The notes beneath the pieces are model-generated. The model ran no database searches. It saw only the letters and a list, made by a program, of their open reading frames with translations, and was not told the origin of the DNA. A DNA stretch of 64,000 bases from Atopobiaceae bacterium (lineage in GTDB: Bacteria > Actinomycetota > Coriobacteriia > Coriobacteriales > Atopobiaceae): the NCBI GenBank assembly GCA_022482785.1, contig JAKVON010000001.1, positions 1 through 64,000 on the forward strand. Reading direction: 5' to 3'. Position 1 is the first letter of the stretch. Each line of letters opens with the position of its first letter. The position numbers and the translations under genes are program-made. Shown one piece after another: positions 1-64,000 of this stretch.

Positions 1-527
1 GAAGCTGGCGGAGTTCATGAGCCCAGTAACGGTGTTTGCCGTCTTTCCATCTGTCAGAACATCGTCGAGATTGCTCTGCTCAGAGCTCGCAACGCTAATC
101 GCCGATGCCTCGTTGATGTTGTAGAGTGCGGTCACGCGCTGGTTGTACAGGCGCGACCACTTGGATGCATCCTTTGAGGCATCAGTGGACTTGAGCTGCT
201 CGACCGCATCGACGTATGCCTGGCATACTTGCCAAATGTCTCATCTTCGAACTGGGAGTCCTTGTACTTTGAAACGGCATCATATTCAGCCGTGATGGCC
301 GTGACAAGTTGGTCAGAGGTTGCAGTACCACCGTTTTTGTTGATGGGATCAGTGATGGCCCACCTGGCCTGGAGCCCCGCTGCAACATCTTTAGAGAACA
401 CCTCACTGGAGATGGGCTGGTTTGTGACAGTTCCTCCCGACGCCTCCGTCGACGGGGAGCAGCCCCCAAGAGCAGCGACGATCAGTACGGCCATAGCGAA
501 AAAAGCAAACACCCAACGTCTTTTCAT
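1..527 (-). CDS. putative lipoprotein, 3' end off the window, one frameshift near 220-240
   Basis: MKRRWVFAFFAMAVLIVAALGGCSPS signal peptide with lipobox LGGC; reading continues in another frame as ...YVDAVEQLKSTDASKDASKWSRLYNQRVTALYNINEASAISVASSEQSNLDDV... to the window edge. Confidence 0.7.
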
Positions 528-740
528 GCCTGTCATCCCCTTGCAATGGATAGAGAGCTCACCTTGCAAGAAGGATACGAGCAGGGGTGGACATAAAAGA
601 GTAGAAACGATGCGACGCGAAGACGATGGAGGATGTCTATACATTAGATTCGCTGTTCGCATGTACTAGATGCAGATTGTCGGGTATTTCATAAACCGAC
701 AGGCAAGCTCCAGCAATCAATGCTCGAAAAAAGGAGACCC

Positions 741-1412
741 ATGGGCATTCTCGCGAGCATCGCGCTTCACGCAGCAGAGGACATTGCAATGAGAGCTGCA
801 GTGGACGTAGCCGAAAAATCCGATGAACGCCAAGACGAGAGAATCGAATCGACACAAAAGGCAACACCCAAGGCAATTCATTTTGTAATTAAGCAGCGAA
901 AGGACACCATTCGAGAGCGCTTCGAAGTTTTTGATGATGACGACAATCTCGCCTACGTTGCAAAAGGCGAGTTGATCTCAGCAAAAAGAAAGGCTCATGT
1001 TTTCGATTCCGAACGCAACGAGCTAGGCGTCGTTGCCGAAAAGCTCTTGACGATTCGATCTCCATTTGACACCTGCATAGACCCTGTTGACTTCGGTCTA
1101 GAGGTGTTCGGATCACAGACAGTCAGAATGAGTTCTGATAATGGCTTCGATTTCGAATTAGATAACGGTTGGAGCCTGAAATCTGGCTCTGGCGAGTTGC
1201 CATATTACGTTACGAACGGACATGGCAAAACCATACTCAGATTTGGACACTATTCAAAGGTCTTCGAAGGACGAGATATTTGGGCATTAACGGTAGGAAG
1301 CATGAAAGATGCGCTTCTCGGCCTGATGATCGTTCTGGCGATTGATATGAATTTCGAACCAGAAAAGAGAACCGAAGAAATGAAGGACGGCCTGGATTAC
1401 AAGCTATCCTAG
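741..1412 (+). CDS. LURP-one-related / tubby C-terminal-like family protein
   Basis: ORF with aaggag RBS before ATG 741; HFVIKQRKDTIRERFEVFDDDDNLAYVAKGE...DLWALTVGSMKDALLGLMIVLAID-type pattern. Confidence 0.6.
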   Translation: MGILASIALHAAEDIAMRAAVDVAEKSDERQDERIESTQKATPKAIHFVIKQRKDTIRERFEVFDDDDNLAYVAKGELISAKRKAHVFDSERNELGVVAEKLLTIRSPFDTCIDPVDFGLEVFGSQTVRMSSDNGFDFELDNGWSLKSGSGELPYYVTNGHGKTILRFGHYSKVFEGRDIWALTVGSMKDALLGLMIVLAIDMNFEPEKRTEEMKDGLDYKLS

Positions 1413-1995
1413 CTGTTTGTCACCAGAGGACGCTGACGTTTCTTCCGAAATCCCGTATCGTTCGATCTCCTCCTTGAAGAGGTCGCCCAGTGCTCGCTCG
1501 CCAACAGCCTCGAGGAAGGCTGCACCCATTTCCGAATTGTCAGCATACCGTTCGGAATCAGCTGCCTTTCGCTCGATAAGCTTGGTAATCCACTCATCGA
1601 CGCTGTCGTTCATAAGCAGCCGATGCACGACAACCTTGTGTACCTGACCCATTCGGTAGGCTCGCGAAATGGCTTGGTTCTCTGTAGATGGTTTAAGCTG
1701 CGGTTCGCAGAACACCACGACGCTGGCCGATTGGATATTGAGCCCTACTCCTCCCGCCGTCACTTGACAGAGCAACGTCGAGCCAGGTGCTGCCTTGGAG
1801 AATCCGTCGATAATCGCTTGTCTTTTTGAGTCTGACACCCCACCATTAATCACGCTCACGCATTTTTCTCCAAGGAGGTTTTGGGCCTCGGATAACGTTT
1901 TGAGGAAGAACGAAAAGACCAGGATCAATCTCCCCTCTTCCTGCGCATCGTTCATGATCTCAAGCAGTCTCTCAGCCTTGGCAGAGTTATCTAGC
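1404..1995 (-). pseudogene. C-terminal fragment of SNF2-family helicase, 5' part missing at IS boundary
   Basis: Helicase C-terminal motifs: LILVFSFFLKTL, QVTAGGVGLNIQSASVVVFCEPQLKPSTENQAISRAYRMGQVHKVVVHRLL; reading frame runs into the IS end at 1996. Confidence 0.85.
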
Positions 1996-3056
1996 TGTCG
2001 CGCGCCAGGACGTTGTTTACAGAATAGAAAGTGACAGGCGGGAGCCCCCAAGCTGTGGATTGTCGAGGTCTGCAGCGAGAAAGGAAGGCCCTCCCTTGTC
2101 ACAGCATCCTAACGCACGGCTGACGCCCCTGGGGCGCAGGACCCTGGCCGACAGGGTCGCGGGCGGCGAGCGCGTCGCCGACGCCGCCCGGGAGATGGGC
2201 GTCTCGAGGCAGACGGCGCGCAAGCGGCTCGCCAGGCGGCGGCGCGGCGAGCCGCTCGCGGACAGGTCGAGCAGGCCGCGGAGGTCGCTCGGGGCCACGC
2301 CTCCCGAGAGTAGGGCCGTGGCCGTCGCCGCGAGGCTCTCCCTGAGGGCGAGCTGCCTGGTCGTCTCCGCCGCCACCGGGGTGCCCGCCCGCACCTGCGC
2401 GAGGATCGTGGCGGCCGCCGGGTGCCCGGCGACCGCGGAGTACGACCCCGTCGGCGGCGGCCTCAGGCCCCGCGGGCCGGCCACGCGGGTCCGCTACGAG
2501 AGCGACGGGCCCGGCGACCTCGTCCACGTCGACGCGAGGAAGCTCGCCGGGATACCCGGAGGCGGCGGATGGAGGGCGAACGGCCGCGCCGCCGACGGCC
2601 ACCACAACGGCGCCGGCGTCCGCTGCCTCCACGTGGCGGTCGACGACAGGAGCAGGGTCTGCTACGCCGAGCCGCGCGGCGACGAGAGGAGGGCCACCTG
2701 CGTCGGCTTCCTCGGGCGGGCGGCGGCGTCCTGCGCCTCCACCGGCACGCCGGTGCGCGAGGTGATGACAGACAACGGTCCGGCCTACAGGTCGCGCGCG
2801 TTCGCCGAGGAGCTCGCCCGCCTCGGGGCGGGGCACGTCTTCACGAGGCCGCACGGCCCCTGGCAGAACGGCAAGGTCGAGAGGACGAGCCAGACGCTGG
2901 CGCGCGAGTGGGCATATGCGAGGCCCTACTCGAGCGAGGAGGAGAGGGCCGAGGCCCTCTCCTCCTTCGTCGACCACTACAATTGGGACAGGCCGCACAG
3001 CGCCTGCGGGGGCCTTCCCCCGATGTCACGCGTAAACAACGTCCTGGCAGCTAACA
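1996..3056. mobile_element. IS481-family insertion sequence
   Basis: Inverted ends TGTCGCGCGCCAGGACGTTGTTTAC (1996-2020) and TGTTAGCTGCCAGGACGTTGTTTAC (reverse complement of 3032-3056), TGT...ACA termini, both flanked by CTAG; encodes an IS481-type transposase; GC far above flanks. Confidence 0.9.
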
Positions 3057-3061
3057 CCTAG
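2060..3061 (+). CDS. IS481-family transposase (DDE/rve core); true start may be TTG 2096
   Basis: HPNARLTPLGRRTLADRVAGGERVADAAREMGVSRQTARKRLARR HTH; VHVDARKLA, VMTDNGPAYRS, RPHGPWQNGKVERTSQTLAREWAY, HYNWDRPHSACGGLPP. Confidence 0.92.
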   Translation: MSRSAARKEGPPLSQHPNARLTPLGRRTLADRVAGGERVADAAREMGVSRQTARKRLARRRRGEPLADRSSRPRRSLGATPPESRAVAVAARLSLRASCLVVSAATGVPARTCARIVAAAGCPATAEYDPVGGGLRPRGPATRVRYESDGPGDLVHVDARKLAGIPGGGGWRANGRAADGHHNGAGVRCLHVAVDDRSRVCYAEPRGDERRATCVGFLGRAAASCASTGTPVREVMTDNGPAYRSRAFAEELARLGAGHVFTRPHGPWQNGKVERTSQTLAREWAYARPYSSEEERAEALSSFVDHYNWDRPHSACGGLPPMSRVNNVLAANT

Positions 3062-3086
3062 TCAGTCAACCAGCAGGACAACAGCC

Positions 3087-3114
3087 ATTCTTACATAAGA
3101 TTCAATGTAAGAAT
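3087..3114. repeat. perfect 10-bp inverted repeat with 8-nt loop
   Basis: attcttacat-aagattca-atgtaagaat. Confidence 0.6.
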
Positions 3115-3383
3115 CTTGCAAGCCCGGGCGATCCGCAAGCGGCACCAGCAGCAGGGTGGGCTAAGGGTGAAGAAGAATTTAGCCGCAAGCTAATGCAACA
3201 TGTCAGAGCAAGGCATACCGTCCGAAATGAAGCAAACGACACGTAGGCAACTTCACCGTACGTCTCGAATAGCGCTATGACCGTCTACCGTAAACCACAG
3301 ATTACTTTCAGAAAGACACTGAGTGTTGGTAAATAATGAAACCGTGATGTTCCTGGTGCAACAACTACGTCAAGGAGCAGTAT

Positions 3384-4145
3384 ATGGTGGAAAAGGATGA
3401 GGAGTCTCCAGTTCAAGCTGGCAAAGAGGAGCAAGCCGTAGAGAGCAGTTTCAGCGAAGCGCACAAGCCCGAAGCGAAACAAGTGGATTCCTCAGCCACT
3501 TCGCCAGCAGACAAGCAGCCAAACAAGAAACCATTCGGCACCGGCAAGATTATTGTATTGGTTGCTATCGTCGTTGCTTCGGTGCTTGTATATAACGGAG
3601 TCTCAAAATTTCTTCATCCTGTGACGACTATTACAGATTCCAAGCTTGAAAAGACTGTTGAGATCGAAGATCTGTCAACAGCAGAATTCACCTACAGAGG
3701 CATTGCAGATAAAAATAAGGATGACGGGACCAATGAGTATCACGTCGCTTACTCGGCTCAAGTCAAAGTCGGAATAAACATGAGCGACATAAAATTCAAC
3801 ATCGACGATGCTAAGAAAACGGTCTCGCCAGTACTCCCAAAGGTGAGCATCACAAGTGTTGCCGTTGACACCAATTTCGATTTTATTCCAGATAATGTCG
3901 ACGCTAACCCCGACGATGTAATAGCTCTCTGCAAGGCAGACGTCGAGAATGAAGCGCAGTCGAACCCGAAGCTCTATCAGACCGCCGAGGACAACCTCAA
4001 GTCTACTGTCGAAGGGTTGCTCCTCCCAGTCCTGAAGGATGCTGGTTATACCATTTCGTGGGATGCGACAAGTAACCAGAGCGCTAGCGATGCTTCTACC
4101 GAACAGTCCACGACCAATCAGGCAGCAACCGGAAACGAGGGCTAA
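3384..4145 (+). CDS. DUF4230-like membrane-anchored protein
   Basis: single TM (GKIIVLVAIVVASVLVYNGV) then LEKTVEIEDLSTAEFTYRGIA...YSAQVKVGINMSDIKF. Confidence 0.6.
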   Translation: MVEKDEESPVQAGKEEQAVESSFSEAHKPEAKQVDSSATSPADKQPNKKPFGTGKIIVLVAIVVASVLVYNGVSKFLHPVTTITDSKLEKTVEIEDLSTAEFTYRGIADKNKDDGTNEYHVAYSAQVKVGINMSDIKFNIDDAKKTVSPVLPKVSITSVAVDTNFDFIPDNVDANPDDVIALCKADVENEAQSNPKLYQTAEDNLKSTVEGLLLPVLKDAGYTISWDATSNQSASDASTEQSTTNQAATGNEG

Positions 4146-4146
4146 G

Positions 4147-4722
4147 ATGAAAATCAATAAAAAGATTAGCCTCTGTATCGCAATCGGCTTCTGTGCGTTG
4201 GCTCTTACCGGGTGCGGTCAAAAGAGCGCTGACTTCACAGAGACAAAAGCGATCTGCGAGCTCTCGACATTAAAGAGCTATTACCACAATGTCGCAACAT
4301 CAGATCAGGATGCTACTGGCGTTCTTTCTTTCCTTACGATCGGTCACAAAAAGATTTTTATCGAGTATGAGGGGACAGTAGAGTTCGGCGTCGATGCGAG
4401 CAAGGTTGTCATCTCGTCGCCAGACTCAAATGGCGTAATCACCGTCACCATGCCCGATGCTCAAGTCCAAAGCGTTAGCCTTGATGAAAGCAGCATGTCA
4501 GCTCCGCTGACAGAAGCGGGCTTCCTGACAAACGTCACAGCAGAGGATAAAAGTAAAGCCGTAAGCGAGGCGCAAAAGAATATGACGGAACAAGCATCGC
4601 AAGACGATACCCAGAAGTATCAGGCAAAGCAACGAGCGAAGAAGCTCATCGAGGCATACATAAAGACCGTCGGAGACGAGGTCGGCAAAAGCTATTCGGT
4701 CAAATGGGTTGACGCTTCCTAA
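4147..4722 (+). CDS. DUF4230-like lipoprotein
   Basis: MKINKKISLCIAIGFCALALTGCGQ lipobox; TKAICELSTLKSYYHNVA...KKIFIEYEGTVEFGVDASKVVIS; directly follows previous CDS. Confidence 0.65.
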   Translation: MKINKKISLCIAIGFCALALTGCGQKSADFTETKAICELSTLKSYYHNVATSDQDATGVLSFLTIGHKKIFIEYEGTVEFGVDASKVVISSPDSNGVITVTMPDAQVQSVSLDESSMSAPLTEAGFLTNVTAEDKSKAVSEAQKNMTEQASQDDTQKYQAKQRAKKLIEAYIKTVGDEVGKSYSVKWVDAS

Positions 4723-5726
4723 GCCTGCCTCGCCCCGAACTCGACCCCCATTGACTCCATGAGCCTCATCGACTCCTTTGTCAGGCTCCCCTGCTCGGTA
4801 AGGATGGGAGTATCGAGAAGCGCCTTGATTGATCCGGCCGTGGTTGCCGCCTCGAGAATCACCTTCTTGGACTCAGGCGAGTAGAGCGAGTAGTCCTCTC
4901 CCTCGGTTGCGAGGATTTCCTCCATCTTGAAGATAAGAGGCAGGAACCGCGCGTCAAGCCTCGCGAGGAAGCAGTAGAACATGTAGGTACGTCGCCGTAT
5001 CGCATCGCACTGAAACCACGCGTTTCTGAGCTCGGCCACAATTTCGTCAGCCTGAGCGGAGTTGCCCTTCGCAATCTCGAGCTTCTGCTCCGACTTCTTG
5101 CTTGTAATGAGTCCCATGACCAAGAGGGCTGGCCCTGCGACGATGCCACCGAGCACCATCGCGCCGCCCGCCACTCCCAAACCACCAGCAGCGATTGATC
5201 CGCCACCGAAGAAGGCCATGGTGGCGTTCGTTGCCGCAGCACCACTCAGAGACGCGATGGCCGTTCCCGTGGAAGCGGTGGCAAGGGTTGCCGCCGCCCC
5301 GTAGGCACCGAACGCGGTCAAGGCACCGCCGGCAATGCCCGCACTCGCTCCAGCAGCAACGGTCGCGGCGAACTGGCGCATCTCCTTGAGTTCGTTGAAC
5401 GACTCCTTGTCCACATGCAGCTTCTTGAGCTCCTCCAGGCCAACTGAATCGGTAAGCTCGATATTCTTGATCCTCTCGAAACTATCGATGAACCTGCCGA
5501 TGCTGCTGCCGAGGACGAAGAGCTTCTCGTCGCCGAGACGGGCGAGCGACGTTGCGCATGCATCACGCGAGCGCTCGAGCGTCTTCTTCGCTGTGTCGAC
5601 CCGAGCGTTAGCATCATTGGTGATCTTGTTGGCCTCGTGGCTGTCCATGAGACTCTTCGTGGTCTTCTGGGCACCAGCCATCCCCGTGACGACGGCCGGA
5701 ACGATGAAGAGCAGAGGCAGGGGCAT
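4719..5726 (-). CDS. uncharacterised protein with long Gly/Ala-rich hydrophobic segment
   Basis: intact ORF; AATVAAGASAGIAGGALTAFGAYGAAATLATASTGTAIASLSGAAATNATMAFFGGGSIAAGGLGVAGGAMVLGGIVAGPALLVMGLI. Confidence 0.7.
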   Translation of the reverse strand: MPLPLLFIVPAVVTGMAGAQKTTKSLMDSHEANKITNDANARVDTAKKTLERSRDACATSLARLGDEKLFVLGSSIGRFIDSFERIKNIELTDSVGLEELKKLHVDKESFNELKEMRQFAATVAAGASAGIAGGALTAFGAYGAAATLATASTGTAIASLSGAAATNATMAFFGGGSIAAGGLGVAGGAMVLGGIVAGPALLVMGLITSKKSEQKLEIAKGNSAQADEIVAELRNAWFQCDAIRRRTYMFYCFLARLDARFLPLIFKMEEILATEGEDYSLYSPESKKVILEAATTAGSIKALLDTPILTEQGSLTKESMRLMESMGVEFGARQA

Positions 5727-5736
5727 GATTGGCCTC

Positions 5737-6501
5737 CTATTCGTCTTCTATGAGAGCACGGATGGCATCGGAAACGGCAGCGCTGCGAGCATCGAACTCC
5801 TTGGCAATCGGCTCGATATCTTTGAAGGGATGATTGCTTCGAGAGATCTTGGCCCTCTCGTTCTCAAGGTCGACGACGGTCCCGTAATAGTTCTTCATCT
5901 CTTGGAGCAACACGGGGTCGAGGTCGAGTTTAGCGCTCACAAACCGCAGGAAGTCGATTTCTTCCTCGTCGAACCCATCAAGTCCAGCGATGGTGAGGAG
6001 GTCCCAGTAGAGCACCTTCTTTTCTTGGGCATTCATGCTCAGGCCCGAGATGATGCTCTTGGCACCCATCTTCACGGCGTTCAGCTGTCCGAACTCTTCT
6101 CTGTCGGATTCAATCTGTTTGAGACATTCGTCCATCAGCTTGTTGCCGTATTCGTCAAACCCCGCGTCGAGTCCACGTCCGATTTCCGCGAGCTTGGTGC
6201 GCTCGCTCTGCGTGACATCTCCATCGGCAGCAGCTAGATAGACCATCATCCGTACGAAGGCCTCGTTCAAAGCGACGCCATCATCAGCTGGTTCGACTGG
6301 CTGTTCCTGGGTCCTAGCGAACCCCTCCTTGACATCGCCCACTGCCCTGGAAGCAAGGTTTGCCCCTTCGGTAGCGGCATCGGTAAGCGTCTGAGACACC
6401 TTATCGAGGTCGATGCTCTTGGCGCCCTCCTGCACCGCCTTTGCGCCATTGTCGATGGTCTTCTTGAGCCCATCGAGGTCAAACCCCATGAAATCGGCCA
6501 T
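5737..6501 (-). CDS. TerB-domain-like protein
   Basis: VRMMVYLAAADGDVTQSERTKLAEIGRGLD...LLTIAGLDGFDEEEIDFLRFVSAKLDLD resembles TerB-type helical repeat. Confidence 0.65.
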   Translation of the reverse strand: MADFMGFDLDGLKKTIDNGAKAVQEGAKSIDLDKVSQTLTDAATEGANLASRAVGDVKEGFARTQEQPVEPADDGVALNEAFVRMMVYLAAADGDVTQSERTKLAEIGRGLDAGFDEYGNKLMDECLKQIESDREEFGQLNAVKMGAKSIISGLSMNAQEKKVLYWDLLTIAGLDGFDEEEIDFLRFVSAKLDLDPVLLQEMKNYYGTVVDLENERAKISRSNHPFKDIEPIAKEFDARSAAVSDAIRALIEDE

Positions 6502-6509
6502 GAGCCCTC

Positions 6510-7295
6510 CTATAGCTTGAAGACGTCATCGGACGCCATCAGGTCTTCGAACTCCTCCTGGTTGTGAAACTGCTGCTCTCTCCCGAGTAGCCTTTGAAGA
6601 TTCGCATTGGCTGCGATGTAGCCATCGGCGTCGTCCGCAAGAAGCGAGCTGTCCATTGCCTCGGCTCCAGCTTCGAAGGCATCGAGGTGCTTGCCGAGAT
6701 ACTTGTCGACGAGCCTCTCCATCTCGTGGTGATACCTATCGCATTCTGCTACCGACTCCTCGCAGCGCCTCTCGATAACAATACGATGCTCATGAGCTAT
6801 CCTCGCGTCATCGGCGGCTTTGGCGTAAATTTTGTAAGTGATTGTGAAGCAGCAGATTGCAATTCCGGCCAGTGAATATTGAGCAAGAACCGCGTCAACC
6901 TCTGGAGTGAGCTCCAAACCGTATGAGCTCTTAGCCACATCGACGATTGCGGAGTTGTTGGCCACCAACAAGTCATCGAGACCGTCTTTTAGCGCCGCGG
7001 GGTAGATGCCACCCTGACAATAGTTCCCAATGAGCTTCGCAGCGCTCGCGCCTAAAGTGACCATTATTTCCGCGAGTTTCTTCGAATCTTCTTCGCTCAA
7101 TACCTCAGACAGCGCATCCTGCATACGATCTTGCACAAACCCCTCGATATCATCGATGCCGAGCGCACCCGCAGCATCTCGGACGGTCTGTTCGACGTCA
7201 ATCTTCTGACCCTTCTTCTTGTCTTCAATGAAGCCCTGGATGATGGGGAGGAGATTGATCAAATTGTCTGGACCAATGGAGATGGCCTCTTCCAT
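6510..7295 (-). CDS. uncharacterised protein, first gene of TerB-containing operon
   Basis: ORF open from 7358; likely start MEEAISIGPDNLINLL at 7295; 8-nt gap to next gene; one probable TM (SLAGIAICCFTITYKIY). Confidence 0.65.
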   Translation of the reverse strand: MEEAISIGPDNLINLLPIIQGFIEDKKKGQKIDVEQTVRDAAGALGIDDIEGFVQDRMQDALSEVLSEEDSKKLAEIMVTLGASAAKLIGNYCQGGIYPAALKDGLDDLLVANNSAIVDVAKSSYGLELTPEVDAVLAQYSLAGIAICCFTITYKIYAKAADDARIAHEHRIVIERRCEESVAECDRYHHEMERLVDKYLGKHLDAFEAGAEAMDSSLLADDADGYIAANANLQRLLGREQQFHNQEEFEDLMASDDVFKL

Positions 7296-7512
7296 AGTCT
7301 TCACTCTCGCATTTCGGAAAGGGGTTCTTGAGGACAAGCATGTAACTGCAATTATCACGTCTGTTGCCTAAGTCGATGCGCCATATCCGACGAACGGTGC
7401 CCCAGGCGTATTTCCGTTCGCGCATGATCGCCGACCGACGCCTCCGACTTCGGTTTTCCGTCTTCCGCGCCTGGTATGGTCTCCTCAGCAGATCACACCC
7501 GAGGAGCCCGCC

Positions 7513-7941
7513 ATGTACGAGTACTTCCACCCCACCACCATGGTCTCCGGCTACATGATCGTCGACCAGACCCACGACCTCATCAAGGTCACCACCGGAG
7601 CGCCGTACTTCATCGACATGGACGATGTCGTGCGCGTGGAGGACGACATGCAGATCGGCAGCGGGCGACTCAAGGGAGGCTTTCTGGGCGCCCTCGGGGG
7701 CGCGGGGATCGCGGGCTTTCCCGGCGCCATTGCCGGCTCGATCCTCACCTCGCACCGCGACGAGATCTGCAGGCACATGGCCATCCGCTTCGTCGTCAAG
7801 GAGGACGGCGGACCCACCTGCTACCGCGACATTGTCTTCCTATCCTCGAAGACCAAGGTGGACAGCACCCGATTCAGACGCGCGGCAGACGCACACGACC
7901 GCTGCGCTGACATCATCAACCTGCTTCTGGAAGACCGATAG
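7513..7941 (+). CDS. hypothetical protein with Gly-rich hydrophobic hairpin
   Basis: intact ORF MYEYFHPTTMVSGYMIVDQTHDLIKV...LKGGFLGALGGAGIAGFPGAIAGSIL. Confidence 0.55.
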   Translation: MYEYFHPTTMVSGYMIVDQTHDLIKVTTGAPYFIDMDDVVRVEDDMQIGSGRLKGGFLGALGGAGIAGFPGAIAGSILTSHRDEICRHMAIRFVVKEDGGPTCYRDIVFLSSKTKVDSTRFRRAADAHDRCADIINLLLEDR

Positions 7942-8023
7942 CGCTCCAGCCATCAGCGCAGGCCCGGAATTGTGCAGCGAATCGCGAGAAGTGCGTGAGC
8001 GCACGACATGCAGGCCTCAGCCC

Positions 8024-9254
8024 TTACTCCGACTTCGTGGCCTCGTCCGCCACGGGCATCGTTGCGCTCACGCGGCGGATGCCCACGACCATAAGCACCG
8101 CTCCCACGACGCACGCCGCGAGGCCCACGCCCACCGCCACCTTGACGCTCGCGAACTGGAACAGCGCCCCGCCCACGAGGCTCGCGATGAGCCCCCCCGA
8201 CGAGCGAGGTCAAAGCCATGAGCTACTGCCCCTTGTTCCTGTCGGCCCCCTCCACGTACTTGTTGGCGAAGTAGACCGTCGCAGGCAGGAACAGCGCGTA
8301 AGAGAACATCTGCAGCACGCTGATGGCGTAGAGCATGGGCGCGCTGCCGCACACGAGCGTGAGCGCGAACTTGACCACGAACATGACCAATGAGAAGACC
8401 AGTATCTTGTTGACGTCGAAACGTTCGAGGACCTTTGCAAAGAGGAACATGGCCGGAAGCTCGACCATGGCTTGGATGAAGATCGTCGTCCCTTGGATGG
8501 ATTCGACGGCCCCTGTGACGGACGCCGCGTCGGGCCCCAGGAAGTTGCCGATCACTTTGGCGAAGTAGGTGTTCACGAGCATGTGGCAGAAGTAGATGAG
8601 CACCATGGCGCCCACGATGATCATGAGCTGCGAATACTTCCTTATGAAGGCTCCATAGGAGATCTGCGAGACCTCCTCCTTCTCCTGGCCGGCCAGCCTT
8701 CCCGGCGTGGGCATGAGCCGCACGCTCACGAGAACGAGGGCCGCAAATCCGATGATGTAATAGAGGTAGACGCCACTGCCCACCATGCCCCAGAGCATGC
8801 CCAGAAGCTATCCTCCCACGGCATAGGCGGCAGAGCCCACCCCGCGTCCCAGGCCGTAGTTGATGGAGTGGCCGGTGTGCTCGTAGATGAAGGCCATGCT
8901 GTTGAGGAACGGCAGGCCAACGGTCTTGCTCGCCACCGCGACGACGAACAGGGCCATGAAGAGGAAGTTCCCCGTGAACAGCAGCACCGCGAGCGAGAGT
9001 GCCACGGTCACGACCATCAAGATCGAGATGAAGCCCTTCTCGTCCAGCGTCTTGGACCGATCGACGACGCCAGAGAAGACCGCCTGGCCGATGGCCGAGA
9101 GGACGCTGGCAGCGGCGATGATGATACCGATGGTGCCGTCGGCCAGGCCAGCGGCGGAAAGGTAGTTGTAGGCGTATCCCGATGAGGCGCACACAAACAT
9201 GAAGAAGGCCGCGTTCACGACGGCGTACTTCACGTTGAGGGTTCGGTTGTCCAT
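8024..9254 (-). pseudogene. MFS transporter, interrupted by two in-frame TAG codons and a frameshift
   Basis: MDNRTLNVKYAVVNAAFFMFVCASSGYAYNYLSAAGLADGTIGIII...; TAG after AYAVGG (~8808-8810) and after NKGQ (~8223-8225); 7-C run at ~8192-8198 shifts frame; C-terminus LIASLVGGALFQFASVKVAVGVGLAACVVGAVLMVVGIRRVSATMPVADEATKSE to TAA 8024. Confidence 0.75.
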
Positions 9255-9371
9255 GGCGCGGCCCCTTTCGGCACGATGGCACCCCTCTCGGGTGCCTGCC
9301 ATCGATTCTCCATTTACCTTATGCTATTAGCAACACATCGAGGGAGGATCTCGGCAGGTGGTCGTGCAGAC

Positions 9372-9466
9372 AATCGAGGGTTCTGGGCGAGCAAACGGCC
9401 AAGTATGCGGCTGAGCTGCAAATATTCGGGGGTTCTAGGCGAATCGGTCGCCCAGAACCCTCGATT
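9372..9466. repeat. intergenic repeat cluster: 19-bp perfect inverted repeat plus a degenerate middle copy
   Basis: aatcgagggttctgggcga (9372-9390) and tcgcccagaaccctcgatt (9448-9466); middle copy attcgggggttctaggcga at ~9423-9441. Confidence 0.85.
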
Positions 9467-9520
9467 CCTTGCAGACATTCCCCGGCAGGGCTCCCGGGGA
9501 GCCCCATCCGCGAGCACCAG

Positions 9521-12500
9521 CTACTTCAGCTCCACCCTCACGCAACCAGGCTCGTGCTCGATCTTGGTCGTCACGCCTTGCACGATGGCGGTCGATATCT
9601 CGTCGAGGTCCGCCATCGGGTCGAAGTCCTCGCCGGCCCAGGCAAGCGAGAGGGACGTGCGCGCCGTCTTCTCCTCGTACTCCACCGTGAGCGTGAGGTC
9701 GGGGCTGTCGCCAAGCCGGGGCAGCACCCCACGCACCCCCAGCTCCTCGAAGACGAGCTGGGCGTTCTGCACGGACTTGAGGGGGACGCGGAACCTCTTG
9801 CCGAAGTCGTCGATGCCGGCCATCGTCTCGATGAAGTCGAAGTCGGCGGAGTCCACGTGGGCCGTGTAGACCTTGAGCTGGCGTATGAACGCACGCGTGC
9901 GCTCGCGCCTGGGATGCTCGAAGACCTGCTCGGGCGTGCCGTCCTCGTAGAGCTCACCCTGGTCCATGTAGAAGACTCGGGAGCAGACGTCGTGGGCGAA
10001 CTGCATCTCGTGCGTGACGACCAGCATGGTGAGGCCCAGCTCCGCGAGCTTGTTCATGACCATGAGCACCTCGCCCACCATGGTGGGGTCGAGTGCGCTC
10101 GTGGGCTCGTCGAACAGCACGATGTCGGGCTGCATGGCGAGCGTGCGGGCGATGGCCACGCGCTGCTTCTGCCCGCCGGAGAGCTCGTCTGGGAAGTTCA
10201 GCGCCTTGTCGGCGAGGCCCATCTGGCGCAGGAGCCTCATGCCCTGTTCATAGGCCTCCTGGCGCGAGGTCCCCTTGAGCTCGACGGGCGCGAGCATGAC
10301 GTTCTCGATGACGGTGAGGTGTCCGAAGAGGTTGAAGCTCTGGAAGACCATGCCCATGCGCTGGCGCACCTTCGCCAGGTCGCAAGCCGGGTCGGTGACG
10401 TCCGAGCCGAGGACCACGATCTTTCCCGAGGTGGGGTCCTCGAGGCGGTTGATGCAGCGCAGGAGGGTCGACTTCCCCGTGCCGGAGGGCCCGAGGACGG
10501 AGATCACCTCGCCGCGGCGGATGGTGGCGCTGACGTCTGCCAGGGGCGTCGCGTTGGGATAGACCTTCCTGAGGTGGGAGATCTCGATGACGGGGGCATC
10601 GTCCCCGCCGCCGATGCCTTCCCAGGGGGAGCTCTCGTCCTGCACGGCAGCCGACGAGACGTCGATGCCCCTGAGCTCGCGCGAGCGACGCTTGGGATCG
10701 AGCCTTCCCTCGAGCATGCCGATGAGCGCCACGAGACCCCAGGTGAGGAAGAAGTAGATGAGGGCCGTAGCGATGAGCGGGAAGAAGGCGTCGAACGTGC
10801 GGGCCCGGATGATGTCGGAGACCTTGGTGAGGTCGGTGACGGCGATGTAGCCCACCACGGCCGTCCCCTTGACCAGGCTCACGAACGAGCCCTTGTAGAC
10901 GGGCAGTATGTGGCTCACGGCCTGCGGGGCGACGATCTTCGCGAACGTCTGGCGCTTCGTGAAGCCGAGGGCAAGGGAAGCCTCCGACTGCCCCGGATCG
11001 ACCGCGTCGATGCCCGTGCGCATCATCGTCGAGCAGGTCACCGCGAAGTCGAGCCCGAAGGCGATGATGGCGACGACGATGCCGCCGAGGGCAGCCTTCG
11101 CGAAGACGACGTAGAAGAAGACCATGAGCAGCACCACGATGGGGATGCCCGACTCGAAGCTGCAGAGCCCGTTGGCAAGGGACCTCGCCCAGCGCCTCCT
11201 GCTCCCCCGCTGCAGGCAGAGGCCGAACCCGCCGATGGTGCCGATGACGGCCGCAGCGAGCGATATGAGCAGGGTGATGCCAAGGCCCTGGGCCATGAGC
11301 ACCCAGCGGCCCTCTCGCACGAAGGTCTTGTCGAAGCCCTGGGAGATGGCAGCGAAGAGTCCGGCGATGCCGCCGGACGTCGATGAGGAGGATGCGTCGG
11401 TGGCAGCGGTGACGTCGGCCTTCCTCATGACGAGCACGACGCTGCCCTTGAAATCGGGCGTGGCGAAGTCTATGGACTGCTTGCGCTCGTCGGTGATGGT
11501 CATGGAGCCGCAGATGAGGTCGGCCTGTCCCGACTCGAGCGCCGGGATGAGCGAGGAGAACTTGGTGCCCGTCGTCTTCACGGCCATGTGGAGCTCCTTG
11601 GCGATCATGTAGACGACCTCGACCTCGTAGCCCTCCGGCTCGCCCGCGCTGCCCGTGTAGCACATGGGAATGGTGGTGGCCTCGTATGAGAACTTGAGGG
11701 TACCGGCGGACGTGTCGTATCCCGTGAACTGGCTCGAGTCGATCTTCATCCTCTCGGAGTCGCCAGAGAACCACTTGTCCTGCAGTGCCGCGAGCGTGCC
11801 GTCTTCCGTCCACTTGTCGATGAGGGCCGAGCAGACGGAGGTACGGGCGCTGCCCTTGGGCAGGCCGATACCCACCGGGCTTGGGGCGAGCGGGTCGGAG
11901 AAGATGGCGAGGTCGGGGTTCTGGGCCACGATCAGCCGCGCGACCGGCTCGTCCATGGCCCCGGCATCGGCCGTGCCGTTCTGGATGGCCGGAATCATCG
12001 AGGTGGCGTCCTCGAACCAGAGCGTCTTGAAGTCGGAGACCTTCTTCCTGGCCAGCTGGTCGGTGACGCTCCCCGTGATGGAGCCGATCTTGGCGCCGGC
12101 AAGGTCTGCGTAGGTGGAGAACCGGACTCCGGAAGGTCGAGGTGGCAGCACTCGTGGCAGCGGCGCTCGTCGCAGTCGCCGTCGTCGCAGAGGAGGTCGT
12201 GCTCGAGGCGAGGTCTGCCCTGCCGCACGATCAGCACCTGCCCAGCCGTCATGTACGGAGCCGAGAAGTCGATGGACTCCTTGCGCTCGTCCGTGACGCT
12301 CAGGGCGGCCGAGACGATGTCGTACTGGTCGGACTGAAGCCCCGGCAGGAGCGAGGCGAACTTCACGCTGTCGACGCTCACCGCCATGTGGAGCTCCTTG
12401 GCGACCATATAGCACAGCTCGACGTCGAACCCCTCGGGGCTGCCATCCCCTCCGACGTAGTCCATCGGGACCTTCGAGGAGTCGATGGCATAGCGAAGCG

Positions 12501-13038
12501 TGCCTGCCGAGGTGTCGTAGCCGGCATACTGGCTCGCGTCGATCGCGGTGTCGTCGGTGTAGTCCGTGACCCACTTGGCCTTGAGCGCGTCGATGGTGCC
12601 GTCCGCCTTGAGCCTGTCGATGGCGGCGTTCACCTGCGGGGCGAGGGCGCTGCCCTTCTGAAGGCCGAACGCGTAGTCGGTGTCGACCAGGTGGGTGGGA
12701 AAGATCGCAAGGCCAGGGGTCTCGCGCACGAGGTTGGTCGCCGTCATCTCCTCGGCGGCGATCGAGTCGACCTCGCCGTTCGTGAGGGCAGGAATCATGT
12801 CGGCATAGGAGTCGAAGTACTCCTTCGTGACGTTGTCATACCTTCCCGAGACGATGCTGTCGGCGTAGGAGCCCGTGAGCATGCCCATCTTGGTGTTGTC
12901 GAAGTCTTCCAGGCTGGAGAAGGTCACGCCCGCGGACGTGGCGGCGAGTACCGCACGCGCCGGGAATGCCACGAGGAGGGCGACGGTCGCCGCCAGGACG
13001 AGGAACATGGCACGAGACGTGCCGCGCGTTGAGCTCAC
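9521..13038 (-). CDS. all-in-one polar amino acid ABC transporter: two solute-binding units + permease + ATPase + extra C-terminal domain (two probable frameshifts in linker ~12120-12226)
   Basis: signal peptide; duplicated SBP segments ([41 protein letters not shown] and [41 protein letters not shown]); HisM-like permease; NBD Walker [10 protein letters not shown], signature [33 protein letters not shown]. Confidence 0.85.
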
Positions 13039-13169
13039 GGTGACATCCTTCCGGTTGGCCGAACGACTTCAAGGATGATATTCGCGGCGCGAGGAAGGGG
13101 TGGCGAATCGGTAAGGGGCATGTTGCGGCCATGAGAGCGGACGAGAGGCGACGCATCGCAGCGGAAGCG

Positions 13170-16100
13170 TCATGAGACGCTGCACGCCTCATAGATGGTC
13201 CGGTACAAGACCTGGGCATCGACGGGCTTGGCGATGTGCGCGTTCATGCCGGCGTCGAGGCTCCTGGCGACGTCAGAGTCATAGGCATCCGCCGACATGG
13301 CGATGATGGGAACCGATGCCGCCCGCTCGAAGTCGAGGGCGCGGATGGCTCGCGCGGCCTGGTAGCCATCCATGACAGGCATGCGGATGTCCATGAGTAT
13401 CGCGTCGAAGTCCCCAGGCGCGTCCCGGAAGGCCCCGACGGCCTCGCGCCCATTCGCGACGCGCGTGACGGCGGCCCCGCGCGATTCGAGCAAGGCGCGG
13501 GCGATCTCCACGTTCATCTCGTTGTCCTCGACGAGAAGGAGTCGCCTGCCCTGCGAGCGCATCCTGCGGGAAGCTCGAAATCGCGCTGCCCGGCGGCATC
13601 CCGAGGCCGCATCCTCCGCCTCCTCGAAGTCGAGCCAGACGCTGAAGGTCGTGCCATGGCCGAGCTCGCTCTCGACCTCGATTCGGCCACCCATGAGGTC
13701 GACGATGTCCTTGACGATGGAGAGGCCCAGGCCAGAGCCCCCGATATGCGCGGTCTTCTCGGTGCGCTCCTGCGCGAACGGCTCGAAGACCCTCTTGAGG
13801 AACTCGCGGCTCATGCCCGACGCCGTCGTCGGACACGGTGATCTTGTCGTGTATGCGGCCGGGCTCCCTCCCTATGCACTCGACCCTCATCGCGATGTGC
13901 CCATGCGGAGGCGTGAACTTGGTGGCGTTGTTCAGCAGGTTCAGGATGATCTTCTCGAGCAGCAACGTGTCGACGTTGATGCTCGCCCCAGGACGCGCGC
14001 TCGCTGTCGAGCGTGAAGGCTATGTCCTTTGCGTCCATGGTGGGCTTGATGGCCGTGACGACGTTCTCCATGATCTGGGGGCACGACGCGACCCTCTTGT
14101 TGAGAGTGAGCCTTCCCGTCTCGATCTTGGAGAGGTCGAGGGTGTCGTTGATGAGGGAGAGGAGGGTCTTTCCCGCCTCTTTGGTCTTCACGAGGTAGTC
14201 GCGGACAACGGCGGGGTCCTCCGACTCGAGCGCGAGGTTCGCATAGCCGAGCACGCCATTCAGGGGCGTGCGCATGTCGTGGCTCACCGAGGAGAGGAAG
14301 CTCGACTTGTAGGCATTGGCGGCGTCGGCCTGCGCGCGCAGGAGCTTCTCCTCCTCGAGCTGGCGCCTGAGCTCCTCCTTGAGGCGGACCTCCTCGCCGA
14401 CGTCAGTGAAGACGGCATAGAACACCTTGTGGTCCGGCGTCGTCTCGCGCAGCGTGATCTCCTCGCGGATCCAGTAGTAGGCTCCGTCCGCCCCCTCGGT
14501 ACGATAGTCGTCCACGACGAAGTGCCTCGAGTTGTAGTTGTCATGGAAGGTCTTCTTGACGCGCTCGAGGTCATCCGGATGAACGCCCACGAACGCGTTG
14601 CGAACGTAGGCGTTGACCAGGGCGGGCTGCGACTCGGGGGAGAGGGTGAGGTCGTTGTCGGAGAGGGAGAACCCGAGGAGGCGGAACATCTGCTGGTTGA
14701 CGTACTCGATGGTGAGGTGGTCGGGATCGGGCATGTGAAGGACGCAGATGCCGCCCGAGATGGTGTCGAGGATGTCCTGGACCCTGCTGGCCTCCTCCTT
14801 CGCCTGCTCGAGGGCCTTCTGCTGGAGCCGGTAGGTCTCGGTGACGTCGGACTCGACGACGAGGACGGCATTCGGGTCGTCAAGGAGCCGATAATGCTGG
14901 TAGCGACGGCGCACGCCCTCGCCCGAGCCCTCGTCGAAGTGCTCGAGGACGGTGAACTCGTAACGTTCCTCGGAGAGCGCCTTCCCACGGACGAACGCGG
15001 CGGAGGCGGCCCCCGCATAGGGCCCGCGATCGGTCTCGATCGACCCAATGCTCGGCCGCGTACTCGCAAAGCTCGAGAACGAGCAGGACGCGCCGGCCTC
15101 GGGCAGGAAGCGCCGGTAGCCGCTTGGCAGGGAATCGCCGATGAAGATCGCGTCGAAGCGGTCGGTATCGGTGTGGAGCAGGGCGATCAGGTCGTACTCC
15201 TGACTGGTGATGATGTTCATTATCTCGTCGCGACGCTTCTCTGCCGAGATGTCGACCGAGTACATGATTCCCGTGACGTCCTGCGTGTCGGGATTGCGCA
15301 GCATGCTGATGTAGGTGCGAACCCAGAAGGGCTCGCCGTCCTCGCCGAGCCTGTGGTAGTCGACGCTCAGGCTCGTCCGCCCCTCCTCGAAGGACCTGAC
15401 GAGGTTCTCCCTGTTGAAAACCGCATTGAAGCGGTCGCTGTCGGACTCGCTTGGAATGATGGAGGTGACGTTTCTGAACAGGCCGTCGGCCGTCGAGGAG
15501 GAGAGGAGGTTCATGACGAACGGCGACTTGCCATGTCCCTCGCCGCAGGTGTTCCTCATGAGGTTGAGCTCGAAGGCGCAGAGCGCCTCGGGGTTCGCGA
15601 CGAGGAGCGACTGGAGGAGCTCGTGATAGCGCTGCTGCTCCTGCTTCTCGAGGGTGACGTTGATGCCGAGGCCATAGGCGACCGCAGGGCTTGCCGTCCC
15701 TCTCCTCGACGAGCGAGTAAATGACCCTCTCGCAGCGCAGGGGCGCGTCAGGATGCCAGCGCATCCAGATGTCCTCCGAGACCTTGCGCTCGCCTGCGTC
15801 GAGACGACGGAAGAGATCGAGGAGCTTGGGCCTGTCCTCCTCGACGACGAGGGGGACGATCGACTGTGGGACGTCCGCGATGGTGCCCATGATCCCGAAC
15901 TTGTCGAAGCTCTTGCTCGGGCTCGTGATGGTGTGCTCCTGGATGTGGTACTCCCAGACGCCGAGCTCGGCGCTCTCTATGGCGAGCTCGTAGCGGTCCT
16001 TCGCGGTCTGGAGCTGCTGCTTGAGCGTCGTCGCCTCGGTGATGTCGTCGATGTACTGCATGAAGGCGTCGTGCCCGCACCACTCGATCCCCTCGCACGC

Positions 16101-16763
16101 GAGCCTCTCCCACCTGCCGTTCGACTCGTTGAGGCGCTCGGTGGTGAGCTGCTCGCCGTAGGCGATGTCATTCATGAAGCAGTCGTCGCAGGGGGTCTTC
16201 CGGCCCCTGATGTACGAGTAGCAGGTGCTGCCCAGGTACTCGCCCCTGCGCTGCCCGCGGGCGGCCTTGTTCATGTAGAGGATCTCGTAGTTCTTGCGGT
16301 CGCAGATGTAGACCATGCGCTCGGTGCTGTCGATGATGCGCAGATAGATGTTCGACTCGACCGAGGCGTTGGAGAACAGGGCCAGGATGACGGCATCGCC
16401 CTCGTACTCCCCCAGATAGCTCGCATTGCCGTGGACCCAGTCGAAGCCCAGCGTCTTGTGCAGGACCCGGCAGTAGTGCTCGAAGGGCTTGTGGTCGACG
16501 CGGCATGTGCGCACGACGTCCATGAGGTGCGGAAGGTCCTCCACAACGATTGCCTGCCGGGCATCGACCATCAGAAGCTCGTCAAGCTCCTCGGCCGACA
16601 TCCCGCAGAGCTCATGGAGGTTCGGAGAGGCATAGACGAGCCGGATGGAATCGTCGGAGACCCAGTAGATGGCCGCATAACCGGGCGCCACGCGCTCCAG
16701 CAGCTCGATTGTTTCCTGCGAGACTTCCAAGCACGCCTCTTTCAGAGAGCGACCAAGTGGCAA
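13170..16763 (-). CDS. PAS-containing hybrid sensor histidine kinase with receiver domain (three frameshifts ~13815, ~13990, ~15690)
   Basis: multiple PAS segments; SSVSHDMRTPLNGVLGYANLAL H-box; ILNLLNNATKFTPPHGH N-box; GGSGLGLSIVKDIVDLMGG; REC LLLVEDNEMNVEIARALL...DAILMDIRMPVMDGYQAARAIR. Confidence 0.85.
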
Positions 16764-16849
16764 TCTTGCTTATCATCCCAGTGCGCACGACACACGGGGC
16801 CCTGATTCGGCGAACGGAACGTCGGCCGTTGATTTCTCAATGCATCCGA

Positions 16850-18253
16850 TCAGAACTCAGCGCTACCGGCGGTGCGTGGATGCGGAATCACGTCGCGGAT
16901 GTTATCCACGCCCGTAAGATACATCACGAGGCGCTCGAAGCCCAGCCCGAAGCCCGCATGCTGGCAGCCGCCGTACCTTCTGAGGTCGCGGTAGGAACGA
17001 TATTGCCCGGCATCCATCCCCAGCTCGGCGATGCGACGGTCGAGCATCTCGAGCCGCTCCTCGCGCTGCGAGCCTCCGATGATCTCGCCGATGCCGGGAA
17101 CGAGGCAGTCTGCCGCGGCCACCGTCTTGCCGTCGTCGTTCATACGCATGTAGAAGGCCTTGATCTGGGCGGGGTAGTCCGTCACGAAGACGGGCTTCCC
17201 GAAGTGCCGCTCGGTGAGGTAGCGCTCGTGCTCGGTCTGAAGGTCGACCCCCCACGAGACGGGGAACTCGAACTTCACCCCCTTGGACACCGCCTCCTCG
17301 AGGATGTCGATGGCCTCGGTGTAGCTCACGCGGGCGAACTTGGAGCCGGCGACATGTTCGAGCCGCGCGGCGAGACCCTGGTCGACGAATCTGTTGAACA
17401 TCGCCATCTCGTCGGGACAGCGCCTCATGACCTCGTTGATCACGTACTTGAGCATCGCCTCGGCGAGGTCCATGTCGTCTGCGAGGTCGGCGAAGGCGAT
17501 CTCGGGCTCGACCATCCAGAACTCCGCCGCATGCCGGCGCGTGTTGGAGTCCTCGGCGCGGAAGGTGGGGCCGAAGGTGTAGACGTCTCCGAAGGCCATG
17601 GCGAAGTTCTCGGCCTGGAGCTGGCCCGAGACGGTGAGGCTCGCCGCGTGGCCGAAGAAGTCCTGGGAATAGTCGACCTTGCCCTCGGGCGTGGTGGGGA
17701 CGTTCGCCAGGTCGAGCGTGGTCACGCGGAACATCTCGCCCGCGCCCTCGGCGTCCGACGTGGTAATGATGGGAGTGTTCACGTAGACGAAGCCGCGCTC
17801 CTGGAAGAACTCGTGGATGGCGGAGGCGGCGACCGAGCGGACGCGGAAGACGGCCCGGAAGAGGTTGGTGCGTGCGCGCAGGTGCTGTTGGGTGCGCAGG
17901 TACTCGCGAGGCTGCCTCTGCTTCTGGAGCGGGTAGTCCGGCCCCGACTCCCCCGCAACCTCGATGCGGGTCGCCTGCAGCTCGAAGGGCTGTGGTCTCT
18001 CAGGGGTGAGGGCGAGGACGCCCGTCACGACGAGCGAGGCCCCGATTCCCTGCCCGGCGACGTCGTCGTAGTTCGACAGCCGCTCGCGGTTCATAACCAC
18101 CTGCAGGTCCTTGAAGCAGCTCCCGTCGTTCAGAGTGACGAAGCCGAAGTTCTTCATGTCGCGGATCGAGCGGACCCATCCGCAGACGACGACCTCCTTC
18201 CCTCCGAGGCCCTGCATGTCCGAATAGAGCCGTGCAATGCGTGTGCGATTCAT
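16850..18253 (-). CDS. asnS: asparagine--tRNA ligase
   Basis: [121 protein letters not shown]. Confidence 0.95.
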
Positions 18254-18341
18254 CTGGCGCTCCTTGTGAAAACTCGTCTTGTCAGCAAGCAAACCTTATC
18301 GCACTTGTGCGGCAATCGGAAACCATGAGGAGGGCAGACGG

Positions 18342-19082
18342 CTATCGACGCCGTCCGATGCGCTGCCAGAAGCCCCAGACGGAGGCCCTGTTGGCCTGAG
18401 AGACGAGTGTCATCGTGGGAAGGCCAGCCGGGCAGGCGCGCTCGCAGGCACCGTTCTTCGAGCAAACCGAGAAGAAGCGCTCCTGGTAGGCACGACGCAT
18501 GTCCTCGCGGTGGGCGTCGTCTGGCTCCTTCGTGACCGTCCCCATGAGGCCGACCGCCCCGGCCGCCCCGCAGAACAGGTCCCCGGGCGCATAGTTGGGA
18601 CAGGCCTCGAGGCAGCAACCGCAGGCGAGGCAGAGGCCGGCCTGGTATTGGTGGACGGCAAGCCGCGGGGTGACCTTCGCGTCGCCCTCGAGCCAGGCGT
18701 GCGACTCGATCATGGCCTCCTCCAGGGCAGAACGGTCGACCACGAGGTCGCGGACGAGGGGAAACTTCGTCAGCGGCCCCACCTCGACCAGCCCGTCTCG
18801 CGCGACCTCGTCGACGAAGGCCTGGCAGGCAAGCGTCGGGGTGTCGTTCACAACCATCGCGCAGGCACCGCAGAGCCCCTGCTCGCAGCTGCACTCGTAG
18901 GCGATGGCCTCGAAGGGCGCATCGGCGGTCGAGGTGCGGGACCCCGGGTGGTCGTTGATCCACTCGAGGACGTGGAGCACCGAGACGTGCGTCGGCCCGA
19001 CGTACTCGAAGGCCTCCAGGGACGAGGGGGACTCGGGGTCGCGCTGCCTCCTCACGGCGATCCTCACGCGTGCGTCTGGCAT
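18342..19082 (-). CDS. frdB: fumarate reductase/succinate dehydrogenase iron-sulfur subunit
   Basis: 2Fe-2S motif CSCEQGLCGACAMVVNDTPTLAC; CLACGCCLEACPNYAPGD and CSKNGACERACPAGLP clusters. Confidence 0.9.
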   Translation of the reverse strand: MPDARVRIAVRRQRDPESPSSLEAFEYVGPTHVSVLHVLEWINDHPGSRTSTADAPFEAIAYECSCEQGLCGACAMVVNDTPTLACQAFVDEVARDGLVEVGPLTKFPLVRDLVVDRSALEEAMIESHAWLEGDAKVTPRLAVHQYQAGLCLACGCCLEACPNYAPGDLFCGAAGAVGLMGTVTKEPDDAHREDMRRAYQERFFSVCSKNGACERACPAGLPTMTLVSQANRASVWGFWQRIGRRR

Positions 19083-20740
19083 GCGCGCACCTCCGTCCTC
19101 GCACGGCCGTCGCGCCACGACGTGACCATGGTGGCGCGGTAGCGCTCGTCGTCGGTGTCGGGGAAGTCCGTGCGCTGGTGGGCGCCACGGCTCTCCTTCC
19201 TCTCGAGCGCGCTCCCGACCATCGCGACGGCCAGCCGCAGCTCCTCGCGCGTCGAGAGGAAGTCGTAGTAGGACTCGCCGCATCCCGTCGAGCGGCACCC
19301 CTCGAAGAGGTCCCGGAGGGTCCCGAGCCCTCGCTCGAGGCCGGCCGCGTCGCGGTAGATGCCCATGCAGGCATGCATCGTCTGGACCAGGCGCGCCCTG
19401 ACGTCGCGGCTGGGCTCGCCCGTCGGCCCGCAGGCAGACCAGGCGGCGATGTCCGCACGCGCCCCCGCGAGGGCCTCGTCGAGAGCGGCGTCGCGGCGGG
19501 GGCCCGAGGCGCCAGGCCCCTGCTGGACGGCGGACTCGGCGCAGAGGCGGCCGCCATGCACCGCAGCGAGGGTCGAGTTGCCACCGAGCCGGTTGGCGCC
19601 ATGGAACTGGCAGGCGCACTCCCCTGCCGCCATGACCCGGTCGACGTCGGCGCGGTTGCCCTCGTCGACGAGGATCCCGCCCATCGAGAAGTGAACGCCA
19701 GGATAGACCGGGATGGGCTCCACACGCGGGTCGATGCCGCGATAGGTGAGGCAGGTGTCGAGCACCTCGTCGAGGTCGCGCTCGATGACGTCAGCTCGAA
19801 GGTGGGTGATGTCGAGCAGGACCTCGTCCCTGCCGTCGTGCTTGAGGCCCATCTCGTGCACGACCCTGTAGATGCTCCGGCTCACGACGTCACGGGGCAT
19901 CAGGGCCCCGAGCTCCGGATACCACTCCTCCATGAAGTACCAGGGCCTGCCGTCGCGCAGGGCATAGAGCCTGCCTCCGAGGCCTCGTGCCGCCTCGGTG
20001 ACGAGCATCCTCTTGGAAGGGGTCTCGAGCGTCGTGGGATGGAACTGCACCATCTCGAGGTTGCCGAAGGAGAGCCCGTCGCGCAACGCGATGCCCGCGG
20101 CGCAGCCATCGTTCACCTGGGAGCCCGTGGTCTTGCCCCAGACCCCGTTCGGCGCCCCGAACGCGAGGATAACCGAGTCGGCGGGAAGGGCGATGGCCTC
20201 GTTCGTCATCGGGTCGACCAGCACGGCCCCAACGCAGGCGCCGTCGTCGTCGAGCACGAGCGAGAGGAGCCTGAGACCCATGAGCCGCGTGACCGCGCCG
20301 CTTGCCTCGTAGCGCCTGGCCTGCGTGGCAAGTGCGCTCACGAGCTGCTTGCCCGTGCGGGCTCCCGAGTAGCAGGTACGCGTCTTTCGCTGTCCGCCAA
20401 AGGGCCGCTGGGCAGGCCGTCCCTGCTCGTCGCGGGTGAAGCAGACCCCCTGCCTCGAGAGCCAGTCGATGACGTCGGGCGCCGCCTCGGCGAGACGCCT
20501 CGTCGCCCCGGGATCGGCTATGAAGCATCCCGCCCTCATCGTATCGGCGAAGTGCTGCTCGCACGAGTCGCCCTCGCCCTTGAGGTCGAGCGCGGCGTTG
20601 ATCCCGCCCATCGCCATGACGGACTGCGAGCGCTCCGGGACCATCGGGGAGACGAGCGTCACGTGAGCACCCCGCTCCGCGCCCGCTATCGCCGCGGAAA
20701 GCCCGGCAAGGCCGCAGCCTATGACGACGATCTCGGTCAT
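19064..20740 (-). CDS. frdA: fumarate reductase/succinate dehydrogenase flavoprotein subunit
   Basis: MTEIVVIGCGLAGLSAAIAGAERGAHVTLVSPMVPERSQSVMAMGGINAAL; QFHPTTLETPSKRMLVTEAARGLGG; HFSMGGILVDEGNRADV; HGANRLGGNSTLAAVHGGRL. Confidence 0.93.
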   Translation of the reverse strand: MTEIVVIGCGLAGLSAAIAGAERGAHVTLVSPMVPERSQSVMAMGGINAALDLKGEGDSCEQHFADTMRAGCFIADPGATRRLAEAAPDVIDWLSRQGVCFTRDEQGRPAQRPFGGQRKTRTCYSGARTGKQLVSALATQARRYEASGAVTRLMGLRLLSLVLDDDGACVGAVLVDPMTNEAIALPADSVILAFGAPNGVWGKTTGSQVNDGCAAGIALRDGLSFGNLEMVQFHPTTLETPSKRMLVTEAARGLGGRLYALRDGRPWYFMEEWYPELGALMPRDVVSRSIYRVVHEMGLKHDGRDEVLLDITHLRADVIERDLDEVLDTCLTYRGIDPRVEPIPVYPGVHFSMGGILVDEGNRADVDRVMAAGECACQFHGANRLGGNSTLAAVHGGRLCAESAVQQGPGASGPRRDAALDEALAGARADIAAWSACGPTGEPSRDVRARLVQTMHACMGIYRDAAGLERGLGTLRDLFEGCRSTGCGESYYDFLSTREELRLAVAMVGSALERKESRGAHQRTDFPDTDDERYRATMVTSWRDGRARTEVRACQTHA

Positions 20741-21291
20741 GACGAGACCCCCACGACGGCAAGGAGGACGTTCGACGCGGCGGCGAGCCCGAACACGGCC
20801 ACGGATGCCACGACGAAGGCGACCTGGGCCCGCCGATACGCCTTCTCGCTCGCCACGAGGCCGAGCGAGACCAGGACATGAGGCCCCGCGACGGAGACAT
20901 GGACGCAGCAGGCGAAGAAGAGGAGGACGTTCGTGACGAGGTAGCCGGCGACGACGGCGGGAGACGAGACCTTGAAGTAGATGGAGCCAAGGTACCCATG
21001 AACGCCCGAGAGCGCGACGACGAGGATGCCCGAGGCGATCTGGGCCGTGTTCGCGAGGGCGAGACGCGCGTACGAGACCTGGCCGCGCGTCCTTTTCCAG
21101 TCGCGGAAGACGCCCCAGAGGGCAAGGACCACGTGGAGCGCGAAGCAGGTGACCAGGATGCGCCCGGTCCGGGCGATGGCGGGAGACCACGTGGCAAGCC
21201 CCGCGAAGAGCGCGGCGCCCCAGGCGAGATGGATGGCGAGCAGAACGACGCTCGCGATCCCGAGGAGCGTGACGAGCTTCTTCCTTGCCAT
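20737..21291 (-). CDS. fumarate reductase/succinate dehydrogenase membrane anchor (cytochrome b-like) subunit
   Basis: multi-TM protein, 4-nt overlap with frdA; conserved His in TM segments. Confidence 0.75.
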   Translation of the reverse strand: MARKKLVTLLGIASVVLLAIHLAWGAALFAGLATWSPAIARTGRILVTCFALHVVLALWGVFRDWKRTRGQVSYARLALANTAQIASGILVVALSGVHGYLGSIYFKVSSPAVVAGYLVTNVLLFFACCVHVSVAGPHVLVSLGLVASEKAYRRAQVAFVVASVAVFGLAAASNVLLAVVGVSS

Positions 21292-21507
21292 GCCCGCCTC
21301 CCCTCAGGGGCCGCACGAGATTACGCACGTCATGGTACGGCAAGAGCGCGTCGTGCAAGGGGCCAATGCCGCGGACGACACGCATCGTTCCGCCATCAGG
21401 CCGAATGTTACGTATCGAAACCATTTCGTGACGGGACTGACATATTAGGAATACACTCTCATCGCGCCAGTTTCGACGCGCCAACCATAGAAGACCTGGA
21501 GGCACCC

Positions 21508-23098
21508 ATGAATCTCGAGCGTCCGAATTCCAACGAAGCCACCCAGACCCAGAACCGATCGAGAAGCGTCGTCCCCTGTTCGGGACTCTGCACGAGATGT
21601 TCCGACGAGTGCAAGGGCAACTGCGAGGTGTTCAAGTCTTCGTTCCGTGGGCGCGAGGTCATCTACCCAGGGGCCCTTCGGGCATGTGAGCGCAGGCGGC
21701 GACAAGGACTACCCCATCGACTACTCGCACTTCAACATCTGCGGGTACGCGCACGGGCTGAACGGCCTTCCCGAGGGCGTCGAGGCGTCGCCGGACACCG
21801 CGACCTTCCCCACCGTCGACACCGAGATGGAGTTCGGCTGGAAGAACAAGGTCAAGATGAAGATGCCGGTCTTCACCGGGGCGCTCGGCTCAACCGAAGT
21901 CGCGCGTGCGAACTGGGAGCACTTCGCCGTGGGTGCCGCGATCTCCGGAATCACCCTGGTCTGCGGCGAGAACGTCTGCGGCATCGACCCAGGCCTCGAG
22001 CGCGACGCGACCGGCCACGTCACCAAGGCCCCCGACATGGAGCGCCGCGTCAAGCTCTACCGCCAGTATCACGAGGGCTACGGCGACATCCTCGTGCAGA
22101 TGAACGTGGAGGACACGCGCCTCGGCGTCGCCGAGTACGTAATCGACAAGCTGGGCGTCGAGACCATCGAGCTCAAGTGGGGCCAGGGAGCCAAGTGCAT
22201 CGGCGGCGAGATCAAGGTCGACTCCCTCGACCGCGCCCTCGAGCTCCAGAGGCGCGGCTACATCGTCACGCCCGACCCCTCGAACCCCGCCATCCAGGAG
22301 TCGTTCAAGGCCGGTGCCATCAGGCAGTTCGAGCGCCACAGCCGCCTCGGCTTCGTGGACGAGCAGGCCTTCCATGACTCCGTCGAGCACCTCCGCTCCA
22401 TCGGCGCCAAGCGCGTGACGCTCAAGACGGGCGCCTATCCCATGAACGAGCTGGCCAAGGCGCTCAAGTGGGCGTCGAACGAGCACATCGACCTCGTCAC
22501 GATCGACGGTGCCGGCGGCGGCACCGGCATGAGCCCGTGGCGCATGATGGAGGAGTGGGGCGTTCCCACCCTCTACCTGCAGTCGATGTCCTACGAGCTG
22601 GCAAGCGAGCTCGCCAGCCAGGGCGCCTACGTCCCAGACCTCGCCATCGCCGGCGGCTTCTCCGAGGAGACGGGCGTCTTCAAGGCCCTCGCGCTCGGCG
22701 CCCCCTACTTCAAGGCCGTCTGCATGGGCCGCGCGATGATGATCCCGGGCTTCGTCGGGAAGAACATCGAGAAGTGGCTCGAGGAGGACGCACTTCCCAA
22801 GACCGTCTCGCAGTTCGGCTCCACCAAGGAGGAGATCTTCGTCTGCTACGAGACCCTGCGCGAGAAGTACGGCTCCGACATCGACAAGATGCCCCTCGGG
22901 GCCATTGGCATCTACTCCTACGTCGACCGCCTCAAGGTGGGTCTGCAGCAGCTCATGGCAGGGGCACGCTGCATGAGCCTGCCGGCCATCACCAGGGGCG
23001 AGATCATGTCGCTCACCAAGGAGTGCGAGCAGGTCACGGGCATTCCCTACGTGATGGACGCCTACCGCGACGAGGCCATGAGGATCATCCGCGGATAG
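21508..23098 (+). CDS. FMN-binding glutamate synthase family protein (frameshift ~21668)
   Basis: MNLERPNSNEATQTQNRSRSVVPCSGLCTRCSDECKGNCEVFKSSFRGREVIYPG | GPFGHVSAGGDKDYPIDYSHFNICGYA; QGAKCIGGEIKV; DLVTIDGAGGGTGMSPWRMMEEWGVPT. Confidence 0.87.
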
Positions 23099-23118
23099 GG
23101 TGCATGGAGGGCGATCCC

Positions 23119-23160
23119 GGGCGAGGCGGCGAGGCCATCGAGAGGCTCGCCGCCTCGCCC
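23119..23160. terminator. bidirectional terminator-like hairpin between convergent genes
   Basis: perfect 15-bp stem gggcgaggcggcgag / ctcgccgcctcgccc with 12-nt loop. Confidence 0.65.
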
Positions 23161-25593
23161 TTATGAAGAGATCAGGCTCGCGAGCGTCTCGACCAGGACG
23201 TCGACATCGATCGGCTTGGCCACGTGGGCGTTCATCCCCACCGCAAGGCACTTCCTCACGTCCTCGTCATAGGCATCGGCGGTCATGGCGACGATGGGCA
23301 CGGCGGACGCGTCGCCACGGCCAAGCGAGCGGATGGCCCGCGTCGCCTCGAGGCCGTCCATGACCGGCATGCGCAGGTCCATGAGCACGAGGTCGAAGTA
23401 GCCCAATGGCGACGTCGAGAAGGCATCGAGTCCCCGCTGCCCGTCCTCGGCACAGGTGACCAGCATCCCGTTCTGCTCGAGGATGTGCACGGCTATCTCA
23501 CGGTTCAGGGGATGGTCCTCGCAGAGGAGCACGTGCCTGCCCGCGAGGCGGCTCGAGTCGACCGCCGGGGCTCCTGCCCCCTTCGACTCTTTCCACGTGA
23601 GCTGGTCGGCCTCGATGTAGTCGACGTTGAGGACGACCTTGAAGGTCGAGCCCTCGCCCGGGGCGCTTCTCACCTCGACGCTGCCGTCCATGAGCTCGAC
23701 GAGCTTGCGGACGATCGCGAGTCCCAGGCCGCTGCCCTTGCCCTCCGACGTGTCCCGCGCGCTCTCCTGCGTGAACGGCTCGAACAGGACCTTCTGGAAC
23801 TCCTCGCTCATGCCGATGCCGTCGTCCGTGACCGTGACCGTGATGCGCTCCTTGTGGTTCCCAGCCAGCTCGTTCATGTCGACGAGCTCGATGTGGCCCC
23901 CCTCCGGGGTGTATTTGACAGCATTGGAGAGGAGGTTGAAGAAGATCTGGTTGAACCTGAGGATGTCGACGACGGGGATGGCATTCGGAACCATCTTGGT
24001 CGTCAGCGAGAGGACCTGGCTCTTGCTCGCGCACAGGGGCTTGATCACCGAGTCGAGATAGCTGTCGAAGTCGGCCATGAGATAGGGCTCCGGGTGGAGC
24101 GCCATCTTGCCACTCTCGACCTTCGACATGTCGAGGACGTCGTTCACGAGGCCGAGAAGGAACCGCGACGAGACGTCGATCTTGTTGAGGCAGTCGGTCG
24201 TCCTCGGGGGGTTGTCCTGCTCGCGGGCGATGCGGGTCATCCCGATGATGCCGTTCATGGGCGTTCTGATGTCATGGCTCATCCTGCTCAGGAACTCGCT
24301 CTTGGCCTTGTTCGCCTCCTCGGCGGCCCTGAGCGCCGCCCGAAGCCGCCCGGTGTCGGCCATGTCCTTGCGGTAGGCATCCGTGATGTCGCTGCGCACG
24401 AGGAGGACCTTCCCCTCGTCCCTGTTGAAGTACGAGTAGCGCAGGAGCTTCCGCCTGACATCCCCGCCGCCCAGGAAGTCGAAGGAGTAGGAGTAGCTCG
24501 GCTCGGAGGCGAGGTGGGAGACGATCTCCTCGATCGAGGCCGCATGCAGGGCCTCGGCGCGGTGTCGCTCGTCGACGAAGCTTCCCACGTTGACGTGGAT
24601 CGTCTCGTCGTAGCCGACGTGCGACACGTTCGGCTTGGTGCCGGACGCGTCCGACACCACACGAAAGTCGATCGTCCTCCGCACCGTGTCGATGATCGCC
24701 ACGAAGTCGCAGGAGTCGCTGCTCATGAGCCGCGCGAAGATCTGCTCGTTGAGCTTGGCCTCCGTGACGTCCTCGACCGTCGCGAAGGCCACGACGTCGC
24801 CGCTCTCGGGATTGCTCATGAGCGTCACCTCGCAGTGGGCCCACTTGAGCTCGGAGGAGGGGGAGAACCTGAACGGGCCGTCGCGCTCCATCGTGCGCTC
24901 CCCCATCACGAAGGAGTGGAGGAGCTGGCTCCTCGCGAGGTGCGTCGTGAGGTACTCGACGTCCTCGTCTCGCACGAGCTCGGGCAAGACGAGCTTGAGC
25001 ATCAGGTCGTCGTACGCCATCCCGTCGGCCGAGGCGCTTGCGAGCCGCGAGGTCCCCGTCGCCTCCTCGACCTTGTTCAGGGTGAGGTTGATCCTGAAGG
25101 CGTCGAGGAACGAGCCGGCCACCGAGTCGAGGTAGCCCTGCTCCTCGGCGAACCTCCTCCGCAGCTCGGCCTCCTCCGACTTCACTCCCGTGATGTCCGA
25201 GTAGAGCACGTAGCCATAGGTGCTGCCGCCCGCCCGGAAAAACGAGAAGCTCGCCGCCACCCACACGACGGCGCCGTCGGGGCGCACGAAGCGGTGGGTG
25301 ATGGCATGGAGGCCAGCGTCTCCTGATCGGACCGCCTTCATGGCCTCCCCGAACAGGGCCTTCCGGTCATCCGGGTGAACGGCGGCCAGGACGTCGTCGC
25401 CGTAGAGCCTTCGCGCCTGCTCCTGGTCGACGCGGAGCATCCGGCAGAAGTCGTCGGAGAACGACACCCCCTGGGCAGCCTTGCCAGGGGCCAGCCGCAT
25501 GAGCAGGGAGTTGGTTGGCAGGCTCGAGATGATGGAGACCACCTCGTCGGCAGCGCTTCCTCGCTCCACGCGGTCTGCTGGACCCACGGCCAC
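23161..25593 (-). CDS. PAS-containing hybrid sensor histidine kinase with receiver domain
   Basis: [74 protein letters not shown]...[22 protein letters not shown]; intact. Confidence 0.93.
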
Positions 25594-25761
25594 GGCTCCC
25601 CCTCATGCTCAACGAGCCCGATTCGCATCCCTTCGAGCATACTTCGTTCGCATTCGCACGAGGGCGGCATTGCGAGAAACGAGCGGAAACCAGCCGCAGG
25701 CCGACCATGCCGCCTGGCATGGTCTACCATCGTCTGGAGAGCCGACGGACGGGAGAGGGAC

Positions 25762-26607
25762 ATGAGGGACGTCACCTATGGCAGGATCGCCGACGAGGTC
25801 GCGCGCCTCTGCGTGGAGGCTGCCTGCGACCTCCCCGCAGACGTCGAGCGCCTCGTGAGGGCCGCCGCCGAGGCGGAGAGGTCGGACTTCGGCCGCTACG
25901 CGATGGACAAGGTCTGCGCCAACATCGACCTGGCCCGCGCCGACGGCGCCCCCCTCTGCCAGGATACCGGCATGGTCGTCGTCTTCTGCGAGGTGGGCCA
26001 GGACGCCCACGTCGTCGGCGGAACGCTCGAGGATGCCGTCAACGCCGGCATCGCAAGAGGCTACGAGGATGGCTACCTGCGCAAATCGACGGTCGCGGAC
26101 CCGCTGTTCGAGCGCACGAACACGCAGGACAACACGCCGGGGATCATCTACACGCGCCTGGTTCCCGGCGACCGGGTCTCCCTCAGGGTGATGCCCAAGG
26201 GAGCCGGCTCCGAGAACATGAGCGCGCTCAGGATGCTCAAGCCCGCCGATGGCGTCGAGGGGGTCCGCCGGTTCGTCGTCGACACGGTCGTCTCGGCCGG
26301 GGGCAACCCCTGCCCGCCGACCATCGTGGGCGTGGGCATCGGGGGCAATGCCGACAAGGCGCTGCAGCTTTCGAAGCTCGCCCTGCTCCGCACGGCAGGC
26401 GAGCCCAACCCCGACGCGCGCTACGCAGCGCTCGAGGGGGAGATCCTCGACGAGATCAACCGCTCTGGGATAGGCCCCCAGGGGTTCGGCGGGCTCGTCA
26501 CCTCGCTGGCCGTCCACATCGAGACCTATCCCACCCACATCGCGACCCTGCCGGTGGGAATCACCCTCAACTGCCATGCGGCGCGCCACAAGGAGGTAGT
26601 GCTATGA
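25762..26607 (+). CDS. fumarate hydratase / tartrate dehydratase alpha-type subunit
   Basis: LCQDTGMVVVFCEVGQDAHVVGGTLEDAVNAGIARGYEDGYLRKSTVADPLFERTNTQDNTPGIIYTRLVPGD; GSENMSALRML. Confidence 0.92.
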   Translation: MRDVTYGRIADEVARLCVEAACDLPADVERLVRAAAEAERSDFGRYAMDKVCANIDLARADGAPLCQDTGMVVVFCEVGQDAHVVGGTLEDAVNAGIARGYEDGYLRKSTVADPLFERTNTQDNTPGIIYTRLVPGDRVSLRVMPKGAGSENMSALRMLKPADGVEGVRRFVVDTVVSAGGNPCPPTIVGVGIGGNADKALQLSKLALLRTAGEPNPDARYAALEGEILDEINRSGIGPQGFGGLVTSLAVHIETYPTHIATLPVGITLNCHAARHKEVVL

Positions 26608-27179
26608 GCAAGCAGACGCCAGCCGGCCGAGCCCCCAAGCGCGTCTGCGCCCCCCTCGACGACGAGACGGCGGACGGGCTCGCCTGCGGCGACATGGTGA
26701 GCATCTCAGGCGTGATATACACGGGACGCGACGCCGCCCACAAGCGCATCTGCGAGGCCCTCGCCCAGGGGCTGCCCTCCCCTGTCGACTGGTCTGGCCA
26801 GATCATCTACTACGCAGGGCCCACTCCCGCACGTCCCGGGCACGTCATAGGGTCCTGCGGCCCGACCACCTCGGGCAGGATGGACGCCTATACCCCCATG
26901 ATGCTCGACCAGGGCCTCAAGGCCATGATCGGCAAGGGCCCGCGCTCCCGCGAGGTGATCGGGTCGATGCGCAGGCACCACGCGGTCTATCTCGCGGCCA
27001 TCGGCGGCGCCGCCGCGCTCATCGCCACGTGCGTGAGGAGCTGCGAGGTGGTCGCCTATCCCGACCTCGGGCCAGAGGCCATACGCCGCATGGAGGTGGT
27101 CGACTACCCCGCCATCGTGGTGGTCGACGCGCGCGGCAACGACCTCTTCGAGTCGGGTCCCGCCGCCTGGAGGCGCTGA
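26604..27179 (+). CDS. fumarate hydratase / tartrate dehydratase beta-type subunit
   Basis: ATGA overlap with alpha; YYAGPTPARPGHVIGSCGPTTSGRMDAYTPMMLDQGLKAMIGKG. Confidence 0.92.
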   Translation: MSKQTPAGRAPKRVCAPLDDETADGLACGDMVSISGVIYTGRDAAHKRICEALAQGLPSPVDWSGQIIYYAGPTPARPGHVIGSCGPTTSGRMDAYTPMMLDQGLKAMIGKGPRSREVIGSMRRHHAVYLAAIGGAAALIATCVRSCEVVAYPDLGPEAIRRMEVVDYPAIVVVDARGNDLFESGPAAWRR

Positions 27180-27277
27180 CCGCAAGCGGCCGTCTCCCCC
27201 CGCCCGCCCGCTTTTTGTGTATCCTAGGCGCATCGGCGGGCTCGCATCGGGAGCCGCATCGTCCATTTGGAGGTCGC

Positions 27278-28457
27278 ATGCGCCACATCAAGCTGTACAA
27301 CAACATCAAGCCCGAGAACCTCACGGGGTTCGGCCGTGACTACGACTTCGCCGACGAGCTCGACGACACCGTCGACGCCATTCTCCTGCGCTCCCAGAAC
27401 ATCCTCGACCTCGAGCTGCCGAAGGCCGTCCGCTGCATCGCCCGCGCCGGCGCCGGCGTCAACAACATCCCCCACGAGCGCTATGCCAAGGACGGCGTCG
27501 TCGTCTTCAACACGCCGGGAGCCAACGCGAACGCCGTCAAGGAGCTGGTCGTGGGTCTCATCCTGATCAGCTCGCGCGACGTCCTCGGCGGCATCCACTG
27601 GTGCCGCGAGCATGCCGACGACGACAACGTCTACAAGGAGGCGGAGGCCGCGAAGAAGGCCTTCGTGGGACGCGAGGTCATGGGCAAGCGCATCGGCATC
27701 GTCGGACTGGGCGCCATCGGCTCGCATGTCGCCGACACCTGCATAGCCCTCGGCATGGACGTCTACGGCTACGACCCCTACCTCTCGATCGCCAACGCGT
27801 GGAACATGTCGCGCGAGGTGCATCGCATGGACAGCCTCGACGACCTCTGCAGGGGCTGCGACTACCTCACCGTCCACGTGCCGGCGACGCCGAGCACCAA
27901 GGGACTCGTCACCTCCGAGCAGCTCGACCTCCTGAACGACGGGCGCGATCGTCCTCAACTACTCGCGCGAGGGCGTCATAGAGGAGCCCGCGATCGCGGC
28001 CGCCCTCAAGGGCGGCAAGGTCAAGAACTACATCACCGACTTCGCCACCCCTGCCGTCCTGCACATGGACGGGGCCATCGTGACGCCGCACGCCGGCGCG
28101 GGCACCGCGGAGGCGGAGGACAACTGCACGAGCATGGCCGTCGACGAGATAAGGGACTACCTCGAGAACGGCAACATCAGGAACTCGGTGAACTACCCCT
28201 CCTGCAACATGGGCGCCTGCTCGTCCGCGGGCCGCTTCGCCTGCCTCCACAGCAACACGCCCAACGTGATCGGGCAGATCACCTCCGCCCTCGGCGGCAG
28301 CAGCGTGAACATCCAGCGCATGGCCAACGAGGCCAAGGGCGAGAACTCCTACACCATGATCGACGTCGACGGTCCCGTCGAGGAGGCCACCTACGAGAAG
28401 CTCCGCGCCATCCCCGGCGTCTATCGCGTGCGCATCATCAGGCGCGCGGAGGGCTAG
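27278..28457 (+). CDS. serA: phosphoglycerate dehydrogenase with ACT domain (frameshift ~27946)
   Basis: RAGAGVNNIPHERYAKDGVVVFNTPGANANAVKELV; GKRIGIVGLGAIGSHVADTCIALGMDVYGYDPY; restored frame IVLNYSREGVIEEPAIAAALKGGKVKNYITDF; C-terminal ACT. Confidence 0.9.
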
Positions 28458-31400
28458 CCCCGCGCCTCCCCGTTCAGGAGCCGGTCGAGCGTCGAGTAGA
28501 GGATCCTCGGCTCGATGGGCTTGGAGAGGTGCGCGTTCATGCCAGCGGCGCGGCTCTTCTCGATGTCCTCCTCGAAGGCGTTGGCGGTCATCGCGACGAT
28601 GGGAATGGTCGCGGCGTCGTCCTTCTCCCAGTGGCGGATGTTGGTCGCGGCCTGGAGGCCGTCGACGAGCGGCATGCGGATGTCCATGAGTATCGCGTCG
28701 TAGTACCCGACCGGGGACTTCACGAACATCTCGGTGACCTTGAGGCCGTTCGGGGCCACGTCGACCTCGAAGTGCTTGCTCTGGAGCAGCATGCGCGCGA
28801 TCTCGGCATTGAGCTCGTTGTCCTCGGCGACGAGCACGCGCTTGCCCGTGAAGTCGAAGTCGGAGGAGACGCTCGCGTCCTCGGGGGACCCGCCGCGTGC
28901 CCGCTCGAAGGCGCTGATCAGGGTCGACCGGAAGAGGGGCTTCGTGACGAGGAAGTTGGCACCGGCCGACTTGGCCTCGTTCTCGATGGACTCCCAGTCG
29001 TAGGCGGAGATGATGATGATCGTGACGTCCGGCCCCACGATCCTCCGGATGCGACGCGTCGTCTCGACGCCGTCCATGTCCGGCATCTTCCAGTCGACGA
29101 GCACGAAGTCGTAGTGGCCGGAGCCTGACGGCCTTCTCGCTCACCCTTTCGACCGCGGCGGCACCCGACGTGCACCACTCCGCGCTCATGCGCATGTCCT
29201 CGAGGATGGAGAGGGTCTGCTCGCAGACCAGGGGGTCGTCGTCGACGATGAGGGCGCTCATCTTCGCGAACCGCAGCTCGCGCTGACGCCTGGCCGGCTT
29301 CTTCTCGTTCAGCGTGAGCGGAACCTCGATGGTGAACTCGCTGCCCACGCCCAGGATGCTCCTCACCTTGATGGAGCCCCCCATAAGGTTCACGATGTTC
29401 CTGGTGATGGCGAGGCCCAGGCCGGTTCCGCCGTATGCCGAGGTGCTCGTCGAGTCGACCTGCTCGAATGCCACGAAAATCGAGCTGAGCTTGTCCCCGG
29501 GAATGCCGATCCCCGTATCGGAGACAACGAACCTGAGCGTATTCGACTTCTTGCTTGACGAGACCACGCTCACGGCAAGCGACACCTTGCCCGCCTCGGT
29601 GAACTTGACGGAGTTGCCGAGCACATTGATGAGGACCTGCTGGAGCTTCATGACGTCGCCGACATAGGAGTCGTCGGCGTTGGGAGCGACCGTGCATTCG
29701 AAGTCGAGGCCCTTGGCCTTCGTCTGGTTGTAGATCATGGCGTTGACGTTGTCGATGAGCTCTGGCAGCTCGAAGGGCTCGTTCTTCAGGAGCATCTTGC
29801 CGCTCTCGATGCGGCTCATGTCGAGGATGTCGTTGATGAGCGAGAGCAGATAGCGGGCCGAGAGCCCTATCTTGCCGATGTAGTCGGCGACCTTCTCGTC
29901 ATCGCCGACCGACTGCGAGGCCAAGGTGTCCATGCCGATGATGGCGTTCATGGGAGTGCGGATCTCATGGCTCATGCGCGAGAGGAACTCGGACTTCGCG
30001 CGATTCGCCTGCTCGGCGCTCCTGAGTGCCGACCTCAGGTTCTCCTCGAGCTCGAGCCTCTCGCGCTGGGCCGCGGTGTAGTCGGTCCGCGCGAGGACGA
30101 CGAGCCCGCTCTCGTCATCTATGTATCGGTAGTCGATCCTCTTGAACCTCGTCTCCCCGTACTCCGTGACCGTGAACGACCCCGAGTACAACGGCGCGTT
30201 GGCGAGCCCTTCGAGAACGCTCTCGATGGCCATGAACTCACGGCACCGTTCCTGCTCGGGCGCGGCGACGTGATCCCTGACGTAGCTCTCGACGCTCTGA
30301 CGGTAGTCGCCCTCGTTGAGGTCCTCCTCGATCTGCGCGGTTCCGGAGTTCATGCTGAGGATGTCGATCGTGTTGTTGGAGGCGTTGATGCAGCCCACGA
30401 AGTCGTACTGATGAACGAGGACGTCCCTGAGGATCGTGTCGCTGATTCGCTCGCGGGTGACGTCGCTCGTAACGCTGAATGCCATGAGGTCGCCCGTCTG
30501 CGGGCGGCGGGTGAGCGTGATGGTTGCCCGCATCCAGCGGATGCTGCCATCGGCACCCCTCGCCTGGTACTCCTTCGAAATTCTGCGATTGCCGGCCTCG
30601 AAGCTGGCGAGCAGCGAGTCGCGGGAGTAGAAGCGCGCGCACTCCCGTCTGTCCGAGGGCCGCGGCATCAGCGAGAGGAGAGCCTCGACGGCAGATTCGT
30701 AGTCGGGTGCTGCCGAGACGGACCTCGTCGGGCTGATTCCACCGACCGACTCCACCTCGTTCCTGGTGAGGTTGATGCGACGGGTCGAATGATAGGTCCC
30801 GGAGACGCTGTCGGTGAACGTCTGCGCGGCCTGGTATTGACGCTCGAGCTCGAGCTCCTGCCGCTTGACCGCATCGATGTCGGTGTAGACGACGTACACG
30901 TACCACCTCCCCGCGACGGTGAACCGGGAGAAGTAGACGCTCACCCAGATGTACGAGCCATCCTTGCGGACGATTCGGTAGATGACGTTGCCGGGACGCG
31001 TGTCGTTCCGGTGCGCGTTGTACGCAGCCAGCAGGATGTCGCGGTCGTCAGGGTACACGGGAGAGAAGGCGTCGCCATGAAAGATGTCCTCCATCTCGTC
31101 GGGACGATACCCCAACAGGCGGGCGAGCTCATCGGAGCACATGATTGGCTCGAGCGTGCCGTCTGGACGTTCGAACAGCAGGAGCGACATCGAAGGAAGG
31201 CCGTTTATGGTGTCGATGAGCTCCCTGCCGTAGCTCTCCCTGAGCCTCTCGGCCTCCTCTTGGGAATCGACCTTCTCGCGCAGGGCGTTGCTCGCCTTCT
31301 CCCTGGCCTCGACGAGGTCGGAGACGTCCGTCTCGATGACGTCGAACACGACGCCCTGGCTGGCGTCGCGCCCCCCGAAGGCGTCGAGCCTCATCATGCA

Positions 31401-31694
31401 GGGGGAGCCGTCGGCGCGTTGCGACGGGTAGGTGAAGCTGAAGTCGCCCTTCGTGCGCGCATGCTCGCGAAGTGCGCGGCGAAGCGTGGCGGCGACCTGG
31501 GGGGAGATGTCCTTGTCGATGCGCGCGACGATGCCCTGGCCATACGAGCTCGGGGTGGTTCCGAAGAAGCGGCACATCCTGTCGGACGGCCCGACGACAT
31601 AGCAGTCGTCGCCTCTCACGACGACCTGGCAGGAGAAGCTGCGGATGATGCCTTCCTTCGCACTCGTCTCGCCGGTAGCCAAGGGAATCTCCAA
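28454..31694 (-). CDS. PAS-containing hybrid sensor histidine kinase with two receiver domains (frameshift ~29125)
   Basis: LSRMSHEIRTPMNAIIGMDTLA; LINVLGNSVKFTEAGKV; GTGLGLAITRNIVNLMGG; REC1 ALIVDDDPLVCEQTLSIL...FVLVDWKMPDMDGVETTRRIR; REC2 VLVAEDNELNAEIARMLL...ILMDIRMPLVDGLQAATNIR. Confidence 0.9.
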
Positions 31695-31859
31695 ACGAAA
31701 TGGGCACCCATGCGCATGCCCGTCACAGTCAGTCTCAAGTCATTATATGGCCTCCAGGCGCAGTTCCCCCTCCTGACGGGGAAATCGGACCGGACCTCCT
31801 GCCGCACCTCGCTGCTCCAATCTGCTAACTTGGAGAACAATGCGCGCTCATATACAGCG

Positions 31860-31885
31860 CGACGGCCGGCCCAGGGCCGGCGTCG
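31860..31885. promoter_or_regulatory. palindrome/hairpin in 5' leader of paaK-like gene
   Basis: CGACGGCCGGCCCAGGGCCGGCGTCG, near-perfect inverted repeat ending ~25 nt before the start codon. Confidence 0.5.
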
Positions 31886-31909
31886 CCCGCAGAGAATCGG
31901 AGCAATCCC

Positions 31910-33214
31910 GTGATGTATCAGCCAGAGATCGAGACCATGGACCGGGAGCGGCTGGAGCGTCTCCAGCTCGAACGGCTCAAGCCGCTGCTCAAGCGCGTCT
32001 ACGAGCGAATCCCCTTCTACCACGCGTCCTTCGACGAGGCCGGCTTCGACCCGGAGGGCCTCGAGACCCTCGACGACCTTCGGAAGGCGCCCTTCACGGT
32101 GAAGCAGGACCTCCGCGACAACTATCCCTTCGGCATGTTCGCGGTCCCGCGCGACGAGGTCGTCCGCATCCACGCCTCGAGCGGGACCACCGGCACGGCG
32201 ACCGTCGTCGGCTATACCCAGGCCGACCTCGATGCCTGGTCGGACTGCTTCGCCCGCGCCGTCGGGCGCGCGCATGGCACGAAGGACTCGACCATGCAGG
32301 TGGCATACGGGTACGGCCTGTTCACCGGCGGCCTCGGGGCGCACATGGGCGGAGAGCGCTTCGGGGCGACCGTCGTTCCCATGTCGACGGGCAACACCAA
32401 GCGCCAGGTGAACCTCATGCGCGACTTCGACGTGGACATCCTCGCCTGCACGCCGAGCTACGCGATGCACATCGCCGACACGGCCCTCGAGATGGGCATC
32501 GACCCCGCGACCGACCTCAAGGTGTCCGGCATGATCTGTGGCGCCGAGCCGATGAGCGACGAGCTGCGCCGCGAGCTCGAGCAGAAGATGGGTGCCCAGC
32601 TCATCGACATCTACGGGCTCTCGGAGGTCATGGGGCCAGGCGTGGCATGCGAGTGCGAGCTCCAGGACGGCCTGCACCTCGCCGAGGACCACTTCATCGC
32701 GGAGATCGTCGACCCGGACACCTTCGAGCCCGTCCCCGACGGCCAGTGGGGAGAGCTCGTGATCACCACCCTCTCGAAGGAGTGCTCGCCCCTCATCCGC
32801 TACCGCACGCGCGACATCACGCGCATCCTCCCGGGCGAGTGCGCCTGCGGGTGCACCCACAGGCGCATCGACCGCATCCGGGGCCGCACCGACGACATGC
32901 TCATCATTCGCGGCGTCAACGTGTTCCCTCGCCAGGTCGAGGAGGTCATCACCGCCTTCCCGGAGGTCTCCGCCTGGTACCAGCTCGTGGTCTCCACGAG
33001 AGGGGACCTCGATGCCGTGGACCTCAACGTCGAGGTCGTGCCCGAGTTCGACTTCGACACCGTTCGCGAGGTCGAGAGCCTCCAGAGGCGCATCCGCGCG
33101 GCGCTCAAGGGCAACCTCCAGATCGCCGTCAACGTGCGCGTGGTCGAGCCCAAGACCATCGAGCGCGCGGAGTCCAAGCAGAAGCGCGTCATCGACCTCA
33201 GGAAGAGGGGCTAG
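31910..33214 (+). CDS. paaK: phenylacetate-CoA ligase family protein
   Basis: RIPFYHASFDEAGFDP; IHASSGTTGTATVVGYTQADLDAWSDCFAR; IYGLSEVMGPGVACEC; RIRGRTDDMLIIRGVNVFPRQVEEV. Confidence 0.93.
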   Translation: MMYQPEIETMDRERLERLQLERLKPLLKRVYERIPFYHASFDEAGFDPEGLETLDDLRKAPFTVKQDLRDNYPFGMFAVPRDEVVRIHASSGTTGTATVVGYTQADLDAWSDCFARAVGRAHGTKDSTMQVAYGYGLFTGGLGAHMGGERFGATVVPMSTGNTKRQVNLMRDFDVDILACTPSYAMHIADTALEMGIDPATDLKVSGMICGAEPMSDELRRELEQKMGAQLIDIYGLSEVMGPGVACECELQDGLHLAEDHFIAEIVDPDTFEPVPDGQWGELVITTLSKECSPLIRYRTRDITRILPGECACGCTHRRIDRIRGRTDDMLIIRGVNVFPRQVEEVITAFPEVSAWYQLVVSTRGDLDAVDLNVEVVPEFDFDTVREVESLQRRIRAALKGNLQIAVNVRVVEPKTIERAESKQKRVIDLRKRG

Positions 33215-33218
33215 AGCC

Positions 33219-33653
33219 ATGATCGATCAGCTGAGCGTCTTCATGGAGAACGAGCCGGGGCGCCTCACCGAGCTCTGCCGCGCAATCGGCGACGCAGGCG
33301 TCAACATGCACGCCCTCACGATCGCCGACACCACGGACTTCGGCATCGTCCGCATCATCTGCGACGCCCCCGAGAAGGCCGCGCTCGCCCTCAAGAGCGT
33401 GGGCTACAGCGCGCGCTCGACCAAGGTCATGGCCGTCGCCGTGCCCAACGAGCCGGGCGGCCTCGCCGCGCTCATGGACGTGCTCAAGGGGGCTGGCGTG
33501 AACGTGGAATACGCCTACTGCTTCGCGACGCCAGACCAGAGGGCCGTCTTCGTCATGAAGACGACGGGAGGCTCCGGCGTCGCGGAGGCGCTCGCGGCCG
33601 CGGGCTTCGAGGCCCTGCAGCCGAAGGACGTCTACAGCCCCGACGAGCTCTAG
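33219..33653 (+). CDS. tandem ACT-domain protein
   Basis: QLSVFMENEPGRLTELCRAIGDAGVNMHALTIADTTDFGIVRII...VAVPNEPGGLAALMDVLKGAGVNVEYAYCF. Confidence 0.85.
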   Translation: MIDQLSVFMENEPGRLTELCRAIGDAGVNMHALTIADTTDFGIVRIICDAPEKAALALKSVGYSARSTKVMAVAVPNEPGGLAALMDVLKGAGVNVEYAYCFATPDQRAVFVMKTTGGSGVAEALAAAGFEALQPKDVYSPDEL

Positions 33654-33679
33654 CCCCGACCAAGCGAACGGAGGACGAC

Positions 33680-35456
33680 GTGTCCAGAGAACTGCTGTCA
33701 GGAAACGAGGCCATCGCCCAAGGGGCGTGGGAGGCAGGCGTCGCCGTAGGCGTCGGCTACCCCGGCACCCCCTCGACCGAGATCCTCGAGCGCTTCGGCA
33801 AGCTGCCCGGAACCTACGCGGAATGGGCCCCCAACGAGAAGGTGGCCCTCGAGACCGCCATCGGCGTCTCCATGGCGGGGAGGCGCGCCCTCTTCACGGC
33901 CAAGCACGTCGGCATCAACGTGGCCGCCGACCCCTTCATGACGGCCGCCTACACCGGCGTCAACGCCGGCCTCGTCATGGTCGCGGCCGACGACCCCGGC
34001 ATGTACTCGTCGCAGAACGAGCAGGATTCGCGGAACTATGCCGCCTTCGCCCGCGTGCCCATGCTCGAGCCGTCGACGAGCCAGGAGGCCATCGACTTCA
34101 CCCGTCGCGCCTTCGAGGTCTCCGAGGAGTTCGACACCGTCGCCATGGTCCGCACGTGCGTGCGCATCGCCCACACCAAGAGCATGGCCGAGACGGGCGA
34201 GCAGCGCGTGCCCGAGGCGCGGCCCTATGTCAAGGACCCGCGGAAGTGGGTCATGATGCCCGCCAACGCCAAGCCCCGGCGAAAGGTCGTCGACAGGCGC
34301 ACGGCCGCCCTCGTCGAGTTCGCCGAGACGTGCGACCTCACGCGCGAGGAGCTGCGTGACGCGTCGGTCGGCATCGTGTGCTCCGGCTCCGTCTACCAGC
34401 ACGTCCGCGAGGCCCTCCCCGAGGCGTCCACGCTCAAGCTCGGGCTCTCGTGGCCGCTGCCGCCCAAGAGGCTCGCCGCCTTCGCGGAGAAGGTCGACAG
34501 GCTCTACGTCGTCGAGGAGGTCTGCGACTACTATCGCACCCAGCTTCGTGCGCTCGGGCCTTCCCGTGCTCGACACGCCCGAGCCCGCTCCCGCCCGACG
34601 GCGAGCTCACGCCCTGGCCTCGTCCGCGCCGCGTTCGGTCTCGAGAACCCCGCGCATGCGCCGCTTCCCGAGGGTCCTCCCCCCTCGCCCGCCCGCGCTC
34701 TGCGCCGGCTGCCCCCACCGCCTCGTCTATGCGGAGCTGCGCCGCCTCAAGGCCACCGTCCTCGGCGACATCGGCTGCTACACGCTCGGGGCCCTGCCTC
34801 CCCTCTCGGCGCTCGACAGCACCGTCGACATGGGGGCGAGCATCTCGATGGCCCATGGCTTCGAGCTCGCGCGCTCCATGGGCGAGACGCGCGCCGAGGA
34901 CAGGCCCGTCGTGGCCGTCATCGGCGACTCCACGTTCGCCCACTCGGGCATCACGAGCCTCCTCACCATCTCGTACAACCAGGGCGCAGGCACGATATGC
35001 ATCCTCGACAACCGCACGACGGCCATGACCGGCCAGCAGGGCAACCCCGTGAACGGCATCACGCTCCAGGGCCGTCCGAGCCGAGAGCTCGACCTCGCCG
35101 AGCTCTGCCGCGCCCTCGGCATCGACGACGTGCGCGAGGTCGACTCGATGGACATGCGCGCCGTGCGTGGGGCCCTCGAGGAGGCAACCTCCGCGGCCAC
35201 CCTCTCCGTCATCGTCTTCAGGAGCCCCTGCGTGCTCGTGCACCGCACCCGCAAGCCGGCCCTCTCGGTGGATTCCGAGGCCTGCCGTGCCTGCGGGATC
35301 TGCGTCTCGCTCGGCTGCCCCGCGCTCGGCAAGGACGCCGGCAGCGGCAAGGCCCACATCGACCCGGCGCTCTGCATCGGATGCGGGCAGTGCCCTCAGT
35401 ACTGCCCGTTCGACGCGATCCGACCGGGAGACGACGCCAAGGGAGGCACTCGATGA
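33680..35456 (+). CDS. iorA: indolepyruvate ferredoxin oxidoreductase alpha subunit (several frameshifts 34550-34700)
   Basis: LLSGNEAIAQGAWEAGVAVGVGYPGTPSTEILE; CAGCPHRLVYAELRRLKATVLGDIGCYTLGALPPLSALDSTVDMGASISMAHGFE; C-terminal ferredoxin CRACGICVSLGCPAL / CIGCGQCPQYCP. Confidence 0.92.
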
Positions 35457-36040
35457 GCGACAGCCAGGCCAAGACGACGACGGTTCTCCTGTGCGGCGTG
35501 GGCGGCCAGGGAACCATACTTGCGGCAGACGTCCTCGCCAAGGTGGCGGCGGCATCGGGGCTCGAGGTGAAGCTCTCCGAGATCCACGGCATGTCGCAGC
35601 GCGGCGGCTCGGTCACCACGGTCGTGCGCTTCGGCAGCGAGGTCTCGACGATGGTCTGCGACCTCGGTTCTGCCGACTGCATCGTGGCGTTCGAGGAGGT
35701 GGAGGCCCTGAGGAACCTCCCGTTCCTGCGCAGGGGAGGCCGCCTTCTCGTGAACGCCGAGGCCATTCCGTCGCTTCCCGTGCAGATCGGCGCGGCGGCG
35801 ATGCCCGAAGCGCCGGAGGAGCGGCTCGAGGCCGCCGGGGCCACCCTCATCCCCGCAGGCGCCATCGCCCGCGCGCAGGGCAACCCCAAGGGCATGAACG
35901 TTGCCCTCGTCGGGGCGCTCTCGACGGCCCTGCCCTTCGCCGAGCAGACCTGGGCTGACGTCATATCCAAGCGCGTCCCTCCAAAGACGATCGACGCGAA
36001 CATAAAGACGTTCGAGGCCGGACGCGCCGCCGCCCGATAG
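35453..36040 (+). CDS. iorB: indolepyruvate ferredoxin oxidoreductase beta subunit
   Basis: VLLCGVGGQGTILAADVLAKVAAASGLEVKLSEIHGMSQRGGSVTTVVRFG; ATGA overlap with iorA. Confidence 0.92.
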   Translation: MSDSQAKTTTVLLCGVGGQGTILAADVLAKVAAASGLEVKLSEIHGMSQRGGSVTTVVRFGSEVSTMVCDLGSADCIVAFEEVEALRNLPFLRRGGRLLVNAEAIPSLPVQIGAAAMPEAPEERLEAAGATLIPAGAIARAQGNPKGMNVALVGALSTALPFAEQTWADVISKRVPPKTIDANIKTFEAGRAAAR

Positions 36041-36085
36041 CCATCCGCGCGCCCGTCGCGCGCCCAACCATCACGGAGAAGACCC

Positions 36086-37720
36086 ATGCCTGTGACAGAC
36101 CTGCTCGAGCGCAACAGCCGCCTCTACGGCGGCGAGGTGGCCCTCATCGAGCTCAACCCCGAGGCCGAGGAGCCCCGCCGCACGACCTGGAAGGAGTACG
36201 ACCTCATCCAGGAGACCTCTCCCGCGCGCTACCGCCACGAGATCACGTGGCGCGTCTTCGACGAGAAGGCCAACCGCTTCGCGAACCTCCTCGTCTCGCG
36301 CGGCGTGAAGCGCGGGGACAAGGTAGCCATCCTGATGTACAACTGCCTCGAGTGGCTCCCCATCTACTTCGGGGTCCTCAAGGCCGGGGCCATCGCCGTG
36401 CCGTTCAACTTCCGCTATTCCTCCGACGAGATCCTCTACTGCGCCAAGCTGGCCGAGGTCGACGTTCTGGTGTTCGGCCCCGAGTTCATCGGCCGCATCG
36501 AGGCCATCGCCGACACGCTCATGCGTGGGCGCCTCCTCGTCTACGTGGGGGACAACTGCCCCACCTTCGCCGAGAGCTACCACGAGATGGCCGCCGACTG
36601 CTCGAGCTCGGCTCCTGACGTCGCCATCGACGAGGACGACTACGCCGCGATCTACTTCTCGAGCGGCACGACGGGATTCCCCAAGGCAATCCTCCACAAG
36701 CACCGCTCGCTCTCGCAGGCCGCCGAGATGGAGATGGTCCACCACAGGGTCGGGCGCGACGACAACTTCCTCTGCATCCCTCCCCTCTACCACACGGGCG
36801 CAAAGTTCCATTGGATGGGGTGCCTCTGCGCCGGCTGCAAGGCGGTGCTCCTGAAGGGGACCAAGCCCGACATCATCCTCTCGGCCGTCTCGCAGGAGCG
36901 CTGCACCACGGTGTGGCTGCTCGTGCCATGGGCCCAGGACATCATCGACGCCCTCGACCGAGGCGACGTCTGTCTCGACGACTACGAGCTCGGCCAGTGG
37001 CGCCTCATGCACATCGGCGCGCAGCCGGTGCCGCCATCGCTCATACGCCGTTGGAAGGAGTACTTCCCCCAGCACCAGTACGACACCAACTACGGCCTCT
37101 CCGAGTCCACGGGGCCCGGCTGCGTGCACCTGGGCATCGAGAACGTCGACCATGTCGGCGCCATCGGCATACCCGGCTATCGCTGGAAGTGCAAGATCGT
37201 CGACGAGCAGGGCGCCGAGGTCGCGCGCGGAGACGTCGGCGAGCTCTGCGTGAGCGGCCCCGGCGTCATGACCTGCTATTACAACGACCCGAAGGCGACC
37301 TCCGAGGTGCTCAGGGACGGATGGCTGCTCACGGGCGACATGGCCAAGCAGGATGCCGACGGGTTCTACTACCTGGTCGACCGCAAGAAGGACGTGATCG
37401 TGTCTGGCGGCGAGAACATCTACCCCGTCGAGATCGAGAACTTCCTTCACAAGAACCCGAAGGTCAAGGACGTCGCCGTCATCGGCATGCCCGACAAGCG
37501 CCTCGGAGAGATAAGCGCCGCGATCATAGAGACGCAGCCGGGCTCGGACTGCTCCGAGCAGGAGATACGGGACTTCTGCCTCGACCTGCCCCGCTACAAG
37601 AGACCCGTGCGCGTCATCTTCGCGAAGGTCCCGCGCAACGCCACCGGCAAGATCGAGAAGCCGCGCCTCCGCAGGGAGTATGGGGTCGAGCATCTCGTGG
37701 CGATGGAGAACGAGGCGTAG
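36086..37720 (+). CDS. AMP-dependent acyl-CoA synthetase/ligase
   Basis: YFSSGTTGFPKAILHKHRS; YGLSESTGPGCVHLG; GWLLTGDMAKQDADGFYYLVDRKKDVIVSGGENIYPVEIE; RNATGKIEKPRLR. Confidence 0.93.
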   Translation: MPVTDLLERNSRLYGGEVALIELNPEAEEPRRTTWKEYDLIQETSPARYRHEITWRVFDEKANRFANLLVSRGVKRGDKVAILMYNCLEWLPIYFGVLKAGAIAVPFNFRYSSDEILYCAKLAEVDVLVFGPEFIGRIEAIADTLMRGRLLVYVGDNCPTFAESYHEMAADCSSSAPDVAIDEDDYAAIYFSSGTTGFPKAILHKHRSLSQAAEMEMVHHRVGRDDNFLCIPPLYHTGAKFHWMGCLCAGCKAVLLKGTKPDIILSAVSQERCTTVWLLVPWAQDIIDALDRGDVCLDDYELGQWRLMHIGAQPVPPSLIRRWKEYFPQHQYDTNYGLSESTGPGCVHLGIENVDHVGAIGIPGYRWKCKIVDEQGAEVARGDVGELCVSGPGVMTCYYNDPKATSEVLRDGWLLTGDMAKQDADGFYYLVDRKKDVIVSGGENIYPVEIENFLHKNPKVKDVAVIGMPDKRLGEISAAIIETQPGSDCSEQEIRDFCLDLPRYKRPVRVIFAKVPRNATGKIEKPRLRREYGVEHLVAMENEA

Positions 37721-37821
37721 GAAGGCTCGTGCGCTCCTCGCAACAAGCGCTTTACAAACTGGTAACATACCTCGTGGTTGCGTAAGGCGACCACCTTTCT
37801 CTTGAGCCGGGGAGCTGTCTG

Positions 37822-38445
37822 ATGGGCCGCATTCAGCACAAGGAAGACGCGTTCTACGTCATGCTTCGGGAGTTCAGCGAGAGCCTCATCGGGTCTGGCG
37901 AGTCCTATGCCGCCATCATGCGCGACTACCCGGACTGCGACGAGGCCATCGCCAGGATGAAGGAGGACGAGCTCGCCTGCGACCAGAAGGTCCGCGCCCT
38001 GCTCGAGCTCTGCTCCCGCTCGTTCATCACCCCCTTCGACCGCGAGGACATCAGCGCCGCCACGCGCGGCATGGACGACGTCATCGACGGCATGGAGGGG
38101 GTCGTCTGCCGGCTGGGGCTCTTTTCCGTCAAGGAGATAAAGCCCGAGGCGATCGAGCTGGCCGACCTCACGCTCCAGGCAATCAGGGAGCTCAACGCCG
38201 TGTTCGTGCATCTTCCCGACTTCAAGCGCGACACCATGGTCATGGTCAAGGTCGTCGAGGTGAGCCGTCTCGAGGACGAGGGCGACAAGGTGTATCGCAA
38301 CGCCCTGGCATCGCTCTACCATACGAAGAAGGACCCGATCGAGGTCATCAAGTGGAACGGGCTCTTCGACAAGATGGAGCAGACCATCGACTCGTGCGAG
38401 CGCACGGCCAACGTCATCCAGGGCGTGATCGTCAAAAATGCTTAG
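37822..38445 (+). CDS. DUF47 family (PhoU-like) protein
   Basis: upstream of and overlapping Pit transporter; CSRSFITPFDREDISAATRGMDDVIDGMEGVV, EDEGDKVYRNALASLYHTKKDPIEVIKWNGLFDKMEQTIDSCERTANVIQGVIVKNA. Confidence 0.9.
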   Translation: MGRIQHKEDAFYVMLREFSESLIGSGESYAAIMRDYPDCDEAIARMKEDELACDQKVRALLELCSRSFITPFDREDISAATRGMDDVIDGMEGVVCRLGLFSVKEIKPEAIELADLTLQAIRELNAVFVHLPDFKRDTMVMVKVVEVSRLEDEGDKVYRNALASLYHTKKDPIEVIKWNGLFDKMEQTIDSCERTANVIQGVIVKNA

Positions 38446-39430
38446 CGGCCTGTTGATAGGCGTTCTCGTCGCGGCCTTCGTGTTCGAGTTCATCAACGGG
38501 TTCCACGACACCGCCAACGCCATCGCGACCACCGTCTACACGCGCGCCCTCCCTCCGCGGGTCGCCATCCTGCTCTCCGCGACCATGAACCTCATCGGCG
38601 CGCTCACCAGCGACAAGGTCGCCCAGACCGTCGCCACGGGGCTGCTCGACGTCTCCCCCGAGCTCTACGTGATCCTCGCGGCCCTCGTCGGCGCGATCGC
38701 CTGGGACCTGTTCACCTGGTGGCGCGCCATCCCGTCGAGCTCGTCCCACGCCCTCATCGGCAGCCTCATCGGCGCGACCATGGTCTATACGATGAGCACG
38801 CGCGACATCCTCTGGCAAGGCGTGCTCGACAAGGTCGTCATCCCCCTCTTCACGTCGCCTCTCGTCGGCATGCTCCTCGGCTTCCTCCTCATGAGGCTCG
38901 TGTTCACGGTCTTCGCCAACTGGACCCACCACCACGCCAATGCGCTCTTCCACAAGCTGCAGGTGGTCTCGGCCATGTTCATGGCCTACGCCCACGGGAG
39001 CAACGACGCGCAGAAGACGATGGGCATCATCACGCTCGCGCTGGTCACGAGCGGGGTCCTCGCGCACGGCTCCGACATACCCTTCTGGGTGAAGCTCTTC
39101 TGCGCCTGCACGATGGCCCTCGGGACCTCCATCGGCGGACGCCGCGTCATGAAGACCGTGGGACGTGGGGTCACCAAGCTCGAGCCCGTGAGCGGCTTCG
39201 TCTCCGAGACCTCCTCGGCCATCGCCATCACGTTCATGACCGCCATCGGGGCGCCCGTGAGCACCACGCAGGTGATCACCTGCGCCATCATGGGCACGGG
39301 CAGCGCGAGGAGGGTGGGCTCTGTCAAGTGGGGCGTCGTCAAGGACATCGCAATCGCCTGGGTGCTCACCCTGCCGGCGACCATCATCCTCGGGGCGGCC
39401 ACCGCGGCCCTCATGGGCCTCTTCCTGTGA
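38438..39430 (+). CDS. pit: inorganic phosphate transporter, PiT family
   Basis: FEFINGFHDTANAIATTVYTRALPPRVAILLSATMNLIGAL; SSSHALIGSLIGATMVY; AYAHGSNDAQKTMGIITLAL. Confidence 0.95.
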   Translation: MLSGLLIGVLVAAFVFEFINGFHDTANAIATTVYTRALPPRVAILLSATMNLIGALTSDKVAQTVATGLLDVSPELYVILAALVGAIAWDLFTWWRAIPSSSSHALIGSLIGATMVYTMSTRDILWQGVLDKVVIPLFTSPLVGMLLGFLLMRLVFTVFANWTHHHANALFHKLQVVSAMFMAYAHGSNDAQKTMGIITLALVTSGVLAHGSDIPFWVKLFCACTMALGTSIGGRRVMKTVGRGVTKLEPVSGFVSETSSAIAITFMTAIGAPVSTTQVITCAIMGTGSARRVGSVKWGVVKDIAIAWVLTLPATIILGAATAALMGLFL

Positions 39431-39451
39431 CGGCCGCGTCCCGGCCTGGCC

Positions 39452-39928
39452 TCACTCGCCGTGCGTGGCCTCGCGCTTCCGCTTGAGGTAGCGCGCCTTG
39501 GCCTCCGCATAGGCGACGCGCTCCTCGTCGGTCTGCGGGACGAGCATGGGGACGCCGCAGGGACGCCCGTCGTCGTCCAGCGCCACGAGCGTCATGCGGG
39601 CCGTGTTGATGAGCCTCCGGCTCCCGTCGAGCGCCTCCACGTACGAGTCGACGACGACCTCCATCGACGAGTGGCCTGCGAAGATCATCTTCCCCTCGAG
39701 CACCACCATGTCGTTGGCGTAGGCCGGGGCCTTGAACTCGAGCTCGTCGACGAGCGCCGTCGTGACGTTGCGGCAGCTGTGCCTCCTGGCCACGGCGGCC
39801 CCGCAGAGGTCGATCCATTCCATGAGCTGCCCGCCGAAGAGCCTGTGGCTCCCGTTGAGGTCGCCTTGGACGAGTATCTCGACGTGCTCGACGCGGGATT
39901 GCCCCGGCGTCTTCGATCCGAGTTCCAT
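39452..39928 (-). CDS. acyl-CoA thioesterase, hotdog fold
   Basis: DLNGSHRLFGGQLMEWIDLCGAAVARRHSCRNVTTALVDELEFKAPAYANDMVVLEGKMIFAGHSSMEVVVDSYVE. Confidence 0.88.
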   Translation of the reverse strand: MELGSKTPGQSRVEHVEILVQGDLNGSHRLFGGQLMEWIDLCGAAVARRHSCRNVTTALVDELEFKAPAYANDMVVLEGKMIFAGHSSMEVVVDSYVEALDGSRRLINTARMTLVALDDDGRPCGVPMLVPQTDEERVAYAEAKARYLKRKREATHGE

Positions 39929-40071
39929 CGATGTCTCCCCTCCTGCCGCCGCTGCCGTTCGCGGCAGAGCGGCGTCATGGTCGAGCAGGCCCTCATTTTA
40001 AGCTAGGATTGGTTTTGTTTCTTTGTCCCTTTCGCGTCGGGCATGCCCCATCGGCTGAACGGAGAAATCGC

Positions 40072-42147
40072 ATGTGGCTTGAGTTCGCCATGGTCGTCGC
40101 CACCTTCATGCTCGTGCTCATGGTTCCAGGCTATCTCCTCCTCCGTGCCTTTGGCTTCCCAAGGGCCTGGGCGGCCTGCTCCGCCCCTCTACTCAGCACG
40201 AGCCTCCTCTGCATCCTAGGGCAGCTGCTTGCCTGGGCTCATGTCGAGGCCAGCCCGCTCCTGGTGCTCGGCCCGGCCACGGCGCTGCCGCTCGTGGCGA
40301 TGCTCGCGGGCAGGGGCCGGGTCAGGAACGCCAAGCTGCCCGACATTCCCTGGTGGCTGCCGCTCGTCTACGTTGCCGTCGGTGCGTTCGCGGGCCTCAA
40401 CCTGTTCCTCATGCACCTCCCCTCTCTCGACTCGCTCTTTCAGGCCTATGACGCCACCCAGCATCTCAACGAGATCCAGGCCATGGTCGACTCCGGACGC
40501 TACTCGTCGCTCGGGGTCAGCACGTACCTCTCGGCCGCCGACCAGGCCATCGATCCCACGCCAGGCGCAGGGTTCTATCCCTCGGCATGGCATATAATCT
40601 GTGCCATCGTGGTCAGGCTCACGGGCGCCGGAGTGCCGATTGCGATCAATGCCTCCGAATACGTCTTCGCGGCCGTCGCGTTCCCCCTCGCCATGGTCCC
40701 CTTTCTCGCCATGGTCTTCGGAAAGGTGCGTCGGCCTCTCGTGTTCGGAGCGGTCGTCTGCGTCTCATTCGTGATGTTTCCCTGGGCGCTCCTTATCTTC
40801 GGTCCCACCTATCCCAACATGGCGGGGTTCTGCGTCCTGCCTTCGGCGCTTGGGATCTTCATGTGCCTCGCGAGCCCCGAGCCGTCGAAAGAGGAGTGGG
40901 CGCGCACGCTGGCGGCCTTCGTCTTCTCTCTCGTTGGCCTTGCGCTCCTGCATCCCAACACGCTCTTCTCTGCGGCCGTGATCCTCATCCCCTTCTGCGC
41001 GTCGCGACTTCTTCGGTGGTCGGAGGAGAAGCACGGCATCCGTTCGCCGAGGGCCATCGCGGACGTGGCGATCTTCTTGGTCGCCTGCGCCGGGCTCTGG
41101 TATGCCTGCTACCGCCTTCCCTTCTTCGCTGGAATCGTCGACCACACCTGGCCGCAATACGCTCGTCCCTTCCAGGAGTTCGTCAACATCCTTGGTCTCG
41201 TCTATGCGTTTCATCTCTTCAACGAATTCATGGTGCAGGCCGTGCTCGGCCTGCTGGTCGTCGTTGGCATCGTCCGTGCCCTCAACTCCGAGGAGCATCG
41301 CTGGCTCCCCTTCTCGTACCTGCTCATCTGCGTGATTATCATGATTAACGCAACCAGCGACGAGACTCTCAAGCACGTGCTCGCGGGCTTCTGGTACACG
41401 GACGTCATGCGACTCTCGGCCGTCGCCTGCATCGCAGCGATTCCCCTCGCGGCCTTCGGCTTCGATTGGGTCTACGAGAACTCCGTGCGCGCCGTGAGGC
41501 GCTACAACGGCGACGCGCGGGAGACCCACTCGCGCGCCATCGCAGCCGTGCTGGTGGCAGGGTTCGTCGTGATCAACTTCATGCCAAGCTTCGACCTATC
41601 CGGACTGCACCAGAAGTCCATCACGGCCGCCGAGGCGGCCGCCGGCCAGAAGCAGGAACGCTCCGTCCGCACCACTTTCGGCGATTACCGCGAGTACGTG
41701 ACGGAGACCTATTCCTATGCGGTCCCCCTGAGCCAGCAGGAGGTCGCCTTCCTCAAGGCCGTGCGCGACGAGGTCGGCAACGGCTCCGTCGTAGTCAACG
41801 ACCCCATGGACGGAAGCTTCCTGGGTTACGGCATCACGGGCGTGCGCTGCTACTACCGCAATTTCGTCGGAGTCGGAGATGACAACGAAACCGCGCAGAG
41901 CGTCCTGATTCGCCAGCATCTGAACGAGATCTCCTCGAATGACGAGGTGCGTCAGGCGGTCTCTTCCATTGGCGCGCAGTATGTCATGATACTGAACGAG
42001 CAGGACTCGGAGGGGTCCTTCATAAACCTGCGGAAGGATTACCATCCGGAGTACTTCTCGGGCATCTCCTCCATCACCGACGACACCCCCGGCTTCGAGG
42101 TCGTCCTCCAGGACGGCCCGCTGCGCCTCTACCGCATCACGGGATAG
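40072..42147 (+). CDS. large multi-TM membrane protein (DUF6541-like), glycan-locus associated
   Basis: multi-TM; SLDSLFQAYDATQHLNEIQAMVDSGRYSSLGVSTY...GFYPSAWHIICAIVVRLTG. Confidence 0.75.
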   Translation: MWLEFAMVVATFMLVLMVPGYLLLRAFGFPRAWAACSAPLLSTSLLCILGQLLAWAHVEASPLLVLGPATALPLVAMLAGRGRVRNAKLPDIPWWLPLVYVAVGAFAGLNLFLMHLPSLDSLFQAYDATQHLNEIQAMVDSGRYSSLGVSTYLSAADQAIDPTPGAGFYPSAWHIICAIVVRLTGAGVPIAINASEYVFAAVAFPLAMVPFLAMVFGKVRRPLVFGAVVCVSFVMFPWALLIFGPTYPNMAGFCVLPSALGIFMCLASPEPSKEEWARTLAAFVFSLVGLALLHPNTLFSAAVILIPFCASRLLRWSEEKHGIRSPRAIADVAIFLVACAGLWYACYRLPFFAGIVDHTWPQYARPFQEFVNILGLVYAFHLFNEFMVQAVLGLLVVVGIVRALNSEEHRWLPFSYLLICVIIMINATSDETLKHVLAGFWYTDVMRLSAVACIAAIPLAAFGFDWVYENSVRAVRRYNGDARETHSRAIAAVLVAGFVVINFMPSFDLSGLHQKSITAAEAAAGQKQERSVRTTFGDYREYVTETYSYAVPLSQQEVAFLKAVRDEVGNGSVVVNDPMDGSFLGYGITGVRCYYRNFVGVGDDNETAQSVLIRQHLNEISSNDEVRQAVSSIGAQYVMILNEQDSEGSFINLRKDYHPEYFSGISSITDDTPGFEVVLQDGPLRLYRITG

Positions 42148-42222
42148 GCTGGTCGAAAGGGCCACCACCGAGTCCGTGGTAGACTTGGAGAGGTCATTCA
42201 ACAAGACGAAAGAGTCGCGTGC

Positions 42223-42906
42223 ATGAGAGTCCTCGCACTTATCCCCGCCTATAACGAAGAGGCATGCCTCGAAGACACGGTCATGGCCCTTCGCGACGCC
42301 TGTCCCGACATCGGCTACCTCGTCGTGAACGACGGCTCTTCCGACGGCACGAGGGCGATTCTCGACTCGCTGCGCCTCAGCCACGTCGACCTCCCCATCA
42401 ACACGGGTCTCACCTCCGCCTTCCGCACCGGGATGAAATACGCCGAGCGCCATGGCTACGACGCGGTGGTCCAGTTCGACGCGGACGGCCAGCACCTGCC
42501 CGAGTACATCGGCACGATGGCGGAGGTGATGGAGCGGCAGAACGCCGACATCGTCATAGCCTCCCGCTACCTCGACGGCTCGGAGAGGCCGACGGGCGCC
42601 CGAGGGGCAGGCTCACGCCTCATCTCGAGGCTCATCAAGGCCACGACGGGAACCACCATCACGGATCCAACCTCGGGGATGCGCATGTTCGACAGGCGCA
42701 TGATCTCCTACTTCGCGGGCGGGTTCGACACCGCCCCGGAGCCCGACACGATCGCGCTCGCGGCCCGGAAGGGCTACCGCGTCATCGAGGTCCCGGCCAA
42801 GATGCAGGAGCGACAGGGCGGAGAGAGCTATCTCAAGCTCGTCAACGTCATCAAGTACATGACGCGCACATGCCTGTCCATCCTGCTGTTCCAGTGGCTG
42901 AGATAG
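42223..42906 (+). CDS. family 2 glycosyltransferase
   Basis: MRVLALIPAYNEEACLEDTVMALR...VVNDGSSDGTRAIL...VQFDADGQHLPEYI. Confidence 0.92.
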   Translation: MRVLALIPAYNEEACLEDTVMALRDACPDIGYLVVNDGSSDGTRAILDSLRLSHVDLPINTGLTSAFRTGMKYAERHGYDAVVQFDADGQHLPEYIGTMAEVMERQNADIVIASRYLDGSERPTGARGAGSRLISRLIKATTGTTITDPTSGMRMFDRRMISYFAGGFDTAPEPDTIALAARKGYRVIEVPAKMQERQGGESYLKLVNVIKYMTRTCLSILLFQWLR

Positions 42907-42915
42907 GAGTCTCGG

Positions 42916-43272
42916 ATGCCCTTCACGCTGCGCATACTTCTGCTCGTCGGAGCCTCCGTCGCCCTCTACATCATCGCCAAGAAGGTCCGCCATTCGAAGA
43001 TCCAGATGGAGGACTCCATCTACTGGCTCGTCCTCGCCGCCGTCCTCGTCATCAACGCGATCTTTCCCGGCATCGCCATGTGGTTCTCGAGCGTGCTCGG
43101 CTTCATCTCGGCCAGCAACTTCGTCTTCCTCGTGGTGATCGCGTTGCTCCTCATCAAGGAGTTCAACAACTCCGCTGACATCTCGCTCCTCAAGCACAAG
43201 GTCGACGAGCTGGCGCAGGAGGATGCCCTGGCCCACTGCCAGGACGGCTCAGAGAAGGCCGAAAAGGAATAG
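42916..43272 (+). CDS. DUF2304 family membrane protein
   Basis: small membrane protein directly after GT2; EDSIYWLVLAAVLVINAIFPGIAMWFSSVLGFISASNFVFLVVIALLLIKEF. Confidence 0.8.
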   Translation: MPFTLRILLLVGASVALYIIAKKVRHSKIQMEDSIYWLVLAAVLVINAIFPGIAMWFSSVLGFISASNFVFLVVIALLLIKEFNNSADISLLKHKVDELAQEDALAHCQDGSEKAEKE

Positions 43273-44154
43273 GAGCCTGAGGGCGACCTCCCCGCCGACC
43301 GTCTGTCGCAGGCGGACAGGCGCGAAGACCTTGCCGAGGCGACCCCCGCGCAGGAAGCGCTCGAGAAGCTCCCTGTCCCCTGGTGCCATCTCCTTCGCAT
43401 AGAGCTCGTGCAAGCGCTCGAGCTGCGCCGTCACGCACGCGAGCTGACCCTTCCCGAAAAAGGTCCGGATGCGATACCGGAGCAGCCTCATGCCGCCCGA
43501 GCCCGTTGGGCTGGCATTCGAGCCGGTCCGCCGGTATTCGAGGGAGGCGAAGTCGTCATAGGTGAGCTCGCCGAGAGCCGAGGCGACGAGCCCGAGCCAC
43601 CAGTCATGCGTGTAGACGCCCTCCCTGCCGGCAGCGACGACGAGGTCGGCCAGGGTGCGGTTGATGACCGTGGTGTTGCCGGAGACCATGTTGTCATAGA
43701 GCATGGTGGGAAAGGCCACGCCGATGCGGTTGTGATGCGAGCGGCCGACGCGCGCCATGCCCTCGTCGCAGAAGTAGTACTCGCTGCAGTAGAGCTGCGG
43801 AATCGAGCCATCCTTCCCCTCGAGGAGTCCCACCGCGCGGCTGAGCTTGTCGGGATGCCAGACATCGTCCTGGTCGCACAGCGAGATGTAGTCGAAATCG
43901 CGCGGGACCGCCGCGACGAGGTCGAGGAACGACGAGACGACCCCCTCGTTGCGTCCGCGGATGAGGACGACGTCCCCTCGCCGCTCGTAGCCCTCGAGAA
44001 GGTCGACCGTGCCGTCGGACGAACCGTCGTCACGCACGAAGACGGTGATGCCCGGGGCGTCTTGCGCGAGCACGCTGTCGAGCTGCTGCGCGAGGCAGGC
44101 CTCGCCGTTGTAGGTCGACATGACGACTGCTATGCGTGGCGCGCGTGGGCCCAT
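43249..44154 (-). CDS. family 2 glycosyltransferase (rhamnosyltransferase-like)
   Basis: RIAVVMSTYNGEACLAQQLDSVLAQDAPGITVFVRDDGSSDGTVDLL...ISLCDQDDVWHPDKLSRAV; alternative start 44211. Confidence 0.9.
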   Translation of the reverse strand: MGPRAPRIAVVMSTYNGEACLAQQLDSVLAQDAPGITVFVRDDGSSDGTVDLLEGYERRGDVVLIRGRNEGVVSSFLDLVAAVPRDFDYISLCDQDDVWHPDKLSRAVGLLEGKDGSIPQLYCSEYYFCDEGMARVGRSHHNRIGVAFPTMLYDNMVSGNTTVINRTLADLVVAAGREGVYTHDWWLGLVASALGELTYDDFASLEYRRTGSNASPTGSGGMRLLRYRIRTFFGKGQLACVTAQLERLHELYAKEMAPGDRELLERFLRGGRLGKVFAPVRLRQTVGGEVALRLLFLFGLL

Positions 44155-44241
44155 CTGCTTCCCATCGGACGGTTCGAACGGTACGAGGACAGATGCTAGT
44201 ATAGATGGCATCGAGCAAGCCATGCCAGGAGGAGCGGGCCC

Positions 44242-45312
44242 ATGGAACCCACGGCGTACGCCAAGAGGATGAGCATCGTCGTACCTTGCTACAAGACGGA
44301 ACGTTACCTGCCGGCCTGCCTCGACTCGCTCATGGCTCAGACGCTCGAGGACATCGAGGTCATCTGCGTCAACGACGGCTCGCCCGATGGGTGCCTCGAC
44401 ATCATGAGGTCCTACGAGAGCCGATACGCCGACAGGATCGTGGTCGTGGACAGGGAGAACGGCGGGCTCATGAACGCCCGCTGGAGCGGCATAGACGTCG
44501 CGCGGGGCACCTACGTGGGATTCGTCGACAGCGACGACCACGTGGAGAGGACCTTCGCCGAGAAGCTCTACTACGCGATCAACTCCTCGAACGCCTCGAT
44601 GGCCACATGCGGCTTCAGGCGCGTCGACCTCGACACGGGTCGCGAGCTCTCGCGCGAGATGTGCGTCGCCCGAACCCCCTTCCTGATCGAAGACGACCCA
44701 GGGAGGATCATCGAGGTGAACCCCGCCGTCTGGAACAAGGTCTATCGCATGGAGACCATCCGCGCCATGCATCGGCCCTCGCAGGCCCCCGCGATCCTCG
44801 AGGACCTCGTCACCGACCTGCTCTACTACCTCGCGGCGGAGAGGTCGGGAAAGACGAGGCCCTACGTCTTCGTGCCGCGGCCCCTCGTGAACTACATGGT
44901 CCGGCCCGATTCGATGATCAACACGATCGAAGCCGACCAGATCGAGAGCATACGACGCACGCTCGTCGAGGTACGTGCCCTCTATGTCGAGGAGGGAGCG
45001 AGCCGCCACCTCCTCGAGGCGCTCGACACCCTGGCCTTCGTCCATCTCGGCATCTCGATGAGCTTCAGGCTCTCCTACGACGGGAACGTCGACCTGGCCT
45101 CCACGATGGACGAGACGACAGGCTTTCTGGACGAGAGCTTCCCCCTCTGGAGGACCTCGCCCTACGTCGAGGCGGGCTACGCGATGCGCCACGGCACGTC
45201 ATATCGCCGCATCCATGTCGCATGCCTGGCATGGAAGGCGCATCTCATGCCTGCCTTGCTCTCGGGATATCGCCTCGCCATCGAGAGGACGGGCAGGGAC
45301 ATCAAGTGGTGA
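44242..45312 (+). CDS. family 2 glycosyltransferase
   Basis: MSIVVPCYKTERYLPACLDSLMAQTLEDIEVICVNDGSPDGCLDIM...GFVDSDDHVERTFAEKLY. Confidence 0.92.
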   Translation: MEPTAYAKRMSIVVPCYKTERYLPACLDSLMAQTLEDIEVICVNDGSPDGCLDIMRSYESRYADRIVVVDRENGGLMNARWSGIDVARGTYVGFVDSDDHVERTFAEKLYYAINSSNASMATCGFRRVDLDTGRELSREMCVARTPFLIEDDPGRIIEVNPAVWNKVYRMETIRAMHRPSQAPAILEDLVTDLLYYLAAERSGKTRPYVFVPRPLVNYMVRPDSMINTIEADQIESIRRTLVEVRALYVEEGASRHLLEALDTLAFVHLGISMSFRLSYDGNVDLASTMDETTGFLDESFPLWRTSPYVEAGYAMRHGTSYRRIHVACLAWKAHLMPALLSGYRLAIERTGRDIKW

Positions 45313-45331
45313 CGGGGACGGAGGCGGGGCG

Positions 45332-46801
45332 TCACCGGGCGGAAGACGCCCTCCTCTGTCTCATCTCCCGCATGGTCGAGACGATGTAGTCGTATTCCTC
45401 GAGATGGAGCAGCCTCGCCAGCACCGCGAAGATTCCGTAGACAAGGACCACCTGGACGACGATCGCCAGGACGAGCGGAAGGCCGAGCATGCCCACTGGC
45501 CAGGCGGCGGCTCCCGCCAAGGCGGAGAGGCCGTACGCCGGGCAGATGTCCCTGATCTGTTCGAGATACGAATAGCCTATCACCCGCTTGTTGGGCGCAG
45601 CGTTGATAAACGTCGCGATGATCGTGTTGATGACATAGCCGCAGATGATCGCCGTGAGGCTCCTCATGACGAATGCCGAGACAAAAAGGATCGCGAGGCC
45701 GACGACCTTCTTCTCGACCTCGAGCCTCAGGAACAGGTCGCTCCTTCCCATGCCGTTCAGCACCTGGAGGTTCGTGGTGTGGACGGGAAGCATCGCGTAG
45801 ATGAAGCAATAGGCCTGCAGGAAGGGAACGCACGGCAGCCACTTCTCTCCGAGAAGGAGCACGACGATGGGATTCGCCGCGACGGCGAAAGCCGTCATGG
45901 ACGGCACGATGAGAAACGTGCTCGTCTTGAGTCCACGACGGGCCAGTCTCTTGACGCGCGCCGAGTCATCCTGGATATGCGAGACGGCAGAGAGCATGAC
46001 GGGCTGGATGGCACCGTCCAGCATCGTGCCCAGAGCGAGGGGATACTTCTTGCCTTGTGAGACATATCCGAGGTCCGTGCTGGTAAAGAGCTTCCCTATG
46101 ACGAGGTCGGAAAGGCTCTGGTACCCCTGGTCGAGCAGGCCTGATGCCAGGAGCTTCCACCCGAACCCGAAGAGGCGCTCCGCCCTGTCCCTGTCGAAGA
46201 CGGCCCGCGGCTTCCAGGGAATCTGCAAGGCAAGCACCAGGCACTTGCTGAGCTGGAACAGAAGCTGCTGCACGACGAGGGCCCATATGCCCCCACCGGC
46301 GACGGCGACCGCGATGCCGCCCACGCCAGAGACGGCACTCGCCGTCACGGTCGCGCGAAACGTCTTCTTGAACTCGAGATTACGGGCGACGATCGCCTCC
46401 TGGATGGAATTGAACGAGTTGATGATGAGCACGAGGACGAGCACCCTGAGGGGGGCGACGAGCGTCGGCATCGAATAGAAGGCGGCGACCAGGGGAGCAC
46501 AGAAAAACACGGCGGCATAGAGCACGAGCGAGATCGCCAGACTCATCCAGAAAACCGTGGAGTAGTCTCTCTCGCTCGCATCGGGAGCCTGAATGATGGC
46601 GGTGTTCAGACCGGATTGGACGAGGACGTTGCCGATGTTGACGAAGACCAGCATGATTGCCAGCACGCCGAATTCCGCCGGGGCGAGGAGGCGAGCCATC
46701 ACGATCTGGACGACAAGCGTGATGAGCGAGGTACCGCCCTGCTCGAAGAGCTTCCAGAAAAGAGATTTAATCGTGCTTGTCTTCAGGTCCCCAGTTGGCA
46801 C
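45332..46801 (-). CDS. polysaccharide flippase, Wzx/MOP-type
   Basis: MPTGDLKTSTIKSLFWKLFEQGGTSLITLVVQIVMARLLAPAEFGVLAIMLVFVNIGNVLVQSGLNTAIIQ. Confidence 0.92.
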   Translation of the reverse strand: MPTGDLKTSTIKSLFWKLFEQGGTSLITLVVQIVMARLLAPAEFGVLAIMLVFVNIGNVLVQSGLNTAIIQAPDASERDYSTVFWMSLAISLVLYAAVFFCAPLVAAFYSMPTLVAPLRVLVLVLIINSFNSIQEAIVARNLEFKKTFRATVTASAVSGVGGIAVAVAGGGIWALVVQQLLFQLSKCLVLALQIPWKPRAVFDRDRAERLFGFGWKLLASGLLDQGYQSLSDLVIGKLFTSTDLGYVSQGKKYPLALGTMLDGAIQPVMLSAVSHIQDDSARVKRLARRGLKTSTFLIVPSMTAFAVAANPIVVLLLGEKWLPCVPFLQAYCFIYAMLPVHTTNLQVLNGMGRSDLFLRLEVEKKVVGLAILFVSAFVMRSLTAIICGYVINTIIATFINAAPNKRVIGYSYLEQIRDICPAYGLSALAGAAAWPVGMLGLPLVLAIVVQVVLVYGIFAVLARLLHLEEYDYIVSTMREMRQRRASSAR

Positions 46802-46914
46802 GCAGTCCTCCGATACGAGCTAGAACCCGGACGGGCGAAGCCGTCAATCACATACACTGTAATGGTACGTGCCTGATTCTTTCGCAAGCATCTCGCTCAA
46901 CGCATAGGAGAACC

Positions 46915-49386
46915 ATGGACTGGACGCGATTCGGCTACCTCATCGCGGTGCTTGTTGCATCGATTCCCCTCGTGGTGGCGATGACGCGGCTCATGCCCGA
47001 GCTCGCAGGCCCCAGCCCCCGTCAGACCAGGCAGGAACTCGTCGTTCTCGGCCTGGTCCTCGCATTGGGCGTGGCGGCCATCTACGGGAGCTTTCTTGCC
47101 GGAACCTCGTACTTCTCCTATTGGGACGTGGGGTCCGACACCTCGGAGCAGTACGTCCCCTTCTACATCAACATGCTCGACGGCATTCGAGCGGGGACGT
47201 TCGGCCCCTGGAACAGCCGCTTCGGATTGGGAGAGAGCTTCATAGCCTATCAATCCTGGGTGCTGGACCCCTTCAACCTCGTTCTCGTCCCCCTCGGCCT
47301 GATGCTCGGTGATGCCAGGCTCGGCCTCGTCCTTGTCATCGTGCAGGTCGCAAAGGTATTCCTCTCGGGCTACCTGTTCGACCGCATCCTCCTGAGATAT
47401 GCAGAGACGCCGATTGCCAGGCTGGTGGGCTCGACGCTCTACGCGTTCGGAGGGTTCCTGCTGCTTTGGGGCCAGCACTATTGGCTCGGCACGGCCTATG
47501 TTCTCTGCACCCTCCTCATCCTCGCGCTCGAAGGGCTCATGAGCCGATGGAGCGTCCCCCGCTTCCTCGGGGTCGCGCTCAGCGTCGCGGTCTCCATCGG
47601 GATGAGTGCCTATGTCGGGTTCATGATCATGCTCTTTGCCACCGTCTATGCCTTGCTGCGGACGCTTCACCTCTCTCGGTGCACCTCCCTCGCAGGCTTC
47701 GCCCGAGCCTTCATGCCGCTCGTGGTTCCAGTCCTATGTGGCTGCCTCCTATCCTGCGCCTCGCTCGTCCCCTATGCGGAGACGCTGCTCGGAGAGTCCT
47801 CCCGCGTGACGGGCTCGCAGGGCTCCGCTTCGGGACTTGCCGCTCAGTCGGCGTTCGTTCCCCTGCGGTGGGTTCCGGCGATTCTGAGCCGGATTCTTGG
47901 AGACAGCCTCATCAGCAGCGGTGCGGACATTCCAGAGACGCTCGTTCCCGCGACGGCCGCCTTCCCGTACGTCAACGTGTACGAGTTCATCATGGTCGGT
48001 TTCTCCGGCTCGGCGTTCGTTCTCATCGCGCAGTTCTTCCATTGGGCCGTCAGGAAGGCGAGCCGACGGGACAAGGCCTTGGTCTTCGTGGCCTCCTTGC
48101 TGGTGCTCATGTACTGCTTCAACTTCTTCCTCCCGTCCCTCTCGAACCTCTTCGTCGCCCCGAAGTATCGGAGCAGCTTTGCGCTGGCGATTCCCTTTGG
48201 CATAGCCCTCACGGTCGGATTCGAGAAGGGACTGGTGGAGGGCAGGTGCGCCACCGTCCCGCTCGTGGCGGGAGCGGGCCTAACCGCCTGCGTGCTTGCC
48301 TGGTCCCTTGCCAACACGGTAAACGGGAGATTGGCCTGCCTGTTCTACATCGCGGCCCTCTGCCTCGTGGTCGGCCTCGCCGTCCTGAGAAGGTCGCGGC
48401 CAGAAAGCGGGGCCATTCTCGCCCTTCTCTGCATGGCCATCGTCTCGACGTCGCTCGTGGACGGCTTTTTCGTCACAAACAATAGGCTGACCAGCACAGC
48501 CAGCAACTTTCCCAAGGCAGAGGAGCCGGGGAGGGGATCCGACACCGAGGAGGCCCTCGCCTATCTCAGCCAACGCGATGGCTCCTCGTATCGAGTGGAG
48601 AAGCTCTATACCGACTGGACGCGACTCAGCGACTCCCTCGTCGAGGGGTACCGGGGGGTCTCCGCCTATTCTTCCGTCCTGGACAGTGACATCGACGACT
48701 TCTACGAGAACCTTTGGCCCGGCGCGCTCGACGGCTCAGCGTACCAGGTGTTCTCTAACAGTCCGGACGAGCCCGAGATTCTCTCGCTGCTGAACGTGAA
48801 GTACCTGCTCTCGAAAGACGAGCTGCCCTTCGGATGGTGCCAGCTCGTCGATCGAGTCGGAAGCGTCTACGTCTATCAGAACATGTCCGCCCGAGGAACC
48901 CTGAGCAGCTGGGGCAGCGTCATGGGAGAGGGAGAGGCGGCACGCATCCCCACCCCGGAGGAAAGGGCGAAGGTCCTCGGCACCTCCCTCATAGTCCCCG
49001 ACAGCGCCTTGCAGGGCCTGGAAGGGGTCGACCTCTCGTCCGAGGCGACGACGACCTGCGTCGAGACGGGCGGGTCGAGCGTCGAGGGAACGGTCGACGC
49101 GTCCTCCGACACGGTCGTATACCTTGCCATCCCCCATACGGCGGGATGGACGGTCTGCGTAGACGGAAGCCCGGTCGAGACCTTCAGGGCCGATTACGGC
49201 TTCATCGGCTTCCAGGTCGGGGCCGGGAGCCATGTCGTCACGGCCTCGTTCGAGCCTGTCGGCACCGCCACGGGCATCGCCGTCTCCCTCGCAGGCCTCT
49301 GCGCGACGGTTGTCTCATGCGCCATTGGGAAAAGGGCGGGAGCGAGGAAGGCGATCCACGCGGAGGCGAGGAGCCCTCAGGCCTAG
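46915..49386 (+). CDS. YfhO-family membrane protein
   Basis: GTSYFSYWDVGSDTSEQYVPFYINMLDGIRAG...NSRFGLGES; YRGVSAYSSVLDSDIDDFYENLW; LSLLNVKYLLSKDE; C-terminal extracytoplasmic beta domain. Confidence 0.85.
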   Translation: MDWTRFGYLIAVLVASIPLVVAMTRLMPELAGPSPRQTRQELVVLGLVLALGVAAIYGSFLAGTSYFSYWDVGSDTSEQYVPFYINMLDGIRAGTFGPWNSRFGLGESFIAYQSWVLDPFNLVLVPLGLMLGDARLGLVLVIVQVAKVFLSGYLFDRILLRYAETPIARLVGSTLYAFGGFLLLWGQHYWLGTAYVLCTLLILALEGLMSRWSVPRFLGVALSVAVSIGMSAYVGFMIMLFATVYALLRTLHLSRCTSLAGFARAFMPLVVPVLCGCLLSCASLVPYAETLLGESSRVTGSQGSASGLAAQSAFVPLRWVPAILSRILGDSLISSGADIPETLVPATAAFPYVNVYEFIMVGFSGSAFVLIAQFFHWAVRKASRRDKALVFVASLLVLMYCFNFFLPSLSNLFVAPKYRSSFALAIPFGIALTVGFEKGLVEGRCATVPLVAGAGLTACVLAWSLANTVNGRLACLFYIAALCLVVGLAVLRRSRPESGAILALLCMAIVSTSLVDGFFVTNNRLTSTASNFPKAEEPGRGSDTEEALAYLSQRDGSSYRVEKLYTDWTRLSDSLVEGYRGVSAYSSVLDSDIDDFYENLWPGALDGSAYQVFSNSPDEPEILSLLNVKYLLSKDELPFGWCQLVDRVGSVYVYQNMSARGTLSSWGSVMGEGEAARIPTPEERAKVLGTSLIVPDSALQGLEGVDLSSEATTTCVETGGSSVEGTVDASSDTVVYLAIPHTAGWTVCVDGSPVETFRADYGFIGFQVGAGSHVVTASFEPVGTATGIAVSLAGLCATVVSCAIGKRAGARKAIHAEARSPQA

Positions 49387-50345
49387 AGCGTAACCCCTCT
49401 GCCGAGCAGGGAGCGCATGACGAGAACCGCCGACCATCTGATGGGAGAGAAGAGGTAGGCGGGCCAATCTCTCTCCGCCATCAGCTCTCGCATGCAATCC
49501 TTCCTCGAGAATGGCGCGATTCTCCCATGGCTCCACTTGAGATAGGTCCGGTAGTAGGTCAGCTTGGCCGCCCTGAGCGCCTCGGGGTTGTCGCAGCCCT
49601 CGGCATAGGAGACCAGCGTCCTGCCGAATTGGACCTCGTTTCGTGCGTATTCCTCGTCAACCCTGACGGTGGCGGAATAGCTGCTCCCGCCCGTCTGCAC
49701 GTGTCGATAGGCGCTCCATACGGAAGGCAGGCTCTTGACCCTCCCGATCGAAAGGAGGATGAAGGCATATCTGCGATCGCCCGCATAGCGTTGGTAGCAG
49801 GATCTTTCCGTGAACCTCTTGCGTGCGGCGACATACGGCTCGCGGCGGATGAGGGAGGTGCCGATTTGTCCGGGCATGCTGCAGTAGAAGTACTCCTTGA
49901 ACGTATACTCCTCGCGCGGGCACTCCGGGTACTTCTCTCCCGTCGGCAGGGAGTCCTTCCCCACGATCACGCATCGATGGAAGACCGCCGAGTACTCCGG
50001 ATGGCTCTTCAGGAAGTCGACCTGCGCCTGAAGCTTGGTGTCTTCCGTCCAGAAGTCGTCCCCCTCGAGGATGGCGAGGTACGTGCCGCGCGAGCGAAAG
50101 AGCATATCGGCATCGTTGGCCTCCCCGCCCATGTTCCTTTCCCTGAACAGAAACTTGAAGTGGGGGGGAAGCTCCTTTGCCATCTCCTTTAGCAGGGCCC
50201 TCGTGCCATCCGTCGAGCAGTCCTCCCCCACGAAGACCTCGTAGGGGAAGTCGACCTTCTGCGATGCGATGCTGCGCAGGCACCTCTCGATATAGGCCTC
50301 GTGGTTGTAGACGGACACGTTCACAGAGACAAGCGGTGCATCCAA
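49383..50345 (-). CDS. family 2 glycosyltransferase
   Basis: MDAPLVSVNVSVYNHEAYIERCLRSIASQKVDFPYEVFVGEDCSTDGTRALL...AILEGDDFWTEDTKLQAQVDFL. Confidence 0.92.
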   Translation of the reverse strand: MDAPLVSVNVSVYNHEAYIERCLRSIASQKVDFPYEVFVGEDCSTDGTRALLKEMAKELPPHFKFLFRERNMGGEANDADMLFRSRGTYLAILEGDDFWTEDTKLQAQVDFLKSHPEYSAVFHRCVIVGKDSLPTGEKYPECPREEYTFKEYFYCSMPGQIGTSLIRREPYVAARKRFTERSCYQRYAGDRRYAFILLSIGRVKSLPSVWSAYRHVQTGGSSYSATVRVDEEYARNEVQFGRTLVSYAEGCDNPEALRAAKLTYYRTYLKWSHGRIAPFSRKDCMRELMAERDWPAYLFSPIRWSAVLVMRSLLGRGVTL

Positions 50346-50385
50346 GAGTTCATCATCCCTTCGCGTGCCCGACGGAGATGCTCCG

Positions 50386-51498
50386 TCAGCTCCGCCCCTG
50401 AGCGAGAATGGTGCTGCAGATCATGTCCACGTCGGACATGTCGAGATCTGCGAACATGGGCAGCGTGAGAACGCGCGAGGCGATCTCACGAGCGACGGGG
50501 GTCTCCGAGGAGTCGAATCTGTCCTTATAGCAATCGTAGTCGCTGATGAGCGGGAAGAAGTATTTGCGCGCGAATACGCCCCTTCTCCCGAGGGAATCGA
50601 ACACCTCGTCCCTCGTGGCTCCGAACGAATCCTCGAACACGACCGGGAAGTAGGCATAGTTCTGGGCGACGCCAGGCTGAGGCAGGCATAGCTTGATTCC
50701 AGCCCTCCCTTCGAGACGAGAGCGATAGCGCTCTGCAACGAGGCGGCGCTTGGCGATCTCCTCGTCGAGATGGCGGAGGTTGCAGATCCCCATGGCGGCG
50801 CAGAACTCGTTCATCTTCGCGTTGCCGCCTACGAACTCGACCGTCTCCTCCCCCGTGATGCCGAAGTTCTTCCATTGGTCGAGCCGGTCCTTAAGGCGCG
50901 GGTCGCGAAAGCAGACCGCCCCGCCCTCGATGGTGTTGAACACCTTCGTGGCATGAAACGAGAACATGGAGGCATCCCCGTAGGCAGCAGCCGAGACGCC
51001 GTCCCTCCTCACTCCGAAAGCATGCGCGGCGTCATAGATGACCTTGAGGCCGTGCCTGTCTGCGATGTCTTGGATTGCCTCGACATCGCAGAGGTTCCCG
51101 TATACGTGCACGGGCAGAATGGCGCACGTCTCCTCGTCGACGAGGGATTCTATCCTCTCGGGATCGAGCGTGTAGTCGTCTGGCTTGATGTCGGCAAAGA
51201 CGGGCGTGAGCCCCTTCCTCACGATGGCATGGGTCGTCGAGGCGAAGCTGTAGGGAGTGGTGATGACTTTCCCCCTCAGCCCCATCGCCTCGAGGACGCA
51301 TTCCAAGGCGGAGTGGCCGTTCACGAAAAGGGCGACGTTCTCGACCCCCAGATACCGTTTGAGGTCAGACTCGAGCTGACGATGCTCCGCGCCCATGTTC
51401 GTGAGCCAGTGGCTCTCCCAGATGGGCGCAATCTCCTCCACGTACTCTTCCAAGGGCGGCATCGAAGAGCGGGTGACCAGGATTTTTCTGTCATTCAT
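50386..51498 (-). CDS. DegT/DnrJ/EryC1/StrS-family sugar aminotransferase
   Basis: VNGHSALECVLEAMGLRGKVITTPYSFASTTHAIVRKGLTPVFADIKPDDYTLDP; VIYDAAHAFGVR; FSFHATKVFNTIEGGAVC. Confidence 0.93.
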   Translation of the reverse strand: MNDRKILVTRSSMPPLEEYVEEIAPIWESHWLTNMGAEHRQLESDLKRYLGVENVALFVNGHSALECVLEAMGLRGKVITTPYSFASTTHAIVRKGLTPVFADIKPDDYTLDPERIESLVDEETCAILPVHVYGNLCDVEAIQDIADRHGLKVIYDAAHAFGVRRDGVSAAAYGDASMFSFHATKVFNTIEGGAVCFRDPRLKDRLDQWKNFGITGEETVEFVGGNAKMNEFCAAMGICNLRHLDEEIAKRRLVAERYRSRLEGRAGIKLCLPQPGVAQNYAYFPVVFEDSFGATRDEVFDSLGRRGVFARKYFFPLISDYDCYKDRFDSSETPVAREIASRVLTLPMFADLDMSDVDMICSTILAQGRS

Positions 51499-51523
51499 GG
51501 AAATGCTCCAAATCGGGCGCGGA

Positions 51524-52495
51524 CTAGCCCTCGTCGACCTTCGTGACATACTCCTCGTACTTCCGTGCGATGTACTGGTCGGGATAGGGAGCCATGGGCT
51601 CGATCTCGTCTCCCGCGAACGCGCGGACATGATTCCCGACGCAATCGTATGCCGCCATGCAGGAGAACTCCACCCCTCCGGAAAACCTCGGGTTGCACTC
51701 GAGGAAACGATAGCCACCTGACGCGGCCGCAATGAACTCGAAATTGACACAGCCCAGGATTCCCAGCTCGGAGGCAAGGGAGCAACAGGTCTCGGCAAGC
51801 CTCTCGTCATGGAAGACTCGCACCGAGGTCCCCGCCCCGTTGAGCGTCCTGAGCAACTCCTCGCGAGGGATGGCGACCACGTGGCCTGCCGAGTCGCGGA
51901 CGATGTCCACGGTCACCACGGGGCCCTCGATGAGGGGTTGGACAACGTAGCGGGCAGGGTCCTCGATGTCCTCCACCGATTTCCACTGCGTCGCCGTGCG
52001 AATCCTCCTCAGCCCCTCGCTGCTTCTGCCGTCGAGGGGCTTGCACACGACGGGGAGCTCGACAGGCCCCGAGATGCATTCGAGCAGGGGGCGAGTCTCG
52101 ATTCCGAGGACGCCCGAGCCCGACGAACGAAGAAACCTTGCCATGTTGTCTTTGTTGCGGCAGAGGTCGACCGTCTCCTTGGGGGAAATGAGCGGAACGG
52201 CGTCGCCAAGCCAGGCGGCGTCACGTGCCAGGTTGAAGAGGTCCACCTCGACGTCCGTGAGGGGGATGATGACGTCGACGTGCTCGTCCTTGCAGAAGTC
52301 CCGAATGAAGCGAGCGTACGCCTCGGCATCCGAGGCAAGGGGGGCTTGGCGAAACGCATCGACGTTGGCGGCGTCCGCAATCCACTCGAACGGATAGATG
52401 TCGCAGCCAACGACCCGAAGGCCCAGACGCTTGAGCCTCTTGATAACGATGTCCGCTGAGAACGACCCTATCGCGGTGACAAGCGCAACATGCAT
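51524..52495 (-). CDS. ATP-grasp domain protein
   Basis: MHVALVTAIGSFSADIVIKRLKRLGLRVVGCDIYPFEWIADAAN...PVVCKPLDGRSSEGLRRI...VNFEFIAAASGGYRFLECNPRFSGGVEFS. Confidence 0.87.
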   Translation of the reverse strand: MHVALVTAIGSFSADIVIKRLKRLGLRVVGCDIYPFEWIADAANVDAFRQAPLASDAEAYARFIRDFCKDEHVDVIIPLTDVEVDLFNLARDAAWLGDAVPLISPKETVDLCRNKDNMARFLRSSGSGVLGIETRPLLECISGPVELPVVCKPLDGRSSEGLRRIRTATQWKSVEDIEDPARYVVQPLIEGPVVTVDIVRDSAGHVVAIPREELLRTLNGAGTSVRVFHDERLAETCCSLASELGILGCVNFEFIAAASGGYRFLECNPRFSGGVEFSCMAAYDCVGNHVRAFAGDEIEPMAPYPDQYIARKYEEYVTKVDEG

Positions 52496-52640
52496 GTCCT
52501 GGCCCTTCGACTTAGCTGGTAACCCTCATACTACCACGAGGTCAATAAGGCTCCATACGCCGGTTGGGGCTCTGCACGAGCCGTGCGCGACGCGTTGTAT
52601 AATGCGTCATGAACGGACAATGTCGTATCCAGGGAGCCTC

Positions 52641-53783
52641 ATGAATTCGAATGACATGGACGATCTTCTTGCCGACGGTTTCACCCGTAGAATGGCCGCC
52701 GAATATCTCCAGACCCAGGAGGTCGAGCGGGCGAGCGGAATGTTCGATCCGGACTACCTGGAATGGGCCCATTCGAATGGGTTCTATGCCGAGTCCGCCT
52801 GCGCCTACCAGCTGAGCGACCAGACGAAGAGCAACTACCTCAGCGATTATGACTTCTGTAAGCTCTGGCCCCTGAACGACTGGCAGCGCATCTGGATAAA
52901 CGACAAGCTTACCTTTGAGTACACGCTCGCAGGGACCGAGTTCTCCCATTTCCTGCCCGAGTATTATTACTACAGTTCCAAGGGGAGGCTGCTGGCACTG
53001 CTCGACAGCAGAATGGATGTCAGCCTCGACGGCTTTCTCTCCCTTCTCCGCGAGAAGGGAGAGTTCGCCTGCAAGCCATGCAACGGCACCGAGTCGGCAG
53101 GTTTTCACAAGCTGACCTGTGATGCCGATGGGTTTGGCATCGACGGAATGCCGGCCGATGCCAAAGGAATCGGGTCTTTTCTTCGCGAGCACCCGAACTA
53201 CGTCTTCACCGAGTACCTCCATCCGAGCCAGGACATGGCAGAGATCGACCCCCTCATCCACACGCTTCGCCTCGTCGTGATCGACCCCACTGGGGTGGAT
53301 CCGGTCCCCATTGCCTCCTACCTCAGGTTTGCCGTCGGGAACAAGGACTCGCAGAGCGGCGCGAACTACCAGAGGCCGACCTCGGACGACATCTGCTCCT
53401 ACAACGTCGAGTTCGACATCGAGACGGGTCGCTATGGAAACGGCAAGCTTGCCTACGCCACGAAGGTGCTTGACATGCCAAGGCATCCAGATAGCGGCAT
53501 TCTCGTCGAAGGCGCCGTCGATGCATGGCAGGAGCTGCTAGCCTCCATCAAGAGGCTCTCACTCAGGCTTGGTCCCGTCGAGTACATGGGGTTCGACATC
53601 GGCATCACCGACCATGGCCCCAAGATCATGGAGATAAACTCGCACCCTGGCATCAAGTACCTCCAGATATTCAAGCCCCTGCTCACAAACGAGCTCGCGG
53701 CAGAGTATTACCGGAGAAAGCTCGACCTCATTGGCGAGATGACCCCCGATGAAAGGACCAGGCGCAACGAGACGGTGCGCTAG
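52641..53783 (+). CDS. sugar-transfer-associated ATP-grasp-like protein
   Basis: GEFACKPCNGTESAGFHKLT...YVFTEYLHPSQDMAEIDPLIHTLRLVVID...VEYMGFDIGITDHGPKIMEINSHPGIKYLQIFKPLL. Confidence 0.82.
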   Translation: MNSNDMDDLLADGFTRRMAAEYLQTQEVERASGMFDPDYLEWAHSNGFYAESACAYQLSDQTKSNYLSDYDFCKLWPLNDWQRIWINDKLTFEYTLAGTEFSHFLPEYYYYSSKGRLLALLDSRMDVSLDGFLSLLREKGEFACKPCNGTESAGFHKLTCDADGFGIDGMPADAKGIGSFLREHPNYVFTEYLHPSQDMAEIDPLIHTLRLVVIDPTGVDPVPIASYLRFAVGNKDSQSGANYQRPTSDDICSYNVEFDIETGRYGNGKLAYATKVLDMPRHPDSGILVEGAVDAWQELLASIKRLSLRLGPVEYMGFDIGITDHGPKIMEINSHPGIKYLQIFKPLLTNELAAEYYRRKLDLIGEMTPDERTRRNETVR

Positions 53784-54925
53784 CCCTTCTCCCGGCCATA
53801 GAACTCCTTGACAAGACCGACGACGCGACGACGGTCCTCGGCTGACAGTCCATAATACAGGGGCAGGCGGACGAGCCGCTCGCTCTCCGATGTCGTATGG
53901 GTGTCTTCGCCGTCGAACCGGCCGAAACGCTTCCCCGCGGGAGAGCTGTGCAACGGGATGTAGTGGAACACCGCCATCACCCCCCTCTCCTTGAGGAAGG
54001 CGATGAGCGCGGTGCGCTCGGCAAGGTCGGCACACTTGAGATAGAACATGTGGGCGTTATGGACGCAGCCGTCGGGCACCGTGGGGAGCTCGATCTTGCC
54101 GGCGTCGGCCAGGGCCGCAAGCTCGTCCCGATAGTAGCGCCAGGACTCGAGCCTGTCGTCATTGATAGCGTCCGCCTGCTCGAGCTGAGCCCAGAGATAG
54201 GCGGCATTGAGGTCGCTGGGAAGGTAGCTGCTCCCACGGTCGACCCACGTGTACTTGTCTACCTGGCCACGGAAGAAGCGCTGGCGGTTCGTGCCCTTCT
54301 CGCGGATAATCTCGGCGCGCTCGACATAGTCATCGTCGTTGATCACGAGGGCGCCGCCCTCTCCCATGGAGTAGTTCTTCGTCTCGTGGAACGAATAGCA
54401 GCCGAACGTGCCGATCGTTCCAAGGGCCCTGCCCTTGTACGTGCTCATGACGCCTTGGGCGGCATCCTCGACGACGAGGATGCCATGCCGCGAGGCGATG
54501 TCGCAGATCTTGTCCATCTCGCACGAGACTCCCGCATAATGGACCGCGACGATGACCCGGGTCCGGCTGGTGATGGCACGCTCTATCCTGTCCTCGTCGA
54601 TGTTCATGGTATCGGGACGGATGTCGACGAAGACCAAGGTGGCACCCATCAGCTGGAATGCCGTTGCCGTGGAGGAGAAGGTGTAGCTCGGAAGTATGAC
54701 CTCGTCTCCGGGCTCCAGCCCCGAAAGGATGGCTGCCATCTCGAGCGCAGTGGTTCCGCTGGTCGTCAGCAGCACCTTCCGCGCACCGAACCGCCGCTCC
54801 ATCCAATCGTCGCACCGTCTGGTGAAGGGGCCGTCGCCGCATATCTTGTGATTGACTGCCGCTGCCTCGCGGACGTAGTCCAGCTCGCTACCAACATACG
54901 GCGGAATATTGAAATCAATGTTCAT
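53780..54925 (-). CDS. rffA: dTDP-4-amino-4,6-dideoxygalactose transaminase-like (RffA/WecE type)
   Basis: MNIDFNIPPYVGSELDYVREAAAVNHKICGDGPFTRRCDDWMERRFGARKVLLTTSGTTALEMAAIL; VVEDAAQGVMSTYKGRALGTIGTFGCYSFHETKNYSMGEGGAL. Confidence 0.93.
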   Translation of the reverse strand: MNIDFNIPPYVGSELDYVREAAAVNHKICGDGPFTRRCDDWMERRFGARKVLLTTSGTTALEMAAILSGLEPGDEVILPSYTFSSTATAFQLMGATLVFVDIRPDTMNIDEDRIERAITSRTRVIVAVHYAGVSCEMDKICDIASRHGILVVEDAAQGVMSTYKGRALGTIGTFGCYSFHETKNYSMGEGGALVINDDDYVERAEIIREKGTNRQRFFRGQVDKYTWVDRGSSYLPSDLNAAYLWAQLEQADAINDDRLESWRYYRDELAALADAGKIELPTVPDGCVHNAHMFYLKCADLAERTALIAFLKERGVMAVFHYIPLHSSPAGKRFGRFDGEDTHTTSESERLVRLPLYYGLSAEDRRRVVGLVKEFYGREKG

Positions 54926-55041
54926 AAGAAACCCCATAGGATAGGACGTCGCTCGCATCTGACCCACCATGCTATCTTGCGCCAGTTGCGGCAAATAGGG
55001 AAGACGCCGGCGGCAAAGTCCGCCACATGGATACAACCCTC

Positions 55042-56238
55042 CTACGCGAGACGGATGCAGTCGTTGGCCGATGCGAGCACCCGGTCGAGCTCGGACTCGT
55101 CATCCGTCGCCATGATTACCTGCCCGAAGCGATCAGTTCCGTCATGAACGGCATGGACGTGGTCACCGGGGGCGACGTCGATGCCGATCCTAGCCCCAGA
55201 CGACCTCTCGAGGGCGCGGAGCCTCGAGAGGTCGATCGTCTCGACGGTACCCGCGACATCGGAAAAGAGCAGCTTGGCCATACAGGGTTTCGAGCAGTCG
55301 GAATCGAAGCGGACCGGCTCGCCCAACGCCGCGCGAATCATCTGGGCATAGTAATCGAATCCCAGGTGCATCGAGATGAGCTCGGGAATGCAGGTGGCCC
55401 CGCATCGTCCGCCCATCTCGATGATGGATACGCCCCCATCGGGCAGGACCATGACATCCCCGTTGAAGGCGCATTCGTCCATGCCGGTTGCCTCCACGAC
55501 GAGAGCGACCTGCCTGAACAGGCTATCCCTGGTTTCTTTGGACCTCATAAGAGGAAACGAATGGCCTGAGGGGATGGTGACGGCGCCGGCACGACGGACG
55601 AACTTCTCGTGGGGCGCAAAGAGGGCGACGCTTCCCCGGGAGACGAATCCGTCGACGCCGATCTCCGTGCCGGAGACGAATTTCTCCACCACGATATGGT
55701 CGGCATGGGTGGCATTCGTCGCCGCCTGATAAGCCGCATCGAGGTCGTCGATGCGAGAGACCTTGGTGATCCCCCTGCTTCCCGAGACGTCGCACGCTTT
55801 GACCATAACGGGCAGCCCGAGGCGGATGGCAGCCCGACGGGCCTCGTCGAGCCTCCCCACGACCTCGAAAGGCGAGGTCGAAACCCCTGCCGCACGAAAC
55901 GATTCCTTCATGGCGGCTTTGTCCGTGAGATTGCGGGAAGCCGAGGCCGATATCCCGGGAAGCCCAAGCGCATCGCAGACGTGCCCGACGGTCGGGACCG
56001 AGACATCGGTGCCCGTCGTGACGATGCCGTCGATGCGCTCCTCGCGAGCGGCCTCGAGAACCGCGTCCGCATCGGTGGTGTCTATCTCATGGAAGCGGTT
56101 CGCCTCGGAAAACCCTGGGTAGTTCCCCGCGTAGCTCACGACGATGGTCTCGATGCCCATCGCACGGGCCTTGCGGATGAGAGGCACCTGGTAGATGCCG
56201 GCCCCCAGGACCATGAGCCGTTTCGCATGCGCACCCAT
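55042..56238 (-). CDS. ATP-grasp carboxylate-amine ligase-like protein
   Basis: KRLMVLGAGIYQVPLIRKARAMGIETIVVSYAGNYPGFSEANRFHEIDTTD; LPVMVKACDVSGSRGITKVSR; CAFNGDVMVLPDGGVSIIEMGGRCGATCIPELISMHLGFDYYAQM. Confidence 0.9.
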   Translation of the reverse strand: MGAHAKRLMVLGAGIYQVPLIRKARAMGIETIVVSYAGNYPGFSEANRFHEIDTTDADAVLEAAREERIDGIVTTGTDVSVPTVGHVCDALGLPGISASASRNLTDKAAMKESFRAAGVSTSPFEVVGRLDEARRAAIRLGLPVMVKACDVSGSRGITKVSRIDDLDAAYQAATNATHADHIVVEKFVSGTEIGVDGFVSRGSVALFAPHEKFVRRAGAVTIPSGHSFPLMRSKETRDSLFRQVALVVEATGMDECAFNGDVMVLPDGGVSIIEMGGRCGATCIPELISMHLGFDYYAQMIRAALGEPVRFDSDCSKPCMAKLLFSDVAGTVETIDLSRLRALERSSGARIGIDVAPGDHVHAVHDGTDRFGQVIMATDDESELDRVLASANDCIRLA

Positions 56239-57159
56239 CTAGAGGTTGACCTTGTCTCGGACGATATATTGGGGTGAGCTGTTTATAGAGAGAACGATAT
56301 CGCCGATGTACTCCCCTATTATGCCGAGCACGAGCAACACGAGGCCGAAGAAGAAGAGCATGATGCAGACGGTCGAGGTCCAGCCCATTATCATGGTCGG
56401 GTCGATGAGCTTGCGAATGATGGTGACGATTCCAGCGACGAAGCCGACGATTGAGGTCGCCAGACCGATGATCGACGCGACGCGAAGAGGCACGACGGAG
56501 TAGTTGAAATAGGCAACCCAGAGCTTGGCCATCTTCCTGAGGGTGTATCCCGAGGAACCGTACTCGCGCTTATGATGCTCGATGGTTACGTTGCCGATAT
56601 TATGGGTGGTGCGATAGAAGAGCCCGTCGACGTATGGGTTGAAGCTCTTGCAGCGAACGACCTCGTCTCTCACCCCCTTGGTAATGCACCAGAAGTTGCT
56701 CGAGCGGATGTCCTTGGGTCGCCCCAGGAGCGTTCTGGACGACACCCTATTAAACCAACTGGTGAAATTCTTTGCGGCCCCGTTAGTCGACTCACGGTAG
56801 ACCCCATACACCAGATCGTATCCCTCCTCCATCTTCCCCAGAATCACGGGAATCTGCGAGGGATGGGTCTGGAGGTCGTCATCCATCCCGATCACGTAGT
56901 CGCCCTCGGCGAAGTTCATGCCACACATGAGACCATTGTGCTGCCCGAAGTTGCGCATGAGGTTGATGCCATGGACGTTCGGATAGTCGAATCCAAGGCG
57001 CCGTATCTCGCCGAACGTGTCGTCTGACGAGCTGTCGTTCACGAGGACGAACTCGCACTCATAGCCGCCCATCTCGTCGAACTGGGCCATCGTGAGCTCG
57101 ACTACCTCGCGAATGGTATGCTCCGAGTTATAGCATGGAATGACGATCGATACGAGCAT
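56239..57159 (-). CDS. family 2 glycosyltransferase, GtrB/undecaprenyl-phosphate type with two C-terminal TMs
   Basis: MLVSIVIPCYNSEHTIREVVELTMAQF...DDDLQTHPSQIPVILGKMEEGYDLVYGVY...LVLLVLGIIGEYIGDIVLSINSSPQYIVRD. Confidence 0.93.
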   Translation of the reverse strand: MLVSIVIPCYNSEHTIREVVELTMAQFDEMGGYECEFVLVNDSSSDDTFGEIRRLGFDYPNVHGINLMRNFGQHNGLMCGMNFAEGDYVIGMDDDLQTHPSQIPVILGKMEEGYDLVYGVYRESTNGAAKNFTSWFNRVSSRTLLGRPKDIRSSNFWCITKGVRDEVVRCKSFNPYVDGLFYRTTHNIGNVTIEHHKREYGSSGYTLRKMAKLWVAYFNYSVVPLRVASIIGLATSIVGFVAGIVTIIRKLIDPTMIMGWTSTVCIMLFFFGLVLLVLGIIGEYIGDIVLSINSSPQYIVRDKVNL

Positions 57160-57168
57160 GCTTCCCTC

Positions 57169-58149
57169 TCAGTTGCCAGCGGTCAGATAGTCGAAGAAAA
57201 GCGGCAGGCCCCCCGTATGCAGGAAGAGAATGTTTTTCCCGGTCATGCCACGCTCCTCGATCAAGTCGAGCATCCCTCGGAATGCCTTCCCAGTATAGGT
57301 CGGATCCATGGGGACCGAGTTCTCGCGCAGCATCGTCTCGACGAGCTCGACGACGCGTTCGTCGACCACGCCATACCCGCCGCAGGTGTACTTCGTCTCC
57401 AGGTGGATGTGGTCGGCATAGTCCGCAGGGCACGCCAGGCCCTCCTTCTCGAAATAGCCACGCACGGTCGAGCGGAGCACCGAGAGCGCTCGGCCCTCCG
57501 GACGAGACGATATCGAAATCCCGACTATCTCGCGGCCGTCATGGGCCAGAAGGCTGCCCGCAACGAGGCCCCCCTGCGTGCAACCCGTGCCATACGGCGT
57601 GACGACGAGATCGATCGAGGTGCCCGAGGAGCGCTCCCACTCCCCTATCTCGGGATAGGCAGACGCATAGGCACGAGCGGCCGTCCCCTCGTTGCCCGTG
57701 CCGGTACGGTCCCCGTAGATGTAATAGGGGGTAAGGCCGCGGCCGGACAACAGCCGGAAGGCGCGATCGACCGTAGCCGCGATGGAGTCAGACGCGCATT
57801 CGAGCACCTCGACCCCAAAACGATCGACGATGCGGGCATTGAGCGAGTCGCCGCTCCCGCCATCGGCATCTGTCGCGACCATGACGCACGGGATTCCCTC
57901 GATGCTGCAGAGGTTCGCAAGAACGCGGCAGAGGTTCGAGCGGCGATCGCCGTACATGACGAGGGCGTCACAGCCGCGATCGCGCAGGTCCTTGACGAAC
58001 TCGCAGGCGATCCGCACCTTGTTGCCACCGAAGGAGAAGGGCAACAGGTCGTCCCTCTTCAGATAGACCGCATTGCCCCGCCGCTCGGCCTCGGCACATT
58101 CGATGCGCTGCACGGGCGTCGGGACGACGAGAGGGCTGATCATCGGCAT
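57169..58149 (-). CDS. PLP-dependent fold-II enzyme, D-cysteine desulfhydrase/ACC deaminase-like
   Basis: TPVQRIECAEAERRGNAVYLKRDDLLPFSFGGNKVRIACEFVKDLRDRGCDALVMYGDRRSNLCRVLANL; TPYGTGCTQGGLVAGSL; ILFLHTGGLPLFFDY. Confidence 0.88.
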   Translation of the reverse strand: MPMISPLVVPTPVQRIECAEAERRGNAVYLKRDDLLPFSFGGNKVRIACEFVKDLRDRGCDALVMYGDRRSNLCRVLANLCSIEGIPCVMVATDADGGSGDSLNARIVDRFGVEVLECASDSIAATVDRAFRLLSGRGLTPYYIYGDRTGTGNEGTAARAYASAYPEIGEWERSSGTSIDLVVTPYGTGCTQGGLVAGSLLAHDGREIVGISISSRPEGRALSVLRSTVRGYFEKEGLACPADYADHIHLETKYTCGGYGVVDERVVELVETMLRENSVPMDPTYTGKAFRGMLDLIEERGMTGKNILFLHTGGLPLFFDYLTAGN

Positions 58150-58205
58150 GGCACCTCCTCCGCTGGGTCGTGCGTGACATCTCTGGACCAGTATAGGGTC
58201 ACCCC

Positions 58206-60019
58206 TCAGCCGCTATGGCCAGCAAGCTGCCAGACGGGAATCGTCTCACCCTCGAGCTCGAGCGAATCAACCTGACTGCACGTCGCCGTCGCATCGTAAT
58301 GTTGGCGGAGGAACTCCAAGACCCGCGAGGCCATGGCCTCGCGGGCGATCAGATACGTCGAGGATCCGGTGAGAAGGGCCTGATATGGATTTGTCGCGCC
58401 GACGGCGGCGCACTGCGCACGTCTGAAGGGCGAGCCGGAGCCCCAGCCGCCAAGCGACATCGTACGGCTCTCAAGCTCTTCTGCGGGGAGATAGCGATGC
58501 TCGTACTCCATGTCGAACAAGGACATGACCCCTGACTCGATGACGTAATGGTCGCCTGGATGGCTTTCGACGTAGGTGCTGAAGGGTCCCGCCGCCACGT
58601 AGGATGCCTGTTGGAAGGACCTCTCGAAGCCACCGACGCTGAAGGAGGGAGCCCATCGCATGATCATCGACACCAGACAGCAGAGGAGAAGGACAGGCGG
58701 AAGGACCGATGCCACCCGTCGGGCCGCCGAAAGCCCGCCATGGGATGCGACGCCGTCGTTCTCCCCAACGGCCGAACGTCCCCGCCCGGCGAGGACGAGC
58801 CCCATCGAAAGGGCAAGAAGCCAGATGGGATCCTCGACGCGTGGCAGGAGCCTTCCGACGGCAAGAAAGTAGAGGCAGGCCGAAAACGCGACGACCAGCT
58901 CGAGGGAAAGCGGTATCCACGTCCTCCTTCTCGCGGGACGGGCAAAGGCCAGGGCAAGAATCAGCGGAAGAAGAACCTCCATCGGCGGGCACACATGCTC
59001 ACGTAGGAAGCGAAGACGGAAGCCAGGCTGGCGCCTCCACCAAAGGGCGGCACCCGCAGTTCGGCCACCTTCGCGAGGACCTGGGCATTGAACACGTCGG
59101 AATCAGCGTTCCCCCAGTTTTGGATGAGCCAATAGTCGTTTTCCGAGAGGCCGATGGCATCAAGGGTCTCCTTCGCCTCGTCGTAGCCGAGAAGCTCGTA
59201 ATCGGAGGTCTTCTGGCGTGGAACGTTGTACTCGTCCCACTGCCGCCAGCCGTCCTGCTGCCAAGTCGCGCGATCGTAGGCATGCAAGCCCCCGCAGACG
59301 AGAAGCACGACGAGCGCAGGAACGATCACGGCGGCTTTAAATGGGCCGCGAGATTTCCAGTCGCGTTCGAAAAGAAACGTCCAGGCCCACGCCAGGCACA
59401 CGAAGGCCGAGCAAGGGAGGAACATCTCGAAGCGCCAGCACATGCCCAAGGCGAGCATGCCGACGGCCGCCACCTGCCTCGAGGATGCGGCATCTCCCTC
59501 TCGAACCTCCCCCACGAGCAGACAGCCGCCGGCACTGGTCGCGAGCGCGGACACATAGGTGTAGTTGCTCGAGGCGATGCAATAGGGCATCACGAAGACG
59601 CACACGAGCCCGACGAGAATCATCCCGGAGGCAGGGCGCATGTAGGTCAGGGCCCCATAGACGAGCACGGCGAAGGCCAGGAAGGAGGAAAGGTGTTCGA
59701 CGGCAAAGAACCAGTTCGCCGAAGGCAGCAACGCATTGAGGGCATAGATCAGCTGACTCAGGGCGGCGTTCACGAACAGGCAGAGCCCCTCTCCGGGAAT
59801 CCTCCCGGAGAGATAGAGCGAAATCGACCAATCGTCATCGGTATTGCTCGGGTTGACGCAAAAGACCAGAAAGAGACAGACGACAGCCGAAAAGAAGAGG
59901 GCGAGGACGAGCCTGCGCCAACCCTTTTCCGCAAACCAGCTCGAGAGCGCATCCGCCCACCCAAGAAGGGTGTAACTAGCTGCTCTGATTTGCCGCATCA
60001 GTCCACCTTTGCCTGCCAT
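58206..60019 (-). CDS. multi-TM membrane protein, glucosyltransferase-like (frameshift ~58975)
   Basis: N-terminal ORF 58961-60019 and C-terminal ORF 58206-58994 form one continuous protein across ...FASYVSMCARR|MEVLLPLILALAFARPARR. Confidence 0.7.
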
Positions 60020-60030
60020 GCGTCATGCGA

Positions 60031-62769
60031 TTAAAAGATGTAGACCGTAGAGCCGATGGATACATTGTCAAATATCCACTTTGCGTTCTCGTGATAGAGG
60101 CGAGTGCAGCCATGCGACTCGTAGCCAGGCGTACCGTCGTAGGCATCATGGAAGCCCTGTCCGTCGTCGTTCGCAGCGTTATGCGCTCCGGTACCATCGT
60201 TGTTCACCCAGTAGTCAAAGTAGACGGTGAAATATGGGTTCGACGCGCCGGATTCCCACTTATGGTTTATCCGATAAGTACCAGTGAAAGTCGGATGCTC
60301 AGCCGTGCCGAGGTTCGAATCGAAGGCCTTCACGAGCTTGCAGCCGCTGTTCGCGTCGAAAACAAGGACGCGGCATGTCGAGCGGTCCGTGACGATGATA
60401 GAACCGGTATCGGTCGACAAAGAGCGAGCCTTGTTCGTGATGCCGGATACATACGAGGCATCGTTCTTCCAGCTTCCTTCGATTGTGTCTTCGTCGATAT
60501 AGTTAAGCGAGGCATACTTCTCGATTCTCCACGCACATGCCCTCGAATTGTTGGAGCCAATTACGTACACGGCAATAGAACCGTTACGGGCGGCGGTATC
60601 GTTCGTTCCGCTCGATCCGATAGCAAGCCCCGTCGAAGAGCTCGTTTCGATTTTCGAGATAATGACGATTCCTCCGTGGGTGCCAATTGAGAATCTCCAG
60701 AGCTGCGCGTCGGAGCCATTCGCAGTGTCCTCTTGGACGACAGTTCCCGAGAGGCTCTTTGCATCCCGAACGTCAACGTACAGTCCCGTCGAAAGGCTCA
60801 TGATCGTGTACCAGCCGCTGCCCGCCGACGAAACCCGCCATTTCTGGGCGCTCGCACCATCCTTGTCGTAGAGATGGAGAGCGGTCCGAGGGGTCTTCGA
60901 CTCCTCTGGGGCATCGAGCGCCTGATTGGTATCCGCGAGATTGAGAAAGGAATACGTCCCCTCCTCGAGAGCATCCGCGACGAGGGCTCGCCAAATCTGG
61001 GCTTTCGTCCCATTGGGAGCGTAGGTGGACACCAGTCTTCCAAGAGAGGCGATGCCACCCGAGAGGTCGAGGGCTTTCCCGGAGATGACATTCTTGAAAA
61101 CCAAACCACCGATGGAGCCCAACGACACGCGCCATTGCCCGGAGCCCGTCACCGAAGAGGCCCCGACAAGCGAGCTCTTTCCCTCTGTCAGGAAGAGGCC
61201 TGAGTTTGCATTCATAATCGAATAGGCACCGCCTGAAAGCTTTGCGATAACCCACTTCTGCGCAAGGGTGCCGTTCTTATCCCAAATCTGCACTTTTGCA
61301 TCCGACGCAGTCGAAGCGCCGTCGACATCGATGACGCGCATGGAGTCAATCGAGTTGACAAGCTGATAGAGGCCCCCATCGAGCAAAGAGGCTGCCGACA
61401 AGACCCATCTTTGGGCCTTCGACCCATTGGGATCCCATGTCTGGACGCGCCCGCCATTCTTGGCAAGAGCACCGGAAAGGTCAACGGCCATTCCGTTCAG
61501 GGCGGAGGAAAGCGACCAGGTCCCGTCTGAGTTTGTCCGGATGCTCCACAGCTGTGCAGCCGTCCCATTTGCCGCGTACTGCCACAGGCTCGTCCCGGAT
61601 GACCTGTTTGCCCCCGGGATATCAAGCACTTTCCCCGAAACCGCTGACTTCACCGTATAGTAGCCGGTACGAGAGTCATAGGCAACGTCCCACTTCTGCG
61701 CGCTGCTCCCATTCGACGCGTAGAGCTGAACAGCGGCCCCATCGTCAACGGATCCCCCCGCAACGTCGAGGACCATGCCGGCGTTCACCGCAGACTTGAC
61801 CGTGTAGACGCCAGAGGCAATCGTACTGGCCACCCTGGAAAGTGTCCAGAGCTGGGCAGCCGTGCCATTCGAGCTATAGACCTGAACATTCGATCCGTTG
61901 GCGGTGCCGCCACCCGAAACGTCGAGCATCAGGCCATTGAGAACCGAGCGAAGCGCAAAACTGCCGTTCTCGTCCTTGAGAAAATCCCAGAGTTGGGCCT
62001 TGGTGCCGTTGGCTTCGTATACCTGGACGTTCGTCCCAGAGGCCATCCCGGCACCGGCCACGTCAAGGGCAAGGCCGCTGACTGCGCTGTAGATGATGTA
62101 ATGGCCATCGGCCTTGACAACGCGCCAGCGCTGCGCTTGGGTGGAGTTCGCATCAAATATCTGGACGTTTGCACCGTCGGACATGCTGCCGCCCGAGATA
62201 TCAAGGGATTTCCCTGAAGTCTTTGACGTGATGGTATAGGCACCCTCGTCAACCGTCGCACTGGAAAAGGAAGGGGTTGAGGCGACATCGGCCTCCGTTG
62301 AAGCCGCCTCGGAAGTCGAAGTGACCTTCCCCTCCGAAGAGGAGGACGTGGTTGGAGTCGGCTGCGGTGCATCCGAAGGGTTGTTGGAAGTCGACACGCC
62401 TTTTGACTCGGACGAGGAGCTGGATGAGACGCCGCCGCCCGTGGCGGCAGGCGCAGAAGGCGTTACGGAGCCACTCGGCGAGGTGCTCGTTGTCTGCCCG
62501 GCTTCGGAGGATTCCGCTGAGCTCGACGTGGAGGACTCCGACGAGGAGGACGATGCGGATATCGGAGACGAGCCTGCAGTGGCAGCATCCCCTACAGGAA
62601 CGGTGGCATTCAGATTATCTGAGGCGGAATCGGAAACCGCTGCTTCCATTCCGAAAGCCTGGGTTTGGACGGAAAAGCAAAGTGCGGCGGCAACGACAAG
62701 GAAGAAAACCAGGCATGGATGGAAAGAACCGCCCCTCGCTTTGCGAACTCCTACAAAAGCCATGCGCAC
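60031..62769 (-). CDS. secreted L,D-transpeptidase (YkuD-like) with ~12 ricin-B-type QxW repeats and Ser-rich linker
   Basis: signal peptide; Ser/Thr-rich linker; AQRW/AQLW/AQLW/AQKW/AQLW/AQRW/AQKW/GQW/AQIW/AQKW/AQLW/ACAW repeats; C-terminal GYESHGCTRLYHENAKWIFDNVSIGSTVYIF. Confidence 0.88.
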   Translation of the reverse strand: MRMAFVGVRKARGGSFHPCLVFFLVVAAALCFSVQTQAFGMEAAVSDSASDNLNATVPVGDAATAGSSPISASSSSSESSTSSSAESSEAGQTTSTSPSGSVTPSAPAATGGGVSSSSSSESKGVSTSNNPSDAPQPTPTTSSSSEGKVTSTSEAASTEADVASTPSFSSATVDEGAYTITSKTSGKSLDISGGSMSDGANVQIFDANSTQAQRWRVVKADGHYIIYSAVSGLALDVAGAGMASGTNVQVYEANGTKAQLWDFLKDENGSFALRSVLNGLMLDVSGGGTANGSNVQVYSSNGTAAQLWTLSRVASTIASGVYTVKSAVNAGMVLDVAGGSVDDGAAVQLYASNGSSAQKWDVAYDSRTGYYTVKSAVSGKVLDIPGANRSSGTSLWQYAANGTAAQLWSIRTNSDGTWSLSSALNGMAVDLSGALAKNGGRVQTWDPNGSKAQRWVLSAASLLDGGLYQLVNSIDSMRVIDVDGASTASDAKVQIWDKNGTLAQKWVIAKLSGGAYSIMNANSGLFLTEGKSSLVGASSVTGSGQWRVSLGSIGGLVFKNVISGKALDLSGGIASLGRLVSTYAPNGTKAQIWRALVADALEEGTYSFLNLADTNQALDAPEESKTPRTALHLYDKDGASAQKWRVSSAGSGWYTIMSLSTGLYVDVRDAKSLSGTVVQEDTANGSDAQLWRFSIGTHGGIVIISKIETSSSTGLAIGSSGTNDTAARNGSIAVYVIGSNNSRACAWRIEKYASLNYIDEDTIEGSWKNDASYVSGITNKARSLSTDTGSIIVTDRSTCRVLVFDANSGCKLVKAFDSNLGTAEHPTFTGTYRINHKWESGASNPYFTVYFDYWVNNDGTGAHNAANDDGQGFHDAYDGTPGYESHGCTRLYHENAKWIFDNVSIGSTVYIF

Positions 62770-62831
62770 CTGTGCCCTTCTTTGAATGCCTGCATCGGTT
62801 CTTTACAGGATACTATCAGGATATATTTACC

Positions 62832-64000
62832 TCAAACGCAATCGCTCGATGGCTCAGGCACAGCCAAGCCATCCCCCGCTGGCCTTGAGACCAGCAGCCA
62901 CAGAAGCATCGGCAAGGACAGGATGACGTAGAGGTAGTAACGAAGCAGGGTCATGGGTCCAAGCAGGACGGTCAACACGACCGACAGGAGCACCCAGCAA
63001 AACACCTTCCCCGCGCGATTGCCCACGATGCTGCAATGCGCCAGGACCACGAGAAGAAGCCAGACGTATGGGGCAACCGACATGAGAACGAACAGCGGTC
63101 CCAGAGTCGCCGGGTCATCAAAACGAGACACTTCCCAATATAGGCCAGCAAGCGCTGGAATCTTGGAATGCTGCTCCACCGGAGGCTCGCAGACAGCAGC
63201 AAAGGCACAGGTCTCCGTCAGATCGTAGTCAAATGCACTCATCGACTTTGAGTAGGCTTCGTTATAACCATCCATGAGTGCCCACGGACACCAAGCGGCC
63301 TTTGTCAGGTCGAGGTCGGCCGCCACGCACGTCAGCGGGTGCTCCATTCGAACCTTTACCCAAAGAGAAAACAGCTCTGAGTATCTGCCTTGCTCGACAG
63401 CGCCATAGAACACGGCCCGCAAACGATCCGTGAACTGATGGGACTCGTCGTAATAGGAAGAGAATTCATTCGGATCGACACCCAGAGAGACGAGATCAGA
63501 ATCGATCGAGTCGTCAGTCATCTGGCAACGGGCAATCTCGACCGATGGGAAAGAGATGGCCTCGCGGAGAGGGTTGGACGAGACCACGCCGAGCGCGGAA
63601 CAGACCGGACCGCTCCACAATACGAACATGGCTACCCCCATCGCAAGCGAGAGGAGGATTCTTCGACGGGAAGGCCTGTTCTTTCGAAGAGCGAAGAGCA
63701 GGACCATGGCAACGACCGCCAGGGCAACGACCATGTTGCTCCGCCAAGAAAGGGCGAGAAAGGAAAACAGCCCGAGGAGCGCGAGGTCGCGCCATCCCAC
63801 CGTCTCGCTGCCGACGCAGGTATAGAGGATGATTCCGAACATGACGAGCCAGAGAGAGAAGAGGGTGTCCTTCGTCGAGCAGCACATGAGCATGGACACC
63901 GCGGGGTTCATCGCAAAAAAGACCACCGAGAAGACCAGCAGCCAGCGTGGGGCACCGTCTCGCGCCAGACAACGAAGAGAATGGACTACGAGCGAGATTC
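62832..64000 (-). CDS. multi-TM membrane protein (DUF6020-like), 5' end beyond window
   Basis: open reading frame reaches the right window edge; NPAVSMLMCCSTKDTLFSLWLVMFGIILYTCV...LALSWRSNMVVALAVVAMVLLFALRKNR; ORF track annotates from internal ATG 63926. Confidence 0.75.
   Translation of the reverse strand, partial: ISLVVHSLRCLARDGAPRWLLVFSVVFFAMNPAVSMLMCCSTKDTLFSLWLVMFGIILYTCVGSETVGWRDLALLGLFSFLALSWRSNMVVALAVVAMVLLFALRKNRPSRRRILLSLAMGVAMFVLWSGPVCSALGVVSSNPLREAISFPSVEIARCQMTDDSIDSDLVSLGVDPNEFSSYYDESHQFTDRLRAVFYGAVEQGRYSELFSLWVKVRMEHPLTCVAADLDLTKAAWCPWALMDGYNEAYSKSMSAFDYDLTETCAFAAVCEPPVEQHSKIPALAGLYWEVSRFDDPATLGPLFVLMSVAPYVWLLLVVLAHCSIVGNRAGKVFCWVLLSVVLTVLLGPMTLLRYYLYVILSLPMLLWLLVSRPAGDGLAVPEPSSDCV

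Follow-up and report, generated by a model that had tools for sequence, protein, structure and literature searches.

What do three ATP-grasp enzymes do in a locus which also encodes two DegT-type sugar aminotransferases and two GT2 enzymes? The locus lies in the window analysed here, a stretch of 64,000 nucleotides from an Atopobiaceae bacterium (contig JAKVON010000001.1), and its features are collected in Table 1. Eight open reading frames, from GT2A to PALP, had been described in an earlier note made from the letters alone; the ORF and Pfam/model check returned the same coordinates, strands and families, and GT2B and AG_B in operon B (PALP to AT_B) indeed joined without a gap. AT_B and AG_C were convergent, with an overlap of 4 bp. 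The answer to which we lean, with somewhat better than an even chance of being right, is that the locus makes a surface glycan bearing Fuc4N acylated with an amino acid.

Table 1. Features of the glycan locus, with positions in the window
Feature	Coordinates	Strand	Assignment
Wzx-like flippase	45332-46801	-	PF13440 326 bits
YfhO-family membrane protein	46777-49386	+	PF09586; candidate GT-C transferase
GT2A	49383-50345	-	PF00535 match; cytosolic GT2 without hydrophobic segment
AT_A	50386-51498	-	DegT-family sugar aminotransferase, DesI-like; TIGR04427 271 bits (cut-off 650); PDB 2po3
AG_A	51524-52495	-	ATP-grasp, PRK12767 / ATPgrasp_Ter type; PF15632 65 bits; nearest PDB 2pn1
AG_C	52641-53783	+	ATPgrasp_ST (sugar-transfer-associated); PF14397 50 bits (cut-off 31)
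AT_B	53780-54925	-	Predicted WecE/RffA dTDP-Fuc4N transaminase; NF008687, TIGR02379; PDB 4piw
AG_B	55042-56238	-	ATP-grasp ligase with LAL_C2 (Pfam); candidate Fuc4N aminoacyl ligase
GT2B	56239-57159	-	ArnC/PgfS-like GT2; probable undecaprenyl-phosphate sugar transferase
PALP	57169-58149	-	PLP fold-type II, D-cysteine desulfhydrase / ACC deaminase / CuyA group; PF00291

AT_B is predicted to be a genuine WecE/RffA enzyme, forming dTDP-Fuc4N. It scored above the curated cut-offs of NF008687 (625 bits, cut-off 375) and TIGR02379 (615 bits, cut-off 435), and residues 3-375 matched the solved WecE 4piw at full length. Both RmlA and RmlB, which supply the substrate of WecE, were encoded in the genome.

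The neighbours of this transaminase were surveyed in 140 genomes of the window's family, where 46 WecE genes were found in 43 genomes. An ATP-grasp of the present classes lay within 3 kb of 37 of the 46 WecE genes, with about 0.09 expected at random, so the proposed pairing of ATP-grasps with a WecE-type aminotransferase was found to be strongly conserved. Such an ATP-grasp was carried by 42 of the 43 WecE genomes, and when AG_B of the window was the sole query, the co-occurrence of WecE and ATP-grasp was 13/14 versus 30/126 genomes. The gene order PALP, GT2B, AG_B recurred in Lachnospiraceae and relatives, across phyla, and WecE was present in all six genomes with this order. That the cassette of L020-L023 has no WecE next to it was considered as counter-evidence and rejected, since WecE was encoded elsewhere in those genomes. 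In two loci (L069 and L161) all parts were united in one gene run.

In the Lachnospiraceae family, 39 WecE loci were inspected, with an ATP-grasp neighbour in 15, a GNAT acetyltransferase in 8 and both in none; the other 24 loci, where no ATP-grasp was found within 4 kb of WecE, count against the proposal, though the search relied on models trained mainly on the window's family. Because ATP-grasp and GNAT never occurred together beside WecE, N-acylation seems to be the slot that the ATP-grasp occupies. The same slot is found in the enterobacterial common antigen pathway, where WecE also yields dTDP-Fuc4N whose amine is then acylated, and a GNAT stood near some of the Lachnospiraceae-family WecE genes as well; the acylating enzyme there is the GNAT WecD, whereas here an ATP-grasp and an undecaprenyl-phosphate-type GT2 were present.

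AG_B is the candidate for this reaction. Its LAL_C2 domain scored 35 bits (Pfam cut-off 29), its AlphaFold2 model had a pLDDT of 89.9, and the Foldseek neighbours of the model were 4dim, RizA, PurT, BL00235 and BacD. K106, K146, E184, E273 and R277 were invariant across an alignment of 23 AG_B members, and AG_B combined the ATP-grasp fold with the catalytic Lys, Glu and Arg expected of an L-amino-acid ligase. Comparison with peptide ligases, which had been suggested for the three ATP-grasps, thus gave AG_B an L-amino-acid-ligase fold in the predicted model, with PurT equally close. The Mg-binding motif was E-x-G-G-R, as in the PDB neighbour 4dim, and not E-x-N-P-R, which counts against aminoacylation. 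In a FastTree tree, several divergent ligase clades accompanied the same WecE.

GT2B is probably an undecaprenyl-phosphate sugar transferase, as judged from its models and its hydrophobic C-terminal segments (220-238 and 255-292). It scored 162 bits with NF047588 and 139 bits with NF007986 (ArnC), each under the cut-off (529 for NF007986), and the latter model covered its whole length. An EamA pair resembling ArnE/F accompanied the ATP-grasp version of WecE loci; of 46 related loci, 16 had such a pair no more than 3 kb from WecE, while none was found near WecE in the window. In L023, a polysaccharide deacetylase and Orn/Lys decarboxylase-like genes followed the EamA genes, and were judged to be unrelated neighbours. 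The ATP-grasp in the N-acylation slot and the ArnC-like GT2, joined in many relatives by the EamA pair, make the cassette Arn-like. Like the Arn pathway (ArnBCADTEF, aminoarabinose on lipid A), it would combine a DegT aminotransferase, an N-acylation step and a putative ArnC-type GT2 acting on undecaprenyl phosphate, with the EamA pair of relatives in the place of ArnE/F. It differs in that the sugar is UDP-Ara4N there and would be dTDP-Fuc4N here, in that the window is without the ArnE/F pair, and in that no ArnA N-formyltransferase was found among the locus genes, an ATP-grasp being in its place.

For the later steps, 20 of the 46 WecE loci of the window's family had a YfhO gene at a distance of no more than 3 kb, and a Wzx-like flippase was near AT_A in many relatives. 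In CsbB/GtcA/YfhO glycosylation, a membrane-linked GT2, a flippase and a YfhO-family GT-C add a sugar outside the membrane (PMC8035078). GT2B, with its hydrophobic segments, and the YfhO-family protein were both present in the window; GtrA was absent from the window and sat on another contig of the genome, and the sugar would be an amino sugar served by an additional ligase instead of GlcNAc, Glc or Gal.

PALP had been called a PLP beta-eliminase, which holds as a description of its predicted family. It stayed under the subfamily cut-offs, with 126 bits for TIGR01275 (cut-off 289) and 149 bits for NF052482 (CuyA, cut-off 450), and its active-site residues Lys43, Ser70, Tyr258 and Tyr284 were kept in six relatives. 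Perhaps PALP supplies the amino acid for AG_B, a proposal against which its absence from most WecE/ATP-grasp loci of the window's family has to be counted.

The pairing of WecE, ATP-grasp and lipid-carrier glycosyltransferase in dozens of related genomes suggests that an amino acid is joined to Fuc4N before the sugar is placed on the surface. WecE would convert dTDP-4-keto-6-deoxyglucose into dTDP-Fuc4N, the 4-amino group of which is acetylated in other bacteria. AG_B would then use ATP to activate an amino acid, which PALP may produce, at its carboxylate and would join it to this 4-amino group, presumably before the ArnC-like GT2B transfers the sugar so modified to undecaprenyl phosphate. The lipid-linked sugar would be turned outward by a flippase, and a GT-C enzyme, with YfhO as candidate, would pass it to a surface polymer. 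A second amino sugar may be made and added by AT_A and GT2A, while AG_A and AG_C may extend the peptide or act on the second sugar.

This second part of the locus differed in its conservation. AT_A and GT2A are conserved as a pair, being adjacent in 10 of 13 loci, whereas AG_A is optional: it directly adjoined AT_A only in the window, lay 1.6-1.8 kb away in two other loci, and occurred in 8 of 140 family genomes, with WecE within 3 kb in 5 of the 8. Since the AT_A-GT2A pair is kept without AG_A, the picture of two symmetrical modules was rejected; what stands of the two modules of ATP-grasp, aminotransferase and GT2 drawn in the earlier note is this pair and the order of PALP, GT2 and ATP-grasp, and not their equivalence. 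In the same way, its proposal that ATP-grasps aminoacylate amino sugars would fit AG_B, in view of the neighbourhood, the GNAT exchange, the fold and a Gram-positive precedent, and would not extend to AG_A acting on the AT_A sugar. The E266-C-N268-P-R270 motif of AG_A was invariant. AG_C occurred in 23 of 140 family genomes, and K145, E191, E331 and N333 were invariant in an alignment of 18 relatives; a profile of these 18 sequences found no PDB relative, and the single-sequence AlphaFold2 model (pLDDT 34) was set aside.

Among other explanations, the one that survives best, though we think it unlikely, takes AG_B for a PurT-like formate-dependent N-formyltransferase making Fuc4N-formamide with no amino acid involved, in an ArnA-like step before the ArnC-type transferase. 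The intermediate of the Arn operon is N-formylated, ArnC-like GT2B and the EamA partners mimic that operon, and the folds closest to AG_B include PurT (1kj8, TM 0.8), as do its closest sequence models. AG_B was however far below the PurT equivalog cut-offs (NF006766 68 bits, cut-off 339; TIGR01142 53 bits, cut-off 502), its LAL_C2 domain passed the Pfam cut-off and its fold lies just as near to L-amino-acid ligases; several divergent ligase clades with the same WecE would be needless for one acyl group, and some cassettes contained amino-acid-type PLP enzymes. A free dipeptide or small metabolite made by AG_B and PALP, with no sugar involved, seems improbable: L-amino-acid ligases such as BacD do yield free dipeptides and PALP lies beside AG_B and GT2B, yet AG_B directly abuts a lipid-carrier glycosyltransferase in the same order across phyla, and its class tracks WecE. 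Still less probable is that the ATP-grasp activates a sugar carboxylate for amidation with an amine, with WecE making a separate building block. The characterised capsular amidoligase Cj1438 of C. jejuni, an ATP-grasp in capsule synthesis beside GT2 activity, amidates the glucuronic acid carboxylate with serinol- or ethanolamine-phosphate (PMC11800379), but it has a TupA-like domain and belongs to a group other than that of AG_B, and the ATP-grasps here are tied to an aminotransferase whose neighbourhood elsewhere holds a GNAT. Mere co-residence without a common substrate is the least probable of all, for although glycan loci are patchworks and the AG_B class was present in just 53 of 140 family genomes, it was found in 42 of the 43 WecE genomes, and in most loci, also in another phylum, the cassette genes followed one another on one strand, tens of bases apart.

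Bacterial amino sugars that carry amino acids or peptides, as we propose for Fuc4N, are known from their chemistry. By analogy, the closest structural precedent is the type B flagellin glycan of C. difficile (RT027/RT023), in which a taurinyl-Ala-Gly peptide is carried on Fuc3N (PMC5207245, PMC5207246). That Gram-positive locus also has, by gene family, a DegT-type dTDP-sugar aminotransferase (FdtB), a putative ATP-grasp ligase and GT2s. It differs in being flagellar and in using Fuc3N and not Fuc4N. In place of PALP it has a homologue of ornithine cyclodeaminase/alanine dehydrogenase, together with a FemAB-like acyltransferase; neither of these two families, nor a flagellin gene, was found among the annotated neighbours in the window. 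No paper naming an ATP-grasp together with Fuc4N was found in a search that fell short of most subscription journals, and nothing of use came from the literature searched for wall polymers of Eggerthella.

Taken with its relatives, the locus indicates a family of ligases, the sugar on which they probably act, and their exchange for acetyltransferases in other loci. In a wider and more doubtful proposal, gut Gram-positives of at least two phyla would share an Arn-like cassette with constant Fuc4N and exchangeable, clade-specific ATP-grasp ligases, sometimes using a non-protein amino acid from a PLP enzyme of the cassette, and so would give glycans delivered on undecaprenyl phosphate a variable aminoacyl signature. 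If true, this would be a common route for gut Gram-positives to vary surface charge and antigenicity, and the cassette would be a genomic marker of aminoacylated glycans.

The conserved unit is the WecE/RffA-type aminotransferase AT_B (WecE) with an ATP-grasp and an ArnC-like GT2, an Arn-like cassette whose ligase seems to take the acyltransferase's place. In the window's family, sampled as 35 genera, 46 WecE places in 43 genomes were gathered independently of the ATP-grasps and their surroundings were then examined; an ATP-grasp of the class of AG_A or AG_B, the ligases of the two operons, lay within 3 kb of WecE at 37 places, against about 0.09 close pairs expected at random. An ArnC-like GT2 was found within 3 kb in 20/46, YfhO in 20/46 and an EamA pair in 16/46. 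The AG_B-class profile, built partly from WecE/ATP-grasp loci, gave 81 matches in 53 of 140 genomes, in 42/43 with WecE versus 11/97 without (Fisher 3e-24); the window's AG_B as sole query gave 13/14 versus 30/126 genomes (p = 6e-7), these and later p-values being guides only, owing to the shared ancestry of the genomes counted. WecE also has neighbours from several divergent ligase clades. Conservation of ATP-grasps with an aminotransferase, whose absence would have spoken against the earlier note's proposal, is strong for WecE.

The window covers the opening 64 kb of a contig of 282 kb from an incomplete, GC-rich genome (2.6 Mb, 85.5% complete). The eight genes read from the sequence earlier were recovered with the same coordinates and families, with 0 to 116 bases separating genes within operons, and a Wzx-like flippase, further glycosyltransferase-type genes and a YfhO-family protein adjoin them. 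A DUF6541 membrane protein, matching the full length of its family model and recurring near the cassette in relatives, is perhaps another GT-C transferase. One large protein, secreted and built of ricin-type lectin repeats followed C-terminally by a YkuD (L,D-transpeptidase) domain, might bind glycan or wall; it has a relative further along the contig (32% identity), and similar proteins flank the cassette in many relatives.

Features of the locus and of related loci
Feature	Position	Strand	Remark
PALP	57169-58149	minus	first of operon B
GT2B	56239-57159	minus	after PALP
AG_B	55042-56238	minus	after GT2B
WecE (AT_B)	53780-54925	minus	after AG_B
AG_C	52641-53783	plus	between the minus-strand groups
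AG_A	51524-52495	minus	first of operon A
AT_A	50386-51498	minus	after AG_A
GT2A	49383-50345	minus	after AT_A
YfhO-family protein	46777-49386		adjoins locus
DUF6541 protein	39931-42147		
Ricin-lectin/YkuD protein	60031-62769		
Its relative	contig 64663-67482		
AG_C + second AG_B-class ATP-grasp	L025:15595-18111	same strand	
AG_C + second AG_B-class ATP-grasp	L030:2061-4544	same strand	
AG_C + second AG_B-class ATP-grasp	L081:10693-13159	same strand	
AG_A homologue, genome G047	L075:6690-7796		
Decarboxylase-like PLP enzyme	L104:3811-5334		
~440-residue protein	L026:11114-12427		
~440-residue protein	L114:10615-11937		

AT_B scored above the curated WecE/RffA cut-offs and matched a solved WecE over its full length, so its likely product is dTDP-Fuc4N; RmlA and RmlB are encoded elsewhere in the genome. 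GT2B is ArnC/PgfS-like, with hydrophobic segments at its C-terminal end. AG_B carries ATPgrasp_N and LAL_C2 domains, and K106, K146, E184, E273 and R277 were invariant among 23 divergent members. In the fold comparison its AlphaFold2 model (pLDDT 89.9) was most like the uncharacterised 4dim, followed by RizA, PurT, BL00235 and BacD. A PurT-like enzyme that formylates Fuc4N instead of aminoacylating it is an unlikely reading, and a Cj1438-like enzyme forming a uronamide is more improbable still.

Six Firmicutes loci (L019-L024) were revealed by a genome scan with AG_B (46-52% identity), with GT2B beside AG_B in 6/6 and PALP, the PLP fold-type II enzyme, before GT2B in 4/6; each of the six genomes also encodes a WecE (63-69% identity), which in four cases lies beyond the stretch initially taken. 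A second WecE search covered the family of L024's genome (G145, Lachnospiraceae), where 39 of the places found were examined: 27 had GT2B within 3 kb, and 14 had an AG_B-class ATP-grasp at that distance. The EamA pair accompanied the ATP-grasp (10/15 loci versus 3/24, p = 0.001). Other loci of this family carried near WecE and GT2B a protein of about 185 residues, a GNAT acetyltransferase by Pfam; within 4 kb of WecE, the ATP-grasp occurred in 15 loci, GNAT in 8 and both together in 0 (p = 0.015). WecD, a GNAT, acetylates the same amino group of Fuc4N in the enterobacterial pathway, so by analogy the ATP-grasp most likely works on that group, in the acyltransferase's place. In several relatives WecE is adjoined by a protein of about 440 residues without Pfam match, which could be a further sugar-modifying enzyme.

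PALP, GT2B, ATP-grasp, two EamA and WecE form, in this order, a single run in L161. L069 carries on one strand AG_C, GT2B, an AG_B-class ligase, the EamA pair, WecE, AG_A, Wzx, AT_A and GT2A, an argument for regarding the genes of the window as a single locus. The two symmetrical triads of ATP-grasp, aminotransferase and GT2 described in the earlier note are not conserved in that form: AT_A, DesI-like but far under that model's cut-off, was adjacent to GT2A on the same strand in 10/13 loci, often with Wzx, whereas AG_A (PRK12767-type, nearest structure 2pn1) was directly beside AT_A in the window only and 1.6-1.8 kb away in two other loci. AG_A was found in 8/140 genomes, in five of them, the window's included, within 3 kb of WecE. 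One AG_A homologue, matched in two frames, looks broken and adjoins an intact AG_C.

AG_C, a PF14397 member, adjoins another AG_B-class ligase in 11/22 loci (on one strand, either overlapping it or no more than 60 bases away), which suggests two ligases acting in succession; the window lacks a second AG_B-class ligase next to AG_C. PALP retains four residues with established roles in the D-cysteine desulfhydrase group, one Lys, one Ser and two Tyr. It fell under every NCBIfam cut-off, with top scores for CuyA and XcbE, both sulfonate-related. PALP is rare in the window's family (3/140 genomes) and had GT2B or the EamA pair nearby in 10/10 measured loci, nine chosen via other cassette genes and only L164 via PALP. 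In L104 an Orn/DAP/Arg decarboxylase-like PLP enzyme, next to ligase, GT2B, EamA pair and WecE, occupies the position that PALP has in the window; possibly both enzymes supply the cassette's amino acid or amine.

In the type B flagellin glycan of C. difficile, Fuc3N bears taurinyl-Ala-Gly, and the locus encodes an FdtB homologue and an ATP-grasp whose ligase role was assigned by annotation, not assay (PMC5207245, PMC5207246), so a peptide-bearing amino sugar exists in a Gram-positive. The taurine there and the sulfonate hint of PALP may be coincidence. N-acylation of amino sugars with amino acids by ATP-grasps, as first proposed, is partly supported, by the pattern of WecE, ATP-grasp and GNAT slot and not by paired triads. 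By analogy with Arn and YfhO systems, WecE would act first, followed by the ligase, GT2B, the flippase and a GT-C transferase, or, equally possible, the ligase would act after lipid loading; AG_B would couple an amino acid to Fuc4N, which GT2B would load on lipid for later transfer to a surface polymer.
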